Positions 1 to 62,726 of a stretch of 62,726 nt of DNA are shown here, piece after piece. Positions within the stretch are counted from its first letter, which is position 1. Every line of letters begins with the position of its first letter. Made by a program: the position numbers and the translations under genes. The stretch spans positions 1-62,726 of the forward strand of contig JAIYAL010000122.1 in NCBI GenBank assembly GCA_027489095.1. The letters are read 5' to 3'. The notes under the pieces are model-generated. The model was not told the DNA's origin. It made no database searches and saw nothing but the letters and a program-made list of their open reading frames with translations. This DNA is from Erythrobacteraceae bacterium (lineage in GTDB: Bacteria; Pseudomonadota; Alphaproteobacteria; Sphingomonadales; Sphingomonadaceae).

Positions 1-766
1 AGTGGTTTCCGTCCTTGCGGCAGATGGTGAGCATCATCGAAGGGTCCGCACCTGCGCCGTTAAGCTCGGCTGGTTCGGTCATGCGGAAGGCGCGAAGGTC
101 GGGATCGTGATGGCCAAGTCCGAAGATCCGGACAGCAAGGGCGGCGCGTGCATGTTTCTGGTGGACCTGCCCGATCCCGCCATCCAGATCACCGGCGTGC
201 CCAACACCATCGACAGTTCGATGCCCGGCAGCCATGCCGAAATAACCATCTACAACCTGCGGGTTCCGGCCGACCAGATGCTGGGCGATGCAGGCGAGGG
301 GTTCAAATATGCCCAGATCCGCCTTTCCCCTGCGCGCCTGTCACACTGCATGCGCTGGTTGGGCGGATGCATGCGCGCACAGGAAATCGCGACCGACTAC
401 GCCAACCGCCGCATGGCCTTTGGCAAGACGCTGATCGACCACGAGGGCGTGGGCTTCATGCTCGCGGAGAACATGATCGACATCAAGCAATGCGAACTGA
501 TGATCGACTGGTGCGCGGGCGTACTCGACACCGGATCGCTCGGGACAGTGGAAAGCTCGATGACGAAGGTGGCGGTGTCGGAAGCGCTTATGCGCATCGC
601 CGACAAGTGCGTGCAGGTGATGGGCGGCCTCGGCGTGACCGACAAGACCATCGTCGAGACGATGTTCCGCGAAGTGCGCGCCTTCCGCATCTATGATGGC
701 CCGACCGAGGTCCACAAGTGGAGCCTCGCCAAGAAGCTGCGGCGCGACTGGAAGGCCGGGCAGTAA
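1..766 (+). CDS. Acyl-CoA dehydrogenase family protein, 5'-truncated by the window edge
   Basis: C-terminal part (about 254 residues) of a flavin-dependent acyl-CoA dehydrogenase, which oxidises the alpha-beta bond of acyl-CoA thioesters. Visible are the middle beta-domain (MFLVDLPDP, NTIDSSMPGSHAE, LRVPADQMLG) and the C-terminal helical domain (AFGKTLIDHEGVGFMLAE, VMGGLGVTD, YDGPTEVHKWSLAKK). The final PTEVHKW block is typical of the ACAD10/11-like branch. The true start lies upstream of the window. The first 25 or so visible codons match the expected GRKW-type beta-domain strand poorly, so the extreme 5' end may be divergent or contain a frameshift. The substrate cannot be read from this fragment. 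Confidence 0.85.
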   Translation, partial: VVSVLAADGEHHRRVRTCAVKLGWFGHAEGAKVGIVMAKSEDPDSKGGACMFLVDLPDPAIQITGVPNTIDSSMPGSHAEITIYNLRVPADQMLGDAGEGFKYAQIRLSPARLSHCMRWLGGCMRAQEIATDYANRRMAFGKTLIDHEGVGFMLAENMIDIKQCELMIDWCAGVLDTGSLGTVESSMTKVAVSEALMRIADKCVQVMGGLGVTDKTIVETMFREVRAFRIYDGPTEVHKWSLAKKLRRDWKAGQ

Positions 767-840
767 GCGGCCCGTGGGCGGCAGCCATCAGGCGCGGATT
801 GTTGATCGTCCGGTCTGGCCGATCCGGCCGGCAGCGTTTC

Positions 841-2499
841 CTACGGGGCGGGAGCACCATCGCGACAATCGAGTGCTTGGGCGGCGCCAAGGCTTGACGC
901 CACGGCTTCGGCAATCTTGATCCCATCCACCGCTGCAGACAGGATTCCCCCAGCGTAGCCAGCGCCCTCGCCAGCAGGAAACAGGCCCGCCGTGTTCAGG
1001 CTCTGAAAATCCTTGCCGCGGGTGAAGCGGATCGGTGATGATGTGCGGGTTTCGACACCGGTCATCAGCACATCGGGGTGATCGTAGCCCGGAATCTGGC
1101 GGCCGAACACGGGCAGGGCCTCGCGCATAGCGGTCACTGCGTAATCGGGCAGGCATTGCGCCAGATCCGTCAGATGCACGCCGGGCTTGTAGGACGGTGT
1201 TACCGAACCAAGCGCTTTGGACGGCCGTCCGGCGAGGAAGTCGCCCAACCTTTGTGCCGGGGCCTTGTAGCTCGATCCGCCAGCAACATACGCCAGTGAT
1301 TCCCAATGGCGTTGCAGCGCGATCCCTGCGAGCGGATCGCCCGGGAAGTCGCGCGCCGGATCGATTGCGACGACCAGGCCGGAATTCGCGTTGCGCTCAT
1401 TGCGCGAATACTGGCTCATGCCGTTCGTGGCCACGCGGCCTTCTTCTGATGTCGCAGCGACAACGGTGCCGCCGGGGCACATGCAGAAGCTGTAGACCGT
1501 CCGATCATTCTTGCAGTGGTGCGAGATGTGATACTCAGCCGCGCCGAGGATCCGGTTGCCAGCTTCGATGCCGAACCGAGACCTGTCGATCCACGATTGG
1601 GGGTGTTCGATCCTGACCCCGATCGAAAACGGCTTGGCCTCGACATGGACCCCTGCGGCGTGAAGCATGGCGAATGTGTCGCGCGCACTATGACCAATGG
1701 CGAGCACGACATGGTCTGCCTCCAGATACTCGCCGGTGCTGAGATGGACCCCGCGGACGCGGCGGTCGCCTTTGGCATCGGTCGAGATGTCGATGCCATC
1801 GACGCGGTTCGAGAAGCGGTATTCGCCGCCCAGCGCCTCGATGCTCTTGCGCATGCTCTCGACCATCGTCACCAGCCGGAATGTTCCGATGTGGGGATGC
1901 GCCTCGGTGAGGATCTCGGCCGGTGCCCCGGCCTTGACGAACTCCGTCAGAACCTTGCGGTCGCGATTATTCGGATCCTTGATCCGGCTATAGAGCTTTC
2001 CATCGGAAAAGGTGCCGGCGCCGCCCTCGCCGAACTGGGCGTTCGATTCCGGGTTGAGAACCCCCCGTCGCCACAGTCCCCAAGTGTCCTTGGTCCGCTC
2101 GCGAACCACTTTTCCCCGATCAAGGATGATCGGGCGGAACCCCATCTGGGCGAGGATAAGGCCAGCAAAAAGCCCGCATGGCCCTGCGCCGATGACGACG
2201 GGCCTCTTGGACGTGCCCCCTTGAGGTGCCGTAGCAACAAGATGGTACCGTGGATCTGGGGTCGGCTGGACGCCGCGATCCTTGCGAAAGCGCTGGAGCA
2301 CCGCCGCCTCGTTCTTCACATTCACGTCGACTGAATAGACCAACAGGATGTTGGCTTTATCGCGCGCATCATGGCCGCGGCGCGCGACGACAAAGCGAAC
2401 CAGATCGCGCGGGGTGATCCTCAGCCGCTTGCAGATGGCCGCAGGCAATGCCTCGTCCGGATGATGGAGCGGCAGGGTCAGTTCGGTGATGCGGAGCAT
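841..2499 (-). CDS. NAD(P)/FAD-dependent oxidoreductase (COG2509-type dehydrogenase)
   Basis: About 552 residues. A small N-terminal domain (ITELTLPLHHPDEAL, then PRDLVRFVVARRGHDARDK) precedes a Rossmann FAD-binding motif (VVIGAGPCGLFAGLILAQMG) and a long FAD domain with VLAIGHSARDTFAM, MCPGGTVVAATSEEG and a C-terminal GEGAGYAGGILSAAVDGIK flavin motif. This order is typical of the uncharacterised COG2509 FAD dehydrogenases found in many bacteria. The start at 2499 (MLRITELTL) is chosen by family resemblance; an in-frame ATG at 2511 is the alternative. It converges on the acyl-CoA dehydrogenase with a 74-bp gap. The physiological substrate is unknown. Confidence 0.85.
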   Translation of the reverse strand: MLRITELTLPLHHPDEALPAAICKRLRITPRDLVRFVVARRGHDARDKANILLVYSVDVNVKNEAAVLQRFRKDRGVQPTPDPRYHLVATAPQGGTSKRPVVIGAGPCGLFAGLILAQMGFRPIILDRGKVVRERTKDTWGLWRRGVLNPESNAQFGEGGAGTFSDGKLYSRIKDPNNRDRKVLTEFVKAGAPAEILTEAHPHIGTFRLVTMVESMRKSIEALGGEYRFSNRVDGIDISTDAKGDRRVRGVHLSTGEYLEADHVVLAIGHSARDTFAMLHAAGVHVEAKPFSIGVRIEHPQSWIDRSRFGIEAGNRILGAAEYHISHHCKNDRTVYSFCMCPGGTVVAATSEEGRVATNGMSQYSRNERNANSGLVVAIDPARDFPGDPLAGIALQRHWESLAYVAGGSSYKAPAQRLGDFLAGRPSKALGSVTPSYKPGVHLTDLAQCLPDYAVTAMREALPVFGRQIPGYDHPDVLMTGVETRTSSPIRFTRGKDFQSLNTAGLFPAGEGAGYAGGILSAAVDGIKIAEAVASSLGAAQALDCRDGAPAP

Positions 2500-2680
2500 G
2501 GCACAAGCCATAGAGAGAGGCGGCGCGGAATGCTATTCGCGCGTGTGCCGCCGGCTTGGCGCGCTCCGCAGGAATATCGGGCGCAGGGTGGTAAACGGCC
2601 ACCAGCGCCTCCACCTTTCCAACCAAAGCAGAATGCCGGCCACGATGCAGCGGTCTTCATGAATAAGAGAGAGCATTTCA

Positions 2681-3343
2681 TTGTCGAAGATTGTCAATGG
2701 CGCCAGCCTCAAGCCACGATCCGGAGCGCGGCCCAAAAAGATCGTACTGCTACTCCACGGCTTCGGTTCGAGCGGAACCGACATGATCTCGCTCGCGCCC
2801 CAATGGCAGGACGCGCTTCCCGATACGCTGTTCCTTGCGCCCCATGCGCCTCAGCGGTGCGGGATAATGGGGGCGGGCTATCAGTGGTGGGGCTTGTCAG
2901 GATTTGCGCCGTCGGCTCTGGCGGCAGGGGCAGCATCGGCGGCGCCGGCTATCGATGCGTTTATCGACCGCAAGCTGACCGAATACGGACTGACCGAGGC
3001 GGACTTGGCCCTGGTCGGATTCAGCCAAGGCACGATGATGGCGCTGCATGTCGGGCTGCGCCGACCGCGAACGGTAGCCGCCGTGGTAGGCTATTCGGGG
3101 ATGCTCACCGCAACGACAGGGCTTGCGCACTCTGAACTCCCGAAGCCGCCGGTGTTGCTGGTGCATGGAACGGCTGATCCGGTCGTACCGATCGCAGCGC
3201 TGCATATGGCGGAAAGCGAACTCAAGCGGTTGGGTGTCGAGGTCACGACGCACATATCTTACGGTATACCTCACAGCGTTGATCCTGTTGGCTTGCGCCT
3301 TGGGAGGGATTTTGTGGCCAACGCTTTGGGACACGCGTCCTGA
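2681..3343 (+). CDS. Carboxylesterase/phospholipase-type alpha/beta hydrolase
   Basis: 220 residues, the usual length of the YpfH/EstB-like serine esterases. The sequence shows the oxyanion-loop motif LLLHGFGSSG, the nucleophile elbow GFSQG (Ser115), the acid in HGTADPVVP (Asp166) and the base in YGIPHSV (His198), so the catalytic triad is complete. There is no signal peptide, so it is probably cytoplasmic. The best start is a TTG at 2681, about 8 nt after a GAGAGAG ribosome site; no ATG lies at a position compatible with the family's N-terminus. It is divergent from the FAD oxidoreductase. Likely substrates are short-chain esters. Confidence 0.85.
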   Translation: MSKIVNGASLKPRSGARPKKIVLLLHGFGSSGTDMISLAPQWQDALPDTLFLAPHAPQRCGIMGAGYQWWGLSGFAPSALAAGAASAAPAIDAFIDRKLTEYGLTEADLALVGFSQGTMMALHVGLRRPRTVAAVVGYSGMLTATTGLAHSELPKPPVLLVHGTADPVVPIAALHMAESELKRLGVEVTTHISYGIPHSVDPVGLRLGRDFVANALGHAS

Positions 3344-3616
3344 CCGCTCTTCAGGACGCAGTTTCAAAAGAGTGCCGACGACAAGCCGCCCGGTTGCTGA
3401 CGAAATGTCATGCGCATCGAAGGAATGCCGTTTGTCGGCTTCCACCAAGACCAGATGTTCGACCTGATGCTGGGGAATGGGCGTTTCGCGCCAGAGCCGG
3501 CCATCTAGACCGATGGGCGACCATGTCCGCTGTCAGGCGATTGGCAACCGGGCCGTCAGCCGCACATTCCCTCGCCGCGGTTGCTTTGTCGCCAACGCTG
3601 GACAACACAGCACGGC
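3344..3616. other. Intergenic region with a short reading frame of unknown status
   Basis: This gap separates the esterase from the oxoprolinase operon. It contains a 32-codon frame at 3410-3508 (begins MRIEGMPFVG, ends FAPEPAI) with GC-rich third positions like the neighbours but a weak ribosome site. I do not recognise it; it may be a microprotein, a gene relic or chance. The rest should hold the promoter of the downstream operon, but no confident -35/-10 pair or terminator is visible. Confidence 0.3.
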
Positions 3617-6600
3617 ATGAGTGTGGTACAACCCCTGCCGTGGCGCATTGCCGTCGATCGTGGCGGTACCTTTACCGATGTCGTCGCAACCACTCCGGAT
3701 GGGCGGCTGGTCACTGAAAAGCTGCTGTCGGAGAACCCCGGCCACTATGCCGATGCCGCGAGCGAGGCGGTGCGGCGGCTGATGGCGGAGCATGGTGAGG
3801 GGCCCATTGCCGAACTCAGGATCGGCACGACGGTTGCCACCAACGCGCTGCTCGAACGGAAGGGCGAGCGGCTGGCGCTGGCAATTACGCGGGGTTTCGC
3901 GGACGCGCTCAGGATCGGCACGCAAGCACGGCCCCACATCTTCGCGCGGCATATCATCCTGCCCGAGCAGCTCCCTGCTACGGTGATCGCAATCGACGAG
4001 CGCGTCGCGGCTGACGGCACGGTATTGCGCCCGCTGGACGAGGTGGCCGCGCGCGCTGCTTTCGCTAAGCTGCGGGACGAGGGTTTCGATGCGCTGGCTA
4101 TCGTGCTGATGCACGGCTGGCAGCACCGCGACCACGAGGCGAGGCTGGCGTGCATCGCCCGCGACATCGGCTTCGCGCAGGTCAGCGTCAGCCACGAGGT
4201 CGCCCCGCTGATCCGGCTAATCCCGCGCGGCGATACGACGGTCGTGGACGCCTATCTCTCGCCTGTCCTGCGGCGCTACACCGATGCCTTGGCCGCGAGC
4301 CTCCCCGCCACCGGAGCCTTGCGCTTCATGCAATCGAACGGCGGGCTCGCCGAGGTCGGTGCGTTTCGCGGCAAGGATGCGATCTTGTCGGGCCCCGCGG
4401 GCGGAGTGGTGGGCATGATCGCGGCCTGCGAACCGCTTGGCCACAAGCGGTTGATCGGATTCGACATGGGCGGCACCAGCACCGACGTGGCGCACTACGC
4501 CGGCGACTTGGAACTGACCGGGGACAGCGTGGTGGCGGGCGTGCGTATCTCGGCGCCGATGATGCAGATCCACACGGTTGCCGCAGGTGGCGGTTCAGCC
4601 TGCCGCTTCGACGGTTCGCGTTTCCGCGTGGGGCCGGAAAGCGCTGGGGCCGATCCGGGGCCGGCCTGCTATCGGAAGGGTGGGCCGCTCACGGTCACCG
4701 ATTGCAACCTGTTCCTCGGGCGGATCGATCCGGCCTTCTTCCCGGCGGTGTTCGGCCCGGGTGGCGATGAGCCGCTTGACCCGGAAGCGGCGCGTGCGCG
4801 GCTGGAGGAGGTCGCCGCCGCGCTGCCTGGGCCGAGGTCGCTCGACGCCATCGCCGAGGGCTTCCTCGCCATCGCGGTCGACAACATGGCGGCGGCGATC
4901 CGCAAGATTTCGGTCGCGCGCGGGCATGATGTGACCACCTATGCGCTCGCCTGCTTCGGCGGGGCGGGCGGGCAGCACGCCTGCCGCGTTGCTGATGCGC
5001 TGGGGATGGAGACGGTGCTGGTGCATCCGCTTGCGGGGATGTTGTCGGCCTATGGCATCGGCCTTGCCCCCGTAAAGGTGATCCGCGAGATCAGCCTGAT
5101 GCGCCCATTGGGTGAAAGCTTCGCGGGCGAGCTTGCCGCGCTCGATGCGCAGGCGCGCGATGACCTGCGGGGTCAGGGAATTGCCGAGGATGCGATCCGC
5201 ATCGAGCCTCGCGCGCGCTTGCGCTTTGCCGGGAGCGACAGTTTGCTGGCGATCCCTTGCGAGGATCCTTCGAGGATGGACACGGCCTTCCGCGCGCTCC
5301 ATCGCCAGCGTTTCGGCTATTCCGAGGCGCAAGCCGCGATCATCGTCGAAGCGCTGAGCGTTGAGGCGCAGGGGCAGGCTGGCGGACTGCAAGGTGCCGT
5401 GTCAGAACCTGTGGCGACGCATGGTGAGGCCTCGGGCCGGTGGCCAACCGTCACTCGCGGAAGGATGCAGCCGAGCGATGTCGTCGCTGGCCCCGCGTTG
5501 GTGATCGACCCGGGCTCGACCACGGTGGTCGAAGACGGTTGGCAGGCAAGGCTTGCAGACGAAGGAAGCCTGATCCTCACCCGTATCGTGCCGCTGTCCC
5601 GCGAGCGGGCCGCCGGAACCGCGGTCGATCCCGTGCGGCTCGAAATCTTCAACAACCTCTTCATGGCGATTGCGGAGGAGATGGGCGTGGTGCTGCAATC
5701 CACTGCGACCTCGGTGAACATCAAGGAACGGCTCGATTTCTCCTGCGCGCTGTTTGACCGCGCGGGCGCGCTGATCGCCAATGCGCCGCACATTCCGGTG
5801 CATCTCGGCAGCATGGGCGATGCCATCGCGCGGGTGATCGAAGCCCGTGGGACGAGGCGCGATGGACGGGGGTTCCGCAGGGGTGACGCCTATGTGCTCA
5901 ACGATCCCTATCGCGGCGGCACACACCTGCCCGACATCACCGTGATCGTGCCGGTCTTCTATGGCGAGATGGGCGACGATCCTGACGCCTTTGTCGCCGC
6001 GCGCGGGCATCATGCCGATATCGGCGGGATCGCGCCCGGATCAATGCCACCTGAAAGCCGCACAATCGCCGAAGAGGGCGTGCTGATCGACAATGTGCTG
6101 ATGGTGAACGAGGGGCGGTTTCTGGAGGCCGACCTGCGCAGCATTTTGTCCGCCGAACCATTTCCCGCGCGCAATCCCGATCGCAACCTCTCCGACCTGC
6201 GCGCGCAGCTGGCTGCCTGTACGCGCGGCGCGGAGCTGCTCGTGGGGGCTGCGCGCGAGAACGGCGCCGATGTGCTCGCCGCCTATATGGATCACGTCCT
6301 CGCCAATGCCGAGGAAAGCGTGCGCCGGTTGCTGAGCGGTCTGGCGGACGGGGCCTTCGCCTACCCGATGGATAACGGCGCGACTGTGCAGGTCGCGATC
6401 CGCATCGATCAGGCAAACCGATCGGCCGTGTTCGACTTCACTGGCACGAGCGACCAGCAGGAAGGCAACTTCAACGCCCCGCGCGCGATCACCCGTGCCG
6501 CCGCGCTCTATGTGCTGCGTACGCTGATCGACGATGCGATCCCGATGAACGACGGGTGCCTGCGCCCGGTGACGCTGATCGTGCCCGAAGGCTCGATGTT

Positions 6601-7177
6601 GAACCCCCGCCCCGGCGCGGCGGTGGTGGCGGGGAATGTCGAGACCAGCCAGGTCGTCACCGACGCGCTGTTCGCCGCCACGGGCCGCCTCGCGCCCTCT
6701 CAGGGGACGATGAACAACTTCACCTTCGGCAATGAGCGGCACCAATACTACGAGACGATCTGCGGCGGATCGGGCGCGGGGCCGGATCACGACGGCACCA
6801 GCGCAGTGCAGACCCACATGACCAATTCTCGCCTGACCGATCCCGAAATCCTCGAAACCCGCCTGCCGGTGCGGCTGGAGGAATTCGGCATCCGGCGCGG
6901 ATCGGGCGGGGCCGGGCGGCATCGCGGAGGCGACGGTGTGGTGCGGCGCGTGACCTTCCTTGAACCGATGCGCGCCAACATGCTGGCAAACCGCCGCCGG
7001 ATCGCACCGCGCGGCATTTGCGGCGGCAGCGATGCGGCCCCGGGGCGCAACTGGGTCGAGCGGGCCGACGGTGCCATCGAAGAAATCTGCGCGACTGGAT
7101 CGGCCGAGATGCATGCGGGCGACAGTTTCGTGATCCTGACGCCCGGGGGCGGGGGTTTCGGGGAGGGGGATGCATGA
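3617..7177 (+). CDS. 5-oxoprolinase (fused HyuA-HyuB, hydantoinase family)
   Basis: 1186 residues, matching full-length ATP-dependent 5-oxoprolinases in which the two hydantoinase subunits are fused. The HyuA half (about residues 10-655) opens with the ATP-binding signature DRGGTFTDVV (residues 14-23), then GTTVATNALLERKG, a second phosphate loop GFDMGGTSTDV and FGGAGGQHA. The HyuB half (about 670-1180) contains LFMAIAEEMGVVLQSTATS, DPYRGGTHLPDITV, GHHADIGG and a glycine-rich end. The reaction is 5-oxo-L-proline + ATP + water to L-glutamate. The ATG at 3617 is preferred because the signature lies 14 residues in. Its stop overlaps the next start by 4 bp, and the downstream genes are 5-oxoproline transporter families, which supports oxoproline over hydantoin as substrate. 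Confidence 0.9.
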   Translation: MSVVQPLPWRIAVDRGGTFTDVVATTPDGRLVTEKLLSENPGHYADAASEAVRRLMAEHGEGPIAELRIGTTVATNALLERKGERLALAITRGFADALRIGTQARPHIFARHIILPEQLPATVIAIDERVAADGTVLRPLDEVAARAAFAKLRDEGFDALAIVLMHGWQHRDHEARLACIARDIGFAQVSVSHEVAPLIRLIPRGDTTVVDAYLSPVLRRYTDALAASLPATGALRFMQSNGGLAEVGAFRGKDAILSGPAGGVVGMIAACEPLGHKRLIGFDMGGTSTDVAHYAGDLELTGDSVVAGVRISAPMMQIHTVAAGGGSACRFDGSRFRVGPESAGADPGPACYRKGGPLTVTDCNLFLGRIDPAFFPAVFGPGGDEPLDPEAARARLEEVAAALPGPRSLDAIAEGFLAIAVDNMAAAIRKISVARGHDVTTYALACFGGAGGQHACRVADALGMETVLVHPLAGMLSAYGIGLAPVKVIREISLMRPLGESFAGELAALDAQARDDLRGQGIAEDAIRIEPRARLRFAGSDSLLAIPCEDPSRMDTAFRALHRQRFGYSEAQAAIIVEALSVEAQGQAGGLQGAVSEPVATHGEASGRWPTVTRGRMQPSDVVAGPALVIDPGSTTVVEDGWQARLADEGSLILTRIVPLSRERAAGTAVDPVRLEIFNNLFMAIAEEMGVVLQSTATSVNIKERLDFSCALFDRAGALIANAPHIPVHLGSMGDAIARVIEARGTRRDGRGFRRGDAYVLNDPYRGGTHLPDITVIVPVFYGEMGDDPDAFVAARGHHADIGGIAPGSMPPESRTIAEEGVLIDNVLMVNEGRFLEADLRSILSAEPFPARNPDRNLSDLRAQLAACTRGAELLVGAARENGADVLAAYMDHVLANAEESVRRLLSGLADGAFAYPMDNGATVQVAIRIDQANRSAVFDFTGTSDQQEGNFNAPRAITRAAALYVLRTLIDDAIPMNDGCLRPVTLIVPEGSMLNPRPGAAVVAGNVETSQVVTDALFAATGRLAPSQGTMNNFTFGNERHQYYETICGGSGAGPDHDGTSAVQTHMTNSRLTDPEILETRLPVRLEEFGIRRGSGGAGRHRGGDGVVRRVTFLEPMRANMLANRRRIAPRGICGGSDAAPGRNWVERADGAIEEICATGSAEMHAGDSFVILTPGGGGFGEGDA

Positions 7178-7845
7178 ATTACTGGCCGCTGGCGGGCATC
7201 GCCATCGTCGTTCTGGGCTTTGCCCTGCGCTTCAATCCGCTGCTGGTGGTGGTGAGCGCCGCGCTGGCGACGGGGGTGCTGGCGGGGCTCGCTCCGCTCG
7301 CGGTGATCGAAGCGCTGGGCAAGGCTTTCAACGACAACCGCTATATTTCGGTCACCTGGATCATCCTGCCGGTGATCGGCCTGTTGGAGCGTTACGGCCT
7401 CCAGCAGCGCGCCCGCGCGGTGATCGAGGGTATGCGCGGGGCGACGATGGGCAAGCTGCTGGTGGCCTATCTCGCCTTCCGCCAGATCGCCTCGGCGCTC
7501 GGCATGAAGGACATCGGCGGGCATCCGCAGGCGGTGCGCCCGCTGGTCGCGCCGATGGCCGAGGCGGCGGCGGTCAAGACCCATGGCGATCTGTCCGAGG
7601 ACGCGCGCGACGAGGTGAAGGCGATGGCGGCCGCGACCGACAATGTCGGACTGTTCTTCGGCGAGGACATCTTCTTCGCGATCGCCTCGATCCTCCTGAT
7701 CCAGGGCGTACTTGAGGGCGCGGGCTATCCGCTGACCTCGCTGGAATTGTCGCTCTGGGCGATCCCGACCGCGATCTGCGCCTTCGTGATTCACGCAGGG
7801 CGAATCCTCGCCTTCGACCGGCGGTTGGGGAGGGCCTCGAAGTGA
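7174..7845 (+). CDS. DUF969 family membrane protein, putative 5-oxoproline transporter subunit
   Basis: 223 residues, strongly hydrophobic, with about five membrane segments: one near residues 3-20, one near 22-45, one around TWIILPVIGLLE, and two near the C-terminus. The central soluble loop (residues about 90-150) contains FRQIASALGMKDIGGHPQAVRPLVAPMAEAAA. DUF969 and DUF979 proteins occur together and are annotated as subunits of a 5-oxoproline transporter because of their constant linkage to oxoprolinases; that link is seen here directly. ATGA overlap with the oxoprolinase and GTGA overlap with the next gene indicate translational coupling. The transport role is inferred from family and context. 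Confidence 0.85.
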   Translation: MNYWPLAGIAIVVLGFALRFNPLLVVVSAALATGVLAGLAPLAVIEALGKAFNDNRYISVTWIILPVIGLLERYGLQQRARAVIEGMRGATMGKLLVAYLAFRQIASALGMKDIGGHPQAVRPLVAPMAEAAAVKTHGDLSEDARDEVKAMAAATDNVGLFFGEDIFFAIASILLIQGVLEGAGYPLTSLELSLWAIPTAICAFVIHAGRILAFDRRLGRASK

Positions 7846-8792
7846 TCACTTATGAATGGCTCTATGTGCTCGCAGGAGCGGCTTTCGCGATCTGGGCGGG
7901 GTTGAGCCTCAAGGACGGGCGCTGGGGCAATGCCGCTTTCTGGGGGTTGCTGGCGACGAGTTTCCTGCTCGGCAGTCACCTTTCCGACTTGGCCAATGGC
8001 GTGCTGGTGCTGGCGCTGGTGGCGATCGCAGGGTTCGGCGGGCTGACGCGCAGCGATCCGCCGACCACCACGCCTTCGGAGCGGCAGGCCCACGCCGCGC
8101 GGCTCGGCAACCGATTGTTCCTCCCCGCGCTGGTCGTGCCGCTGACAGCGGTCGCGGGGACGCTGCTCTACAATTACACGCCGCTGGAGGAGACCGGGCT
8201 GTTCGAGGCGCGGCGCGAGACGCTGATCCTGTTCGGCATCGGCGTGCTCGCCGCGCTGACGGGGGCGTGTCTGTGGCTGCGCCCGCCGCTGATGGCCCCG
8301 GCTGAGGAGGGGCGGCGGCTGATCGATTCCATCGGCTGGGCCGCGATCCTGCCGCAGATGCTGGCGGCCTTGGGCGCGGTCTTCGCAGCTGCCGGGGTGG
8401 GCGAGATCATCGGCGGGGTCGCGCGCGGGGTGATCCCTGAAGGCTCTGTGTTCCTGACCGTCGTCGTCTTCGCCGCCGGGATGGCGCTCTTCACCATGAT
8501 CATGGGCAACGCCTTCGCCGCCTTCCCGGTGATGGCGACCGCGATCGGCATTCCCCTGCTGATCCAGACCTATGGCGGCAACCCGGCGGTGATCGGCGCG
8601 GTCGGGATGCTGGCGGGGTTCTGCGGCACGCTGCTCACCCCGATGGCGGCGAACTTCAACATCGTGCCCGCCGCCTTGCTCGAACTGAAAGATCAGAACG
8701 CGGTGATCCGCCAGCAGATCGGCACGGCAGTGCCGCTGTGGGCGTGCAACGTGCTGATCATCTATGTGGGGGCCTTCTGGCTGTGGAACTGA
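7842..8792 (+). CDS. DUF979 family membrane protein, putative 5-oxoproline transporter subunit
   Basis: 316 residues with roughly eight to nine hydrophobic segments, including LYVLAGAAFAIWAGLSL, VLVLALVAIAGFGGL, LFGIGVLAALTGACL and a C-terminal NVLIIYVGAFWLWN. Motifs such as TMIMGNAFAAFPVMA and GMLAGFCGTLLTPMAANFN are characteristic of DUF979. It probably forms an inner-membrane carrier with the DUF969 protein encoded just upstream. The GTG start at 7842 forms a GTGA overlap with the preceding stop; ATG at 7853 is not in this frame. The gene overlaps DUF2891 by 10 bp. Confidence 0.85.
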   Translation: MITYEWLYVLAGAAFAIWAGLSLKDGRWGNAAFWGLLATSFLLGSHLSDLANGVLVLALVAIAGFGGLTRSDPPTTTPSERQAHAARLGNRLFLPALVVPLTAVAGTLLYNYTPLEETGLFEARRETLILFGIGVLAALTGACLWLRPPLMAPAEEGRRLIDSIGWAAILPQMLAALGAVFAAAGVGEIIGGVARGVIPEGSVFLTVVVFAAGMALFTMIMGNAFAAFPVMATAIGIPLLIQTYGGNPAVIGAVGMLAGFCGTLLTPMAANFNIVPAALLELKDQNAVIRQQIGTAVPLWACNVLIIYVGAFWLWN

Positions 8793-9769
8793 CCGAGGAT
8801 ACCGCCCGCCGCTTTGCTGCGCTCGCGCTGGGCCATGTGGCGCGACCCTTCCCATACAAGGACGACCACGTCTTCACCGGGCCAGAGGATCTGCGTCTGC
8901 CGCAAGACGCACACCCTGTGTTCTTCGGCAGCTTCGATTGGCACTCCTGCGTGCACGGCTGGTGGACGCTGCTGACCCTGCGGCGGCTCTATCCGGCCAC
9001 GCCCGAAGCCGCCGAGATCGAGGCCTTGGCCGAGACGACCTTCACCGAAGAGAAACTGGCCGCCGAGCTCGCCTATCTCGAGCGTCCGGCATCGCGCGGT
9101 TTCGAGCGGCCCTATGGCTGGGCCTGGCTCCTGTATCTCCACGACGAGGCCGCGCGCCATGATGACAAGGCGTGGGGCAAGCGGATCGAACCACTGGCCC
9201 GGGCCCTTGTGCCCCGGCTGCGCGCCTATCTGGGCATCCTCACCTATCCGATCACCGTCGGCACCCACGCCAACACCGCCTTCGCGCTGGTGCTGGCGCG
9301 GCGCTGGGCGATCACCCGCGACCCCGACCTGGTCATGCTGATCGACGACTGGGCCGAGCGCGCCTTTGGCCACCGGTGCGATTATGCCGGATGGGAGCCG
9401 GGGGGCGACGAATTCCTTTCCCCCGTCCTCACAGCCGCGCTGCTGATGGCCGAAGTCCGCCCCCATCTTGCCTTCGCCCCGTGGTTCGCCGCGCTGGTGG
9501 AGGACAACCACTGGCTCACGCGCAAATGCCGTCCGGTCACAGTCTCCGACCGCTCGGACGGCAAGATCGCCCATCTGGACGGCCTCAACCTCAGCCGCGC
9601 GTGGTGCCTCAAGGATATCGCAAGCGTGTTGGGCCGCACTGACCCGCAAGACCCGCTGCAATGCCTCGCCGCCGACCACCTCGCCGCCGCGCTCCCGCAT
9701 GTCGTGGGCGATTACATGGGCGAACACTGGCTCGCGAGCTTCGCCTTGCTGGCGCTAAGGCACCCCTAG
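8783..9769 (+). CDS. DUF2891 family protein in the 5-oxoproline operon
   Basis: 328 residues, soluble, with no signal peptide. Features typical of DUF2891 are FGSFDWHSCVHGWWTLLTL near the N-terminus, RPYGWAWLLYL, PITVGTHANTAFALVLA, a DYAGWEPGGDEFLSP block and HWLASFALLAL at the end. Aromatic-rich helical repeats suggest an alpha/alpha-barrel fold, which is inference. The start is taken as GTG 8783, which overlaps the DUF979 stop by 10 bp; longer starts would run deep into DUF979. The biochemical function of the family is not known to me. Translational coupling to oxoproline transport and hydrolysis suggests a role with oxoproline-containing or N-acyl amino acid compounds. Confidence 0.8.
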   Translation: MELTEDTARRFAALALGHVARPFPYKDDHVFTGPEDLRLPQDAHPVFFGSFDWHSCVHGWWTLLTLRRLYPATPEAAEIEALAETTFTEEKLAAELAYLERPASRGFERPYGWAWLLYLHDEAARHDDKAWGKRIEPLARALVPRLRAYLGILTYPITVGTHANTAFALVLARRWAITRDPDLVMLIDDWAERAFGHRCDYAGWEPGGDEFLSPVLTAALLMAEVRPHLAFAPWFAALVEDNHWLTRKCRPVTVSDRSDGKIAHLDGLNLSRAWCLKDIASVLGRTDPQDPLQCLAADHLAAALPHVVGDYMGEHWLASFALLALRHP

Positions 9770-9869
9770 CGGAAGGTCTTGACGGAGGCGGCAAGTTGAC
9801 CGCGCCCCGGCGTCTGTTAGCCTCTCGCGCAACAAAACCCCACAAAGGGGTGCCAACCGGGAGAGAACC

Positions 9870-11360
9870 TTGCGCCAATTGCAGGGAATGGATGCGTCCT
9901 TCGTCGCGCTGGAAACGCGCAATTCGCCGATGCACATCGGTTCGATCCTCGTCTACAACCCGGAGACGGCACCCGGCAGCTTCGTTCGCTTCAAGGACAT
10001 CCTCCAGTTCATCGGCGCGCGCGCGCAGCTGAGCCGCACGATGCGCCAGCGGCTGGTGCGGGTGCCGTTCGATCTCGATTACCCCTACTGGGTCGAGGAT
10101 CCGGATTTCGACCTTGAATACCACGTGCGCCACGTCGCCCTGCCGCAGCCCGGTGACTGGCGGCAGCTGTGCATCCAGGCTGCGCGGATATTCGCCCGGC
10201 CCTTGGATCTCGAACGTCCGCCGTGGGAGTTCACCGTGGTCGAGGGGCTCGACAATGTCCCCGGCGTCGCCAAGGGCAGCTTTGCGATGGTCACCAAGGT
10301 GCACCACGCCGCAATTGACGGGATGAGCGGGATTGATCTGATGGAGGCGCTACACACCCTGCGCCCGGGTGACCCGCCGCCGAACAAGCCCGATACGTGG
10401 AAGCCGGAACGCATCCCCAACCCCATCGAACTGCTCGGCAAAAGCTATTTCAACGCGGTCACCAATCCGCTGAAGCAGCTGGAAGTCGCCGCGAAGGCCG
10501 CCCCGGGCCTGGCCAAGGCGATCAAGGGCCTGGTGGTCAAGGACTTCAAGGTCAGCGCCGACATGCTCGCCCCCAGATCGCGCTTCAACCGCGCGATCTC
10601 TCCGCACCGCGTGGTCGAAGGCCGCAGCTTCAAGCTGGCCGACATCAAGGCGATCCGCGCGCTGGCAGAGGGGGCGAAGGTAAACGACGTGTTCCTCGCC
10701 ATCATCGGCGGGGCGATGCGCCGATACCTGCTCGCCAAGGACGATCTGCCCAAGAAGACCCTGACGGCAATGGCCCCTATCTCGGTCCGCTCGAGCGGCG
10801 AGAAAGGCGATATGGGCAACCAGGTCGCCGCGATGATCGCGCCGCTTGGCACGCATATCGCGGACCCTGCCGAGCGCCTCGCCTTCGTCCTTTCGCAGAC
10901 CGCCAACAGCAAGGCGATGTCGGACGCGATTGGCGCGCGCAACATGACTGAGATGAGCAAGGTCTCGCCGGCGCTGTTCATGGCGCTTGGCGCGCAGCTG
11001 TACACCCGGCTCGGCCTCGCCAATCGCGGGGTCGCGCCGCCGTTCACCACTGTCGTCACCAATGTCCCCGGCCCGCCGGTGTCGATCCACTTCGCCGGGG
11101 CCCGGCTTGAAAGCATGATGGGCCTGCTGTGCCTCACCGACGGCCTCGGCCTCGGGCATGTCGTACAAAGTTATGTCGACGAGGCGACCATCGCCTTCAC
11201 AGCGGACCGCGAGCTGCTGCCCGACCCCGATTTCTACGTAAAGTGCATCGAGGATAGTTTCGCGGAATTGCTAGCTGCTACGCAGAAAGCGGCTGCCGTT
11301 CCCACAGCGGAGCCGCCCGCAGGACGCAAGCGCGTCGCAGGCAAGGCCAAGCGTGCATGA
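9870..11360 (+). CDS. Wax ester synthase/diacylglycerol acyltransferase (WS/DGAT) family O-acyltransferase
   Basis: 496 residues, normal for bacterial bifunctional WS/DGAT enzymes, which move an acyl group from acyl-CoA to a fatty alcohol or diacylglycerol. The active-site motif HHAAIDG is at residues 145-151. Other family landmarks are LQGMDASFVALE at the N-terminus, ERPPWEFTVVEGL, KVNDVFLAIIGGAMRRYL, MGNQVAAMI and TNVPGPPVSIHFAGARLESM. The TTG at 9870 follows GGGAGAG closely and gives the family's usual N-terminus. The C-terminus is a Lys/Arg/Ala tail. Its stop overlaps the start of the next hydrolase (ATGA), so the pair is probably one transcription unit. The acceptor alcohol is not predictable. 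Confidence 0.9.
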   Translation: MRQLQGMDASFVALETRNSPMHIGSILVYNPETAPGSFVRFKDILQFIGARAQLSRTMRQRLVRVPFDLDYPYWVEDPDFDLEYHVRHVALPQPGDWRQLCIQAARIFARPLDLERPPWEFTVVEGLDNVPGVAKGSFAMVTKVHHAAIDGMSGIDLMEALHTLRPGDPPPNKPDTWKPERIPNPIELLGKSYFNAVTNPLKQLEVAAKAAPGLAKAIKGLVVKDFKVSADMLAPRSRFNRAISPHRVVEGRSFKLADIKAIRALAEGAKVNDVFLAIIGGAMRRYLLAKDDLPKKTLTAMAPISVRSSGEKGDMGNQVAAMIAPLGTHIADPAERLAFVLSQTANSKAMSDAIGARNMTEMSKVSPALFMALGAQLYTRLGLANRGVAPPFTTVVTNVPGPPVSIHFAGARLESMMGLLCLTDGLGLGHVVQSYVDEATIAFTADRELLPDPDFYVKCIEDSFAELLAATQKAAAVPTAEPPAGRKRVAGKAKRA

Positions 11361-12193
11361 CAGGCCGCAAAATCGAAACAGTGAAGGATAAAGAGATGGC
11401 CGCATCGGCATCGGTGGCAGCACATTTGGAACCCGCAGCGCGTCCGCCAAGCCGATTTTGGACCCTCACCGAGGGGCGCGCATTTTTCGAGCTGGGCGCA
11501 TTCTACATGACCCGCCCGTTACTGTCTCACCTGGCCAAGGGTGACGGGCATGCTGTGCAGGTTTTGCCCGGCTTCATGGCAACGAATGCCTCGACCGTGC
11601 CGATGCGGCGATTGCTCAATGAGCTGGGCTATGACGCGCACGGCTGGGACAGCGGGCGCAACGTCCGGGTCGACAACGCTCTGATCGCGCGGCTGGAGAA
11701 CCAGCTTAAACGATTGAATGACAAAACCGGGCGCAAGGTCTCGCTCGTCGGGTGGAGCCTTGGCGGGGTCTTGGCGCGCGAACTCGCCAAGCTGCACCCC
11801 GATCGCGTGCGGCTGGTCATCAGCCTCGGCAGCCCCATTTGCGATGACCGGAACCACACCAATGCGTCACGGTTGTTCGAGCTGCTGAACGGCAAGGAGC
11901 CCGAGCCAATGCGCGGCGGGCGCTTCCGCAGTCTCGGCGAAGCGCCGCCTGTGCCGACGACCTCGATTTTGACCAAGACCGACGGGATCGTGCATTGGCG
12001 CGGATCGGTGCAAAAGCCGACTCAAACGCCGAGCGAGAACATTGCGGTCTATGCGAGCCATATCGGACTGGGGGTCAATCCGAGCGTGATGATCGCGGTT
12101 GCCGACCGCCTCGCGCAGCCCGAAAACACGTGGGCGCCGTTCGAACCGTCCTTGGCCGTCCAGTGGATGTTTCCAAAGACCATCGTCGACTAG
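11357..12193 (+). CDS. Alpha/beta hydrolase (lipase/esterase-like)
   Basis: 278 residues. The nucleophile elbow GWSLGG places the catalytic serine at residue 134, followed by the helix VLARELAKLHPDRVRLVISLGSP. A conserved VLPGFMATNAST lies near residue 70, the expected oxyanion region. The acid is probably in LTKTDGIVHW and the base in YASHIGLGVNP. There is no signal peptide, so a cytoplasmic or inner-face enzyme is likely. The 4-bp ATGA overlap with the WS/DGAT gene suggests that acyl-ester formation and hydrolysis are produced together, for storage-lipid turnover or detoxification of acyl chains. Confidence 0.85.
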   Translation: MTGRKIETVKDKEMAASASVAAHLEPAARPPSRFWTLTEGRAFFELGAFYMTRPLLSHLAKGDGHAVQVLPGFMATNASTVPMRRLLNELGYDAHGWDSGRNVRVDNALIARLENQLKRLNDKTGRKVSLVGWSLGGVLARELAKLHPDRVRLVISLGSPICDDRNHTNASRLFELLNGKEPEPMRGGRFRSLGEAPPVPTTSILTKTDGIVHWRGSVQKPTQTPSENIAVYASHIGLGVNPSVMIAVADRLAQPENTWAPFEPSLAVQWMFPKTIVD

Positions 12194-12263
12194 CCTTCCG
12201 AGCCGTTTCGGCTTCCTGCATCGCAACGCGGCATTCCGCGGCGGAAGGGCTGCCTCAGGCTGC

Positions 12264-12479
12264 CTAAGGGCACGGCCAGCTTGATGCGGATGGCTGCTGC
12301 GCTGTCGGTTCCTGCGCTAGCACGTTGCCCGCATCGGAGCGCAGATCGGAGAGAACCACTTTCGCGCCCTCGGCAACAAGGCGCAGGGCATGCGAGAAAC
12401 GCATGCCGCGCGGCGCGCCTGTGATAATTGCGGCGCGGCCGACCCGTGGAGCTGTTTCAGTGCCATGACGACTGGCGAA
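12264..12479 (-). pseudogene. Relic of a short-chain dehydrogenase N-terminus
   Basis: Between the hydrolase and uxuB, minus strand, an open stretch of 71 codons reads VGRAAIITGAPRGMRFSHAL, then RLVAEGAKVVLSDLR. This is the first beta-alpha-beta unit of a Rossmann-fold SDR (TGxxxGM variant of TGxxxGI, then the acidic VVLSDLR strand). After about 50 recognisable residues the similarity stops and the frame ends at 12264. There is no ATG in frame at the front. It lies immediately downstream of uxuB, so it may be a former member of the uxu operon cut at the island edge. It fills most of the 300-bp gap between 12193 and 12495. Confidence 0.6.
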
Positions 12480-12494
12480 GTCCTTTCGCTGCGA

Positions 12495-13871
12495 TCAAGC
12501 AAGGCGAGACAAGATGGCCGTTCTATCGCTTTCGCTAGGGACCCAAGTGGAGGCCAATAGGCCGGTTGTGCCGAATAGCATCGTGATCGGATTGTCCGTC
12601 TGCACTGCCGTCTGCAAGTCCCGCACCATGGGATCATCGACTCGCCCATTCGCTCCGCGCAGATGCTTGATCCAGCAGGCAATCCCTTCGAGAATTGACA
12701 CCGCTTCGCGACCCTGCCGCTGGTTGGCCGCTAACGTTTCAAGCCAGCGCTGCGGAATCTTCGGGCTGCCATCCATGGCGATCTGGCCAAGGCGGTGCTG
12801 GAGTGCCGGATTGGCAAAGCGCTCGATCAGCGCATCGGCGTAAGCGTCCAGATCCTGCCCAGGTGCAGCGGTGATGGTGGGAGCGGCCTCTTCGCGCATG
12901 AGTTGCTCGGCCAGCAAACGGATCGCGGGGTCGCCGATGGCCTCGTGGACAAAGGTATGGCCCTGCGAAAGTCCAACATAGGCAAGCAGCGAATGCGCGC
13001 CGTTCAGCATCCTGAGCTTGGCGGTTTCATAGGGCCGGACATCGGCGACAAACTGGGCGCCGACCTTGTCCCAAGCCGGACGCCCGTTTGCAAAGCAATC
13101 TTCGATCACCCACTGGCTGAACGGTTCGGTCAGGACCGCGGCCTCATCCCGCAACCCGTCAAGCGTCTCGGCAACGGCATCGCGATCGTCTGCGGTCGTG
13201 GCGGGGACGATGCGATCGACCATGGTCGAGGGGCAAGTACAAGCCGCCTCGAACCATGCCAGCAGCGCTGGATCGCTGCGCTGCAGGTATTCGCCCATGA
13301 GCCTTGCCAGCTGCTTTCCGTTTTCGGCGAGGTTGTCGCAGCTCATCAGCGTCAGACCGGGCAGTCCGGCATCGCGGCGTCGGCGCAGCCCCTGCTGGAG
13401 ATAGGGGTACACGCTCTCTTCACCCGCCAGCGCAGGATCGAGGCTGCCATCCGCAGCGCGGCAATAGCCCTTTTCGGTGATGGTGAAGCTGACGATGCGC
13501 GTGGCGGGCGCAGCAAGCGCGGCGGCCACGGCCTCCGGCTCATAAGGCGCGACCAAGACGTCCAGCACCGCACCGATGATCCGCGTGCTTGCTGCCTCGC
13601 TCGCGCGTTCGGTGACGGTGTAGAGCCCCTCCTGCGGATTCATCTGGTGCGCCACTGCGCCTGAACGCAGCGAGACGCCGGTGATGGCCCAGTCGCGATC
13701 GCCTGCCGACATGGCGTGATCCGTGTACCAGGCCTGATGCGCGCGGTGGAACGCACCGATGCCGAAGTGGACGATACCTGTTGCCTGCGCCTCCCGGTCA
13801 TAGGCAAAGCAGGCGGCGCCCTCCGGCGCAAACGTTGCGAGGGTAAAGGGATTCAGGCGCAGGTCGCTCAC
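12495..13871 (-). CDS. uxuB: D-fructuronate reductase / mannitol dehydrogenase family protein
   Basis: 458 residues of the long-chain mannitol dehydrogenase family. It should reduce D-fructuronate to D-mannonate with NADH in the cytoplasm. The N-terminal Rossmann domain has IVHFGIGAFHRAHQAWYTD and WAITGVSLRSG. The C-terminal domain carries PSTMVDRIVPATT, the substrate-region sequence FSQWVIEDCF, and the catalytic-lysine segment AKLRMLNGAHSLLAYVG. The start is GTG 13871, which forms a GTGA overlap with the uxaC stop. It is the last gene of the gntR-uxaC-uxuB operon. A mannitol or arabitol dehydrogenase is the alternative by homology, but coupling to uxaC strongly favours fructuronate. Confidence 0.88.
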   Translation of the reverse strand: MSDLRLNPFTLATFAPEGAACFAYDREAQATGIVHFGIGAFHRAHQAWYTDHAMSAGDRDWAITGVSLRSGAVAHQMNPQEGLYTVTERASEAASTRIIGAVLDVLVAPYEPEAVAAALAAPATRIVSFTITEKGYCRAADGSLDPALAGEESVYPYLQQGLRRRRDAGLPGLTLMSCDNLAENGKQLARLMGEYLQRSDPALLAWFEAACTCPSTMVDRIVPATTADDRDAVAETLDGLRDEAAVLTEPFSQWVIEDCFANGRPAWDKVGAQFVADVRPYETAKLRMLNGAHSLLAYVGLSQGHTFVHEAIGDPAIRLLAEQLMREEAAPTITAAPGQDLDAYADALIERFANPALQHRLGQIAMDGSPKIPQRWLETLAANQRQGREAVSILEGIACWIKHLRGANGRVDDPMVRDLQTAVQTDNPITMLFGTTGLLASTWVPSESDRTAILSRLA

Positions 13872-15280
13872 AGCTTGTAGGCTTGTTTCACGAAGTTGTA
13901 CGCAAGATCGCGGGCCAGTTCTGCCGCTTCCCAATCCTCGATCCTGTGCTCCATCACCAGTTCGGCAAAAAAGCCGCAATCGATGCGCCGGGCGACATCG
14001 TGGCGGGCCGGGATGGAAAGGAAAGCGCGGGTATCATCGTTGAAGCCGACGGTGTTGTAGAAACCGGCCGTCTCGGTGGTCGCACGGCGAAAGCGGCGCA
14101 TGCCCTCGGGGCTATCGTGAAACCACCACGCCGGCCCGAGTTTGAGGCACGGATAGTGCCCGGCAAGCGGCGCGAGTTCACGCGCATAGGCGCTTTCGTC
14201 GAGGGTGAAGACAATGATCGACAGCCCGGGATGGTTGCCGAAGCAGTCGAGCAAGGGCTTCAGAGCGTGGACATAGTCGGTGCGCGTTGGAATGTCCGCG
14301 CCCACATCCCGGCCAAACGACTGGAACAGACCTGCATTGTGGTTACGCAAAGCACCCGGATGGATCTGCATCACAAGCCCGTCGTCGATGCTCATCGCGG
14401 CCATTTCGGTCAGCATCTGGGCGCGGAACAACTCTGCGTCGAATTCGGTGAACGTGCCTGAGATCACGGTCTGGAACAGGCGTTCGCACTCCCCGCGGGA
14501 GAGATTGGCAGTCAGCGCGGTGGGGTGGCCGTGATCGGTGCTTGTCGCGCCCATGGCAGCGAAAACCGCGCGTCGCTGGCGATGGGCGGCGAGGTAGCCG
14601 CTCCAGGTGGTGCAATCCTCGCCGGTCAGTTCGGACAGGCGATCTATGTTGCCTCGAAAGCCTCCATTGGGATCGGCGTATTCAGGATCGACCACCGGAT
14701 CGGGCCGATAGGCAGTGATCACCTTTCCGTTCCATCCGCTCGCCCTTATTGCCTCGTGATGTTCAAGGCTATCGAGCGGGCTCTCGGTTGTTGCGATGAC
14801 CTCAATGTTGAAGCGTTCGAACAGCGCGCGTGGACGGAAGGCGTCAGCGCCGAGTTGCTCCGTGATCGTGTCAAAATAGAGGTCGCTGGTTTCCGCATCG
14901 AGCCGCACCTTCATGCCGAAGGCCTCGGCAAAGACCCAGTCGTGCCACATCCGTGACGGTGTCCCGCGGAAAAGGTGATACCGCTCGGCAAAAAGCCGCC
15001 ATGCCTGACGGGGATCGGCGGCCGATCCGCCCACACCCAAGGCGTCCAACGGTACGCCTTGCGAATAGAGCATGCGGAACACGTAGTGGTCGGGCTCCAG
15101 CAGAAGCTGTGCAGCGTTACCGAAGTTCGCGTTACCCGCGAACCACGCTGGATCGGTGTGCCCGTGCGGGCTGACGATCGGCATGCCGGCAACGTTTGCG
15201 TAAAGCTCGCGCGCCAGCGCCCGCGTTGCTGGATCGGCGGGCAGCAGGCGGTCGGGATGCAGTGCCAGGCGGCGGGTCAT
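13868..15280 (-). CDS. uxaC: Glucuronate (uronate) isomerase
   Basis: 470 residues, the standard UxaC length. It isomerises D-glucuronate to D-fructuronate, and D-galacturonate to D-tagaturonate. The amidohydrolase-fold metal motif appears in MPIVSPHGHTDPAWFAGN; LGVGGSAADPRQAWRLFAERYHLFRGTPSRMW is the classical UxaC block. ATTESPLDSLEHHEAI, MQIHPGALRNHN and WWFHDSPEGMRR also match. It overlaps gntR upstream and uxuB downstream by 4 bp each, so the three are translated as a unit. It opens the hydrolytic glucuronate route of the island. Confidence 0.93.
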   Translation of the reverse strand: MTRRLALHPDRLLPADPATRALARELYANVAGMPIVSPHGHTDPAWFAGNANFGNAAQLLLEPDHYVFRMLYSQGVPLDALGVGGSAADPRQAWRLFAERYHLFRGTPSRMWHDWVFAEAFGMKVRLDAETSDLYFDTITEQLGADAFRPRALFERFNIEVIATTESPLDSLEHHEAIRASGWNGKVITAYRPDPVVDPEYADPNGGFRGNIDRLSELTGEDCTTWSGYLAAHRQRRAVFAAMGATSTDHGHPTALTANLSRGECERLFQTVISGTFTEFDAELFRAQMLTEMAAMSIDDGLVMQIHPGALRNHNAGLFQSFGRDVGADIPTRTDYVHALKPLLDCFGNHPGLSIIVFTLDESAYARELAPLAGHYPCLKLGPAWWFHDSPEGMRRFRRATTETAGFYNTVGFNDDTRAFLSIPARHDVARRIDCGFFAELVMEHRIEDWEAAELARDLAYNFVKQAYKL

Positions 15281-16035
15281 GAGACAGGCTGTGCATAGCG
15301 CTGGCGGCGGGCCTTGGCGGCCAGACGCACCTCCTCGATCGCACGCTCTTCGGTTGCAAAGAGCAAGCTGTCGATCACCTGGCTGAGGTGCGCACGCATG
15401 GCGGCTCGCGCCGCAACCGGATCGCGCTTGCGCAGCGCGGCAAGGACAGCCGTGTGCTCGTCGACAACCGGCTTTATGCTTGCGGTGCGCGCTTTTTCAT
15501 GGAGCAGGGCGGCCTCGGGCGAGGTCGAGCGCAAGTCCCAAAGGTGTTCGATGGCCTGATAGATTGCCGTGTTGCGCGTGACTTTTGCAATGGCGAGGTG
15601 AAAATCCCGGTCGGCCAGTTCAGCACCGTTGGCAGCCAGATTTTCCTGCGCGATGGCCGCAACCAGTTTTTCGATCTCGATCAGTTCTTCATCCGTGATC
15701 TGGGTGGCCGCCAGCGCCGCCGCTTCGCCTTCGAAGATCAGGCGCGCCTCGGTCAGTTCGAATGCCGTGATGTTGAACCCGGGCACGTCTTCCTTGCCGG
15801 GCAGGCGGCGCACATAGGCGCCCGAGCCAACCCTGACCTCAACGAGACCCTGCACTTCCAGCGCGATCATGGCCTCACGCACCGTCGGGCGGCTGACCTT
15901 GTACTTGATGGCCAGTTCCCGTTCGGCTGGCAGGCGGGCGCCAACAGGATAGCGGCCCGACGACAGCTCATCCAGCAAGCTGCGGGCGAGGTCTTGATAG
16001 AGCCGATCTTGGCTCTTGTCAGGAATGTCATTCAT
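15277..16035 (-). CDS. GntR-family (FadR/UxuR-like) transcriptional regulator
   Basis: 252 residues. The N-terminal winged helix-turn-helix (about 10-80) contains YPVGARLPAERELAIKYKVS, then RPTVREAMIALEVQGLVEV with the wing GSGAYV. The C-terminal FCD ligand domain (about 95-240) is all-helical, with DRDFHLAIAKVTRN and DEHTAVLAALRKRDPVAARAAM, whose histidines and aspartate usually bind metal and a carboxylate sugar acid. It is the first gene of the uxaC-uxuB operon and divergent from manD-kdgK, so it most likely senses a uronate or mannonate intermediate and represses both. A candidate operator lies in the shared promoter region. Confidence 0.88.
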   Translation of the reverse strand: MNDIPDKSQDRLYQDLARSLLDELSSGRYPVGARLPAERELAIKYKVSRPTVREAMIALEVQGLVEVRVGSGAYVRRLPGKEDVPGFNITAFELTEARLIFEGEAAALAATQITDEELIEIEKLVAAIAQENLAANGAELADRDFHLAIAKVTRNTAIYQAIEHLWDLRSTSPEAALLHEKARTASIKPVVDEHTAVLAALRKRDPVAARAAMRAHLSQVIDSLLFATEERAIEEVRLAAKARRQRYAQPVS

Positions 16036-16077
16036 CTCAATCCCCAGTTGGCCTTACCAATTATGTTGACAGGATTA

Positions 16078-16088
16078 ACCAATCTGGT
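16078..16088. promoter_or_regulatory. Candidate GntR operator in the gntR/manD divergent promoter
   Basis: The 11-mer ACCAATCTGGT is a perfect ACCA-N3-TGGT palindrome, the size and form bound by FadR-type GntR regulators. It sits inside the spacer of a possible promoter reading toward manD (TTGACA at 16066-16071, weak -10 around 16089-16094), so binding would block RNA polymerase. It also lies 43 bp in front of the gntR start. The assignment to this regulator is inference from position. Confidence 0.5.
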
Positions 16089-16134
16089 CAAGTAGTGTCT
16101 GCTACACGGCTTTCGAATTGGCATGGGGATTCGT

Positions 16135-17343
16135 ATGAAGATCACCTCTGCACGCGTCATCGTCACTTGCCCGGGGCGGAACTTTGTCACGCTCAAGATC
16201 GAAACCGATCAGGGGGTCTACGGGATTGGCGATGCGACGCTGAACGGGCGCGAGTTGTCCGTGGTTGCCTATCTTCAAGAGCACGTCGTGCCCTGTCTGA
16301 TCGGCATGGACCCGCGCCGGATCGAGGATATCTGGCAATACCTTTACAAGGGGGCCTACTGGCGGCGCGGCCCGGTCACCATGCGCGCGATCGCCGCGGC
16401 CGACATGGCGCTGTGGGACATCAAGGCGAAGATGGCCGGGATGCCGCTGTACCAATTGCTCGGCGGGCGCAGCCGCGATGGCGTGATGGTCTATGGCCAC
16501 GCCAACGGCAGCGACATTGCCGAGACGGTCGAAGCCGTGGGGGCCTATATCGACATGGGCTACAAGGCGATCCGCGCGCAGACCGGCGTGCCCGGCGTGA
16601 AGGATGCCTACGGTGTCGGGCGCGGCAAGCTCTACTACGAGCCCGCCGATGCCGCGCTGCCCTCGGCCACTGGATGGGACACACGAAAAGCGCTGAACTA
16701 TGTGCCCAAGCTGTTCAAAAAGCTGCGCGAGACGTATGGCTTCGATCACCACCTGCTCCACGATGGCCACCATCGCTACACCCCGCAGGAAGCGGCCAAT
16801 CTGGGCAAGATGCTGGAGCCGTACCAGCTGTTCTGGCTCGAGGATTGTACCCCGGCGGAAAATCAGGAAGCCTTCAAGCTGGTGCGCCAGCACACCGTGA
16901 CGCCTCTGGCTGTTGGCGAGATTTTCAACACGATCTGGGACGCCAAGGACCTGATCCAGAACCAGTTGATCGACTATATTCGTTGCACCGTCGTCGGGGC
17001 AGGGGGGCTCACGCACTTGCGCCGGATCGCGGACCTTGCTGCCATGTATCAGATCCGCACCGGCTGCCACGGCGCGACCGACCTTTCGCCCGTGACCATG
17101 GGCTGCGCACTGCACTTCGATACCTGGGTGCCGAACTTCGGGATCCAGGAATACATGCGCTACAGCGAAGAAACCGACGCGGTGTTCCCGCACGACTATC
17201 ATTTCGAGAAAGGTGAGCTGTTCGTGGGCGAAACGCCCGGCCACGGCGTCGACATCGACGAGAAGCTCGCCGTGAAGTACCCGTACAAGCCCGCCTACCT
17301 GCCGGTCGCCCGGCTGGAAGACGGCACGATGTGGAGCTGGTAA
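16135..17343 (+). CDS. manD: D-mannonate dehydratase, enolase superfamily (ManD/RspA)
   Basis: 402 residues, the length of the structurally characterised Novosphingobium aromaticivorans enzyme, which dehydrates D-mannonate to 2-keto-3-deoxygluconate. The catalytic residues fall at the reference numbering: Tyr159 (KDAYGVG), Asp210 and His212 (LLHDGHHRY), Glu236 (WLEDCTP) and Glu262 (VGEIFNT). The magnesium site is therefore complete and this should be a high-activity ManD rather than a promiscuous homologue. The ATG at 16135 is chosen over 16123 because GGGGA lies 7 nt before it and it gives the reference N-terminus. It leads a plus-strand operon with a short secreted protein and kdgK. It replaces the unrelated UxuA found in enteric bacteria. 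Confidence 0.95.
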
Positions 17344-17344
17344 G

Positions 17345-17635
17345 ATGACGATATGCAAGACACTGCTCGCTGCCACCGCAGCTATCGCACTTGCCGGGAA
17401 CGGCCCTGCTCCGGTTCCGGCTCAAGGCCTCGGCGGCAAGGGGCTGGCCTGGACCATGACGGGCCAGTCGCTTGATGCCTGCGCCGTGCTGATCAATGAC
17501 AAGGCGCCCGGGCTTGCGCCAGACGGAACGCCGACTACACTTGACGGATCGCCAGTGGTTGGCAAGGCTGCCATATCCGGCTCAGGAATCGCATTCTACG
17601 CGGCCTCCGGTGCTCGCAATCCGGCCTGCCGGTAA
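17345..17635 (+). pseudogene. Signal peptide joined to a glycosidase C-terminal domain (probable internally deleted gene)
   Basis: 96 residues, starting 1 nt after the manD stop. Residues 1-27 are a plausible signal peptide (LLAATAAIALAGNGPAPVPA, cut after AQG or nearby). The rest (VLINDKAPGLAPDGTPTTLD, SGIAFYAASGARNPAC) resembles the small beta-sandwich that closes secreted GH79/GH30-type glycosidases, where a strand of the form LPGxSIAF ends the protein. No catalytic barrel is present. I infer an in-frame deletion that removed the catalytic part of a secreted beta-glucuronidase-like enzyme; a genuine small periplasmic protein is the alternative. The place between manD and kdgK would suit a glucuronidase. 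Confidence 0.4.
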
Positions 17636-17638
17636 GCC

Positions 17639-18526
17639 ATGGCCCGCATCGTCGTCATCGGTGAAGGCATGCTGGAACTCGTGTCGAAGGGTGACGCCTG
17701 GCAACTCGGCTTTGGCGGCGACACGCTGAACACCGCGATCCATCTCGCACGTGCCGGTCACGATGTGGCCTACATTACCGCGCTGGGCCGGGACCCGCTG
17801 AGCGCGGACCTGAAAGCGAGGTGGGCAGCCGAGGGGCTGGACACCTCGCTAGTTCTCGATCATCCGAGCCGCAGCACCGGGCTCTACGCCATTTCGACCG
17901 ACGCACATGGTGAGCGCAGCTTCGCCTATTGGCGCGATAGCAGTGCCGCGCGGGACATGTTTGGCGCGCCGGGGATGGCGGAGGCTCTGGCGCGTGCAGA
18001 ACGCGCTGATCTGCTCTGCTATTCCCTGATCACGTTGGCGATCCTGCCGCCCGGTGACCGCGAGAGAGTTTTTGGGCTTGCGCGCTCCCTTCGCGCGCGC
18101 GGCGCTCGCGTTGCGTTCGACGGCAACTATCGGGCGCGGCTGTGGGCCAGCGCCGAAGAAGCGTGTGCGGCACGCGATGCGGCGATCGGCCTAGCCGATA
18201 TCGGCCTGCCCACGCTGGAGGACGAGAGCCTGCTCTCGGGAGCAGACAGCGCGGACGCCGTGGCGGACCACTGGAACGGGCTGGGCTGCGCAGAAACGAT
18301 CGTCAAGCTGGGGCCGCTTGGGTGCCGTCTGCCCGAAGGCGCAATCTTGCCGCCGCCTGAGGTCCTTTGGCCGATCGATACCAGCGGTGCAGGCGATGCC
18401 TTCAACGGCGGCTATCTGGCTGCGCGGATGCGCGGCGCGAGCACAGTGGATGCAGCAAGTGCCGGACACGCGCTGGCGGGCTGGTGCGTCATGCGCAGCG
18501 GCGCAATCCCGCCTGCCGACACCTGA
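17639..18526 (+). CDS. kdgK: 2-keto-3-deoxygluconate kinase (PfkB family)
   Basis: 295 residues of the ribokinase/PfkB family. The N-terminus VVIGEGMLELV, the substrate-binding GFGGDTLNTAIHLARAG and YITALGRDPLS, the lid-side sequence YWRDSSAARDM, and the C-terminal DTSGAGDAFNGGY with the catalytic aspartate are all typical of KdgK. The reaction is KDG + ATP to 2-keto-3-deoxy-6-phosphogluconate, the meeting point of both uronate routes in this island and the entry to the Entner-Doudoroff pathway. It follows manD in the same operon. The aldolase that would complete the path is not in the window. Confidence 0.92.
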   Translation: MARIVVIGEGMLELVSKGDAWQLGFGGDTLNTAIHLARAGHDVAYITALGRDPLSADLKARWAAEGLDTSLVLDHPSRSTGLYAISTDAHGERSFAYWRDSSAARDMFGAPGMAEALARAERADLLCYSLITLAILPPGDRERVFGLARSLRARGARVAFDGNYRARLWASAEEACAARDAAIGLADIGLPTLEDESLLSGADSADAVADHWNGLGCAETIVKLGPLGCRLPEGAILPPPEVLWPIDTSGAGDAFNGGYLAARMRGASTVDAASAGHALAGWCVMRSGAIPPADT

Positions 18527-18570
18527 ACCGAACGGAAGCCTGCGTCTGAGCAGGAAATCGGCGGCAAACC

Positions 18571-18780
18571 CTACTGCGTGGTAACGCCCTCGCGTCCCCG
18601 CAGCATGGCCACCAGCATGGCCCGCAGCACCAGCGCCCTGATGACATCGAGCGCGCCGAAGGCTGCGAACAGCGGGTTGTAGCCATTGAGGTCGGTGCTC
18701 TTACCGATCGGCAATGTGAGTAGCATCCCGAAGATCCATGCCACCGTTCGACGCAACGCGCTTTTGCAAAGTCGGATCAC
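18571..18780 (-). pseudogene. C-terminal relic of an MFS transporter
   Basis: A 69-codon minus-strand frame between kdgK and the GH5 gene. Its middle part, WIFGMLLTLPIGKSTDLNGY then NPLFAAFGALDVIRALVLRA, has the layout of the last two membrane helices of an MFS carrier (helix 11, a GKxxDxxGY loop, helix 12, short basic tail). No upstream transporter sequence remains: the GH5 gene begins within 5 bp. It looks like the stump of a sugar-acid transporter. A complete MFS carrier is present elsewhere in the island, so the function is not lost. Confidence 0.5.
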
Positions 18781-18784
18781 CGGG

Positions 18785-19810
18785 TCATTTTGTGCGCGGC
18801 GTTACATCCATCGCATCGAGCATTCCCGGCACCCATGCCTTCTTTGCACTATCGTACAGCGGGAAGGTGTTGGTGTAAGCCCAAGCGCACATACCGATTC
18901 CGGCCGCAGCGAATGCGGCCTGCACGGACTTCTGGTAATGCACCCGCTGGTCGACCGGGATGTTTTCGTTGGCGCCAAACTCGCCCATGAAAGGGGTCTT
19001 GCCAGTACGCGTCACATAATCGCGGATCTTCTGAACATTGGCGGACAGCTCGTCGAGATCAGCCTGCGACCCGAAACGGCGCCCCCGCGGCGGCACCGGA
19101 GTGACCCACGTGGCCCCCTGATGCGTGAAGGCGAATGGGTCGTAATAATGAAAGGTCGGGATGACGTTGGCGTCGTCGGGCAACTGCAATGTCGCCAGCG
19201 AACCGATTCCGCTCCACATCTCGCCGCCATATATCACCGGCCTGACCGGGTTTGTGCTGCGGATCGCCGCAAGCGCCGGGGCGAGCGTCTCGACAAGATT
19301 GGCGTTGGTCAGCTTGTCATGCGGCTCGTTCTCGATTTCGAACCACAGATGCGCATCATCCTGATCGGCAAACGTAGCGCCAATCTGCTTCCAGATACCT
19401 GCCAGCCGCGCCTGGTTCGCGCCGGGGTCCTTGAACAGATCGTCGAAGTTGTGGTCATTCAGAATGACATTCAGTCCGGCTGCACGGGCGAGCCCGACAA
19501 CATGCTTCGTCCGCGCCAGAAAGGCTGGATCGATGGTGTAGGGCGCTGTCTTGCTGGCGTGCGCCGACCACCGCACAGGCAGCCTGATCGTCTCGAAGCC
19601 CGCCTTGGCGATGATCGTGAAATCATCATCGGCAATCTTGCGCCCCCAGTCACCCTCATTCGGCGCTTCAAGGTGATTGCCCATGTTGATGCAACGGCCA
19701 ACCGGCAGGCTGTTTGTCGCCGCCTGGGTGGCGGGTGCCATGGCCATCAGCGCGAAGACCGGTAGCGCGCGTTGCAGTCGGCGCCGAAGTTTTGACGTGC
19801 CCCTGTTCAT
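18785..19810 (-). CDS. Secreted endoglucanase-like glycoside hydrolase family 5
   Basis: 341 residues with a signal peptide (ALPVFALMAMAPATQA). The GH5 TIM barrel shows RLPVRWS (about 77-82), NDHNFDDL, the acid/base glutamate in IENEPHD (Glu162), the HYYDP motif (220-224) and the nucleophile in MGEFGAN (Glu276). It should cleave internal beta-1,4-glucosidic bonds in the periplasm or outside the cell. The ATG at 19810 is chosen because GGGAGAAGG lies just before it; upstream in-frame starts would reach the operator. A palindrome typical of LacI regulators lies 56 bp upstream. The exact glucan is not readable; cellulose, beta-glucan or an acidic glucan are possible. Confidence 0.9.
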   Translation of the reverse strand: MNRGTSKLRRRLQRALPVFALMAMAPATQAATNSLPVGRCINMGNHLEAPNEGDWGRKIADDDFTIIAKAGFETIRLPVRWSAHASKTAPYTIDPAFLARTKHVVGLARAAGLNVILNDHNFDDLFKDPGANQARLAGIWKQIGATFADQDDAHLWFEIENEPHDKLTNANLVETLAPALAAIRSTNPVRPVIYGGEMWSGIGSLATLQLPDDANVIPTFHYYDPFAFTHQGATWVTPVPPRGRRFGSQADLDELSANVQKIRDYVTRTGKTPFMGEFGANENIPVDQRVHYQKSVQAAFAAAGIGMCAWAYTNTFPLYDSAKKAWVPGMLDAMDVTPRTK

Positions 19811-19865
19811 CGCCTTCTCCCAATTCTTATGGTCCGAACAATTTTGATGTTCCGGACCCGGTAGC

Positions 19866-19877
19866 GGTAGCGCTACC
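19866..19877. promoter_or_regulatory. LacI-type operator upstream of GH5 (site A)
   Basis: The perfect 12-bp palindrome GGTAGCGCTACC with the central CG step of LacI-family operators. It lies 56 bp before the GH5 start codon. Related sequences at five other places in the island, and a LacI gene 600 bp away, support a shared regulator. Confidence 0.75.
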
Positions 19878-19986
19878 AATTTAGGCACTTTGGGAGTGCG
19901 CTTTCACCAAGTCAACAGCATGAATGCCGCGCTGTGAAGCACTCGGCCTGCCGATAAGCTACGGGTTTTACGCAGCCTTCGCCTTC

Positions 19987-20187
19987 CTATCGATCATCTT
20001 CGTTTTGCGGTTTGTCCACCAAACGCGAGGCACATAACTTGAAGAAATGATCGGCTGACTCTGTCGAAAAAAGTCGCATAATGGCACCTTTGGAGAAAAG
20101 TTCAGGGCTGAACTTTAATAATCCGATGTCAAATGCCGAATCTATAGAGCTCAATATCCCGCTGATTTTGTTAGAGACGTCTGCCAT
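19987..20187 (-). CDS. Hypothetical small protein in a long, AT-richer intergenic region
   Basis: 66 codons, beginning MADVSNKISGIL and ending DKPQNEDDR. I do not recognise it. The composition is clearly less GC-rich than the neighbouring genes and no strong ribosome site precedes it, so it may be a relic or foreign DNA. It is the only sizeable frame in the 670-bp gap between the GH5 start (19810) and the LacI gene (20482). The rest of the gap holds two LacI-type palindromes (19866 and 20338) and no other clear signal. Confidence 0.25.
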   Translation of the reverse strand: MADVSNKISGILSSIDSAFDIGLLKFSPELFSKGAIMRLFSTESADHFFKLCASRLVDKPQNEDDR

Positions 20188-20337
20188 ATAGCGGTGCAGG
20201 GATATTGAAATATTACGACTTCGTATTCCAAAGCCATGCCATCACTGTCAAAACCTTCACCGCGCTTTGCGACGGGTCAGCATAAGGATAAATGGCGGAT
20301 TGACGGGTGCCAACACAAAGCGATTGCAAAACCCGAT

Positions 20338-20349
20338 GGTAGCGCTAGC
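20338..20349. promoter_or_regulatory. LacI-type operator upstream of the first LacI gene (site B)
   Basis: GGTAGCGCTAGC, one mismatch from the perfect site A, within ATGGTAGCGCTAGCGGCCAA. It lies 133 bp before the LacI start, consistent with autoregulation. Confidence 0.6.
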
Positions 20350-20481
20350 GGCCAATTTGCGCTATGTTCGCGTGATTTTCCGGGCCGTGCTGCAAGCGGC
20401 GGCGGATAGCCCGGTTTGATCGCCGGACGTGCGCCTCCGGCTGGGTGCGTTTGAGTTTTATCACTGACCTGGGAACTGCAA

Positions 20482-21531
20482 ATGAGTGCACGATCACCTC
20501 GACCCAAGGCAGGTGTCGTGACGATTGCCGATGTGGCGGCGGCATCGGGGTTTTCGCCCATGACGGTTTCGCGCGTTATCAACAACGATACAAAAGTCCG
20601 CGAAAGTACGAGGCTCCTGGTGCAGCAGGCGATTGCTGCGCTCAACTATTCGCCAAACCTTGCGGCGCGTTCGCTGGCCGGGGCCGATCAGATGCGCATT
20701 GGCTTGCTCTACAGCAACCCCAGTGCCGCCTACCTGAGCCGCTACTTGCTTGGCAGTCTCGAGCAGGCGCGCGCCGCACATGTCGAACTTATCGTCGTCA
20801 AATGTGACTCGGGCGAGCAAGGTGAGGAGGAGGCAATCCGCGAGCTTCTGTCGAGCGGTGTTGACGGCGTCATCCTTTCAGAGCCGATGTGCGATTCACC
20901 GCGAATTCTCGCGTTGTTTGCCCAGTTCGATACCTTGGTCGTGGCCGTGGGGAACTGGCGGCCTTCAAGCCGGATGTCCGTTGTTCGCATCGACGACCGC
21001 GAAGCCGCTGCGGAGATGACTCGCCACATTATCGCGCTGGGCCATCGCCGGATTGGCTTGATCATCGGGAATGCCTTGCACTTGGCGAGCGAGGCGCGCC
21101 GGCAGGGCTTTGAAGCTGCGATGGAGGCCGCTGGGCTTGCGGTGCCGCCGGAATACATGGTTCAGGGTCACTTTACCTACCGATCGGGCCTTGAGGCTGC
21201 GGAGGCGCTGCTCGATCTACCCGAGCGGCCTACCGCAATTTTTGCGAGCAATGACGATATGGCGGCGGCAACGATTGCGGTTGCGCACCGCCGCAATCTT
21301 GATGTGCCGCGCGACCTGACCGTATGCGGGTTCGATGACACCGACTTTGCGCAGTCGATCTGGCCCGAACTGACGACCATTCACCAGCCGATTGCCGAAA
21401 TGTCGCGCGCTGCAGTCGATATGCTGATCGATCAGATCCGAGCCCGTCGCGCTGGCCGCAACGAAACCGGGCGCGACCAATTGCTCGACTACAAGCTGGT
21501 ACTGCGTGATTCGGACGCGCCGCCCGGCTGA
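20482..21531 (+). CDS. LacI-family transcriptional regulator (island regulator 1)
   Basis: 349 residues. The helix-turn-helix (about 14-35) reads VTIADVAAASGFSPMTVSRV, followed by the hinge helix NLAARSLAG that inserts into the minor groove at a central CG. The periplasmic-binding-protein-like core follows, with SGVDGVILSEP, RIDDREAAAEMTRHIIALGH, AIFASNDDMAAA and GFDDTDFA. It lies in the middle of genes preceded by GGTAGCGCTACC-type palindromes (GH5, itself, both GH3, TonB receptor and halogenases), so I infer that it controls polymer attack and uptake. The inducer is probably an oligosaccharide of the target glycan. Confidence 0.9.
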   Translation: MSARSPRPKAGVVTIADVAAASGFSPMTVSRVINNDTKVRESTRLLVQQAIAALNYSPNLAARSLAGADQMRIGLLYSNPSAAYLSRYLLGSLEQARAAHVELIVVKCDSGEQGEEEAIRELLSSGVDGVILSEPMCDSPRILALFAQFDTLVVAVGNWRPSSRMSVVRIDDREAAAEMTRHIIALGHRRIGLIIGNALHLASEARRQGFEAAMEAAGLAVPPEYMVQGHFTYRSGLEAAEALLDLPERPTAIFASNDDMAAATIAVAHRRNLDVPRDLTVCGFDDTDFAQSIWPELTTIHQPIAEMSRAAVDMLIDQIRARRAGRNETGRDQLLDYKLVLRDSDAPPG

Positions 21532-21636
21532 TCCGTCGATTATAGTGTCGAGGCCCAATTCAAGAGTCTCTTGAGCACAGTCCGTTTGCAGACGGTCGAC
21601 TGCCTTGTCGTGTTTGCTGTCCAGCCGCGCTCGCGT

Positions 21637-21655
21637 GGGGACGTCACCCGTCCCC
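21637..21655. terminator. Hairpin between LacI and GH3, possible terminator or attenuator
   Basis: GGGGACG-TCACC-CGTCCCC forms a 7-bp GC-rich stem with a 5-nt loop about 105 bp after the LacI stop and 90 bp before GH3. No T-run follows, so intrinsic termination is doubtful; it may only separate the two transcripts or stabilise the mRNA 3' end. Confidence 0.3.
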
Positions 21656-21710
21656 AACCCCTTGGAATGACCCCGGTCGACAAACGCCATTGAACGACCA
21701 TTCGATTATT

Positions 21711-21722
21711 GATAGCGCTATC
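21711..21722. promoter_or_regulatory. LacI-type operator upstream of the first GH3 gene (site C)
   Basis: The perfect palindrome GATAGCGCTATC, differing from site A only in the paired outer position. It ends 19 bp before the chosen GH3 start, overlapping any promoter, and argues against the longer in-frame start at 21709. Confidence 0.7.
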
Positions 21723-21741
21723 ATTCAAAGGGAGAATGGTA

Positions 21742-24192
21742 ATGCGGAACCTTTTGGCGACACTGCTGGTGGGCGGTTCGCTGTTGATTGTGACATCAGC
21801 AGCCCTAGCGCAGGTCGGTGTCCCCACAGCTGCGAACTGGCCCGCCTTGACGGATCCGGTCGAGGCGGATCCCGCCATCGCCGCGCGCATCGAGGCGATC
21901 ATGGCGAAGATGTCGCTCGAACAAAAAGTGGGGCAGGTGATTCAGGGCGATCTTGGCAGCGTTTCGCCCGATGATGTCGCGCGCTATCATCTCGGATCGG
22001 TGCTTAATGGTGGCAGCAGCGATCCTGCAGGCAAGCGCTTTGGCACCGGGGCGGACTGGCTGCATGAGGCTGATCGCTTCTACGACGCCTCGGTGAGGCC
22101 GTCGGGCAATCTGCCCGTCATACCCATTATCTGGGGCAGTGACGCCGTGCACGGCCATAGCAATGTGATTGGCGCAACGCTGTTCCCGCACAACATCGGC
22201 CTCGGTGCGATGCGAAATCCCGAACTGATGCGCCAGATCGGCGCGGTAACGGCGCGCGAGATGCGCGTCACCGGGCTCGACTGGACGTTCGCGCCGACCC
22301 TTGCCGTGGTGCGCGATGACCGCTGGGGACGGACCTATGAAGGCTATTCCGAAAATCCCGAGATCGTCGCGTCCTATGCCGGGCCGTTCGTTGAAGGGCT
22401 GCAAGGCAAGATCGGGGCCGCAGACTGGCTGAACGGGCCACACATTGTGGCTACCGCTAAACACTTCATTGGCGACGGCGGCACGGTCAACGGAAAGGAT
22501 ACGGGCGACAATCTGGCGAGCGAGGCAGAGCTGCGCGACATTCACGGGGCGGGCTATGTGCCGGCGCTGCAAGCCGGTGCCCAGACGGTCATGGCCAGCT
22601 TCTCGAGTTGGCAGGGTGCAAAAATGCACGGCAATTCCATGATGCTGACCGATGTTTTGAAGCACCAGATGGGCTTTGGCGGCTTTGTCGTTGGCGACTG
22701 GAACGGCCATGGTCAGGTTGTCGGCTGCTCGCCGACACAGTGCCCTCAGTCGATCAATGCCGGCCTCGACATGTTCATGGCACCCGACAGCTGGAAAGAA
22801 CTGTGGGAGTCGACACTGGCCAACGTCAAAGCGGGCAAGATCCCGATGGCAAGGCTCGATGATGCGGTTGCCCGCATTCTGCGTGTCAAGTTGCGCGCCG
22901 GCCTGTTCGAAGCTGGCCGCCCATCGTCGCGGCCGCTGGGCGGCCAATGGAGCGAACTCGGTTCGCCAGCGAACCGCGCGATCGCACGCGAGGCGGTGCG
23001 TCAGTCGCTGGTGCTGCTCAAGAACGAGCACGCCGCCCTGCCGATAAAGGCTGGCGCAACGGTGCTGGTTGCGGGCGACGGCGCCAACAACTTCATGAAG
23101 CAATCGGGCGGCTGGACCTTGTCGTGGCAAGGAACCGACCTGATGCCAGCCGACTTCCCGGGCGCCACCACTATCGGCCAGGCGCTCGTTGACGCGGCCA
23201 GGGCTGGCGGTGGCAGCGCGACGATTTCAGGAGATGGCAGCTTTGCGCACAAACCCGATGTGGCTGTCGTGGTGTTCGGCGAGGACCCCTATGCCGAGTT
23301 CATGGGGGACGTCCCGGATCTGCTGTTCCGGGACAAGAAGGACAATCTGGCGCTGCTGCAACGCTATCAGGCCGCAGGCATTCCGACCGTAGCCGTTTTC
23401 CTGTCCGGGCGACCGCTTTGGGTCAACCAGCACATCAATGCATCGGATGCATTTGTCGCGGCCTGGTTGCCGGGCTCCGAAGGTGGCGGGATTGCCGATG
23501 TGCTTTATGGCAAGGCTGATTTTCGCGGCCGCTTGTCGTTCAGCTGGCCCAAACGCGCGACCCAGTTTGGCCTGAATGTCGGCAGCCCTGACTATGATCC
23601 CCTGTTCCCCTATGGCTACGGGCTCAGTTACGCGCACCCGGGGACGGTTGGATTGCTGAGCACGGACAGCGGCATCGCGATCCATTCGGACACACCGTTC
23701 GGGACCTGGTTCTCGCGCGGCCGGGTTGGTACGGGGCTGATCCTGGCGACACCTGGATCAGGCCTCCAGATCAGCGCCGTTGACCGCAGTGCGCAAGAAG
23801 ATTCGCGCCGCGTAGTGTGGAATGGCACCGGCGACGGCGCGCTTGCCGTGACCAGTACGCCCCCGCTCGATCTGGCGCGTGAAAGCAATGGCCAACTGGC
23901 GATCGAAATGGATGCGCGCGTCGATGCCATCGATGCCACATCGGTGGACGTGTCGATGGAATGCGGAGACAAATGCGGTGCCACGATCAACATCGCAGCG
24001 GCGCTGCGGTCCCATGCCGGAAAGGGCTGGCAAACGCTCTCGATCCCGTTGTCGTGTTTCGCCAAGGCCGGGACCAATATGCAGAACGTCACGGTCCCGC
24101 TTCGCCTGACGACACGGGGCACGCTCGACTTGCGGTTCTCGCGCATAGCGCTCGGTACGTCGGGCGTCGGCGTTGTCGACTGTGCACGCTAG
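21742..24192 (+). CDS. ExoP-like glycoside hydrolase family 3 beta-glucosidase
   Basis: 816 residues with a signal peptide (LLATLLVGGSLLIVTSAALA). The N-terminal barrel begins with IEAIMAKMSLEQKVGQVIQG. The nucleophile is Asp319 in VVGDWNGHG, and KHFIGDGGTVNGKDTG is the substrate loop. The second alpha/beta domain has AVRQSLVLLKNEHAALPI and WLPGSEGGGIADVLYGK. A C-terminal beta domain of about 150 residues matches the ExoP-type extension. It should release glucose, or a decorated residue, from non-reducing ends in the periplasm. The ATG at 21742 is favoured by GGGAGA 6 nt upstream and by the operator. A paralogue lies at 37916-40411. Confidence 0.92.
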   Translation: MRNLLATLLVGGSLLIVTSAALAQVGVPTAANWPALTDPVEADPAIAARIEAIMAKMSLEQKVGQVIQGDLGSVSPDDVARYHLGSVLNGGSSDPAGKRFGTGADWLHEADRFYDASVRPSGNLPVIPIIWGSDAVHGHSNVIGATLFPHNIGLGAMRNPELMRQIGAVTAREMRVTGLDWTFAPTLAVVRDDRWGRTYEGYSENPEIVASYAGPFVEGLQGKIGAADWLNGPHIVATAKHFIGDGGTVNGKDTGDNLASEAELRDIHGAGYVPALQAGAQTVMASFSSWQGAKMHGNSMMLTDVLKHQMGFGGFVVGDWNGHGQVVGCSPTQCPQSINAGLDMFMAPDSWKELWESTLANVKAGKIPMARLDDAVARILRVKLRAGLFEAGRPSSRPLGGQWSELGSPANRAIAREAVRQSLVLLKNEHAALPIKAGATVLVAGDGANNFMKQSGGWTLSWQGTDLMPADFPGATTIGQALVDAARAGGGSATISGDGSFAHKPDVAVVVFGEDPYAEFMGDVPDLLFRDKKDNLALLQRYQAAGIPTVAVFLSGRPLWVNQHINASDAFVAAWLPGSEGGGIADVLYGKADFRGRLSFSWPKRATQFGLNVGSPDYDPLFPYGYGLSYAHPGTVGLLSTDSGIAIHSDTPFGTWFSRGRVGTGLILATPGSGLQISAVDRSAQEDSRRVVWNGTGDGALAVTSTPPLDLARESNGQLAIEMDARVDAIDATSVDVSMECGDKCGATINIAAALRSHAGKGWQTLSIPLSCFAKAGTNMQNVTVPLRLTTRGTLDLRFSRIALGTSGVGVVDCAR

Positions 24193-24378
24193 TGGATGTC
24201 TTGACCCGATCTGCGGCCGGCAATCTGGCGCGGCGCATGCTCTAACGTTGTGGGCACGGCGCGTAGCGGATACGACCATGAGGGCTACCGTGGGTTCGCG
24301 AGCACGGCTCCTGTTCGCAAAGCATCGGCCATTGGATGAGGACGCGGCTCTGCGTGAACGATTGGTAGGGTAGAGGGT

Positions 24379-25893
24379 ATGCAGCAGACCCCGATCAAGG
24401 TCATCGTGCTAGGCGGCGGTACCGCAGGCTGGATGTCCGCGACGGCGCTCGCCAAACTGCTGCCGGGCATCGTCGAGGTCGAGCTCATCGAGTCGGCCGA
24501 AGTTGGTATCGTCGGTGTCGGCGAGGCAACACTGCCGCATATTCGCGCGTTTGTGGAGCGCCTCGGCATCGATGAGGCCGACTTCATGCGTGCCACACAG
24601 GCAACGTTCAAGCTGGGCATCGACTTTCGCGATTTTGGCCGAATTGGCGACAGCTATATCCACCCTTTCGGGACGTTCGGCCAACCACTCGCCGGGGTGC
24701 CTTTCCACCATTACTGGCTGCAGATGCGCGCAGCTGGCATGGCGCGTGATCTTGGTGACTATTCGGTCGCTGTCGCTGCTGCACGCGCGTCCCGCTTCGC
24801 CTTGCCGCATGGCAGTGAGTCCATTCTCAGCTCAAGCTACGGCTATGCCTACCAGTTTGATGCCGCCTTGTTTGGGCCCTATCTGCGGACGGTCGCGCTC
24901 GGCCTTGGTGTCAAGCGGACAGAGGCCAATGTTGTCGGGCATCGCCGCAACCCTGAAACGGGCGACGTGGAAGCGTTGATCTTGGCTTCCGGCGAAGCGC
25001 GTCACGCCGATTTGTTCATCGATTGCTCGGGATTCCGCAGCCTCCTGCTCGGCGATGCGCTTGGCGAGAGCTGGGAGGATTGGTCGCACTGGCTGCCATG
25101 CGACCGCGCGGCGGCCTTGCCGTGTCTGCCGGCAAGCCCGACGCTCGAGCCCTATACGCGCGCCACGGCCATGCCCGCCGGCTGGCGTTGGCGGATCCCG
25201 CTGCAGCACCGGGTCGGCAACGGGTATGTCTATGCCAGTGCGTTCCTTGATGATGATGCCGCGTGCAGGGCAATTGTCGCGGCGACCGAGAATGCGCCGC
25301 TCGCCGACCCGCGCATCCTGCGCTTCAAGGCTGGTCGTCGTCGCCATAGCTGGGTCCACAATGTGGTCGGCGTGGGATTGGCCAGCGGTTTCCTCGAACC
25401 TCTTGAATCGACAAGCATCTACCTCGCGCAGATGGCGATCACGCAACTGATCGAGTTGTTTCCCGTTGCGGGCATAACCCAAGCAGACCGCACCAGCTTC
25501 AACCGGCTGGTCGACATGGAGTATGATCGGATTCGGGATTTCCTGATCCTGCATTATCACGCCACAACGCGCGACGACTCGCCATTCTGGGACCACGTCC
25601 GCACCATGCAGATCCCCGACACGCTGGCCGCAAAGCTGGAGCTTTGGCGGGCCACAGGACGTGTCGCGCACTATTCGGAAGGCCTGTTTCTCGAGCAGAG
25701 CTGGATTGCCGTCTACCTCGGCCAGGGCATCGTGCCGCACGCCTGGGACGCGCGCGCGGCGCTGCCGACGCGCGATAACCTTGCCCAGGCGATGTCGACG
25801 ATCGCGCGTGAGGTCGGAACCCAGGTGGCGGGAATGCAGGATCATGGTGCTTTCCTGCACGCTCAGACGAAGCGCCTCGCCCGTGTCGGATGA
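24379..25893 (+). CDS. Flavin-dependent halogenase (tryptophan-halogenase family), copy 1
   Basis: 504 residues. The FAD motif [14 protein letters not shown] is at the N-terminus; the catalytic lysine is Lys78 in TFKLGIDF; the halogenase signature WRWRIP is at 269-274; and EPLESTSI carries the second catalytic residue (Glu343). All elements needed for hypohalous acid delivery are present, but the natural substrate is unknown. In sphingomonads such genes often stand beside TonB receptors of polysaccharide loci. No flavin reductase is encoded nearby. It overlaps the next halogenase-like gene by 11 bp. The 186-bp gap upstream holds no recognisable gene, and I find no copy of the island palindrome there. 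Confidence 0.88.
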   Translation: MQQTPIKVIVLGGGTAGWMSATALAKLLPGIVEVELIESAEVGIVGVGEATLPHIRAFVERLGIDEADFMRATQATFKLGIDFRDFGRIGDSYIHPFGTFGQPLAGVPFHHYWLQMRAAGMARDLGDYSVAVAAARASRFALPHGSESILSSSYGYAYQFDAALFGPYLRTVALGLGVKRTEANVVGHRRNPETGDVEALILASGEARHADLFIDCSGFRSLLLGDALGESWEDWSHWLPCDRAAALPCLPASPTLEPYTRATAMPAGWRWRIPLQHRVGNGYVYASAFLDDDAACRAIVAATENAPLADPRILRFKAGRRRHSWVHNVVGVGLASGFLEPLESTSIYLAQMAITQLIELFPVAGITQADRTSFNRLVDMEYDRIRDFLILHYHATTRDDSPFWDHVRTMQIPDTLAAKLELWRATGRVAHYSEGLFLEQSWIAVYLGQGIVPHAWDARAALPTRDNLAQAMSTIAREVGTQVAGMQDHGAFLHAQTKRLARVG

Positions 25894-27397
25894 TGCGCCC
25901 GGCGCGCGCGCGGCGCCGACGTGTATCGGCGTGGTCGGGGACGGGCAGGTTGGCCTGACCGCAGCGATCGTGCTGCGCCGCAGCTACCCGCGCTCGGATG
26001 TCGTCCTGATCGCTGCGCCGCCCGATCCCGCTGCGCTCGCCGATGCGGCGATAACATCGTGGCCGAGTTCGCTGGGCTTCCACGACAGCTTCGGGTTTGA
26101 CGAGGCTGGGCTTATCCTGCGCGCGGGCGCCAGCCACCGTTTGGCGACACGCTATGCCGATTGGTGCGGTGCAGGCCGCGATTGGGTGTTGCCCTATGGC
26201 GCTGCGCTTGATCCGGCCATGCGGGTCAATTCCGGCGATGATGGGCCTGCTGGCTCGGCCCATAGCGCATCATTGGGTGCTGCAGGGCCGCAAACCGTGA
26301 CGCAGGCCTTGGCGGCAAGCGGGCGGTTCGCCATGCCAGTCGACAACCCGGAGTCCCCCTTGTCGGACATCGACTATGCGCTGCGATGGAACGGGCCGGC
26401 ATATCGTTCCCGTCTTGCGTCTCTGGCCCGCCATATGGGCGTTCGCCACCTGACGGCCGGGCTGAGCCGGCTTGCCCATGCCGGCGATGGTTCGCTGACT
26501 GCGGTTACGTGCGAGGATGGATCCCTGATCGCAGCGGACTGGTGGCTCGATTGCAGCGGGCCGGCAGCCCGGCTTCGTGCCGCTGCGAGCGAACCGGCGT
26601 TCGAATCATGGGCCGACATGTTGCCCGTCGATCGCTTGCTGGTTGACGACAGGAAAGCATCACCGGCACTCAGTCTCGAAGATCGCATCCTGGCCTGTGA
26701 AGACGGCTGGGCCTGGCAAGTTCCTGGCCGCGACGCGGTCCACGCCAGCTTTGGCTATGCATCCGGATTGACTTCGGATGCCGCTGCCACAGCCTCCTTC
26801 AAAAGGGCCTGTGGTGCGTCAGCGGTTGGCAAGATCGTTCTGCGGTCGGGGCGCTTGTGTGCTGCATGGGCGGGGAATGTCATTGCCATAGCCGACGCGG
26901 CAGCCAGCTTCGAGCCGCTTCACGGGCTCAATCTTCATCTCGCGCATCGGCAATTGGGGCTGCTCCTCGAACTGCTGCCGGCTCGCGATATCGATCCGCG
27001 CGAACGGGACGAGTACAACCGCCGCGCCGCGCTGCTGGCTGATGGCGCACGGGACTGGATTGCGGCGCACTATTGCAGCCCGGTGCCCAGAGAAGGGGCG
27101 TTTTGGCATTATGCCGGCACCCAGCAACGCTCAGACGCACTGAGCGCCGCCTTGCAGCAGTTCGGGGTGCGGGGCCGCATTCCGCATTTCGAGGACGCGC
27201 CAGTGGGACAGGCCGACTGGGCTGCAGTGCTTGCCGGGATCGGCGCCGGCCCTGGGCGAAGCGCGCTGCTGGCCGCCAAAGATCCGGCTCAGCTTAGCGT
27301 GCAGCAGGCAGCGCTGGAGCGTCGTTGCAGGGCTGCATTGGCGCTGGCACGCCCTTATCCCCAATGGCTCTCCGCAAGGCTCGCCAATCCGCAATGA
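25883..27397 (+). CDS. Degenerate flavin halogenase-like protein, catalytic residues replaced
   Basis: About 504 residues from a GTG at 25883 that overlaps copy 1; ATG 25844 is an alternative. The dinucleotide motif survives as GVVGDGQVGLTAA and the family tryptophan motif as WAWQVP. At the catalytic lysine position the sequence reads SHRLATRY in place of xxKLGIxF, so Lys is replaced by Arg. At the EPLES position it reads SFEPLHGLN, replacing the second Glu by His. It should still bind flavin, but is unlikely to halogenate by the known mechanism. The frame is intact over its full length and codon use is normal, so it looks repurposed rather than decaying. It may be a partner of copy 1. Confidence 0.75.
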   Translation: MSDDAPGARAAPTCIGVVGDGQVGLTAAIVLRRSYPRSDVVLIAAPPDPAALADAAITSWPSSLGFHDSFGFDEAGLILRAGASHRLATRYADWCGAGRDWVLPYGAALDPAMRVNSGDDGPAGSAHSASLGAAGPQTVTQALAASGRFAMPVDNPESPLSDIDYALRWNGPAYRSRLASLARHMGVRHLTAGLSRLAHAGDGSLTAVTCEDGSLIAADWWLDCSGPAARLRAAASEPAFESWADMLPVDRLLVDDRKASPALSLEDRILACEDGWAWQVPGRDAVHASFGYASGLTSDAAATASFKRACGASAVGKIVLRSGRLCAAWAGNVIAIADAAASFEPLHGLNLHLAHRQLGLLLELLPARDIDPRERDEYNRRAALLADGARDWIAAHYCSPVPREGAFWHYAGTQQRSDALSAALQQFGVRGRIPHFEDAPVGQADWAAVLAGIGAGPGRSALLAAKDPAQLSVQQAALERRCRAALALARPYPQWLSARLANPQ

Positions 27398-27417
27398 TCG
27401 TGCACCGGCACGACGCT

Positions 27418-28449
27418 CTAACGCAGTGGACCGAGGTTGCGCTGCAATGTGGCGCGCATGCTGTTCAGAAGCTCGGGCGACAAATCTCCGACGATGCCTT
27501 GCGCTTCGACAGGCAAATGTCCGCCAGGATCGCCGTTCGCCGCGAAAGCGTAGTGGCCGACGATGGCGCTCCAGGCGGCACGCTGGTTTTCAGGCAAATG
27601 GCGGAAGGCGTAGAGCGCGTGCAACAGCGCATCGTAAGGGTTGCCAAGTCCGGCTCGGGCGTCGTTCCACCAGTAGTTGACGAAGACGTTCACGGCATCG
27701 AGCGAATCGACCCCATGCCACCAGAGATACGGAATGTAGATTGCGTCTCCCGGACCCAACTCGGCTGTTGTCGCATTGGCCCAGGCCGCCGAAAATCTGG
27801 GAAAGCGGGCAAGATCCGGGTTCGCCAGTTCGACAAGGCTGATGGGCGTACCGGCCGGTGTGAACTCGAACGGGCCGGCATAGAGGTTGGCGATTTCGCC
27901 TGGCGGGAAAAGCGTGAAACGGCGATGTCCGGCGACAACGATGCCGATGTTTTCGTAGAGGTCGAAATGCGGCGCAACCCGGACGCGGTTGCCGATCCAG
28001 ATACGGGGGTTAACGGTCTCGTCGACGAGATGACAGCGGTGGGATGCGGAAAATCCGGGCAAGAGATCCGCCACGACTTCGGACTGGATCGCCAAGGCAC
28101 GTGGGCGGACCACATCACGTTCACGCAGGAGTTCGGCGAGGAATTGCGATAAAGGGGCCCGGCCATGCGTGAAGTTGAAGCTGGCCAGGCCATCCGCGTA
28201 GAAGAATCGTCCATCGATTTCGGGCGCGCCGACCAATACCGTCACCGGCCTGGCTGATGCGGCTTGCGCCAGCCTGGACAGCAGCGCGGTATCGCCGCCT
28301 TGCGCAGCGGCAACCGCTGGCCAATCCGAGGCAAACCGTCGCAACACGACAGGTTGGTCCATCGCACGGATCGACCTTTCGAAGGTTTCACGGTCCATAT
28401 CCCGCGCATCGATTTCGGCGATCGCTGCGGCAGGCGGCAAATTGCTCAA
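27418..28449 (-). CDS. Cupin-like (JmjC-fold, Cupin_8) protein
   Basis: 343 residues. The N-terminal half includes MDQPVVLRRFASDWPA, typical of Cupin_8/JmjC proteins. The putative metal-binding HxD is in VAPHFDLYENIG, with the distal histidine in LWWHGVDS; DAIYIPYLWWH is the usual JmjC-fold strand. Proteins of this group are Fe(II)/2-oxoglutarate oxygenases or their non-catalytic relatives. The start overlaps the upstream halogenase stop by 4 bp (ATGA), so it is the third gene of a halogenase-halogenase-cupin operon. This association recurs in TonB-receptor-linked loci, but its role is unknown to me. Confidence 0.8.
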   Translation of the reverse strand: MSNLPPAAAIAEIDARDMDRETFERSIRAMDQPVVLRRFASDWPAVAAAQGGDTALLSRLAQAASARPVTVLVGAPEIDGRFFYADGLASFNFTHGRAPLSQFLAELLRERDVVRPRALAIQSEVVADLLPGFSASHRCHLVDETVNPRIWIGNRVRVAPHFDLYENIGIVVAGHRRFTLFPPGEIANLYAGPFEFTPAGTPISLVELANPDLARFPRFSAAWANATTAELGPGDAIYIPYLWWHGVDSLDAVNVFVNYWWNDARAGLGNPYDALLHALYAFRHLPENQRAAWSAIVGHYAFAANGDPGGHLPVEAQGIVGDLSPELLNSMRATLQRNLGPLR

Positions 28450-29960
28450 GCGATTGCGCTACCCTGTTGGCGCAGGAACTGCGTCTGTGTCGGCATCGCT
28501 TCTGCCGTCTGCGCGATAACACCGCGAATATGGGCCAGGCGTTCCAGTGTTTCCTGGTCATCGATCATGTCGGCAACCGGATGGTAGCCACCGGCCGGAG
28601 CATTCTGGCCGACAAGTACCGATAGCCAGCTGGTTTCGGTGAAGAGCTCGTTATGCTCGCGAAACACGCGGCCGTTTGAGGCAAACATGGCGAGCTTTGC
28701 GGCCAGGCCTTCGGGCGGTTCCAGGGTCCGGCAATAGTTCCAGAACGCGGTGTCATCGCGTTCGGTCGCTTTGTAGTGCAGCACAAGAAAGTCGCGAATG
28801 TCGACGTACTCGCGAACCGTCTGTGTATTGAAGCGCGCCATCTCGGCTTCGTCGAAACGCCGTGTCGGGAAAAAGGTCAGCAGGCGGGCGATCGCGGACT
28901 GGATCAGGTGGATGCTGGTGGATTCCAGCGGTTCGAGGAAGCCCCCCGATAGTCCGATTGCGACCACGTTCTTGACCCATGCTGCCTTGCGGTGGCCGGC
29001 CGCAAATCGCAGCATGTTGGGCTCGGCCAGTGCGGGCCCGTCAAGATTGGCGCGCAATGTCGCAACCGCCTCATCATCGGAAATATGCGCACTGGAATAG
29101 ACATAACCATTGCCGGTTCGGTGCTGCAAGGGAATGCGCCATTGCCATCCGGCGCCGTGCGCGGTCGATCGCGTCAACGGTTGGGGCGGGCCTGCGCTTT
29201 CGCAGGGAATGGCGACGGCGCGGTCGCAGGGCAGCCATTTGCTCCAGTCCTCGAAACCCGTGCCAAGCGTCTGCGCGATCAGGAGGCCGCGAAATCCCGA
29301 ACAATCGATAAACAGGTCGCCCGTGATCGTCGCGCCCGAAGCCAGGCTGACCGCCGTGACAAAACCCGTTTCCGGATCTTGCTCGACATGGCGGACTTTG
29401 CCTTCGGTGCGCCGGACGCCAGCCGCTTCGGCGCGCCTGCGCAGGAACCGCGCATAGAGCCCGGCGTCGAACTGAAAGGCATAGGCCAGTTGCGACAGCG
29501 GCGAATTGGGTTGGTCGGTCTGCGGCCGCAGAAACTTCGCATTGCGCCCGGCGACGACAGATATCGAATAGTCGTCGAGCGGAGTCGTATCGCCCGATTT
29601 ACGGCCCTTGAGCCAGAAGTGATGAAACTCGATGCCAAGCATATTGACACCGTAGAAGCCGAAAGGATGGACATAGCGATGCCCGAGACGAGTCCAGTCA
29701 ACGAACTCGATGCCGAGCTTGTAGGTCGCGTTGGTGGCGCGCACGAACTCGTTCTCGTCGATGCCGAGCATGGTGTTGAACAGGCAAATCTGCGGGATGG
29801 TCGCCTCGCCGACTCCGACGGTGCCGATATCATCGGACTCGACAAGTTCGATCGAAAGGCCGGGCAACTGGCCGATGACGCGCGACAAGGCCGCAGCGGT
29901 CATCCAGCCCGCCGTGCCGCCGCCGACAATCACAACCTTGCGGACCGGCTCGGCAATCAT
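28446..29960 (-). CDS. Flavin-dependent halogenase (tryptophan-halogenase family), copy 3
   Basis: 504 residues from ATG 29960, which overlaps the preceding gene's stop by 4 bp. FAD motif [17 protein letters not shown]; catalytic Lys81 in TYKLGIEF; signature [19 protein letters not shown]; catalytic Glu in [12 protein letters not shown]. The C-terminal block LFTETSWLSVLVGQNAPAGG is shared with the upstream copy. The catalytic set is complete. It is clearly a paralogue of the upstream gene (29957-31489) and of copy 1, pointing to local duplication. The substrate is unknown. Confidence 0.88.
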   Translation of the reverse strand: MIAEPVRKVVIVGGGTAGWMTAAALSRVIGQLPGLSIELVESDDIGTVGVGEATIPQICLFNTMLGIDENEFVRATNATYKLGIEFVDWTRLGHRYVHPFGFYGVNMLGIEFHHFWLKGRKSGDTTPLDDYSISVVAGRNAKFLRPQTDQPNSPLSQLAYAFQFDAGLYARFLRRRAEAAGVRRTEGKVRHVEQDPETGFVTAVSLASGATITGDLFIDCSGFRGLLIAQTLGTGFEDWSKWLPCDRAVAIPCESAGPPQPLTRSTAHGAGWQWRIPLQHRTGNGYVYSSAHISDDEAVATLRANLDGPALAEPNMLRFAAGHRKAAWVKNVVAIGLSGGFLEPLESTSIHLIQSAIARLLTFFPTRRFDEAEMARFNTQTVREYVDIRDFLVLHYKATERDDTAFWNYCRTLEPPEGLAAKLAMFASNGRVFREHNELFTETSWLSVLVGQNAPAGGYHPVADMIDDQETLERLAHIRGVIAQTAEAMPTQTQFLRQQGSAIA

Positions 29961-31489
29961 GTCGCAGGTTCCTCGTCCCACGCCCCGCACATCTTCAGGA
30001 AGGCCCTATGCTCGGGCAGCGCACTTGCCACTTGCGCGTAGCCGGTCCGCAATTGCTGCATCATTTCCGCAATGCGCTTGTTGTCAAACGAGTCGACGAT
30101 CGGGTCGTAACCCTGCGGCCATTGGTTCTGCCCGAGCATCACGGCAACCCAGCTGGGCAGGCCGAACAGTTCGGCGTTATCCCTGAAACTGCGTCCCTTG
30201 CCGCGAAACAAGGCGAGCTTTTCGGCAAGCGACGCCGGGATTTCCATCGTCCGGCAATAGTTCCAGAACGGCGAGTCATCGCGCTGTGTGGCATGGTAGT
30301 GCAGGATGATGAAATCGCGGACATCTTCGAAGATGTCCTGCATGCTGCGATTGAACCATTCCCGTTCAGCCGGATCGAACCGGCGGTCGGGGAACACCGC
30401 CAGCAAGCGCGAAATGCCGGCCTGGATGAGATGGATGCTCGTCGATTCGAGCGGCTCCAGAAAGCCACTGGCAAGTCCCAGTGACACGACGTTGTGGCTC
30501 CATGTGTTCTTGCGGCGTCCGGTAACGAAGCGGATCTGCCGTGGGGCCGCCAAAGGCTCGGTCTCGAGGTTGGCGAGCAGCTGGGCCTCGGCAGCGGCAT
30601 CATCGAGAAACGCGCTGGAATAGACAATGCCATTTCCGGTGCGGTGTTGCAGCGGAATGTTCCACTGCCAGCCGGCACCATGCGCGCTCGAGCGGGTGTA
30701 GGGTCGCAGCTCTTCAGGATTGGCGGTGGGTACAGCAATGGCGCGGTCACATTTGAGCCAGTGCGTCCAGTCTTCGTAACCGGTCTTGAGCGTCTCTTCG
30801 ATCAGGAGCCCGCGAAACCCCGAGCAATCGATGAACAGGTCTCCTTCAAGAGTCTGGCCATTCTCGGTCGCCACGCTTTCCACAAAGCCATCCGATGATC
30901 GCTGCTTCACGCTTGTGATCTTGCCTTCGACGCGCTGCACGCCGTTATCGGTCGCGAATTTGCGGAGGAAGCGCGCGTAGAGCGAGGCGTCAAAGTGAAA
31001 CGCATAGAAGAGCTCTGAAATGGCCGATTTCGCGGATTCCGACGGACGCCCGAACGTACCGCGCGCTGCCGCCATGGCGCTCATCGAGTATTGCGCAATG
31101 TCGGATTGGTCCCCGAACTGGCGCTGGCTCAGAAACAGCTGGTGGAAATGGACGCCGTGAACATCTCGGCCAAAGTTGCCAAACGGGTGGAAATAGCGCT
31201 CGCCGATCCGGCCCCAGTTGGCGAATTCGATCCCGAGCTTGAACGTACCCTTGGTGGCCCGCAGAAACGCGTTCTCGTCGATCTCGAGCATGGTGTTGAA
31301 GTTCAAGATCGGCGGAATTGTCGCTTCGCCGACGCCGACGATGCCGATTTCGTCCGACTCGACCAGCGTGATGCGCGTCATCCCGTTCGATTGGAATTTG
31401 GACAACGCCGCCGCGGCCATCCAGCCGGCAGTCCCGCCGCCGACAATGACGATGCTGCGAATGCGGTGCTGGTCGTTGGCGAGACTCAT
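29957..31489 (-). CDS. Flavin-dependent halogenase (tryptophan-halogenase family), copy 4
   Basis: 510 residues. FAD motif [17 protein letters not shown]; catalytic Lys84 in [22 protein letters not shown] signature; [12 protein letters not shown] with the catalytic Glu. It is the first gene of a three-gene minus-strand operon (halogenase, halogenase, cupin) divergent from the TonB receptor. Two LacI-type palindromes lie in the 265-bp promoter region shared with the receptor, so halogenase and receptor expression are probably tied. A flavin reductase must be supplied from elsewhere. Confidence 0.88.
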
Positions 31490-31610
31490 TTCGGTCTAAA
31501 TGCTCCTGAGAACCAAAGCCAAGCACCGCAGTCCCGGTCAAAATCTCGCTGCTGGACCGACGGTAGCGAACACCTTCCACCAAGGCATAACAAAATGTAT
31601 CCGCGCCCTT

Positions 31611-31626
31611 ATGGTAACGCTATCAT
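31611..31626. promoter_or_regulatory. LacI-type operator in the halogenase/TonB receptor divergent promoter (site D)
   Basis: ATGGTAACGCTATCAT is an imperfect 16-bp palindrome (6 of 8 positions symmetric) of the island family. It is 122 bp before the halogenase start and 129 bp before the receptor start. Confidence 0.65.
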
Positions 31627-31679
31627 AAAATTGCCGCGACCGTGATTTTTTGGTGTTGCAACATCCAAAATCGAGAATT

Positions 31680-31695
31680 ATGGTATCGCTAACAT
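31680..31695. promoter_or_regulatory. LacI-type operator in the halogenase/TonB receptor divergent promoter (site E)
   Basis: ATGGTATCGCTAACAT, second copy, centred 69 bp from site D and 60 bp before the receptor start. Paired sites at this spacing would suit DNA looping by a LacI-family tetramer or independent control of the two promoters. Confidence 0.65.
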
Positions 31696-31754
31696 AAGCG
31701 GCTAACAAGGGCTGCGGCGTAAATTGACGCCTAAATCCAAGGGGGGGGATTACG

Positions 31755-34700
31755 ATGATTGAGCTGAAGAGCGCTGCGGTTGTCTCGAAGCGCCGACATC
31801 CTGGCCAGATGCTCCTGGGCGGCGTGTCCGGCCTGGCGGTTTGCATGATGGCGGTTTCTTCCCCGGTCCGGGCGCAGTCCGCTTCCGACGCCGGTGAGGA
31901 CGTCACCAGCGAGGCGGGTGCCGAGAGCGAGATCATTGTTACTGGTCTGCGGAGAAGCCTTGAGACTTCGCAGAGCATAAAGAAGAACGCCAACACAATT
32001 GTCGATGTCATCACCGCCCAAGATATTGGTGCGCTTCCCGATCGCTCCGTGACCGAGGCCTTGCAGCGCGTTCCGGGCGTTACGATCAGCCGGTTTGCTG
32101 CCGCAAACGATCCCGATCACTTCTCGGTCGAGGGTGCTGGCGTTCAGATCCGCGGCCTCAATTTCGTACGGTCGGAATTCAACGGGCGCGATACATTCTC
32201 GGCGAACAACGGTCGCAGCCTGTCGTTTGAAGACGTTCCGGCCGAATTGCTCGGTAGCGTCGAGGTCTACAAGAACAACACGGCCGATATGATCGAGGGC
32301 GGGCTTGCCGGCACGGTTAACCTCAATACGCGTCGACCACTTGACGAAAAGGGTTTTCACACCGCGTTCTCGGCTGAGGTCAACTATGGTGACTTCGCCA
32401 AGAAAGCGAGGCCGGTTGGATCGCTTCTGGTCAGCAACACCTGGGATACCGAAAGCGGCACCTGGGGACTTTTGGGCAACGTCTCTTACTCGCAGCTCAA
32501 GAGCCGTGCGGACGGCTTTCAGATTTCGAACTATCAGACGCGCGACGGCGCCACGGTCAACAATCCCAATAACGGTGCCGGGCAGTTCCGGTCGAATTTG
32601 CCCGATGACACAGGCGGCCTTTTGCCGCTGGCCTATGCGCCGATCGGTGCTGGTTTCCGTACTCAGGAATTTGACCGGAAGCGGTTCGGTATTGCCGCTG
32701 TGGGGCAGTGGCAGAGCAACGACGGTCGCTCCGAAGCGACCTTCCAGTATCTGCGTTCGGAATCCGACGCAAACTGGGGCGAGCGCACGTTCGAAACCGC
32801 AGGGGACCTTTCGGACTTCAACACCTTCCCGGTCGGATGCGGCCAAAGCGCGACGGCCGCCTGCACGCCGGGTCAGTTCACCAACTACAAATACGGCGCG
32901 AACAACACGTTCGAAAGCGGCTATATCACCTTGCCGGGGACGGGCTGGCGTTCAGCGGATAGTGGTTTCCAGCCTCGCGTGCCAACCGGCGGCACCCAGC
33001 AAGTGCTCCAGCGCCGTCAGGTTCAGGACCGGAACGTTGTCAGCGATTTCGGCCTGAATGTGAAGTTCAAGGCCAACGACCGTTGGGCGTTCAGCGGCGA
33101 CGTCGCTTACGTCAAGGCAACGCATGACGTGCTGGACTTCAGCGTTATGGGTTCGACATTTGCCGATACCGAACTCGACCTGTCTGGCAGGGTGCCTACG
33201 GCAACGGTGCACAAGCCCAATAACCTCAATGCCAGTTGGTCGACACCCAATCCGCGCATTGCCGGACAATCGGACGGCGAGTTCTTTGGTGACGTCATGA
33301 ACACCTTCTGGCGTTCGGCGATGGATCACCAGGAGCAGAGCGATGGTGAGCAATGGTCGGTCCGCGGGGATACAACCTACAGTTTCGACGGAGACGGCTT
33401 CCTCAAGGAGCTCAAATTCGGTGCGCGCTATTCGGATCGTGACCAGACAACACGCTTCTCGGTCTATAACTGGGGCGCGTTGAGCGAAGTATGGGCCGGG
33501 AGTCCGGTCTGGATGGAGCAGGGGCCTGGTGCGAACTCGGTCGCCAAGCATGAATTTACCAATTTCTTCAAGGGTGCGATCGCCCCCCCACCGGTCGGCC
33601 ATTATTACACCGGCGACTTGATTGGAAACTACCAGGGCTCGGCCGAACTCTTCAAGTCGATCAACAATTATTGGGGCACGGCCAATGGCGGCCAATCCGG
33701 TAGCTGGGTGCCGTTGGCTGAGCGTCCCGATGTTGTCGCGGGAACACCATTCCTGCCTGGAGAAATCCAGACCGTCTCGGAAGCGACGATCGCTGCCTAT
33801 GCGCAGGTCAGTTTTGGCTCTGAGTTCAAGAATGGGCAGCGACTGGCGGGTAACATTGGCGTTCGCTATGTCTCGACAGATCTCAACGCCAGCGGGTCTA
33901 TCAGTGTGCCGCCGACGCTTGCCATCGGCAACGGCCAGCCGTTTGGCGTGTTCTGTGCGCCGGTGGTGCCGCCGGGATCGCCGCCGGGAACGCAGCCGGT
34001 AGTGCCCCCGGGTATTTGTCGCAATGGTGAGGCTGCCTACAATTCCGCCCAAGCCTTCTCGAACGGTGCGTCAGAAGCTTCGGTGGCAAATGCTGGCTAT
34101 AGATACTTCCTGCCGTCGTTCAACGTTAAGTGGGCCGTCGAAGATGACCTGATATTCCGCTTTGCGGCGTCAAAGGTATTGGCGCGTCCGGAAATGGGTT
34201 ACGTTCGCAACTTTGTTCAGGTGAATACGGATACAACCGCTGGGTTCCGTTTCACAGCAAATGCGGGCAATCCATTCATCAAACCGGCCACAGCCTGGAC
34301 ATTCGACCTGACGGCGGAATGGTATTTCTCGAAGGTCGGTTCGCTTACAGCTGACCTGTTTTACAAGAGGATCGACGGTTTCTTCTGGGACAGTGTGGTG
34401 CCGCGTGACATCACCAACAATGGTGTGACGCAAACCGTCGACATCATTGGCCCGGCCAACTTTGACGGAACGGGAGAGATCAAGGGTTTCGAAATTGCCT
34501 ACCAGCAGACCTTTGATTTTCTGCCCGGCCTGTTGAGTGGGCTTGGGGTGATCGCAAACTATACGTATATCGACAGCCAAGGCTTGCCCAACTCGTTCCT
34601 GCAGCAGGATACTGTCGGTACCAACCTGCCGGCGCCAGTAACGGGCACTGGAAGCATGCCGCTCGCCGGCTTGTCGAAGCACAACTACAATCTTGCCGGC

Positions 34701-35000
34701 TTCTACGAAAAAGGCCCCGTGTCATTCCGATTGGCGTGGAGTTGGCGTTCCGAATGGTTGCTGACTGCTCGCGACGTGATTTACCCGTACTATCCGATCT
34801 ACGCCGCGCCGGCGGGACAGCTCGACGCTTCGTTGTTCGTGCCGATACACAAGAACCTGAGGCTCGGCGTGCAGGCCGTCAACCTGACCAACACGACGAC
34901 CGAGACTTTGCAGCAGTATACCGCCGATGGGCTCAAGGCGCCCCGGTCCTTCTTTGTCAATGACTCTCGTTACTCGTTCATTCTTCGCGGCCAATTCTAA
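31755..35000 (+). CDS. TonB-dependent outer-membrane receptor for oligosaccharide uptake
   Basis: 1081 residues with a signal peptide (LLGGVSGLAVCMMAVSSPVR, cut after AQ). The TonB box EIIVTGLRR is at about 59-67, the plug domain follows (TIVDVITAQDIGALPDRSVT, RVPGVTISR, GLAGTVNLNTRRP), then a 22-strand-type barrel ends with SRYSFILRGQF, the terminal aromatic typical of outer-membrane proteins. Length and plug sequence match the large carbohydrate receptors of sphingomonads and caulobacters. No SusD partner is present. A run of eight G at 31741-31748 forms the ribosome site. It is divergent from the halogenase operon with two LacI-type palindromes between, and is closed by a strong terminator. 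Confidence 0.93.
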   Translation: MIELKSAAVVSKRRHPGQMLLGGVSGLAVCMMAVSSPVRAQSASDAGEDVTSEAGAESEIIVTGLRRSLETSQSIKKNANTIVDVITAQDIGALPDRSVTEALQRVPGVTISRFAAANDPDHFSVEGAGVQIRGLNFVRSEFNGRDTFSANNGRSLSFEDVPAELLGSVEVYKNNTADMIEGGLAGTVNLNTRRPLDEKGFHTAFSAEVNYGDFAKKARPVGSLLVSNTWDTESGTWGLLGNVSYSQLKSRADGFQISNYQTRDGATVNNPNNGAGQFRSNLPDDTGGLLPLAYAPIGAGFRTQEFDRKRFGIAAVGQWQSNDGRSEATFQYLRSESDANWGERTFETAGDLSDFNTFPVGCGQSATAACTPGQFTNYKYGANNTFESGYITLPGTGWRSADSGFQPRVPTGGTQQVLQRRQVQDRNVVSDFGLNVKFKANDRWAFSGDVAYVKATHDVLDFSVMGSTFADTELDLSGRVPTATVHKPNNLNASWSTPNPRIAGQSDGEFFGDVMNTFWRSAMDHQEQSDGEQWSVRGDTTYSFDGDGFLKELKFGARYSDRDQTTRFSVYNWGALSEVWAGSPVWMEQGPGANSVAKHEFTNFFKGAIAPPPVGHYYTGDLIGNYQGSAELFKSINNYWGTANGGQSGSWVPLAERPDVVAGTPFLPGEIQTVSEATIAAYAQVSFGSEFKNGQRLAGNIGVRYVSTDLNASGSISVPPTLAIGNGQPFGVFCAPVVPPGSPPGTQPVVPPGICRNGEAAYNSAQAFSNGASEASVANAGYRYFLPSFNVKWAVEDDLIFRFAASKVLARPEMGYVRNFVQVNTDTTAGFRFTANAGNPFIKPATAWTFDLTAEWYFSKVGSLTADLFYKRIDGFFWDSVVPRDITNNGVTQTVDIIGPANFDGTGEIKGFEIAYQQTFDFLPGLLSGLGVIANYTYIDSQGLPNSFLQQDTVGTNLPAPVTGTGSMPLAGLSKHNYNLAGFYEKGPVSFRLAWSWRSEWLLTARDVIYPYYPIYAAPAGQLDASLFVPIHKNLRLGVQAVNLTNTTTETLQQYTADGLKAPRSFFVNDSRYSFILRGQF

Positions 35001-35037
35001 TTGTGGCGATTTGGATGATTGGGTTAACATCTGAATT

Positions 35038-35071
35038 GGGGTGCCGCTTTAATGAAGCGGCACCCCTTTTT
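35038..35071 (+). terminator. Rho-independent terminator of the TonB receptor gene
   Basis: A 12-bp stem (35038-35049 pairing with 35055-35066, GGGGTGCCGCTT type; one position at the base is approximate) with a 5-nt loop is followed by TTTTT at 35067-35071. It begins 38 bp after the receptor stop. This is the clearest intrinsic terminator in the window. Confidence 0.85.
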
Positions 35072-35269
35072 CTATGCGGACACGTGAAGCGCTTCGAGGC
35101 GAGACATGCTAGGTAGAAAGCCGTTTCTTCGTGTGGCGTCTGGCGATACTGTTCGCAATGCGACGGCTTCGCAGCCGACGACATCCCGCATGATCTGCCG
35201 TAACCCTCGGGTACGTTCCTGCGCGCGCGGCAGGATCCTGCAAGTCTTGCGCCGGAGCAGTTGGCGCAA

Positions 35270-35746
35270 ATGATCTCGCTGGTTATCAATGGAGCCCCAC
35301 GCAGTCTCGATGTGCCGGAAGATTTTCCGTTGCTCTGGGCGCTGCGGGACATCCTCGGCATGATGGGCACCAAGTTCGGCTGCGGGATCGCGCAATGCGG
35401 CGCCTGTACCGTGCATGTCGATGGGGTAGCCGTACGGGCCTGCATCACCGAAGTCGGCAGCGTTGCCGGATCCAAAATCACGACCATTGAAGCCATGGCC
35501 GATACCCCTATCGGTACAGCACTGCAGTCCGCATGGCTTGAACTCGATGTTGTGCAGTGCGGCTATTGCCAGGCCGGACAGATCATGTCGGCAGGGGCGC
35601 TGCTGGCCGAAAACCCCGCGCCAGACGATGCGGCCATCGACGCCGCGATGGAAGGCAACATCTGCCGTTGTGCAACCTATCAGCGCATTCGTGCGGCAAT
35701 CAAGCTGGCATCGCGCCAGCCGCAAGCCGACCGTCGGCACCAATGA
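35270..35746 (+). CDS. (2Fe-2S) small subunit of an isoquinoline 1-oxidoreductase-type molybdenum hydroxylase
   Basis: 158 residues. The N-terminal plant-type cluster is formed by Cys38, Cys43, Cys46 (FGCGIAQCGACTV) and Cys58. The C-terminal cluster is formed by Cys97 and Cys100 (QCGYCQAGQ) with Cys132 and Cys134 (GNICRCATYQRI). It transfers electrons from the molybdopterin subunit encoded next, whose start overlaps this stop by 4 bp. The start is ATG 35270 or TTG 35261; GGAG at 35253 does not decide. Members act on N-heterocycles or aldehydes. No cytochrome c subunit or XdhC-type chaperone gene is adjacent. Confidence 0.9.
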   Translation: MISLVINGAPRSLDVPEDFPLLWALRDILGMMGTKFGCGIAQCGACTVHVDGVAVRACITEVGSVAGSKITTIEAMADTPIGTALQSAWLELDVVQCGYCQAGQIMSAGALLAENPAPDDAAIDAAMEGNICRCATYQRIRAAIKLASRQPQADRRHQ

Positions 35747-37905
35747 CGACGGTCTCGCGCCGTCTGTTCCTGCAAATTGGCGCTGGCGCGACGGGGGCGT
35801 TGGTCGTCGGATTTGCCTGGAGGGCGGCGGCGCCCGCAGACACGCGCCCCTTGCTGCTGGGCAACTATGTCTCCATCGACATCGATGGAACGGTGACGGT
35901 GCGCGCTCCGAATCCCGAAATTGGTCAAGGCGTCAAGACCAGCCTGCCGATGCTCATCGCCGAGGAACTCGATGTCGACTGGGACCGGGTACGGGTTGAG
36001 ATGGCGCCCAATGATCCGACACGCTTTGGACAGCAAGATGCCGGCGGCAGCATGTCCATCCACCGCAACTATACGGCGCTCCGGCAGGTCGGTGCGGCCG
36101 CGCGGTGGATGCTCGTCGATGCTGCGGCACGGCGGCTGCAGGCTTCGCATGGTGAATTCAGGACTGCCCACGGGCGCGTGCACCACAGCAGCGGCCAGAG
36201 TTTTGATTATGGCGAATTGGCGGCCGCGGCATCTTTGCTGCAACTTCCAGATCCGAAATCGCTGGTGCTCAAGGACCCGGCGAAATTCTCGATCATAGGA
36301 ACGTCGCGGCGTGGTGTTGATAGCCCCCGGATTGTCCGTGGCGAGCCGATATTCGGCATCGACATGACGCTCCCGGACATGGCCTACGCGGTCTATGTCA
36401 AGGCGCCGGTATTCGGTGCACGCCTGCTGCGCTGCGAGCTTGCTGCAGCGCGCGCCGAACGTGGTATCATCGACGTGTTTACCCTGAAAGGGCAGGGCGA
36501 CAGGCACGGCTTGCAGGATGGCATTGCCATCATTGCATCAAGTTGGTGGTACGCGCAGGCGGCACGCGCCAAGCTTGAGCCACTTTGGGATACAGACATA
36601 GGCGTGGGCCATGACAGCACGCGCTACCGCGAAGAGGCGCATTCACTCCTCGCAAAGCCGGGCACGGTGCTTGAAGAAAAGGGCGATGTCGAAGCTGCGC
36701 TTGCGCAGGCAGCGCAGCGCCTCACCGCTGATTATGAAGTGCCGTTTCTGGCGCATGCAACGCTCGAGCCGCAGAACTGCACGGCGCGCGTCAAAGGTGA
36801 CTCTGTCGAGATATGGGCACCGACCCAGACACCCGAGGAAGGGCGGCAGCTGGTCGCGCGAACGCTGGGCGTGGCGCCCGACAGTGTGATCGTCCACATG
36901 CGCCGTGCGGGTGGTGGCTTTGGGCGGCGGCTGGAAAATGACTACATGGCGGAGGCCGCTTCAATCGCACGCCATGCCGGTGTTCCGATCAAGCTCGTGT
37001 GGTCGCGTGAGGATGACTTTGCGCATGATTTCTACCGTGCCGCCAGCTACCATCGGCTGCGCGCTGGCCTGGACAAGAAGGGCCGAGTCAGCGCGTTTGC
37101 CGCGCATGGTGTGACCTTCGCGCATGGCAGTGAAGTTGCTCAGGCTGCGGGTATAGAAGGCAATGGCTTTGAGTCGCGTGTCGTGCCCGCATCGCGCCTC
37201 GAGCAATCGCTGATTCCGACCATTGTGCCGACCGGTTACCTGCGCGCGCCGGTGTCCAATGGCTTGGCATTTGTCCGTGAATGCTTCTGGGACGAACTGG
37301 CATTGGCGGCAAACATGGACCCCGTAGCGTTTCGCCTTGCAGCTTTGAGCAACGGTAGCAGCAGCGGCGGCAGCTTCGATGCGGCACGGATGCGCGCCGT
37401 TCTGGAAGCCGTCGCATTGCGCTCCAATTGGGCAAAGGCCCGGTTGGCCAAGGGCCAGGGCATGGGCGTCGCGTGCTATTTCAGTCATAGTGGGTACTTC
37501 GCTGAAGTCGTCCGCGTTCGAGTGGATGCCGATGGTCATTGGCAGGTCCTCAATGTCTGGGTGGCCGGCGACATTGGAAGCCAGATCGTCAACCCGCTTG
37601 CGGCACGCGCGCAAGTAGAGGGCGCAGTGATGGACGGTATCGGCTCGATGCGTGCCGAGATCACGGTGGTGAACGGTGCGGCGATCCAGACCAATTTCGA
37701 CGGATTTCCGCTCCTGCGGATGCCCGAGGCACCCGTGGTCGATGTCGAATTCGTTATGAGTGCCGCAGCGCCGACCGGGTTGGGTGAGCCGGCGCTACCG
37801 CCGGTGCTGCCGGCAGTCGCGAATGCCATCCATGCTGCTTGCGGTGCCCGCGTTCGGCAACTGCCATTGACAGCGGAGCGCATACAAGCCGCACGGCGGG
37901 GCTGA
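35743..37905 (+). CDS. Molybdopterin-binding large subunit, isoquinoline 1-oxidoreductase-type (IorB family)
   Basis: 720 residues. A twin-arginine signal (SRRLFLQIGAGATGALVVGF) indicates export of the folded, cofactor-loaded enzyme. Family motifs include NPEIGQGVKTSLPMLIAEEL, FGQQDAGGSMSI, RRAGGGFGRRLENDY, and the catalytic glutamate Glu682 in TGLGEPALPP. The pair should oxidise an aldehyde or N-heterocycle in the periplasm. In a sugar-acid island, oxidation of a sugar aldehyde, or of an aromatic attached to the glycan, is more plausible than isoquinoline, but this is inference. It is convergent with the GH3 gene, 10 bp apart. Confidence 0.9.
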   Translation: MTTVSRRLFLQIGAGATGALVVGFAWRAAAPADTRPLLLGNYVSIDIDGTVTVRAPNPEIGQGVKTSLPMLIAEELDVDWDRVRVEMAPNDPTRFGQQDAGGSMSIHRNYTALRQVGAAARWMLVDAAARRLQASHGEFRTAHGRVHHSSGQSFDYGELAAAASLLQLPDPKSLVLKDPAKFSIIGTSRRGVDSPRIVRGEPIFGIDMTLPDMAYAVYVKAPVFGARLLRCELAAARAERGIIDVFTLKGQGDRHGLQDGIAIIASSWWYAQAARAKLEPLWDTDIGVGHDSTRYREEAHSLLAKPGTVLEEKGDVEAALAQAAQRLTADYEVPFLAHATLEPQNCTARVKGDSVEIWAPTQTPEEGRQLVARTLGVAPDSVIVHMRRAGGGFGRRLENDYMAEAASIARHAGVPIKLVWSREDDFAHDFYRAASYHRLRAGLDKKGRVSAFAAHGVTFAHGSEVAQAAGIEGNGFESRVVPASRLEQSLIPTIVPTGYLRAPVSNGLAFVRECFWDELALAANMDPVAFRLAALSNGSSSGGSFDAARMRAVLEAVALRSNWAKARLAKGQGMGVACYFSHSGYFAEVVRVRVDADGHWQVLNVWVAGDIGSQIVNPLAARAQVEGAVMDGIGSMRAEITVVNGAAIQTNFDGFPLLRMPEAPVVDVEFVMSAAAPTGLGEPALPPVLPAVANAIHAACGARVRQLPLTAERIQAARRG

Positions 37906-37915
37906 GCATCTGCGA

Positions 37916-40411
37916 TTACGGCGCCGGGCAGGCAGCGCCCGGCCGTGTTTCGACCAAGCGTATATCATTGATCGAGACATCGAGGCTGCCACCGGTTTCG
38001 AGGCGCATGACCGTTGGCGTTGCCGCAAGATCCTGCGCCTTGAAGCAACTCAGCGGCACGGCCAGTGTCGCGAACTTTCCGGTCGGCAGCGCTTTGACGA
38101 GCGCGGTTGCCGGCAGCCAAGCCGAGCCGATCCCGAGGCGTACGTCTCCTGTCGGCATCGTATTGAGTTTGATATCGACGGCCAGCATCATCGCGCCATT
38201 GGCTTCGCGGGCAATGTCGCTTGGCTTGTCGGCGCCGACTTCAAGCGCCGCAACGCCCTTGCCGTTCCACAGAGCGCGGACCGCGCCGCCATCCTGCGGT
38301 TCCAGGGTCAAGGCTTGCGCGCCATACAGCGCCGCGCGGGTGCCGACGTAGTCCATGCGATGATCCTGCGTGTCGGCCAGCATGAGCCGATAGCCGTTCC
38401 ACACCGTACCCTTGCTGAAATAGACGTTCCGCTCGCCATACCGTACCGTGCCGGCAGCTTCGATGAGCAGAGGTGTCTCCACGGGCTTGGCGTATGTCAG
38501 CCCGAAGCCATAGGCGAACTGCGGGTCATAATTGGCGTCGCCGACGTTCAGCGGAGTCTGATCGGGTCGCCGCGGCCAAGAAAAGCTGAGACGTCCCTGA
38601 AAGTCGTGTTGGGGTTTGCCGTCGCGATCTGCGATCAGCACATCGGCGATGCCCTGGCCTTCCGAGCCCGGTAGCCAGGCCGCAACGAAGGCATCAGCAG
38701 CATTGATATGGGCGTTCACGTAGAGCGGCCGGCCGGACATCATCACTGCGACAACCGGGATGCCTTGGGCTTTGAGCTTCTTGAGCAGCTCGAGGCTTTC
38801 GCTATTGCCATAGTGAAGCGCAACGTCAGACTGATCGCCCATGAACTCGGCATAGGGTCGCTCGCCAAACACGACGATCGCGACATCCGGCTTCTGTGCG
38901 CTGGTACCATCGGGGCTCAGCCAGGCCTGGCCGCCCCCAGCTTCGATTTGCGCCTTGAGCCCTTCGTAGATCGATGTCGCTCCGTGAAAATCTCCGGGGC
39001 CATTGTCGGCGCCTTGCCAGCTCAGCGTCCAGCCACCTGCTTGCATCGCGATGTTATCGGCGCCTTCGCCGGCGATCAGGACACGCGCCGAGGGCCGGAT
39101 CGGCAATGCCCCGTTGTTTTTCAGAAGCACCATCGATTTGCGGACCGCCTCGCGCGCCACGGCGCGGTGTTCCGGCGTGCCGATCGGCTTGAAGGTGGCC
39201 GGACGATTGGCCGGCGAGGGCTCGTCGAACACGCCCATGCGGAATTTGACGCGCAAGATGCGGCGCACCGCGTCGTCAAGCCGGGCTTGCCGAATGACAC
39301 CGGCTTTGACGTCGCGGACGAGATTGGCATGCAGCAGCTTCCAGTCTTGCGGCTGGTTGTAGATATCGAGGCCGGCATTGAACGCCGTGGCACAGTCCGA
39401 GTTCGTGCAACCGGCAATTTGACCATGTGCCAGCCAGTCGCCCATGACGAAGCCGTCAAACCCCATGCGGCGCTTGAGAATGTCGGTCAGCAGCACCTTG
39501 TTGGCGTGCGTCTTGATGCCGCCCCACGAATTGAACGACGCCATAATGGACTGTGTGCCGGCGTTGATCGCATCGACGTAGGCCGTGGCATGCAGCCGGA
39601 TCATCTCGGCTTCCGAGATGGTCGAGTCCCCCTGATCGCGTCCGCCGTCGGTCGATCCATCGCCCAGAAAATGCTTGGCGGTCGAAATGACATGCGTGCT
39701 GTCGAGGAAGGTCGAACCTTCGCCCTGTATGCCGTTGACCATCGCTGCGGCATACTTCTTCACGATGCCGGGATCTTCGGAATAGCTTTCGTAGGTGCGC
39801 CCCCAGCGATCATCGCGGGCGACCGCGATCGTCGGCGCAAAGGTCCAGTCCATGCCTGTCGCCCGCACTTCGGCTGCGGTTACCTCGCCGATGCGCTTCA
39901 GCAGGTCGGGATCGTTGGTGGCTCCTAGGCCGATATTGTGCGGGAACAGCGTGGCGCCATAGACATTGTTGTGACCATGGACCGCGTCGGAGGCCCAGAT
40001 CAAGGGGATCCGCAGCCGGTTCTGCGGCGCGACAGAGGCCTGATAATAGGGCTCAATCAAGCCAACCCAGTCCGCAACGCTGGCGTGCTTGTTGCCGCCC
40101 GGCACAGCGCCGCCGCCGTTTTCAATCGAGCCGATATGAAACTGGATGACCTCGGCGGGCGAAATCGTCTTCCATTCAGGCTGGATGATCTGCCCGACCT
40201 TTTCTTCGATGGTCATTTGCCGGATCAAGACGGTGATGCGCGCTTCAATCTTCGGATCAAGCGCGATCACGGACTTGGCTGTTGGCCACAGATCCGGCTT
40301 TAGCGGAGCGGTGCCGGCCGCCAAAACTGCGGTACTTGTACCCGACAGAATCGCCAGCGCGATTCGCAATGCCACCCGCTTTTTCTGCCCCGGCGCGCCT
40401 GTTCTGGCCAT
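37916..40411 (-). CDS. ExoP-like glycoside hydrolase family 3 beta-glucosidase, second paralogue
   Basis: 831 residues with a signal peptide (RIALAILSGTSTAVLAAG). It has the same architecture as the first GH3: barrel with ITVLIRQMTIEEKVGQIIQP, nucleophile Asp325 in FVMGDWLAHG, KHFLGDGSTDGGRDQGD loop, AVRKSMVLLKNNGALPI, WLPGSEGQGIADVL, then a C-terminal beta domain. The ATG at 40411 follows GGGAGG closely; the longer frame to 40444 would abut the operator. The two paralogues differ enough to have distinct linkage or residue preference. A LacI-type palindrome lies 36 bp upstream. Confidence 0.92.
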   Translation of the reverse strand: MARTGAPGQKKRVALRIALAILSGTSTAVLAAGTAPLKPDLWPTAKSVIALDPKIEARITVLIRQMTIEEKVGQIIQPEWKTISPAEVIQFHIGSIENGGGAVPGGNKHASVADWVGLIEPYYQASVAPQNRLRIPLIWASDAVHGHNNVYGATLFPHNIGLGATNDPDLLKRIGEVTAAEVRATGMDWTFAPTIAVARDDRWGRTYESYSEDPGIVKKYAAAMVNGIQGEGSTFLDSTHVISTAKHFLGDGSTDGGRDQGDSTISEAEMIRLHATAYVDAINAGTQSIMASFNSWGGIKTHANKVLLTDILKRRMGFDGFVMGDWLAHGQIAGCTNSDCATAFNAGLDIYNQPQDWKLLHANLVRDVKAGVIRQARLDDAVRRILRVKFRMGVFDEPSPANRPATFKPIGTPEHRAVAREAVRKSMVLLKNNGALPIRPSARVLIAGEGADNIAMQAGGWTLSWQGADNGPGDFHGATSIYEGLKAQIEAGGGQAWLSPDGTSAQKPDVAIVVFGERPYAEFMGDQSDVALHYGNSESLELLKKLKAQGIPVVAVMMSGRPLYVNAHINAADAFVAAWLPGSEGQGIADVLIADRDGKPQHDFQGRLSFSWPRRPDQTPLNVGDANYDPQFAYGFGLTYAKPVETPLLIEAAGTVRYGERNVYFSKGTVWNGYRLMLADTQDHRMDYVGTRAALYGAQALTLEPQDGGAVRALWNGKGVAALEVGADKPSDIAREANGAMMLAVDIKLNTMPTGDVRLGIGSAWLPATALVKALPTGKFATLAVPLSCFKAQDLAATPTVMRLETGGSLDVSINDIRLVETRPGAACPAP

Positions 40412-40446
40412 GTCATCCTCCCGAAGAATGCTGCTTGCAATCAATT

Positions 40447-40462
40447 TATGGTAACGCTACCA
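40447..40462. promoter_or_regulatory. LacI-type operator between GH3-2 and the GH105/lyase operon (site F)
   Basis: ATGGTAACGCTACCAA contains the core GGTAACGCTACC, which is symmetric except at one central pair. It lies 36 bp before the GH3 start and 170 bp before the GlcG/HbpS-type gene on the other strand, so one site may govern both transcripts. Confidence 0.7.
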
Positions 40463-40631
40463 ATCGGAGCAGTAAGCCAGTATGGTTCCGTTCGCAACTG
40501 CAATTGCTTGCGCCGCATTGCTGCCTGCCGGCGGACCGCGCTGGTGTCGGCGCGGCGTGGAATGCTGCTCGGCTGGATGTGTTTTCATGGGAAGCCAGCG
40601 CACAAGTTGCTGGTCGGGGAGAGGGCGGTAG

Positions 40632-41051
40632 ATGCAAACGCAAATCGAATTGGGCGAGGCCGAAGCGCGCATCGCCATTGATGTGTGTCGCGCCGAACTG
40701 CTGCGTCGCGGCAAAAGTGCGTCGATCGCCGTAGGTGATCGCTATGGCGAGTTGATTGCACTGTGGCGCATGGACGGTGCCGCACTGCCGTCCACGACGA
40801 TTGCGACAAACAAGGTTTACACAGCATCGCGGCTTGGTCAGCCGAGTGGTGAGGTTGGCCGGGCTGCAGTCGCGGAGCAATGGGACGTGCACTATCACGG
40901 CGACTTGCGCTACGTCGGCTGGGACGGCGGTGCACCGGTTGTCTATGAAAAACGCTGCGTGGGCTCGGTCGCGATCAGTGGCCTGAGCGGCGCCGAAGAT
41001 CTCGAAATTGCCGAAATCGGCGTGGCTGCCATTCTCGCGACGGTTGGATAA
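40632..41051 (+). CDS. GlcG/HbpS family (heme-binding-like) protein
   Basis: 139 residues, the normal size for the GlcG/HbpS domain. It has the typical opening ELGEAEARIAIDVCRAELLRRG, the SIAVGDRYGELIALWRMDGA strand-turn-strand, ATNKVYTASRLG, and the glycine-rich VGSVAISGLSGAEDLEIAEI. No signal peptide is visible. Some members bind heme or corrinoid, others occur in glycolate or sugar-acid operons without known activity. It is the first gene of the plus-strand operon with GH105, DUF4861 and the lyase-lactonase fusion, 4 bp before the next start. Confidence 0.85.
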   Translation: MQTQIELGEAEARIAIDVCRAELLRRGKSASIAVGDRYGELIALWRMDGAALPSTTIATNKVYTASRLGQPSGEVGRAAVAEQWDVHYHGDLRYVGWDGGAPVVYEKRCVGSVAISGLSGAEDLEIAEIGVAAILATVG

Positions 41052-41055
41052 GCGG

Positions 41056-42258
41056 ATGCTGCGAAATCTCTTGAACGCGGCCATGGCGGGTCTTGCCGTG
41101 GTGGCCATGCCGCCCGTTGCTGCACAGGCTGCACCGGAATCGAGCGTGGCGAAACCGGTGCCCGCGACCTATCGCGAAATCATCACGCTCGCCGAGAGAG
41201 TGGCCGACAATCAACTTGCGATGCTCGCCGCGAACGAGGTCCATCCGCGAAACGCGCAGGATTCAATCGATCCAAAGGGCTGGGTCCAAGGCACCTACTT
41301 CTTCGCGCTGACGCATCTTGCCGCGCGCAGCGAGCAGCCGCGCTACCGTGACTTCCTGCTGGCGCGGGGCGCTTCGAACAACTGGCAGCTCGGGCGGAGG
41401 CTCTATCACGCCGATGACCACCTCGTTGGGCAAAGCTATCTGTGGGCGGCCCGCAATGGCGCCGGCGCTGCAGCCTACGCGCCGATGCGGGAGTCCCTCG
41501 ACCTGATCGTCGCCAATCCGCCAAGCGCAGACCTCGCATTCGTCGAGCGCCCGGCCGGCGCCGGAGATCCGCTGTGCTTTGATCGCTGGTGCTGGTGCGA
41601 CGCGCTATTTATGTCGCCTGCTGGATTTTATGGCATGACCGCCGCGACCGGCGACCCACGCTACGCTGCCTACGCCACTCGGGAATTCTGGGCCGCGACC
41701 GATTTCCTGTTCGACCCGGTGGAAAAGCTCTACTTCCGCGATAGCCGCTTTTTCGACCGGCGTGGCCCGAATGGCGAGAAGATATTCTGGAGCCGCGGCA
41801 ACGGCTGGGTTTTCGCAGGTCTTGCGAATATCCTGCAGATACTCCCTGCCAATGATCCCGAGCGGCCACGCTTTGAAGCGCAGTTCCGCACCATGGCATC
41901 GCGGCTGATCACGCTGCAACGGCCCGATGGCTATTGGAACCCGAGCCTGCTCGGCGATCCGGCCAAGGCGCTGCCTGAATCGAGCGGTACGGCATTTTTT
42001 GTCTATGGTTTGGCCTGGGGCATTCATGCCGGTCTGCTCGACGCCAAGGTGTACACACCAAACGTTCGCCTCGGCTGGCAGGCGCTGGTTCGCGCCGTGC
42101 ACCCCAATGGCAAGCTCGGCTGGGTCCAGCCCATCAGTGATCGTCCCGAACTCAACAGCTATGAGGACACGCAGATCTACGGCGTCGGCGGGTTCCTGCT
42201 TGCGGCCGGAGCCGTCGCCGATCTCGCACCTGGGGCACCACGTGATGCACCGCGCTAG
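41056..42258 (+). CDS. Secreted GH105-type unsaturated glucuronyl/rhamnogalacturonyl hydrolase
   Basis: 400 residues with a signal peptide (LLNAAMAGLAVVAMPPVAAQA). The (alpha/alpha)6 barrel motifs are YHADDHLVGQSYLW (residues 117-130), WCWCDALFMSPAGF with the conserved acid Asp182, FWSRGNGWVFAGL and QRPDGYWNPSLL. GH105/GH88 enzymes remove the 4,5-unsaturated uronic acid that a polysaccharide lyase leaves at the non-reducing end. The presence of a lyase domain two genes downstream and of kduI-kduD in the island fits exactly. Unsaturated glucuronate is favoured over galacturonate by the glucuronate genes around. Confidence 0.88.
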   Translation: MLRNLLNAAMAGLAVVAMPPVAAQAAPESSVAKPVPATYREIITLAERVADNQLAMLAANEVHPRNAQDSIDPKGWVQGTYFFALTHLAARSEQPRYRDFLLARGASNNWQLGRRLYHADDHLVGQSYLWAARNGAGAAAYAPMRESLDLIVANPPSADLAFVERPAGAGDPLCFDRWCWCDALFMSPAGFYGMTAATGDPRYAAYATREFWAATDFLFDPVEKLYFRDSRFFDRRGPNGEKIFWSRGNGWVFAGLANILQILPANDPERPRFEAQFRTMASRLITLQRPDGYWNPSLLGDPAKALPESSGTAFFVYGLAWGIHAGLLDAKVYTPNVRLGWQALVRAVHPNGKLGWVQPISDRPELNSYEDTQIYGVGGFLLAAGAVADLAPGAPRDAPR

Positions 42259-43195
42259 TGCGGCCCTGCTGGCCTTGGTGCTCTCAGCATCGGCCAATGC
42301 CGCCTATGCCGGTACAGCGCAGGCGTCGCTGATGGTGCGGTTCGATGGTACGCGTGTTGATGACGTGATGGCTGGCGGCGAAGTGCGCGGTGTCACCAAA
42401 TTCACGGTTCCCGCCGATCACGTCATCCACGACGGTCTGTTCCCTTCGGAAGGCATTGGCTGGGAGTCCGATCGCGTCGCCTATCGGCTCTACCTCGACG
42501 AGCGCAATGCCGTGGACATTTTCGGCAAGCGCTTGCCCGCGCCCATCATGCAAACGGCGGGCATCGGCCCGCATTCCTATCACGACATGGCAGACTGGGG
42601 GATGGACATCTTCCATGTCGGGCCATCACTCGGGCTCGGCAGCATTGGGGTGTTGCGCGACGGCAAGGCGCAGCAAATCGGCAAATCGGCCATCACGGTG
42701 AATATTGAAGACGCAGGCCCGCGCCGAGCCGCCTTCACCGTGACTTCGGCGGGCTTTGGCGCCGACAGCGCGACGCTGACCACACGCTACACCATTGCTG
42801 CCGGCACGTCCGTCACGCGCGTCCATGCCCGTGTCGATGGCAAGTCCCCCGCAATGGTCACCGGCCTCATCAAGAACCCGGATACAGAAGTGTTTCGGGC
42901 AGCGGCGAACCCGAAAGCACGCTGGGGCTATATCGCGACCTGGGGCAAACAGAGCCTGGCCGGTGACTTGCTCGGCCTCGCGGTGTTCTATCGGCTTGAT
43001 GCGGTCCGCATGGCCGACGGTGATGACGGCGCCAGCCACTTTGTCGTCTTCAAGGATGCGCAAGCCATCGACTATGCCTTTGCCGCGCGCTGGCAACAGG
43101 AAGCCAATGGCCACGGCGCGATAACCACCCGGGCCGCGTTTGCCGCATGGCTGGAAACACAGCGCCGCATGCTGGAAGCCGATGACGCGCATTGA
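42245..43195 (+). CDS. DUF4861 family secreted protein
   Basis: 316 residues with a signal peptide (ALLALVLSASANAAYAG). The body shows GIGWESDRVAYRLYLDERN, DIFGKRLPAPIMQTAG, SYHDMADWGMDIFHVG and WGYIATWGKQSL, all typical of DUF4861. The family occurs in polysaccharide loci of Bacteroidota and Proteobacteria next to GH88/GH105 enzymes and lyases; its activity is not known to me. A beta-sandwich acting on or binding acidic oligosaccharides is a reasonable guess. It overlaps GH105 by 14 bp at the start and the lyase fusion by 14 bp at the end. Confidence 0.85.
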   Translation: MHRASAALLALVLSASANAAYAGTAQASLMVRFDGTRVDDVMAGGEVRGVTKFTVPADHVIHDGLFPSEGIGWESDRVAYRLYLDERNAVDIFGKRLPAPIMQTAGIGPHSYHDMADWGMDIFHVGPSLGLGSIGVLRDGKAQQIGKSAITVNIEDAGPRRAAFTVTSAGFGADSATLTTRYTIAAGTSVTRVHARVDGKSPAMVTGLIKNPDTEVFRAAANPKARWGYIATWGKQSLAGDLLGLAVFYRLDAVRMADGDDGASHFVVFKDAQAIDYAFAARWQQEANGHGAITTRAAFAAWLETQRRMLEADDAH

Positions 43196-45296
43196 ACGGC
43201 GCTGGCTGACGATCATCGTCGGCGCATGTTTGCTCGCAATGAACACGGCAACAGCGGGGGCGCGTGAATTCGTCCACCCGGGGGCGCTGAACAACGCGCA
43301 CGATCTGGCGTTTGTCCGCGCGCGCCTGGCCAGCGGCGAGCAGCCGTGGGCGGCAGCGTTCGAGCCGGTGCGCGCGCTGGCGACACCAACGACCGCTGCG
43401 CCGCGGCAAATCGATTCCACAAAATCGAGCCGCGATTCCGAGGTGGCCCGCGATGCGGCGCAGCGGACTTATGCCAATGCGCTGGCCTGGGCCTATACCG
43501 GTGACCTGCTGTATGCGCATCAGGCTGTGGCGGCGCTTGATCATTGGTCGCAGCTTGACGGCTTTGTTGGCGGCACCGATCAGGACAAGCTTGTCGCGGG
43601 CTGGATCGGTGTGCCGCTTGCGCAGGCCGCAGAGATCATGCGGGGGTGTGCGTGCTGGGCTCCGGCCGATGTGGCGCGCATGCAGGAGATGTTTCGCCGG
43701 GCCTTCTATCCGCAACTGGCGACCGCCAGCCGCTGGAACGGTAACGTGGATCTGACCCAGATATCGGCCTTGATGTCGATCGCGGTGTTCAACGATGACG
43801 CTGCGATGTTCGATATCGGTATCGCGCGCCTGCGGGCCCGTGCACCGGCCTATTTCCACCTTGTGACCGACACCGGGGTGCCGCTGCTGGGTGCCGTCCA
43901 GAGCGTCGATGAAAGATGGTATCACCCAGCGAAATGGGTCGATGGTCTGACGCAGGAAAGCTGCCGCGACAACAATCATCACGCGCAGTTCGGCATGGCG
44001 TCGGCGCTGCAAGCGGCGGAAGTGGCGTGGAACCAGGGCATCGATATCTACGGCGAGAACCGGGCGCGCTATGTGGCGACGATGGAACTGTTGGCCTTGC
44101 AGATGCGCAGCAGGAGCATGCAGGGCGTCTGTGCCAGGGACCGGACATCGGCGGAGCTGCTGGATACCTGGAGCATCGGCTACAACCATTACCACGGCCG
44201 CATGGGCATGGCGCTGCCACAGACAGCGGCGCTGCTGTCGGGGCCGATGCAGGCACGCGGGCGGTCGGACTGGAACGTTTTCCATGAACGCTTGACCCAT
44301 GGCGGCATTCGGGCTGCGCATCGTGTTCAAGCTGCGGCCGTCGTGACAATCGAGCCTCGGGACGCAGCGCTTGCCCGGCTGATCGCGCCGGATGCCGCCG
44401 CCGAAACGCTTGCCGGCGGCTTCAAATGGTCCGAGGGGCCGGTGTGGATTCCCGATGCCGCGTCCCGTGGCGGCGGCTATCTGCTGTTTTCCGATGTGCC
44501 GGCCAACATCGCCTATCGCTGGGATGCCAGCACGGGCGTGACCGCGTTTCTCAACCCTTCGGGCGGCCAGTCGGGCCCCGAACTGCGCGAGCCCGGCACC
44601 AACGGCCTGATCCCTGCCACGACCGCCGGTGCGATCATTGCGGCCGATCACGGCCACCGCGCGATCGTGCAGATCGATCTGGCGTCCGGCACGCGCACGA
44701 CGCTGGCCGACCGCTTTGCCGGGAAACGCCTTTCGAGTCCGAATGACGTGGTGCTGGCCAGATCGGGCGACCTGTACTTCACCGATCCGCCCTATGCTTT
44801 CGTCAGGGGGGATGCCTCACCGCTCAAGGAACAGCCGGTCAACGGGGTCTACCGGCGCGCGCCCGGCGGGCAGGTCACCCTGATCGACGGGTCGTTGGCG
44901 CGTCCCAACGGGATTGCGCTGTCGCCGGATGAAACCCGGCTCTATGTCGCCAACAGCGATCCGGGGCACGCCGTCTGGATGGTCTATGACCGCGCGGCAG
45001 ACGGCAGCATTTCAAACGGCCGCATCCTCAAGGACGTCACGGCGCGCGTCGGCGACGCGAACCCCGGTCTGCCTGACGGCCTCAAGCCCGACATCAACGG
45101 CAACCTCTTCGCCACCGGCCCGGGCGGTGTCTATGTGCTTGCCGCCGATGGCCGCGAGATCGGCTTGATCCGGGTCGACGGCGCGGTTGCCAATGTCGCT
45201 TTTGGCGGACCGGCGCGCGATACGCTTTACCTGACCTCCGGCAGCCGCTTGATCCGGTTGCCGACACTGACACGGGGCCATCAGACCGGACGTTGA
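43182..45296 (+). CDS. Fusion of an alginate-lyase-superfamily domain with an SMP-30/gluconolactonase domain
   Basis: 704 residues with a signal peptide (LTIIVGACLLAMNTATAGA). Residues about 30-385 form an (alpha/alpha)-type alginate lyase domain with WNGNVDLTQ (185-193), CRDNNHHAQFG (Asn264/Asn265, His266/His267) and IGYNHYHGRMG (Tyr334), the Asn/His/Tyr set used for beta-elimination at uronates. Residues about 391-704 form a six-bladed SMP-30 propeller with its metal ligands: Glu418 in WSEGPVW, Asn in SSPNDVVL and RPNGIALSPDETRL, Asp in ANSDPGH. The lyase half resembles PL38-like glucuronan/alginate lyases. No frameshift or internal start marks the junction near nucleotide 44340, so this is one polypeptide. 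It ends the GH105 operon. Confidence 0.85.
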   Translation: MTRIERRWLTIIVGACLLAMNTATAGAREFVHPGALNNAHDLAFVRARLASGEQPWAAAFEPVRALATPTTAAPRQIDSTKSSRDSEVARDAAQRTYANALAWAYTGDLLYAHQAVAALDHWSQLDGFVGGTDQDKLVAGWIGVPLAQAAEIMRGCACWAPADVARMQEMFRRAFYPQLATASRWNGNVDLTQISALMSIAVFNDDAAMFDIGIARLRARAPAYFHLVTDTGVPLLGAVQSVDERWYHPAKWVDGLTQESCRDNNHHAQFGMASALQAAEVAWNQGIDIYGENRARYVATMELLALQMRSRSMQGVCARDRTSAELLDTWSIGYNHYHGRMGMALPQTAALLSGPMQARGRSDWNVFHERLTHGGIRAAHRVQAAAVVTIEPRDAALARLIAPDAAAETLAGGFKWSEGPVWIPDAASRGGGYLLFSDVPANIAYRWDASTGVTAFLNPSGGQSGPELREPGTNGLIPATTAGAIIAADHGHRAIVQIDLASGTRTTLADRFAGKRLSSPNDVVLARSGDLYFTDPPYAFVRGDASPLKEQPVNGVYRRAPGGQVTLIDGSLARPNGIALSPDETRLYVANSDPGHAVWMVYDRAADGSISNGRILKDVTARVGDANPGLPDGLKPDINGNLFATGPGGVYVLAADGREIGLIRVDGAVANVAFGGPARDTLYLTSGSRLIRLPTLTRGHQTGR

Positions 45297-45390
45297 CAAC
45301 GCGAGAGGACTGGCTTGCCGGTCACGTGCGGCGCTGCGCCGTTCGAGCGTGGCGAAAGTCCGCGCCAGCCAGAGCGCGAACACCGCTGGA

Positions 45391-46410
45391 TCAGCCCGGC
45401 CCGCGCCCCGTCGAGCTGCGGATCACCAGCCGGTGCTGCAGAATTTCAGTCTGGCGGCCGGGCTCGTCCGGGTTGTCGATCGCATCGAGCAAGCGCCGTG
45501 CGGCATGGATGCCGATCTCGCGGGCGGGCTGCGCCACTGTCGACAATGGTGGATTGGCTATCGCAGCATAGCGCATGTCATCGAAGCCGAGCACCGATAG
45601 CGCGTCCGGTATGGACAGGCCGCGCCGGGCTGCCGCGCTCATGACGCCAAGGGCCATGTCGTCATTGGCGCAGAAGATGGCACTGGGCGGTGCGCCGGCC
45701 AGAATGTCGTTCGCGGCGTTGATGCCGCCGTTGACGCTGAGGTCGGCGTAGTGGACATTCGAACCGTCGAGCCCGGCATCGGCCATCGCGGCCACGAAGC
45801 CGCGCTCGCGGTCCAGCGTGACATAAGACTGCCGCGGCCCCGATACGAAGGCGATACGACGATGGCCGAGCCCGATCAGATAGGCTGTGGCCTCGCTGGC
45901 GGCGGCAAAATTGTCGATGTGGACGCTGGGCAGTTTGCGCAGTTCATCGCTCAGCGGTTCGAGGCCAATGACGATAGGCAAGTTGCGCGCCTTGTTCAGC
46001 TCGATGATCTTGCGGCTGAACGGCGGGACCGAACACAACAGGATCACCCCTTCGACCTGCTTGGCGACGAGCATTTCGATGAAGCTGGCCGGTTGGGCGG
46101 CATCGGGCCGCGATTCGGTCAGGATTACCGCATAGCGGCCGTCCAATACGCTGCGGATGCCGCCGACAACCTCGGAAAGCAGCCCGCTGCCGATCTCGTG
46201 AACGACCACGAGGATGATATTGGTCTTGCCGCGCCGGAAGCTCTGCGCCAGCGCATTGGGACTGAAGTTTATGTCGTCGATCACCTTCCGGACGCGCTGC
46301 AGCGTCTTTTTTCCCACCTTGTCGGGGTGGTTGAGGCACCGCGACACTGTCGAGATCGAAACCCCGGCGCGTTTGGCAACTTCGACGATCGTTGGGCTGG
46401 CCAAGCGCAA
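45391..46410 (-). CDS. LacI-family transcriptional regulator (island regulator 2)
   Basis: 339 residues from a TTG at 46410, preceded by AAGG with 5-nt spacing; this avoids the 80-bp overlap with the MFS gene that longer frames require. The helix-turn-helix is TIVEVAKRAGVSISTVSRCL, the hinge is SPNALAQSFRRG, and the effector domain has VEGVILLCSVPPF, YLIGLGHRRIAFVSGP, AIFCANDDMALG and LGFDDMRYA. It sits 26 bp after the hexuronate carrier gene in the same direction. A pair of GTGAAAACGTTGC motifs in front of that carrier and kduI are its likely targets. The ligand is probably a KDG-pathway intermediate. Confidence 0.88.
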   Translation of the reverse strand: MRLASPTIVEVAKRAGVSISTVSRCLNHPDKVGKKTLQRVRKVIDDINFSPNALAQSFRRGKTNIILVVVHEIGSGLLSEVVGGIRSVLDGRYAVILTESRPDAAQPASFIEMLVAKQVEGVILLCSVPPFSRKIIELNKARNLPIVIGLEPLSDELRKLPSVHIDNFAAASEATAYLIGLGHRRIAFVSGPRQSYVTLDRERGFVAAMADAGLDGSNVHYADLSVNGGINAANDILAGAPPSAIFCANDDMALGVMSAAARRGLSIPDALSVLGFDDMRYAAIANPPLSTVAQPAREIGIHAARRLLDAIDNPDEPGRQTEILQHRLVIRSSTGRGPG

Positions 46411-46436
46411 ATCTACCTTTGAAGCGAGGGCGGCAT

Positions 46437-47714
46437 TCAGGCCGTGTCGACGCGGGCGAGGCGCGGCGACAGAAGCTGTATGGCCACCAATGCGACAAAA
46501 TAGGCGCTCGCGCAAATTGCGAACAGGAGCGCGTAACCATGCGTTGTTTCGAGGATATGGCCGGTGAACAGAGCCATGCCCATGCCGCCTATGGCACCGA
46601 GTGTGCCGCCAATGCCAACCACCGAGCCCACCGCGTTCTGCGGAAACAGGTCGGACGGCAGGGTCATCAAATTCGCCGAGAACGCCTGATGTCCTGCGGC
46701 CGCCAGCCCGATCAGCAAGACCGCACCCCAGAGATTGCTCACATCCTGCGCAAACCAGATCGGTGCCACCATGCCAGCGCTGACCAGCATCGTCAGCTTG
46801 CGGGCAAGGTTCACGCTGAGCCCAGCGCGAATCAATCGCGATGACAACCAGCCGCCACCGACGCTGCCAAAGTCTGAAATCAGATAGATCGCGGCAAGCG
46901 GCAAGCCGAAGCTCTTGAGGTCCAGCTGGTAGCGTTCAAACAGATAGCCGGGCAGCCAGAACAGGAAAAACCACCAGATCGGATCGGTGAAGAATTTGCC
47001 CAGAGCATAGGCCCAGGTTTCGCGCCGGATCAGCACGCTGCCCCATGGCATCTGTGCGGTGCTGTCGGGCGGGTCCTGCCGGATGTAGTCAAGCTCGCGC
47101 GCCGACACCGACTTGCTGTCGTCCGGGCTGCGGTAGACCGCCCACCACGCGACCGCCCAGACGATCCCAAAACTGCCGGTCAGGAAGAACGCCATGCGCC
47201 AGTCAAACAGCAGGACGATGGCCGGGACGAGCAGCGGCGTGATGATCGCGCCGACATTGGAACCGGCATTGAACAATCCGATGGCGAAAGCGCGTTCGCG
47301 CTGCGGGAACCATTCGGTGACCGCCTTGATGCCGGCGGGAAAGCTCCCCGATTCGCCGATGCCGAGCCCGATGCGGGCCAGCGCAAACTGGCCGACCGAT
47401 CCCGCCAGGCCGTGGGCCATATGCGCCAGCGTCCAGATGACAATCGCCACCAGATAGCCGATCCGCGCGCCGACACGGTCAACCACGCGGCCGAAAGTGA
47501 CATAGCCGACGGCATAGGCAAACTGGAACCAGAAGACGATGCGCGCGAAATCGGCTTCGCTCCAGCCCATGTCGGCCTGCAACGTCGGCTTGAGAACGCC
47601 GAGCATCTGACGATCAATGTAGTTGATTACGGTCGCGGCAAACAGCAGCGCGACAATCACCCATCGATAGCGTCCCGGGCTGGTTTCCCCGGCACCGACC
47701 GACCGATCGTGCAT
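46437..47714 (-). CDS. MFS hexuronate/sugar-acid transporter (ExuT-like, ACS family)
   Basis: 425 residues with 12 predicted membrane helices. The first helix and loop, VIVALLFAATVINYIDRQML, are diagnostic of the anion:cation symporter family that carries hexuronates. LGIGESGSFPAGIKAVTEWF, NAGSNVGAIITPLLVP and RYQLDLKSFGLPLAAIY also match ExuT relatives. It should import glucuronate or unsaturated uronate across the inner membrane with protons. The ATG at 47714 follows GGGGGAGG by 8 nt. It is divergent from kduI-kduD with an inverted pair of LacI-type sites between, and precedes the LacI gene. Confidence 0.9.
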   Translation of the reverse strand: MHDRSVGAGETSPGRYRWVIVALLFAATVINYIDRQMLGVLKPTLQADMGWSEADFARIVFWFQFAYAVGYVTFGRVVDRVGARIGYLVAIVIWTLAHMAHGLAGSVGQFALARIGLGIGESGSFPAGIKAVTEWFPQRERAFAIGLFNAGSNVGAIITPLLVPAIVLLFDWRMAFFLTGSFGIVWAVAWWAVYRSPDDSKSVSARELDYIRQDPPDSTAQMPWGSVLIRRETWAYALGKFFTDPIWWFFLFWLPGYLFERYQLDLKSFGLPLAAIYLISDFGSVGGGWLSSRLIRAGLSVNLARKLTMLVSAGMVAPIWFAQDVSNLWGAVLLIGLAAAGHQAFSANLMTLPSDLFPQNAVGSVVGIGGTLGAIGGMGMALFTGHILETTHGYALLFAICASAYFVALVAIQLLSPRLARVDTA

Positions 47715-47768
47715 GACCAATGCCTCCCCCACCAACACCGGCTATGGCCAGCTTCAATGACACGATAT

Positions 47769-47788
47769 GTGAAAACGTTGCCATTCAC
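47769..47788. promoter_or_regulatory. LacI-type operator before the MFS carrier (second motif family)
   Basis: GTGAAAACGTTGCCATTCAC has perfect 5-bp outer arms (GTGAA/TTCAC) and a central AACGTT. It is 55 bp before the MFS start. It shares 13 consecutive bases, in opposite orientation, with the site at 47923. Confidence 0.65.
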
Positions 47789-47922
47789 AAGGCTGCGTGG
47801 TACGACAGCCCGTGCATGCCATGGCGGGCCAATTTACCTTATTAGTATAACACAATAATAATGCGGATTCCGCAGTCTGGATTGTCTGAGAGAGGCAAGC
47901 GGCCTGCTGATTTATCTGACCT

Positions 47923-47940
47923 GGAATGCAACGTTTTCAC
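47923..47940. promoter_or_regulatory. LacI-type operator before kduI (second motif family)
   Basis: GGAATGCAACGTTTTCAC is the reverse complement of GTGAAAACGTTGCATTCC and lies 52 bp before the kduI start, mirroring the site in front of the MFS gene. Between the two sites is an AT-rich stretch (about 47833-47865) that could carry the promoter -10 regions. Confidence 0.65.
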
Positions 47941-47991
47941 TGACCGGCGCCGACATCCTGTGCCGGGGGCATGCCGCCGAAGGAGCCTACC

Positions 47992-48825
47992 ATGTTTGCC
48001 AAGACCTTCTACGCAACGCATCCCGACATGATGGACGATGCGAGCAATGACGCGTTGCGCGATCGCTACCTAGCCGACGGCCTGTTTGCGCCGGGCGAGA
48101 TCCGGCTGGTCTATTCGCACGGCGAGCGTTTCATCCTTGGAGGGGCCGTGCCCGATGGGCGCACGCTGGTGTTGCCGTGCCAGACCGAGCCCGAAAGCGC
48201 TGCCGGCCATCCGCTGCTGGAACGTCGCGAGCTCGGGGTCGTCAACGTCGGCGCAGCCGGGGTTGTCACGGTCGACGGACAGCGTTTTGACATGGCGCCG
48301 CGTGATTGCCTCTATGTGCCGATGGGCAGTTCCGACGTGCGGTTTGAAGGCGCGGCAGCGCGCTTCTATCTCGTTTCATTGCCCGCGCACCGGGCGTTTC
48401 CCATCCGCAAGATCACGATTGCCGAAGTCACGCCGATGCAGCGCGGCAGCCTTGAGAACTCCAACGCCCGGTCGATCTATCAGCTGATCATTCCCGGCAC
48501 TTGCGATTCGGCACAGCTGGTCATGGGGCTGACCATTCTTGAGCCCGGCAGCGTCTGGAACACCATGCCACCCCATGTTCATGAGCGGCGCAGTGAAGTG
48601 TATCTCTACACCGGTCTTGGTGCCGAAGATCGGGTGTTCCACTATATGGGGCAGCCCGATGCGATGCGGCACATTCTGGTCGGTAACGACGAAGCCGTGA
48701 TTTCACCGCCATGGTCGATCCACATGGGCTCGGGAACCAGTGCCTATACGTTCATCTGGGCCATGGGCGGCGAGAATCTCGACTACTCGGACATGAACGT
48801 GCTCGATATCTGTCAGCTCAAATGA
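47992..48825 (+). CDS. kduI: 5-dehydro-4-deoxy-D-glucuronate isomerase
   Basis: 277 residues, the standard KduI length. It converts 4-deoxy-L-threo-5-hexosulose uronate, the opened form of unsaturated uronate, to 3-deoxy-D-glycero-2,5-hexodiulosonate. The zinc ligands of the cupin fold are in [14 protein letters not shown] (His195, His197, Glu202), with another histidine near the C-terminus in SIHMGSG. The ATG at 47992 follows AAGGAG. It overlaps kduD by 4 bp. Its presence shows that unsaturated uronates, hence a lyase reaction, are on the pathway. Confidence 0.93.
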
Positions 48826-49571
48826 TGTTCGATCTGAGCGGAAGAGTCGCGCTTGTCACCGGCGCCAACAGCGGGATCGGACAAGCCGTGGCGCTCGCGC
48901 TCGCAGGGGCGGGCGCCGACATAGCCACACTCGGGCGCAGCGCCGCCGATGCGACCGGTGCGCAAGTGCAGGCGCTCGGGCGGCGCTGGCTCGATGTTCA
49001 CGCCGACCTGTCGACTATAGCCTCCGTGCCTGGCGCTGTGGCAACAGCGCTTGAGACATTCGGGACCATCGATATTCTCGTCAACAACGCGGGCATCATT
49101 CGCCGGGCCGACGCCATCGACATGACCGAAGCCGACTGGGACGCAGTCCAGAACACCAACCTCAAGACGTTGTTCTTTCTGACACAGGCGGCGGCGCGAC
49201 CGATGCTGGCCCGCGGGTCGGGCAAGATCATCAACATCGCCTCGATGCTGAGCTTTCAAGGCGGCATCCGCGTGCCGGGATATACGGCGGCCAAGTCTGG
49301 CGTCGCAGGATTGACCCGTGCGCTGGCCAACGAGTGGGCGGCGCAAGGCGTCAACGTCAATGCCATCGCGCCGGGCTATATCGCCACCGCCAACACCGCC
49401 GCGCTTCAAGCGGATCCGATCCGCAGCCGTCAGATTGTCGAGCGCATTCCCGCAGGACGCTGGGGCCGGCCCGCTGATATCGGCGGTGCGGCCGTCTTCC
49501 TCGCATCCTCGGCTGCGGACTACATCAACGGACATGTGCTCGCCGTCGATGGCGGCTGGTTGGCGCGATAG
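48822..49571 (+). CDS. kduD: 2-dehydro-3-deoxy-D-gluconate 5-dehydrogenase (SDR)
   Basis: 249 residues of classical SDR type: cofactor motif [19 protein letters not shown] at about 88, catalytic Ser in [11 protein letters not shown], and YTAAKSG with the Tyr/Lys pair. The C-terminal GGWLAR tail is normal. It reduces 3-deoxy-D-glycero-2,5-hexodiulosonate to KDG with NAD(P)H, linking the lyase route to KdgK. The first of two adjacent ATGs (48822) gives the ATGA overlap with kduI; 48825 is possible. Coupling to kduI makes the assignment firm within the large SDR family. Confidence 0.9.
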
Positions 49572-49650
49572 CACAAACGGGTCCTCACGGCCGTTGCAGC
49601 ATTGCTAACTTCGAAACGTTCGACACCACTTTCTGCTTCAGGGGAACATT

Positions 49651-50568
49651 ATGGAAAACACGGGCGCGTTATCGCATTTGACTCCGGCAGGCCCGCGCGC
49701 GCTCGGCACGTCCGATGTGATCGTGAGCCCGATCGCCTGGGGCATGTGGCGCTTTCAAGGCGCGCTGCGTCCGGCGATCGCGGCGGTGGAAGCGGCGGTC
49801 GATGCAGGTATGACCTTTCTCGACACCGCCGCCATATACGGGATCGACAACGCCGGTTTCGGCGCGTCGGAAGTGCTGTTGGGCCAGGTTTTCCGCGAAG
49901 TGCCGGATCTGCGCTCGCAGGTAGTGCTGGCATCAAAGGGCGGCATCATTCCCGGCATCCCCTATGACAGCAGCCCGGCCGCGATGATGGCGTCGCTCGA
50001 CGAGTCCCTCGTGCGGCTGGGCATCGAGCAGCTTGATCTGTGGCAGGTCCATCGGCCCGATCTGCTCGCGCATCCGGCCGAAGTGGCGGCGACGCTGGAT
50101 CAGATGGTGTCATCCGGCAAAGTGCGCGCGGTCGGCATCTCCAACCACACGCCCGCACAGACGCGCGCGCTTCTCGAGCATCTCACGGTTCCGCTCGCCA
50201 GTACCCAGCCGGAATTTTCGGCGCTCACGCTAGACAGCATGACCGATGGGACGCTCGACCTTGCGTGCGGGGCAGACATCGCCGTCATGGCCTGGTCGCC
50301 ACTGGGCGGGGGGCGGATTGTCCAGCCCGAAACACCCCGCGAGGTCGCTGTCGCGGCCGCGCTCGATGCTATTGCGCAGGCGCAGAACGTGTCGCGCGCT
50401 GCAGCGGCCATCAGTTGGATCATGGTCCATCCAGCACGCCCGATTCCCATTGTCGGATCACAAACACCCGCGCGCATCGCCGATGCCGGTGATGCGATCC
50501 GAGTCCGCTGGACACGGTCGGAATGGTATGACGTGCTGGTCGCCAGCCGGGGCGCGCCGATGCCTTGA
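49651..50568 (+). CDS. Aldo/keto reductase (YdhF-like)
   Basis: 305 residues. The AKR barrel shows GMTFLDTAAIYG with the catalytic Asp/Tyr region, VVLASKGG with Lys, LDLWQVHRPD with His, and the NADPH end VHPARPIPIVGSQTP. It reduces a carbonyl, probably a sugar or a reactive aldehyde, in the cytoplasm. It follows kduD by 79 bp on the same strand and is the last complete gene of the island. It could reduce an intermediate of uronate breakdown, but nothing in the sequence fixes the substrate. Confidence 0.85.
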   Translation: MENTGALSHLTPAGPRALGTSDVIVSPIAWGMWRFQGALRPAIAAVEAAVDAGMTFLDTAAIYGIDNAGFGASEVLLGQVFREVPDLRSQVVLASKGGIIPGIPYDSSPAAMMASLDESLVRLGIEQLDLWQVHRPDLLAHPAEVAATLDQMVSSGKVRAVGISNHTPAQTRALLEHLTVPLASTQPEFSALTLDSMTDGTLDLACGADIAVMAWSPLGGGRIVQPETPREVAVAAALDAIAQAQNVSRAAAAISWIMVHPARPIPIVGSQTPARIADAGDAIRVRWTRSEWYDVLVASRGAPMP

Positions 50569-50580
50569 TCGGCGGCGCGA

Positions 50581-50709
50581 TCAGACGCGCATGGTGCACT
50601 TCAGGTCGATCATGACATCCGCTGCCTTGCGCATGACGGCCGGGCCGAGCAAAGTGCGCCTAGTCGGGCTGATTACCGAAATGTCCGCACAAGGTATTAT
50701 CGCGCGTGA
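50581..50709 (-). pseudogene. Possible C-terminal relic of a regulator (IclR-like)
   Basis: A 42-codon frame without a start codon reads CADISVISPTRRTLLGPAVM, then RKAADVMIDL and a stop at 50581. The pattern (a strand ISVxxP, then a final amphipathic helix) resembles the end of IclR-family effector domains. It is short, so the call is weak. It stands just outside the last island gene, like the SDR relic at the other edge. Apart from it and the tRNA, the 627 bp between 50568 and 51196 show nothing I can assign. Confidence 0.3.
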
Positions 50710-50840
50710 TCAGGCGCGGACGTGTTGCCGCATCAGGACGATCAGAACCCTTCAAGCGTACCACCGTGCGCCCCAGTGGGGTACGCAGGAGATTGGCAGC
50801 AAGCCGGAGCACTAGGGTTTCCCGTGCTTTGCAAGGGAAG

Positions 50841-50931
50841 TGGCGGAGACGGAGGGATTCGAACCCTCGGTACCCTGATAGAGTACGGTTCCTTAGCAGG
50901 GAACTGGTTTCAGCCACTCACCCACGTCTCC
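50841..50931 (-). tRNA. tRNA-Ser(GCT)
   Basis: 91 nt with CCA encoded. The acceptor stem GGAGACG pairs with CGTCTCC, followed by G and CCA. The anticodon loop CTGCTAA gives anticodon GCT for AGC/AGT codons. The long variable arm of class II tRNAs is present, and the T-arm is GAGGGTTCGAATCCCTC. It lies about 270 bp beyond the last island gene. Confidence 0.95.
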
Positions 50932-51195
50932 GGGCAACATCTCGGGCTGCGAGGGCGGCGCTATAGTCGGCCATTGCGCAAGCGGCAAGGTGGGTCGGAC
51001 AAAAAAGCCGTGATGCCTCGGGGCCGCCTTGGGCGGGGCGTGCGGTTCGGCGGGCATTCAGCCTCGCCAAGCTAGCACCGCACCGTTCGTCGCAAATCCG
51101 ATTCGCTCTGGCGACGAGCGGTTGCGTAGCCTGCGGGATGGGATTCTGCTGGACTGTGCGAAAGACCGGGGCTGACCGTTGCTGCGAAAGGCTGC

Positions 51196-52020
51196 ATGAT
51201 GAACGTGATGACCGCCCGCCTCCCTGATCTTGGCCGCAAGATCGCCGGCGCGATGTTCGGCGCGCTTGCCGCGCTCGCGCTGACCGTCCCGGCTGCCGCG
51301 CAGGATCTCGAGACGATCGATCCCGATGCGGCCATGACCGACCAGGGGATCGATGCCGACCTCGCCAATCCGCAGGCGCCTGCGCCTGCTGCTCAGGCGC
51401 CTGCCACCGTGGCCTCACCCACCCCGCTGCCAGCCGATCCGACTGCCAATTGGAGCGAATATGCTCCGTCTGCCACAGCCGCTCAGCCGCCCGAAGCCGC
51501 CGCAACGCCCACGCTTGTCACCCCGCCCGCGACCTCCGAGACCTATGGCGAGGACGATCTCATCGGTGCGGCTGAAGGCGTGTTCGGCAAAGGCGCCGAA
51601 GGGCTTGCCAAGCTGATCGAGGACCTGCTGAAGAAGCAGGGCCGCCCCAATGGCTACATTGTCGGGCGCGAGGCGGGCGGGGCGTTCATCGTCGGCGCGC
51701 GCTACGGTTCGGGGACGCTCCACCACAAGGTCGAGGGCGAGCAGAAGGTCTACTGGACCGGGCCGTCGGTGGGCTTCGATGTCGGGGCCAGTGCCGCCAA
51801 CACCTTTGTGCTGGTCTACAACCTTTACGACACCGAGACGCTCTTCAACCGCTTCCCGGCGGGTGAGGGGCAGGCCTATTTCGTCGGCGGCCTTAATGCC
51901 AGCTACCTGCGGCGCGGCGACGTGGTGCTGATCCCGATCCGGGTCGGCGCGGGGCTTAGGCTCGGGGTCAATGCCGGCTACATGAAGTTTTCGAAGGAAC
52001 AGAAGTGGATGCCGTTCTGA
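51196..52020 (+). CDS. EipA family (DUF1134) envelope protein
   Basis: 274 residues. A signal peptide (GAMFGALAALALTVPAAA) is followed by a Pro/Ala-rich linker (about 55-115) and the DUF1134 beta domain beginning YGEDDLIGAAEGVFGKGAEG, with GYIVGREAGGAFIVGARYG, LHHKVEGEQKVYWTGPSVGF, ASAANTFVLVYNL and VLIPIRVGAGLRLG. EipA of Brucella and Caulobacter is a periplasmic protein needed for envelope integrity. Three ATGs (51196, 51199, 51208) are possible starts. It stands alone outside the island. Confidence 0.9.
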   Translation: MMNVMTARLPDLGRKIAGAMFGALAALALTVPAAAQDLETIDPDAAMTDQGIDADLANPQAPAPAAQAPATVASPTPLPADPTANWSEYAPSATAAQPPEAAATPTLVTPPATSETYGEDDLIGAAEGVFGKGAEGLAKLIEDLLKKQGRPNGYIVGREAGGAFIVGARYGSGTLHHKVEGEQKVYWTGPSVGFDVGASAANTFVLVYNLYDTETLFNRFPAGEGQAYFVGGLNASYLRRGDVVLIPIRVGAGLRLGVNAGYMKFSKEQKWMPF

Positions 52021-52066
52021 TCGGATAAGGTGCCAAAGCCGGTTGCGATGATGCGCCGGGCGGGCC

Positions 52067-53260
52067 ATGGCGCAGCGCATTATGCTTGAACGACTCAGCC
52101 CCCAGGCGCCCGACGCGCTGCTCGCCCTGATCCGCCTCCACGCTGCCGATCCGCGTGAGCACAAGATCGACCTCGGCGTCGGCGTCTATCGCACGGAAGA
52201 CGGCGCGACCCCGGTGTTCGCCGCGATCAAGGCGGCCGAGCAAGTGCTGGTCGATACGCAAGGCAGCAAGTCCTACCTTGGCCCGGAAGGCGACATGGGC
52301 TTCGTCAATGCGCTGATGCCCTATATCTTCGGCGCGGCTGACCCGGCGATGGGCGGGCGCATTCAGGGGATGCAGACCCCGGGCGGCACCGGCGCTGTCC
52401 GCCTCGCGCTGGCGATGGCGCAGAAGGCCGGCGTCCGCCGCGTCCATATGGGCGTGCCCAGCTGGCCCAACCACGCGCAGATCCTGGCTGATCTCGGCAT
52501 GGAGCTGGCCCCCTTCGATCACGCCAACCCCGATGGCACGGCGAACCTTGAGGCGGTGCTCGCCGCCATCAACGGCGCTGCGGCGGACGAGGCGGTGCTG
52601 CTCCACGCGTGCTGCCACAATCCGACCGGGATCGACTACACGCCCGCGCAATGGGCCGAGATTGCCGCAGCCTTCGCTGCCAGCGGCACCTTCCCGATCA
52701 TCGATTCGGCCTATCAGGGCCTCGGCCACGGGATGGAAGAGGATGCGGCGGGAATGCGCGCGGTGCTCGCCGCTGTGCCGGAAGCCTTTATCGCCCACAG
52801 CTGCGACAAGAACTTCGGCCAGTACCGCGACCGGGTCGGCGCCTTTTACGTCATGGCCGCCGATTCCGATGCGCTCCCCACCGCCTTCTCCAATGCCAAT
52901 GCGCTGGCCCGCGCGGCATGGTCGATGCCGCCCGATCACGGCGGCGCGGCGGTGCGGATCATCCTCGAAGATGCCGAGCTAACGCGGCTTTGGCTGGAGG
53001 AGCTGACTACCATGCGCGCGCGGATGCGGCAGGTGCGCGATGCGCTCGCGGCGGCAGGGACGGCGGGGCGGGTCGATCTCACGCCCTTGGGCACGCAGAA
53101 CGGCCTGTTCTCGATGCTGCCGATCACCAAGGAAGAGGTCGCCGCGCTTCGCGAGGCGCACGGCATCTACATGGCCGCCTCGGGCCGCATCAATATTGCC
53201 GGGCTGACGCAGGCCAATCTGCCCCAGTTCATCGCCGCGCTGGCGGCGGTGGCGCAGTAA
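52067..53260 (+). CDS. Aromatic/aspartate aminotransferase (class I, PLP-dependent)
   Basis: 397 residues of the aspartate/tyrosine aminotransferase family Ib. Motifs are KIDLGVGVYRTEDGATPVF, SYLGPEGDMGF, MQTPGGTGAVRLALA, PSWPNHAQIL, HACCHNPTGIDYTPAQW, FPIIDSAYQGLGHGMEED and the PLP lysine in CDKNFGQYRDR, where the usual Ser before Lys is Asp. The C-terminal SGRINIAGL matches. It transfers amino groups between aromatic amino acids or aspartate and 2-oxoglutarate. The ATG at 52082 is an alternative start closer to the family N-terminus. Confidence 0.9.
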   Translation: MAQRIMLERLSPQAPDALLALIRLHAADPREHKIDLGVGVYRTEDGATPVFAAIKAAEQVLVDTQGSKSYLGPEGDMGFVNALMPYIFGAADPAMGGRIQGMQTPGGTGAVRLALAMAQKAGVRRVHMGVPSWPNHAQILADLGMELAPFDHANPDGTANLEAVLAAINGAAADEAVLLHACCHNPTGIDYTPAQWAEIAAAFAASGTFPIIDSAYQGLGHGMEEDAAGMRAVLAAVPEAFIAHSCDKNFGQYRDRVGAFYVMAADSDALPTAFSNANALARAAWSMPPDHGGAAVRIILEDAELTRLWLEELTTMRARMRQVRDALAAAGTAGRVDLTPLGTQNGLFSMLPITKEEVAALREAHGIYMAASGRINIAGLTQANLPQFIAALAAVAQ

Positions 53261-53265
53261 CGGCG

Positions 53266-53814
53266 ATGCTCGACCGCCAGCCAGTGCTGGAGGGCGAGCA
53301 TGTCACCTTGCGCCCCTTGCGCGCGGACGACTGGGACGCGCTCTTCGCGGTCGCGTCCGATCCGCTGATCTGGCAGCAGCACCCCGCGCATGACCGCTGG
53401 CAAGAGCCGGTGTTCCGCGCTTTCTTCGATGATGCCTTGGCGAACAAGGGCGCGCTGGTCGCGCTCGATGCCAACACTGGCGCGGTAATTGGCTCCTCGC
53501 GCTTTCAGGGGCTGGACGAGCCAGATGGCGGCTCGGTCGAGATCGGCTGGACGTTCCTTGCCCGAAGCCATTGGGGCGGCCGCACCAACCACGAGATGAA
53601 GCGCCTGATGCTGGCCCATGCGTTGGCGAGTGTCGCCGAGGTGCGCTTTGCGGTGGGCGAAACCAACACCCGCTCACGCCGGGCGCTGGAGCGGATCGGC
53701 GCGAGGCTGACCGACCGCCGCGAGGAGCGGGTGATGGCCGGGGGCCTGGTCATCCCGCACCTGACCTACGTGATTACGCGCGCGGACTTCAAAGAAGGGC
53801 CGCTGACGAGCTGA
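53266..53814 (+). CDS. GNAT family N-acetyltransferase (RimJ/RimL-like)
   Basis: 182 residues. The layout is that of RimJ/RimL-type acetyltransferases: VTLRPLRADDWDALFAVASD, GSSRFQGLDEPDGGSVEIGW, FLARSHWGGRTNHEMKRLML (acetyl-CoA binding) and VGETNTRSRRALERIGARL. It starts 5 bp after the aminotransferase stop, so the two probably share a transcript. The substrate is unknown; an amino acid or small amine would suit the neighbour. Confidence 0.85.
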   Translation: MLDRQPVLEGEHVTLRPLRADDWDALFAVASDPLIWQQHPAHDRWQEPVFRAFFDDALANKGALVALDANTGAVIGSSRFQGLDEPDGGSVEIGWTFLARSHWGGRTNHEMKRLMLAHALASVAEVRFAVGETNTRSRRALERIGARLTDRREERVMAGGLVIPHLTYVITRADFKEGPLTS

Positions 53815-53896
53815 GGCAGCGTCGCACAACACGCCGCTATCCCCCGCGATCGCTTTGGCCTAGGCTCCCCCGACTGCCTCGCACCCGGAGCTCACA

Positions 53897-54298
53897 ATCG
53901 AAAAACGCCTGATCTATCGCTCGCAGCCCTTCGGCTTTGATCGCTCCATGCTGGCAGGCATCCTGTCGGCGGCGCGGCGCAACAATCCGCAGATGGGCAT
54001 CACCGGGGCGCTGGTGTGCCGGGCGGATCTCTACCTCCAGCTGATCGAAGGCCCGGTCGATGCGATCGACGCGCTTTATGCGCGCATCTGCGAGGATGAT
54101 CGCCACGCCAATATCGAACTGCTGCTCACCGAAGGCATGGGCGAGCGCCTGTTCCCCAACTGGGCGATGCTCGATGACGAGGCGCCCTCGCTGTTCTGGT
54201 CGGCGGCGGATGTCGCGACGGGCGCGCTGGAGGCGGCGAGCCCGGATGAACTGCTCGCGCCGTTCATCCGGCTGAGCGCGGCCCATCCGGGCGGGTAA
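53897..54298 (+). CDS. BLUF-domain blue-light photoreceptor with an apparent ATC start
   Basis: About 133 residues, a single BLUF domain. The essential flavin-interacting tyrosine is in RLIYRSQP (residue 7 from the proposed start), the Asn is in RRNNPQMGITGALV, and the Gln is in LYLQLIEG, followed by the usual RICEDDRHANIELL and FPNWAML. The first ATG in this frame is 53948, but starting there would delete the first beta strand and the tyrosine. Upstream to the stop there is no ATG, GTG or TTG. An ATC at 53897, 6 nt after GGAG, sits where BLUF proteins begin. Either a rare ATC start is used or an ATG has mutated. Confidence 0.75.
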   Translation: MEKRLIYRSQPFGFDRSMLAGILSAARRNNPQMGITGALVCRADLYLQLIEGPVDAIDALYARICEDDRHANIELLLTEGMGERLFPNWAMLDDEAPSLFWSAADVATGALEAASPDELLAPFIRLSAAHPGG

Positions 54299-54379
54299 AC
54301 GCTCAGGCGGCGCGCGGTACGCCGCACTTGCAAAAAACGGGCGAGCGCAGCGCCGCACATGCCGCTACATGGCTTTCGT

Positions 54380-56080
54380 ATGACCATCCCGCCTGTCACC
54401 CGCCGCGGCTTTGTCCGCACGGCCGGTGCCGCTGCCAGCTTCGCCGCGCTGCCTGCCTGGGCGCAGGGCCATTCCACGCACCGCGGGCCCGGCGGCGCGC
54501 CGATCCGCGCCGGCTTTGACGAGGTTTCAGGCGCGGTGATCGACCTTTCCGTGGGCGAGGGCGCGCGCATCGTGGCGGGACGCAAGGGGCACGGCGTGGC
54601 GGTCAACGGCAGCGTGCCGGGGCCGCTGGTGCGGCTGAGGGAAGGCACGAGCGTCCGCCTCAACGTCACCAACCATCTGGCCGAGGACACCTCGATCCAC
54701 TGGCATGGCTTGCTCGTGCCGTTCCAGATGGACGGGGTGCCGGGGATCAGCTTCCCGGGGATCAAGCCGGGCCAGACCTTCGCCTACGAATTTCCGGTGA
54801 GGCAATCGGGCACCTACTGGTATCACAGCCATTCGGGGCTTCAGGAGCAGCAGGGGCATTATGGCCCGCTGGTGATCGACCCCGCCGGGGCCGAGCCTGC
54901 GCAGTACGACCGCGACTATATCCTGCTGCTCAGCGAGTTCACCCCGCTTGCGTCCCACCGGATCATGGACCGCCTGCGCAAGGGCGAGGGCTATTTCAAC
55001 TACCAGCAGACCGCCTGGAGCGACGATTACAAGCTTTCTGCGGCCGACCGCCGGATGTGGGCCAAGATGCGGATGCCGACGACCGACATCGCCGATGTGA
55101 CCGGCTCGACCTACACCTACCTTGCCAATGGGCGCGGGCCGAAGGAGGGCCTCGAATACCTGTTCCGCCCGGGTGAGCGCATCCGCCTGCGGATCATCAA
55201 CGGATCGGCGATGACGTTCTTCAATGTCCGCATCCCCGGCCTGCCGATGACGGTGATCGCGGCGGACGGCCAGAACGTGCGGCCTGTCGAGGTCGACGAA
55301 TTCCAGATCGGCACGGCGGAAACCTACGACGTCATCATCGCCCCCACCGCCGAGGCCTATACCATCGTCGCAGAAAGCATGGACCGATCCGGCATGGCGC
55401 TGGCCACCCTCGCCACCCGCCCCGGCGCGCGCGCTGCGATCCCGCCGCTGCGCAAGGCCCCGCTGCTCACCATGGGCGACATGGGCATGGACCACGGCCC
55501 GGGCCAGCACAGCATGGAGGGCATGAAAATGCGCGACACGCTGTTGCTGCCGCCGGACGTGAAGGTTGGCCCGGGGATCGACATGGTTGCCATGAACCCG
55601 GTCGACAAGCTCGGCGATCCCGGGCTGGGCCTGCGCGACGTGGATCACCGCGTGCTCAATTACCGGATGCTCGCCGCGCTGGAGGCGAACCCTGACACGC
55701 GCGAGCCGTCACGCCTGCTTGAACTCCACCTCACCGGCAACATGGAACGCTACATGTGGTCGTTCGACGGCGAGATCTATTCCGCCGTCACCGACACACC
55801 GATCCGCTTCGCCCAAGGTGAGCGGGTGCGGGTCAAGCTCGTCAACAACACCATGATGGCGCACCCCATCCATCTGCACGGGATGTTCTTCACGCTCGTC
55901 AATGGCAAGACCCCCGCGGATCAGCCGAGGAAGAGCGTGGTGATCGTGCAGCCCGGCGCGAGCGCGCAGTTTGACCTCACGGCGGACGCCCCGGGGGACT
56001 GGGCGTTCCACTGCCACCTGCTCTATCACATGCACGGCGGGATGATGCAGACGGTGACGGTGATGGGGCCGGGTGGGTGA
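54380..56080 (+). CDS. copA: Periplasmic multicopper oxidase, copper resistance (CopA/PcoA type)
   Basis: 566 residues. A twin-arginine signal (TRRGFVRTAGAAASFAALPA) directs folded export. Three cupredoxin domains carry all copper motifs: SIHWHG and YWYHSHSG at the N-terminus, and HPIHLHGM with HCHLLYHMHGGMMQ at the C-terminus. A Met-rich loop (MGDMGMDHGPGQHSMEGMKM) is typical of CopA. It oxidises Cu(I) to Cu(II) in the periplasm. The start is ATG 54380; ATG 54359 is possible. It overlaps copB by 4 bp. Confidence 0.92.
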   Translation: MTIPPVTRRGFVRTAGAAASFAALPAWAQGHSTHRGPGGAPIRAGFDEVSGAVIDLSVGEGARIVAGRKGHGVAVNGSVPGPLVRLREGTSVRLNVTNHLAEDTSIHWHGLLVPFQMDGVPGISFPGIKPGQTFAYEFPVRQSGTYWYHSHSGLQEQQGHYGPLVIDPAGAEPAQYDRDYILLLSEFTPLASHRIMDRLRKGEGYFNYQQTAWSDDYKLSAADRRMWAKMRMPTTDIADVTGSTYTYLANGRGPKEGLEYLFRPGERIRLRIINGSAMTFFNVRIPGLPMTVIAADGQNVRPVEVDEFQIGTAETYDVIIAPTAEAYTIVAESMDRSGMALATLATRPGARAAIPPLRKAPLLTMGDMGMDHGPGQHSMEGMKMRDTLLLPPDVKVGPGIDMVAMNPVDKLGDPGLGLRDVDHRVLNYRMLAALEANPDTREPSRLLELHLTGNMERYMWSFDGEIYSAVTDTPIRFAQGERVRVKLVNNTMMAHPIHLHGMFFTLVNGKTPADQPRKSVVIVQPGASAQFDLTADAPGDWAFHCHLLYHMHGGMMQTVTVMGPGG

Positions 56081-56937
56081 GGGCCGCGCTCCCCCTGCTC
56101 GCGCTTGCCGCCGCCGCGCCGCTCGCCGCGCAAGATCCCCGCGCAGGGCACGCTATGGGTGAGGATGTCGCCCCCGCATCGCCCGGCCCGACAATGGAAA
56201 CCCCGCCCCCGCCAGAGGCCGGGAGCGGGCCGCCGAGGGCCGCCGACGCAATCTGGGGCGCTGCGGCAATGGCACCCTCACGCGAAGATCTGCGCCGGAT
56301 GCATGGCGATTTCCCGCTATTGTGGCTCCAGGGCGACCGGATCGAGGCGCAGGTGCGGCAGGGCAAGGACTTCTACCTGTGGGACGTGCAGGGCTATTAC
56401 GGCACCCCCACCAGCCGCCTGTGGTTCAAGAGCGAGGGCGAGGGCGAATGGGGCGCCGCGCCCGAGGATGCCGAGGTGCAGGCGCTCTACTCCAAGGCGT
56501 TCGCGCCGTTCTGGGACGTGCAGGCCGGCGTGCGCCATGACATCGCCGGGCCAGATACCACCCATGCCGTGATCGGCGTGCAGGGCCTTGCGCCCTATCT
56601 TTTCGAGATCGACGCCGCGCTGTTCCTCAGCACCCGCGGCGATGTGACCGCGCGGATCGAGACCGAGATCGATCAGCGCATCACCCAGCGCCTGATCCTC
56701 CAGCCGCGTATCGAGGCCAATCTGTCTGCGCAGGATATCCCTGAGCTTGGCATCGGCGCCGGGCTCGATCAGATTGAGGTCGGCGCGCGGCTGCGTTATG
56801 AAATCGCCCGCGAATTCGCGCCCTATATCGGCATCGAGCAATCATGGCGCACCGGCAAGGGTGCGGACTTCGCGCGCTTGCGCGGCGAAGGCACTTCGGC
56901 CACCAGCATCCTCGCCGGCATCCGTTTCTGGTTCTGA
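56077..56937 (+). CDS. copB: Outer-membrane copper resistance protein B
   Basis: 286 residues starting from GTG with a GTGA overlap to copA. It has a signal peptide (ALPLLALAAAAPLAAQ), a Pro-rich linker, then the CopB barrel: WLQGDRIEAQVRQGKDFYLW, FAPFWDVQAGVRHD, YLFEIDAALFLSTRGDVTAR, LILQPRIEANLSAQD, and a terminal strand ending in Phe (ILAGIRFWF), the outer-membrane assembly signal. The Met-rich N-terminal segment common in CopB is reduced here. It acts with CopA in copper sequestration or export. Confidence 0.9.
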   Translation: MRAALPLLALAAAAPLAAQDPRAGHAMGEDVAPASPGPTMETPPPPEAGSGPPRAADAIWGAAAMAPSREDLRRMHGDFPLLWLQGDRIEAQVRQGKDFYLWDVQGYYGTPTSRLWFKSEGEGEWGAAPEDAEVQALYSKAFAPFWDVQAGVRHDIAGPDTTHAVIGVQGLAPYLFEIDAALFLSTRGDVTARIETEIDQRITQRLILQPRIEANLSAQDIPELGIGAGLDQIEVGARLRYEIAREFAPYIGIEQSWRTGKGADFARLRGEGTSATSILAGIRFWF

Positions 56938-56962
56938 TCAACGCGAAAGACGAAGACCACCT

Positions 56963-57343
56963 ATGCGCACCACCGCCTTGCTCGCCGCCCTTGCTCTGAC
57001 GGCGCTCACCCCGACAGCGCTTGCCGCCCATGTCCAGCTCACCGCCTCGACCCCGGCGGCGGGGGCGAGCGCCAAGGCGCCCAAGGCGATAACCCTCACC
57101 TTCAGCCAGCCGGTTAACAAGGCCAAGGCTGCGGCGAGCATCGTCATGACCGCGATGCCGGGGATGCCCAACCACGGCGAGATGCTGATCCGCAACTTCA
57201 CCCCTGTCTGGTCGGCCGATGGCAAGACGCTGACCCTCACCCTTGCCAAGCCCCTCCCGAAGGGCAGCTACGACGTGCGCTGGCAGGCGAGCGCGGCAGA
57301 TGGCCACGCGGTGAGCGGCAAGGTGAGCTTCACGGTGGGCTAG
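56963..57343 (+). CDS. copC: Periplasmic copper-binding protein CopC
   Basis: 126 residues with a signal peptide (LLAALALTALTPTALA). The mature protein starts AHVQL, placing the N-terminal His used for Cu(II) binding, and ends with DGHAVSGKVSFTV, which supplies another ligand. The segment MTAMPGMPNHGEM carries extra Met and His residues. It is the third gene of the copper block, 25 bp after copB. CopD is not present; an SCO1 protein lies 3.4 kb further on. Confidence 0.9.
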   Translation: MRTTALLAALALTALTPTALAAHVQLTASTPAAGASAKAPKAITLTFSQPVNKAKAAASIVMTAMPGMPNHGEMLIRNFTPVWSADGKTLTLTLAKPLPKGSYDVRWQASAADGHAVSGKVSFTVG

Positions 57344-57362
57344 AGATGTCCCGGCCCCGCGC

Positions 57363-57983
57363 TCAGCGTGCGGCGAGGCTCTGCATCCGCTTCAGATAGC
57401 GCGCCAGCACGTCGATCTCGAGGTTGACGCGGGCCCCTTCCGTGAGATCGCCGAGCGTCGTCACTGCGGCGGTGTGGGGGATAATGTTGAGCAGGAAGTC
57501 GCAAGCGCGGTCCTCGCGGTCGCGCACGTCGTTGACGGTCAGTGACACGCCGTTGACCGTGATCGAGCCTTTTTCCGCAATGAAGGGCGACATTTCCGCG
57601 CGGGCGCGGATCGCGACCTGCCAGCTATCGCCCTGGCGGCCCACCATCACCACCTCGCCCACCGAATCCACGTGGCCGGTGACAATGTGCCCGCCCAGCT
57701 CGTCACCGAGCCGCAGCGACGGCTCAAGATTGAGCCGCGCGCCGCGTTCCCACATCCCGGGCACGGTGCGGCTGACGGTCTCGCCCGAAAGGTCGACATC
57801 GAACCAGGCATCGCCCGCCGTCCCGCCGCGCTCGACCACGGTGAGGCACACGCCCGAGCACGCAATCGACGCGCCGATATCAATCCGCGCCGGATCGAGC
57901 GGGGCGGTGATGCGCAAGCGCAGGTCGCCGCGCTGATCGGCGGCGGCGATGGTGCCGATGGCGGTGACGATGCCGGTGAACAT
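57363..57983 (-). CDS. ribE: Riboflavin synthase, alpha subunit
   Basis: 206 residues with the internal duplication of this enzyme. The N-terminal barrel starts MFTGIVTAIG and contains IACSGVCLTVVE. The second repeat has GHIVTGHVDSVGEV and GSITVNGVSLTVNDV. It dismutates two 6,7-dimethyl-8-ribityllumazine molecules to riboflavin. The ATG at 57983 gives the invariant MFTGIV start. It follows ribD by 13 bp on the same strand. Both have only short gaps from neighbours. Confidence 0.94.
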   Translation of the reverse strand: MFTGIVTAIGTIAAADQRGDLRLRITAPLDPARIDIGASIACSGVCLTVVERGGTAGDAWFDVDLSGETVSRTVPGMWERGARLNLEPSLRLGDELGGHIVTGHVDSVGEVVMVGRQGDSWQVAIRARAEMSPFIAEKGSITVNGVSLTVNDVRDREDRACDFLLNIIPHTAAVTTLGDLTEGARVNLEIDVLARYLKRMQSLAAR

Positions 57984-57996
57984 GCTTGCTGTTCCT

Positions 57997-58953
57997 CTAG
58001 GAGTTTCTGGTCCGCAGATAGGACGCGAAGCTGTCGCTGCCAAGCTGGCGGCGCTCGGTAAGCTGCCAGCGGCCATGCGCATCGGCAAGGTTTGCAAGGC
58101 CGAGCGCGCCGAGCGCCCGGCGGCCATCGCCGATCAGGATCGGGGCCGTGTAGAGGTGGAGTTCGTCCACCAGATCGCCCGCGAGGAAGGCGGCGGCGGT
58201 CTCGGCCCCGCCTTCGACATAGAGGTATTGGACGCCCGCGAGGCCAGCGATCGCGCCGGGCGCGGGGATCGCGGTGACGCCGTCTGCTGGCGCGGCCCCA
58301 CGGGTCAGCACCACGCGCCGGGGCGAGCGGTCTTCGAGCCCCGGCAGGCGCACATCGAGCCGGGGGCTGTCCGCGCGCCATGTCCCGCCGCCCACAAGGA
58401 TCGCGTCGTTCTGCGCGCGCAGGGCGTGGACATGCGCGCGCGCCGCCTCGCCGGTGATCCAGCGGCTCGTCCCGTCAGCCAGCGCAATGCAGCCATCGAG
58501 CGACATCGCCAGCTTCAATGTCACCCACGGACGCCCATGCCGCTGGCGGGTGAGGAAGCCTGCAAGGCTCGCCGCCGAGGCCGCGTCTTCGAGCAGGCTG
58601 ACCGCGATTCCCGATGCTTCAAGCCGGGCGATGCCCTGTCCGGCGGTGCGCGGGTCAGGGTCGATCTGGCCGATAACGACCCTCGCGGGACGGGCGGCCA
58701 CGATCAGATCAGCGCAGGCCGGGCCGCGCTCAGACTGGTGGGCGCAGGGTTCGAGCGTGACGTAGAGCGTGGCCTCGGCCAGCACTTGCGGATCAAGGCC
58801 AGCGAGAGCTTCGGCCTCGGCATGGGGACGCCCGCCCGCCTGCGTCCAGCCGCGCGCGATCACCCGGCCTTCATGCACCACCAGCGCCGCCACCCCGGGA
58901 TTGGGGCGCGCAAGCGGGCGCGCGCGCAGGGCGAGCCGCGCGGCGGCGGCCAA
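57997..58953 (-). CDS. ribD: Riboflavin biosynthesis deaminase/reductase
   Basis: 318 residues from a TTG. The deaminase domain has PNPGVAALVV, the zinc motif HAEAEAL and EPCAHQSERGPACADLI with both cysteines. The reductase domain has PWVTLKLAMSLDGCIA, WITGEAARAHVHALRAQNDA and GGAETAAAFLAGDLVDELHLY. It carries out two early steps from GTP-derived pyrimidine. The family normally begins a few residues earlier (the upstream codons read DRDDRDW), but no ATG, GTG or TTG exists there, and a run of eight C lies at 58980-58987 on this strand. Confidence 0.9.
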   Translation of the reverse strand: MAAAARLALRARPLARPNPGVAALVVHEGRVIARGWTQAGGRPHAEAEALAGLDPQVLAEATLYVTLEPCAHQSERGPACADLIVAARPARVVIGQIDPDPRTAGQGIARLEASGIAVSLLEDAASAASLAGFLTRQRHGRPWVTLKLAMSLDGCIALADGTSRWITGEAARAHVHALRAQNDAILVGGGTWRADSPRLDVRLPGLEDRSPRRVVLTRGAAPADGVTAIPAPGAIAGLAGVQYLYVEGGAETAAAFLAGDLVDELHLYTAPILIGDGRRALGALGLANLADAHGRWQLTERRQLGSDSFASYLRTRNS

Positions 58954-59000
58954 CCAGTCGCGGTCGTCCCGATCGCTTTGGGGGGGGAGCGCTGCTGCGG

Positions 59001-59516
59001 CTATTGCGCTGGGCTTTCGGTGGAGGGCTGGGCGGCGGAGGGCTGGGCGGCCGCCTGTTCGAGCCGCTTCTTCGCAGCGGCCTCGGCGGCGGCGCGCTCG
59101 GCATCGGCCTTGCGCGCGATGGCCTCGACATCCATCCCCGCCGCTGCGCCAAGCGCCTTGTACATCTTGCGCTTTTCGCCTGAGATCCGCGCTTCTTCGG
59201 CGGCGCGCAGCTCCTTGATCTCTTGGTTGGCGCGGTTCTCTGCGGCGATTGTCGCATCGCTGCGCCCGTCTTCCAGGGTGGTGATGTAGTCTATCTTCGG
59301 CCGCTCGGGCTCGCCGTAGAACTCCTGCTCCAGCGCCCAGCCCATGATCCCGGCAACCGGCAGCATCGACAATGCGAGGATCGGCCAGCGATAGGGTTGA
59401 GGCCGCCGGATCTCGTTCCAGAAATCAGCGACACCGGAGGCGGGGTTGAAGCGCGATTGCGCCAGCGACCGGGGGCGCGGGTTGGAGGGCTTCTTGGCGG
59501 GTGCGTTTGCGGGCAT
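59001..59516 (-). CDS. Hypothetical membrane-anchored coiled-coil protein
   Basis: 171 residues. The N-terminal cytoplasmic part is basic (KKPSNPRPRSLAQSRFNPAS), one membrane helix follows (WPILALSMLPVAGIMGWAL, about 45-63), then a charged helical region with EIKELRAAEEARISGEKRKM and ARKADAERAAAEAAAKKRLE, probably coiled coil, and a Gln/Ser/Pro/Ala tail. I recognise no catalytic motif. Similar proteins are conserved in sphingomonads as unnamed genes. Its stop lies 47 bp before the ribD TTG. Confidence 0.75.
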   Translation of the reverse strand: MPANAPAKKPSNPRPRSLAQSRFNPASGVADFWNEIRRPQPYRWPILALSMLPVAGIMGWALEQEFYGEPERPKIDYITTLEDGRSDATIAAENRANQEIKELRAAEEARISGEKRKMYKALGAAAGMDVEAIARKADAERAAAEAAAKKRLEQAAAQPSAAQPSTESPAQ

Positions 59517-59562
59517 GGTAGCGAATATAGGCGTATGGGAGCCGAACGCCAGATGCTTGGGA

Positions 59563-60297
59563 TCAACCGAAGGCCGCGTAGAGGGAGCGTCCGTGTTCCT
59601 TGAGCCAGCGGTCGGCGGCCTGGATCTGGCCCTCGAAGATCCGCGCCAGAAGCGCGTGGAAGGCGGGTGAGTGGTCGAAATGGACGAGATGCGCGACTTC
59701 ATGCGCGACCACTGATCTGCGCACGAAATCGGGGGCCTGCACCAGCCGCCAGTTGATGCGGATGCGGCTCTTGTCCGAGCATGAGCCCCAGCGCCGCTGC
59801 GCCCGGGTCAGCCCGATCGGCACCGGATCGAGGCCGGCGGCCGCGCAATAGTCGCGCATGTCCGCCTCGGCGAGGCGCAGCGCCTCGGCCTCAAGCCAGC
59901 GCTGCAAGCGCGTCTCCAGTCCGGTCTGCGGCCCGCCGATCCGCAGGGCCTCGCCCGCCAGCACCGGTCGGCGGGGCGCGCGCGCGTCCCATTCGAGCTG
60001 CAGCGTGCGGCCCCGGTAGCGCACTTCGCCCCCCGGCTCGGGCGCGGCGCGGCGGGGGAGCTTGGCGAGTTGCTCGGCAAGCCAGCCGGCCCGCGCATGG
60101 GCAAAGGCGATCGCCTCGCGCCCCTCGGCCCAGGCGGGCAGGGTGATCCGCACCTCCGAACCATCAGGCGCCAGCCGCAGGGTCAGCCGCCGCGCATTGT
60201 GCAGGCGCTTGAGCACGATTGGCACCGGCTTGCCGCCGAGGTCGATCTCCGGGCTCTCGACCCGCCGGGCCGAGGCGCCGCGCAGCCAATCGATCAT
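59563..60297 (-). CDS. YgjP-like (DUF45/M48) metallopeptidase-family protein
   Basis: 244 residues. The C-terminal domain has WGSCS (170-174) and the zinc motif HEVAHLVHFDHS (His199, Glu200, His203, with a further His after it), which define the YgjP/SprT-like DUF45 family. The N-terminus has the typical VPIVLKRLHNARRLTLRL strand set. It is cytoplasmic, and its cellular role is uncertain. The ATG at 60297 overlaps the ycgN stop by 4 bp, so it belongs to an SCO1-ycgN-ygjP operon. Confidence 0.85.
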   Translation of the reverse strand: MIDWLRGASARRVESPEIDLGGKPVPIVLKRLHNARRLTLRLAPDGSEVRITLPAWAEGREAIAFAHARAGWLAEQLAKLPRRAAPEPGGEVRYRGRTLQLEWDARAPRRPVLAGEALRIGGPQTGLETRLQRWLEAEALRLAEADMRDYCAAAGLDPVPIGLTRAQRRWGSCSDKSRIRINWRLVQAPDFVRRSVVAHEVAHLVHFDHSPAFHALLARIFEGQIQAADRWLKEHGRSLYAAFG

Positions 60298-60791
60298 GCG
60301 TCCCCCTTGCGCATGGGCACCTCCTGCCAATCGCGGCCCCAATCGCGACGGGGTGAAGGCCACTCGGTAATGTGATGCTCGATCGGCCCGGCGTCCACCT
60401 CGCTCACCACCCGGCCCATCACCGAAACGCCCGCGCGCCGCACCGCGTCACGGTCGCCCGAGAGGAGGTAGTGCCAGCCCGGCAGCGGCCGGCCTTCGTT
60501 CCGCAAGCGGTAGGCGCAGGTCGAGGGCAGCCAGCTCACCTGCTCCACGATCCGCAAAGTAAGCCGCAGGCAATCGGGGACGAAGGCCTTGCGGTTGCGA
60601 TAGTCGCTGCACTGCGCGGATGCGGTATCGAGCAACCGGCACGCGATGTTGGTTTCGATCACATCGCCGGTGTCCTCGTCCTCGATCTTGTGCAGGCAGC
60701 AGCGTCCGCAGCCGTCGCACAGCGCTTCCCATTCGGGCCGGGTGAGCTCGCCCAGCGGCAGCTCCCAGAAGCGTGCTCTCAGCTCACCCAT
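60294..60791 (-). CDS. YcgN family cysteine-cluster protein (UPF0260)
   Basis: 165 residues. The N-terminal cysteine cluster CDGCGRCCLHK and later Cys residues (ACRLLD, QCSDY, PDCLRLT, STCAYRL) form the putative metal-binding pattern of the family. PGWHYLLSGD is also conserved. The function is not established. It overlaps the SCO1 gene by 13 bp and the ygjP-like gene by 4 bp. Confidence 0.88.
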   Translation of the reverse strand: MGELRARFWELPLGELTRPEWEALCDGCGRCCLHKIEDEDTGDVIETNIACRLLDTASAQCSDYRNRKAFVPDCLRLTLRIVEQVSWLPSTCAYRLRNEGRPLPGWHYLLSGDRDAVRRAGVSVMGRVVSEVDAGPIEHHITEWPSPRRDWGRDWQEVPMRKGDA

Positions 60792-61384
60792 CGCGCCAGT
60801 TCCGCCGCCACCGCGTCCGCACCCTGATCGGCGGGCAGGGTTGCGATCGGCGCGCCGTCGGGGCCGAACAGGTAGACGATGCGCGAATGGTCGACGAGAT
60901 AACCACCGCCCGGCTGCGCCTCGCCCTTGCCATAGGCGACCGCGAAGGTCTTGGCTGCGGCGGCGACCTGATCGGGCGAGCCGGTCAGCCCCACCATGTC
61001 GGGCGAGAACGCCGCGGCAAATTCGCCCACCACCTTGGGGGTGTCACGTTCCGGATCGACCGAGATGAAGATCGGGACGATTTTCGCCGCCTTGGCGGCA
61101 TCCTGGCCTTTGAACACCTTCAGCCCCTGCGCGATGCGCTGCACGTCGGTCGGGCAGACGTCGGGGCAGAAGGTGTAGCCGAAATAGACGATCCGGTACT
61201 TGCCGGCAAAATCGCCCCAGCGCACCATCTGGCCCTTGCTGTTCACCAGCGTGAAGTCCCCGCCGATCTTCGCGCCCGCCAGCGGCGGTTCCTGCTGGGG
61301 TGCACCCGCGCCGCATCCAGCCAGCGCGAGCGCGGCCGCAATTGCGACAAGATAAGCGGCGGAAGGCTTGTTGTTGCGGTTCAT
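60779..61384 (-). CDS. SCO1/SenC family copper chaperone lipoprotein
   Basis: 201 residues. A lipoprotein signal ends in LAGC (Cys24), anchoring it to the inner membrane on the periplasmic side. The thioredoxin fold has the copper motif CPDVC (Cys73, Cys77) and the distal ligand His166 in LVDHSRIVYLF. SCO proteins deliver copper to the CuA site of cytochrome oxidase. It is 3.4 kb from the copABC block but in a different operon. Confidence 0.93.
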   Translation of the reverse strand: MNRNNKPSAAYLVAIAAALALAGCGAGAPQQEPPLAGAKIGGDFTLVNSKGQMVRWGDFAGKYRIVYFGYTFCPDVCPTDVQRIAQGLKVFKGQDAAKAAKIVPIFISVDPERDTPKVVGEFAAAFSPDMVGLTGSPDQVAAAAKTFAVAYGKGEAQPGGGYLVDHSRIVYLFGPDGAPIATLPADQGADAVAAELARWVS

Positions 61385-61460
61385 GCTCTGCTAACTGACT
61401 GCTTGCGAAAGGCGGGAAGCTTGCCCCGCGCCCCGCGGCACACCCAATGTGTGACAGGTA

Positions 61461-62108
61461 ATGCGAAAGGATCAAACCTTGGGCTTAGATGTTTTGCGCA
61501 AGTTAGGGCTTGGGAGCGCGATTGCCAGTGCGATTGCGCTGGCGTTTGCGGTGCCGGCGGCCGCGCAGTTCCAGTCCGAAGGCTACCAGTTCCTTGAGGC
61601 CGTCAAGGAGCGGGAGGGCACCAAGGCCACCGACATGCTCAACAAGCCGGGCACCCAGGTCGTCAACGCCCGCGATATCACCAGCGGCGACACCGGGCTG
61701 CACATCGTTGTGGCGCGCGGCGATGCCGTGTGGGTCCGCTTTCTGCTCCAGCGCAAGGCTGATCCCAACATCCGCAACAAGCGGGGCGTCAGCCCGCTCC
61801 AGCTCGCCACCTCGCTGGGCTTTGTCGAAGGGGTCGAGGCGCTGATCAAGGGCGGGGCGAACGTCAACATCGCCGACCAGACCGGAGAGACGCCGCTGAT
61901 CGCCGCAGTCCATGCCAAGAAGGTCGCGCTGGTGCGCACGCTGCTTGCCAATGGCGCGGATCCCGATCGCAGCGACAATTCGGGCCGTTCGGCGCGCGAC
62001 TACATGAAGCTGATCGCCAGCAACCAGCTCATCGCGCAAGAATTTGACGCCGCCGACAAGAAGCGCGCCGATGCGGGAACCAAGAAAGATTATGGGCCTT
62101 CCTTCTGA
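61461..62108 (+). CDS. Secreted ankyrin-repeat protein
   Basis: 215 residues with a signal peptide (SAIASAIALAFAVPAAA). Three to four ankyrin repeats follow, e.g. SGDTGLHIVVARGDAVWVRF, RGVSPLQLATSLGFVEGVEA, TGETPLIAAVHAKKVALVRT and SGRSARDYMKLI. It is a protein-interaction module in the periplasm; the partner is unknown. It is divergent from SCO1 with a 76-bp gap and is followed by COQ9 with 1 bp between. Confidence 0.88.
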   Translation: MRKDQTLGLDVLRKLGLGSAIASAIALAFAVPAAAQFQSEGYQFLEAVKEREGTKATDMLNKPGTQVVNARDITSGDTGLHIVVARGDAVWVRFLLQRKADPNIRNKRGVSPLQLATSLGFVEGVEALIKGGANVNIADQTGETPLIAAVHAKKVALVRTLLANGADPDRSDNSGRSARDYMKLIASNQLIAQEFDAADKKRADAGTKKDYGPSF

Positions 62109-62109
62109 T

Positions 62110-62726
62110 ATGACCGATTTTTCTGACCTGACCCTCGACGAGCTGCGCATCGCGCTCGCCCCTGACATCGCCGCCTCGGCGATCTTCGACGGGTGGAACG
62201 ACACCGCGCTCACCGCCGCCGCCGAGATGGCGGGGGCCGATGTGGACGTGGTCCGGCTCGCCTTTCCGGGGGCCAAGCCGATGGACATGATCGAAGCGTG
62301 GATCGCGAACGTGGACGCCGCGATGGAGGCCGAGTGGCCGGCCGAACGCCTCGCCACCCTCAAGATCCGAGAACGCATCCGCACGCTGGTCGCCTTCCGG
62401 CTGGAAGCGGTTGAGAACATCGACGAAGCGGTGCGCCGCGCGCTCGCCGTGATGGCCCAGCCGCAGAATGCGCGCCGCGCGCTGAAGCTCGGCTGGCATT
62501 CGGCGGATATCATGTGGCGGCTCGCAGGCGACACCGCGACCGATTACAACCACTACACCAAGCGCGCGATCCTCGCGGGCATCTACAGCGCGACGCTCGC
62601 CGTGTTCGTCAACGACGATTCAGAGGGCAAGGCCGATACCCACGCCTTCCTCGAACGGCGTATCGATGGGGTGATGAAGTTCGAGAAGGCAAAAGCGCAG
62701 CTGCTGGGCAAAGACCGCGAACTGCC
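62110..62726 (+). CDS. COQ9 family protein, 3'-truncated by the window edge
   Basis: About 205 residues visible. The fold is the TetR-like helical bundle of COQ9, with ASAIFDGWNDTALTAAAEMA, IRERIRTLVAFRLEAVEN, then LGWHSADIMWRLAGDTATDY and HYTKRAILAGIYSATLAVF. COQ9 binds lipids and helps present ubiquinone intermediates to the COQ7 hydroxylase step. The C-terminus lies beyond the window. The start is the ATG 1 bp after the ankyrin gene stop. Confidence 0.9.
   Translation, partial: MTDFSDLTLDELRIALAPDIAASAIFDGWNDTALTAAAEMAGADVDVVRLAFPGAKPMDMIEAWIANVDAAMEAEWPAERLATLKIRERIRTLVAFRLEAVENIDEAVRRALAVMAQPQNARRALKLGWHSADIMWRLAGDTATDYNHYTKRAILAGIYSATLAVFVNDDSEGKADTHAFLERRIDGVMKFEKAKAQLLGKDREL

Follow-up and report, generated by a model that had tools for sequence, protein, structure and literature searches.

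A stretch of 62,726 nucleotides from an Erythrobacteraceae bacterium (contig JAIYAL010000122.1; hereafter the window) raises the question of whether a single gene encodes both a polysaccharide lyase and a sugar lactonase, and of what such a protein might do. The gene fusion is genuine, rare and under selection, and both of its halves are known kinds of enzyme. Its single ATG-initiated frame runs for 704 codons with no internal stop, and Pfam places PF05426 (Alginate_lyase) at residues 80-218 (32.3 bits against a cut-off of 22.2, E 9.2e-8) and PF08450 (SMP-30/gluconolactonase) at residues 416-687 (142.2 bits against a cut-off of 26.3, E 2.9e-41), in agreement with an earlier, sequence-only reading of this DNA that had described one continuous frame joining a lyase domain to an SMP-30 propeller (Table 1). 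The same reading called the protein secreted, which is upheld to the extent that the N-terminus, MTRIERRWLTIIVGACLLAMNTATAGA, resembles a Sec export signal when inspected by eye; the fusion protein is probably exported. Cys16 (43227-43229), in the motif IIVGAC, is also a Cys in the second carrier described below and by eye could be a lipoprotein-like site, in which case the fusion could be a membrane-anchored rather than a free periplasmic protein.

Table 1. Features of the fusion gene and of the surrounding locus in the window.
Feature	Position	Strand	Basis and remarks
UxaC glucuronate isomerase	13868..15280	-	NF002794, 573 bits (cut-off 387)
ManD D-mannonate dehydratase	16123..17343	+	NF043051, 731.6 bits (cut-off 550)
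PfkB-family sugar kinase	17639..18526	+	best NCBIfam KdgK, 262 bits, below cut-off 400
[2Fe-2S] subunit, xanthine-dehydrogenase-family oxidoreductase	35261..35746	+	all matches below curated cut-offs
Mo-cofactor subunit, same oxidoreductase	35743..37905	+	PF02738/PF20256; NCBIfam all below cut-offs; start assumed
GH3 glycosidase	37916..40444	-	PF00933/PF01915; transcribed divergently from GH88, DUF4861 and the fusion
GH88-family glycosidase (unsaturated uronyl hydrolase type)	41008..42258	+	PF07470; overlaps DUF4861 gene
DUF4861 protein	42245..43195	+	PF16153; end overlaps fusion start by 14 bases
Lyase-lactonase fusion gene	43182..45296	+	704 residues; stop 45294-45296; same frame in L032
Probable Sec signal peptide, residues 1-27	43182..43262	+	ends ATAGA; read from sequence by eye
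Putative alpha/alpha-toroid uronate lyase domain, residues 28-375	43263..44306	+	PF05426; fold search with low-confidence model; conservation
Lyase residues N188, E259, R262, D263, H267	N188 43743-43745; H267 43980-43982	+	conserved in alignment
Junction, residues 376-400	44307..44381	+	begins at stand-alone lyase end (...LTHxx), leads into mature lactonase start
SMP-30/gluconolactonase propeller, residues 401-700	44382..45281	+	PF08450; PDB 3e5z/3dr2
Presumed lactonase ligands E418, N521, N576, D632	44433-44435; 44742-44744; 44907-44909; 45075-45077	+	conservation
LacI-family regulator	45391..46515	-	Pfam scan
MFS transporter	46437..47738	-	best NCBIfam D-galactonate transporter subfamily, 252.5 bits, below cut-off 395
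KduI, 5-dehydro-4-deoxy-D-glucuronate isomerase	47971..48825	+	NF002091, 372.5 bits (cut-off 250)
KduD, 2-dehydro-3-deoxy-D-gluconate 5-dehydrogenase	48711..49571	+	TIGR01832, 377.7 bits (cut-off 338.85); a further two KduD models do not reach theirs; true start probably within frame

Six exact peptide patterns, run against a genome collection holding one genome per species, returned 30 loci, and only two of these (L032 and L057) matched the lyase half in this exact-short-peptide scan. L032 (CANEVG010000083.1, from the Sphingomonadaceae MAG CE-Jul18-168) carries the same fused frame, covering residues 1-701 before its contig ends ahead of the stop, and is identical to the window in 95.0% of 10,046 bases and in 90.8% of another 987. 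Nei-Gojobori estimates of dN/dS between the two are 0.165 for the lyase (346 codons), 0.14 for the lactonase (301 codons) and 0.20 for the junction (25 codons, with only 3 changes), and the neighbouring genes give similar values (GH3, 0.10; Mo subunit, 0.185; DUF4861, 0.22). With dN/dS well under 1 in each, selection in this lineage maintains both halves of the fusion. Only the signal region, residues 1-29, looks unconstrained, with 5.5 non-synonymous against 0.5 synonymous changes. A frameshift at the junction, which the sequence-only reading had named as one way its claim might fail, is very unlikely, because the second assembly has the same frame and purifying selection acts on each half. 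As the two carriers are closely related and both drafts, they count as two observations rather than many. An artefact of assembly or sequencing, with two genes hidden behind the fused frame, is extremely improbable and was rejected on the same grounds: both known carriers are multi-contig (one of 223 contigs, the other a MAG) and an isolate carrier was not found, but assemblies about 5% apart in DNA share the frame, no second signal peptide is seen by eye at the junction or lactonase start, and residues 366-412 hold only TTG371 and GTG388 among ATG, GTG and TTG codons.

The origin of the fusion is suggested by its relatives. In the genus the lyase occurs (E <= 0.001) in 5 of 114 genomes, the window's own included, four times as a stand-alone gene and once fused. 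The stand-alone lyases terminate in FHETLTHA plus one residue, the point at which the fused lyase enters the propeller, and, by eye, the segment that follows the signal in stand-alone lactonases resembles the sequence after the junction; these ends and starts match the join, which fits fusion of a lyase end to the start of a mature lactonase. Since four genus lyases stand alone and the other lyase loci fetched show no lactonase, sequence comparison makes this look like a lineage-specific gene fusion. Counts outside the genus are from samples of larger groups. At E <= 0.001, and with four to five first-look candidates scored per genome, the lyase was matched in 1 of 397 genomes of the family, 1 of 385 of the class and 8 of 398 of the phylum, the window's own genome being counted each time. 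Matches were most frequent in the phylum of a Verrucomicrobia MAG (17 of 125 sampled genomes), whereas the phylum of a Bacteroidetes MAG gave 4 of 138 and that of a Streptomyces, itself counted, 4 of 119.

Among 150 loci, many of them overlapping, the lyase profile matched 57 frames at E <= 1e-5 and 62 at 1e-3; only 7 frames matched both profiles, all of them copies of the fusion gene in genomes G000 or G1261. No lactonase was found in any other lyase-bearing locus within the stretches fetched, of which those from the genome searches extend only about 1.5 kb beyond the match; besides copies of the fusion gene, 12 lyase-matched frames, most of them weak matches, run off the end of their stretch. 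The other way in which the sequence-only reading saw its claim failing, homologues that always keep the halves as separate genes, therefore describes what lies outside the fusion lineage, as far as it was searched, and does not hold for the two assemblies in which they are fused. The fusion as a widespread architecture is unsupported by the genus, family, class, phylum and locus searches, and long frames upstream of five lactonases (L024, L025, L035, L037 and L043), considered as further fusions, look spurious by eye. Of 72,556 plasmid records, 631 gave a match to the full-length protein, in no case covering more than 80% of it, and 18 match the lyase half; the lyase profile had no relative in a scan of viral contigs. 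A search confined to PMC full text, judged by title, returned no paper on a lyase-lactonase fusion.

Relatives of each half were compared in trees of 28 lyase and 54 lactonase rows and in a conservation table of 26 and 55 rows, all of them free of duplicate loci and of fragments that were short or weak; L057, misaligned against the lactonase in alignment A2, was excluded from alignment A3. The lyase half passes the PF05426 gathering cut-off, and 13 of 13 members of set A5 match that family at E <= 0.01. It is predicted to have the alpha/alpha-toroid fold of the PL5 enzymes A1-III / AlgL. Its structural model, built from three sequences, has a mean pLDDT of 51, and a Foldseek search with this model yielded nothing at an E of 0.001 or lower. 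Its stand-alone counterparts in the genus (L003, L004, L075 and L077) are 47-49% identical to it and form a clade with it (100/100); they differ in having no lactonase part, in ending ...LTHxx, and in their surroundings, which have no neighbours in common with the window locus over 6.4-19.9 kb (L078-L081). One of them adjoins, by eye, a GroEL-like gene. Four other lyase relatives (L124, L126, L129 and L150) lie in frames of 676-1162 residues with extra parts, L129 and L150 being cut by the end of their stretch, and none has a lactonase within the stretch fetched.

The sequence-only reading took NNHH and YNHYH to be the catalytic motifs of the lyase, and alignment upholds this in part. The second His of NNHH, H267, is invariant (26 of 26 rows). 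Conservation of YNHYH is partial (Y334 in 12, N335 in 16, H336 in 20 and Y337 in 18 of 26 rows, six others having F at 337). The corresponding stretch reads FHHFH in the nearest relatives, the genus's four stand-alone lyases, with Phe in place of both Tyr, showing that the family can do without the YNHYH tyrosines. A broader set, N188, E259, R262, D263, H267 and Q285, is conserved in 24-26 of 26 rows. In the NNH motif of A1-III the catalytic His lies directly after the Asn (N191-H192). N188 aligns with this motif at moderate confidence. The residue that follows it, V189 in the fusion, is always one of W, V, K and Q across the 26 rows and in none of them His, so that the PL5 arrangement is absent from the fused lyase. 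The position of the PL5/PL38 catalytic Tyr (Y246 / Y298) aligns, with low confidence, at H267 or beside it, and is not Tyr in either reading. Identity to the PL5 alginate lyases A1-III / AlgL (PF05426) is 10-14%, and these also differ from the fused lyase in the absence of an attached lactonase. Identity to BoPL38 (PL38) is 10-12%; its catalytic residues are H243/Y298 (PMC13169297), and as far as the weak alignments show these are unmatched as His plus Tyr.

The missing His and the non-Tyr position would be explained if the propeller were the useful enzyme and the toroid served for binding or as a scaffold, or were a lyase whose chemistry had changed. We consider this quite unlikely, as the set of six polar residues would not be expected to persist in nearly every row, nor the lyase half to show the low dN/dS given above. 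From the fold, the neighbouring genes and the conserved polar residues we infer lyase chemistry, and secreted cleavage of a uronan is the best reading of the role of this half.

The four metal-site residues of the lactonase half, which we take to be the SMP-30 ligands Glu/Asn/Asn/Asp, are conserved almost without exception: E418, N576 and D632 in 55 of 55 rows and N521 in 54 of 55, in line with the earlier assignment of such ligands to the C-terminal propeller. This half is modelled at a mean pLDDT of about 92. Its closest PDB structures are the gluconolactonases 3e5z and 3dr2 (XC5397), which have the propeller fold in common with it (Foldseek E 4e-23 and 8e-21; TM 0.91 on the target for 3e5z) and a PF08450 match by sequence, and differ in being free-standing and only 30-32% identical. 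Structures of the same fold carry the titles gluconolactonase, xylonolactonase and DFPase, so the fold does not single out a substrate for the lactonase. The most similar free-standing lactonase seen, at 50% identity, is encoded on a Sphingomonas parapaucimobilis plasmid (NZ_CP155753; L083) and is sister to the fused lactonase in the tree (99/97); it is a gene of its own, with fumarylacetoacetate-hydrolase-family and SDR genes as neighbours and no lyase annotated within 15 kb. The window's own genome has one PF05426 place and a second, separate lactonase. Five lactonases from MAGs titled Bordetella parapertussis (L039, L044, L048, L055 and L061) group with environmental Betaproteobacteria MAGs, which makes those labels look doubtful.

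The overlaps between the GH88, DUF4861 and fusion genes are read as one operon. The surrounding locus, which also holds two GH3 genes in all, a TonB receptor and two LacI regulators, has a gene content that fits uronan/glucuronate utilisation, with a polymer that would yield unsaturated uronate and glucuronate; a second sugar is possible as the GH3 substrate. A Pfam scan of 40 window frames matched no sulfatase; elsewhere in the family, in a different genus, a DUF4861 relative adjoins a sulfatase and KduI. DUF4861 relatives occur in 14 of 199 family genomes, and six of their neighbourhoods contain KduI in four cases and GH88 in two, with neither lyase nor lactonase seen; the operon is therefore not conserved as a unit. 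Elsewhere in the window, four tryptophan-halogenase-family genes and a cupin_8 gene (24379-31489) adjoin the TonB receptor in the sugar-utilisation locus, and four lactonase loci (L086, L088, L090 and L091) carry, close to LacI, sequences similar to a 359-residue window frame at 18686-19765 that has no Pfam match.

The flanks of 11 lactonase loci from the order place the relatives of this half in a different setting. Seven of the eight best lactonase matches among 100 relatives (18-19.5 kb each) adjoin a GH3 gene with LacI near, as do none of the three more distant loci, showing that the lactonase's kin accompany a beta-glucosidase-type gene and not a lyase. This GH3 - lactonase - LacI grouping (L084-L086 and L088-L091) recurs in the order and suggests a lactone step in beta-glucoside use.

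These neighbourhoods bear on whether the two activities are coupled, as the sequence-only reading proposed. The lyase would cut a chain and the lactonase would act on that same oligosaccharide, opening a lactone such as one at a reducing end oxidised by the Mo enzyme. The lactonase is covalently tied to the lyase and retains its ligands, and the Mo oxidoreductase genes, 5-8 kb upstream of the fusion (35261-37905) and kept in L032, could supply the lactone. Against this, the Mo pair is found in none of the eight best lactonase loci over 18-19.5 kb, seven of which have the GH3 gene instead, the Mo enzyme falls below every NCBIfam cut-off, and the model of the fusion (pTM 0.51) gives no confident arrangement of the two domains. 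Coupling is unlikely on this balance. Its most specific form is a long shot: a periplasmic Mo dehydrogenase would lactonise the new reducing end, the propeller would convert the lactone to an aldonate, and the toroid would go on depolymerising the chain with a lyase centre lacking the PL5/PL38 His-Tyr pair.

The most economical mechanism is one of independent modules served by a single signal and a single promoter region, and we think it probable that the fusion is an exported lyase and lactonase of this kind. A lineage-specific fusion would make one exported two-enzyme protein, in which the N-terminal alpha/alpha-toroid probably cleaves a glucuronate-containing polysaccharide by beta-elimination and the SMP-30-type propeller at the C-terminus, holding a divalent metal, probably hydrolyses a sugar lactone. 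Its domains would most likely act without direct coupling, sharing one signal peptide and one expression unit within a uronan/glucuronate locus.

If the halves are independent, the protein would be an ordinary fusion of two secreted enzymes. If both are active, nature would have supplied a two-step enzyme for uronic-acid polysaccharides, on which one could ask whether lactone opening is part of uronan breakdown, and, should the oxidative scheme prove true, it would place an oxidative branch of uronan breakdown on one polypeptide. The lyase half itself belongs to a subfamily present in several phyla, whose conserved core (N188, R262, D263, H267 and Q285) departs from the described PL5 and PL38 active sites.
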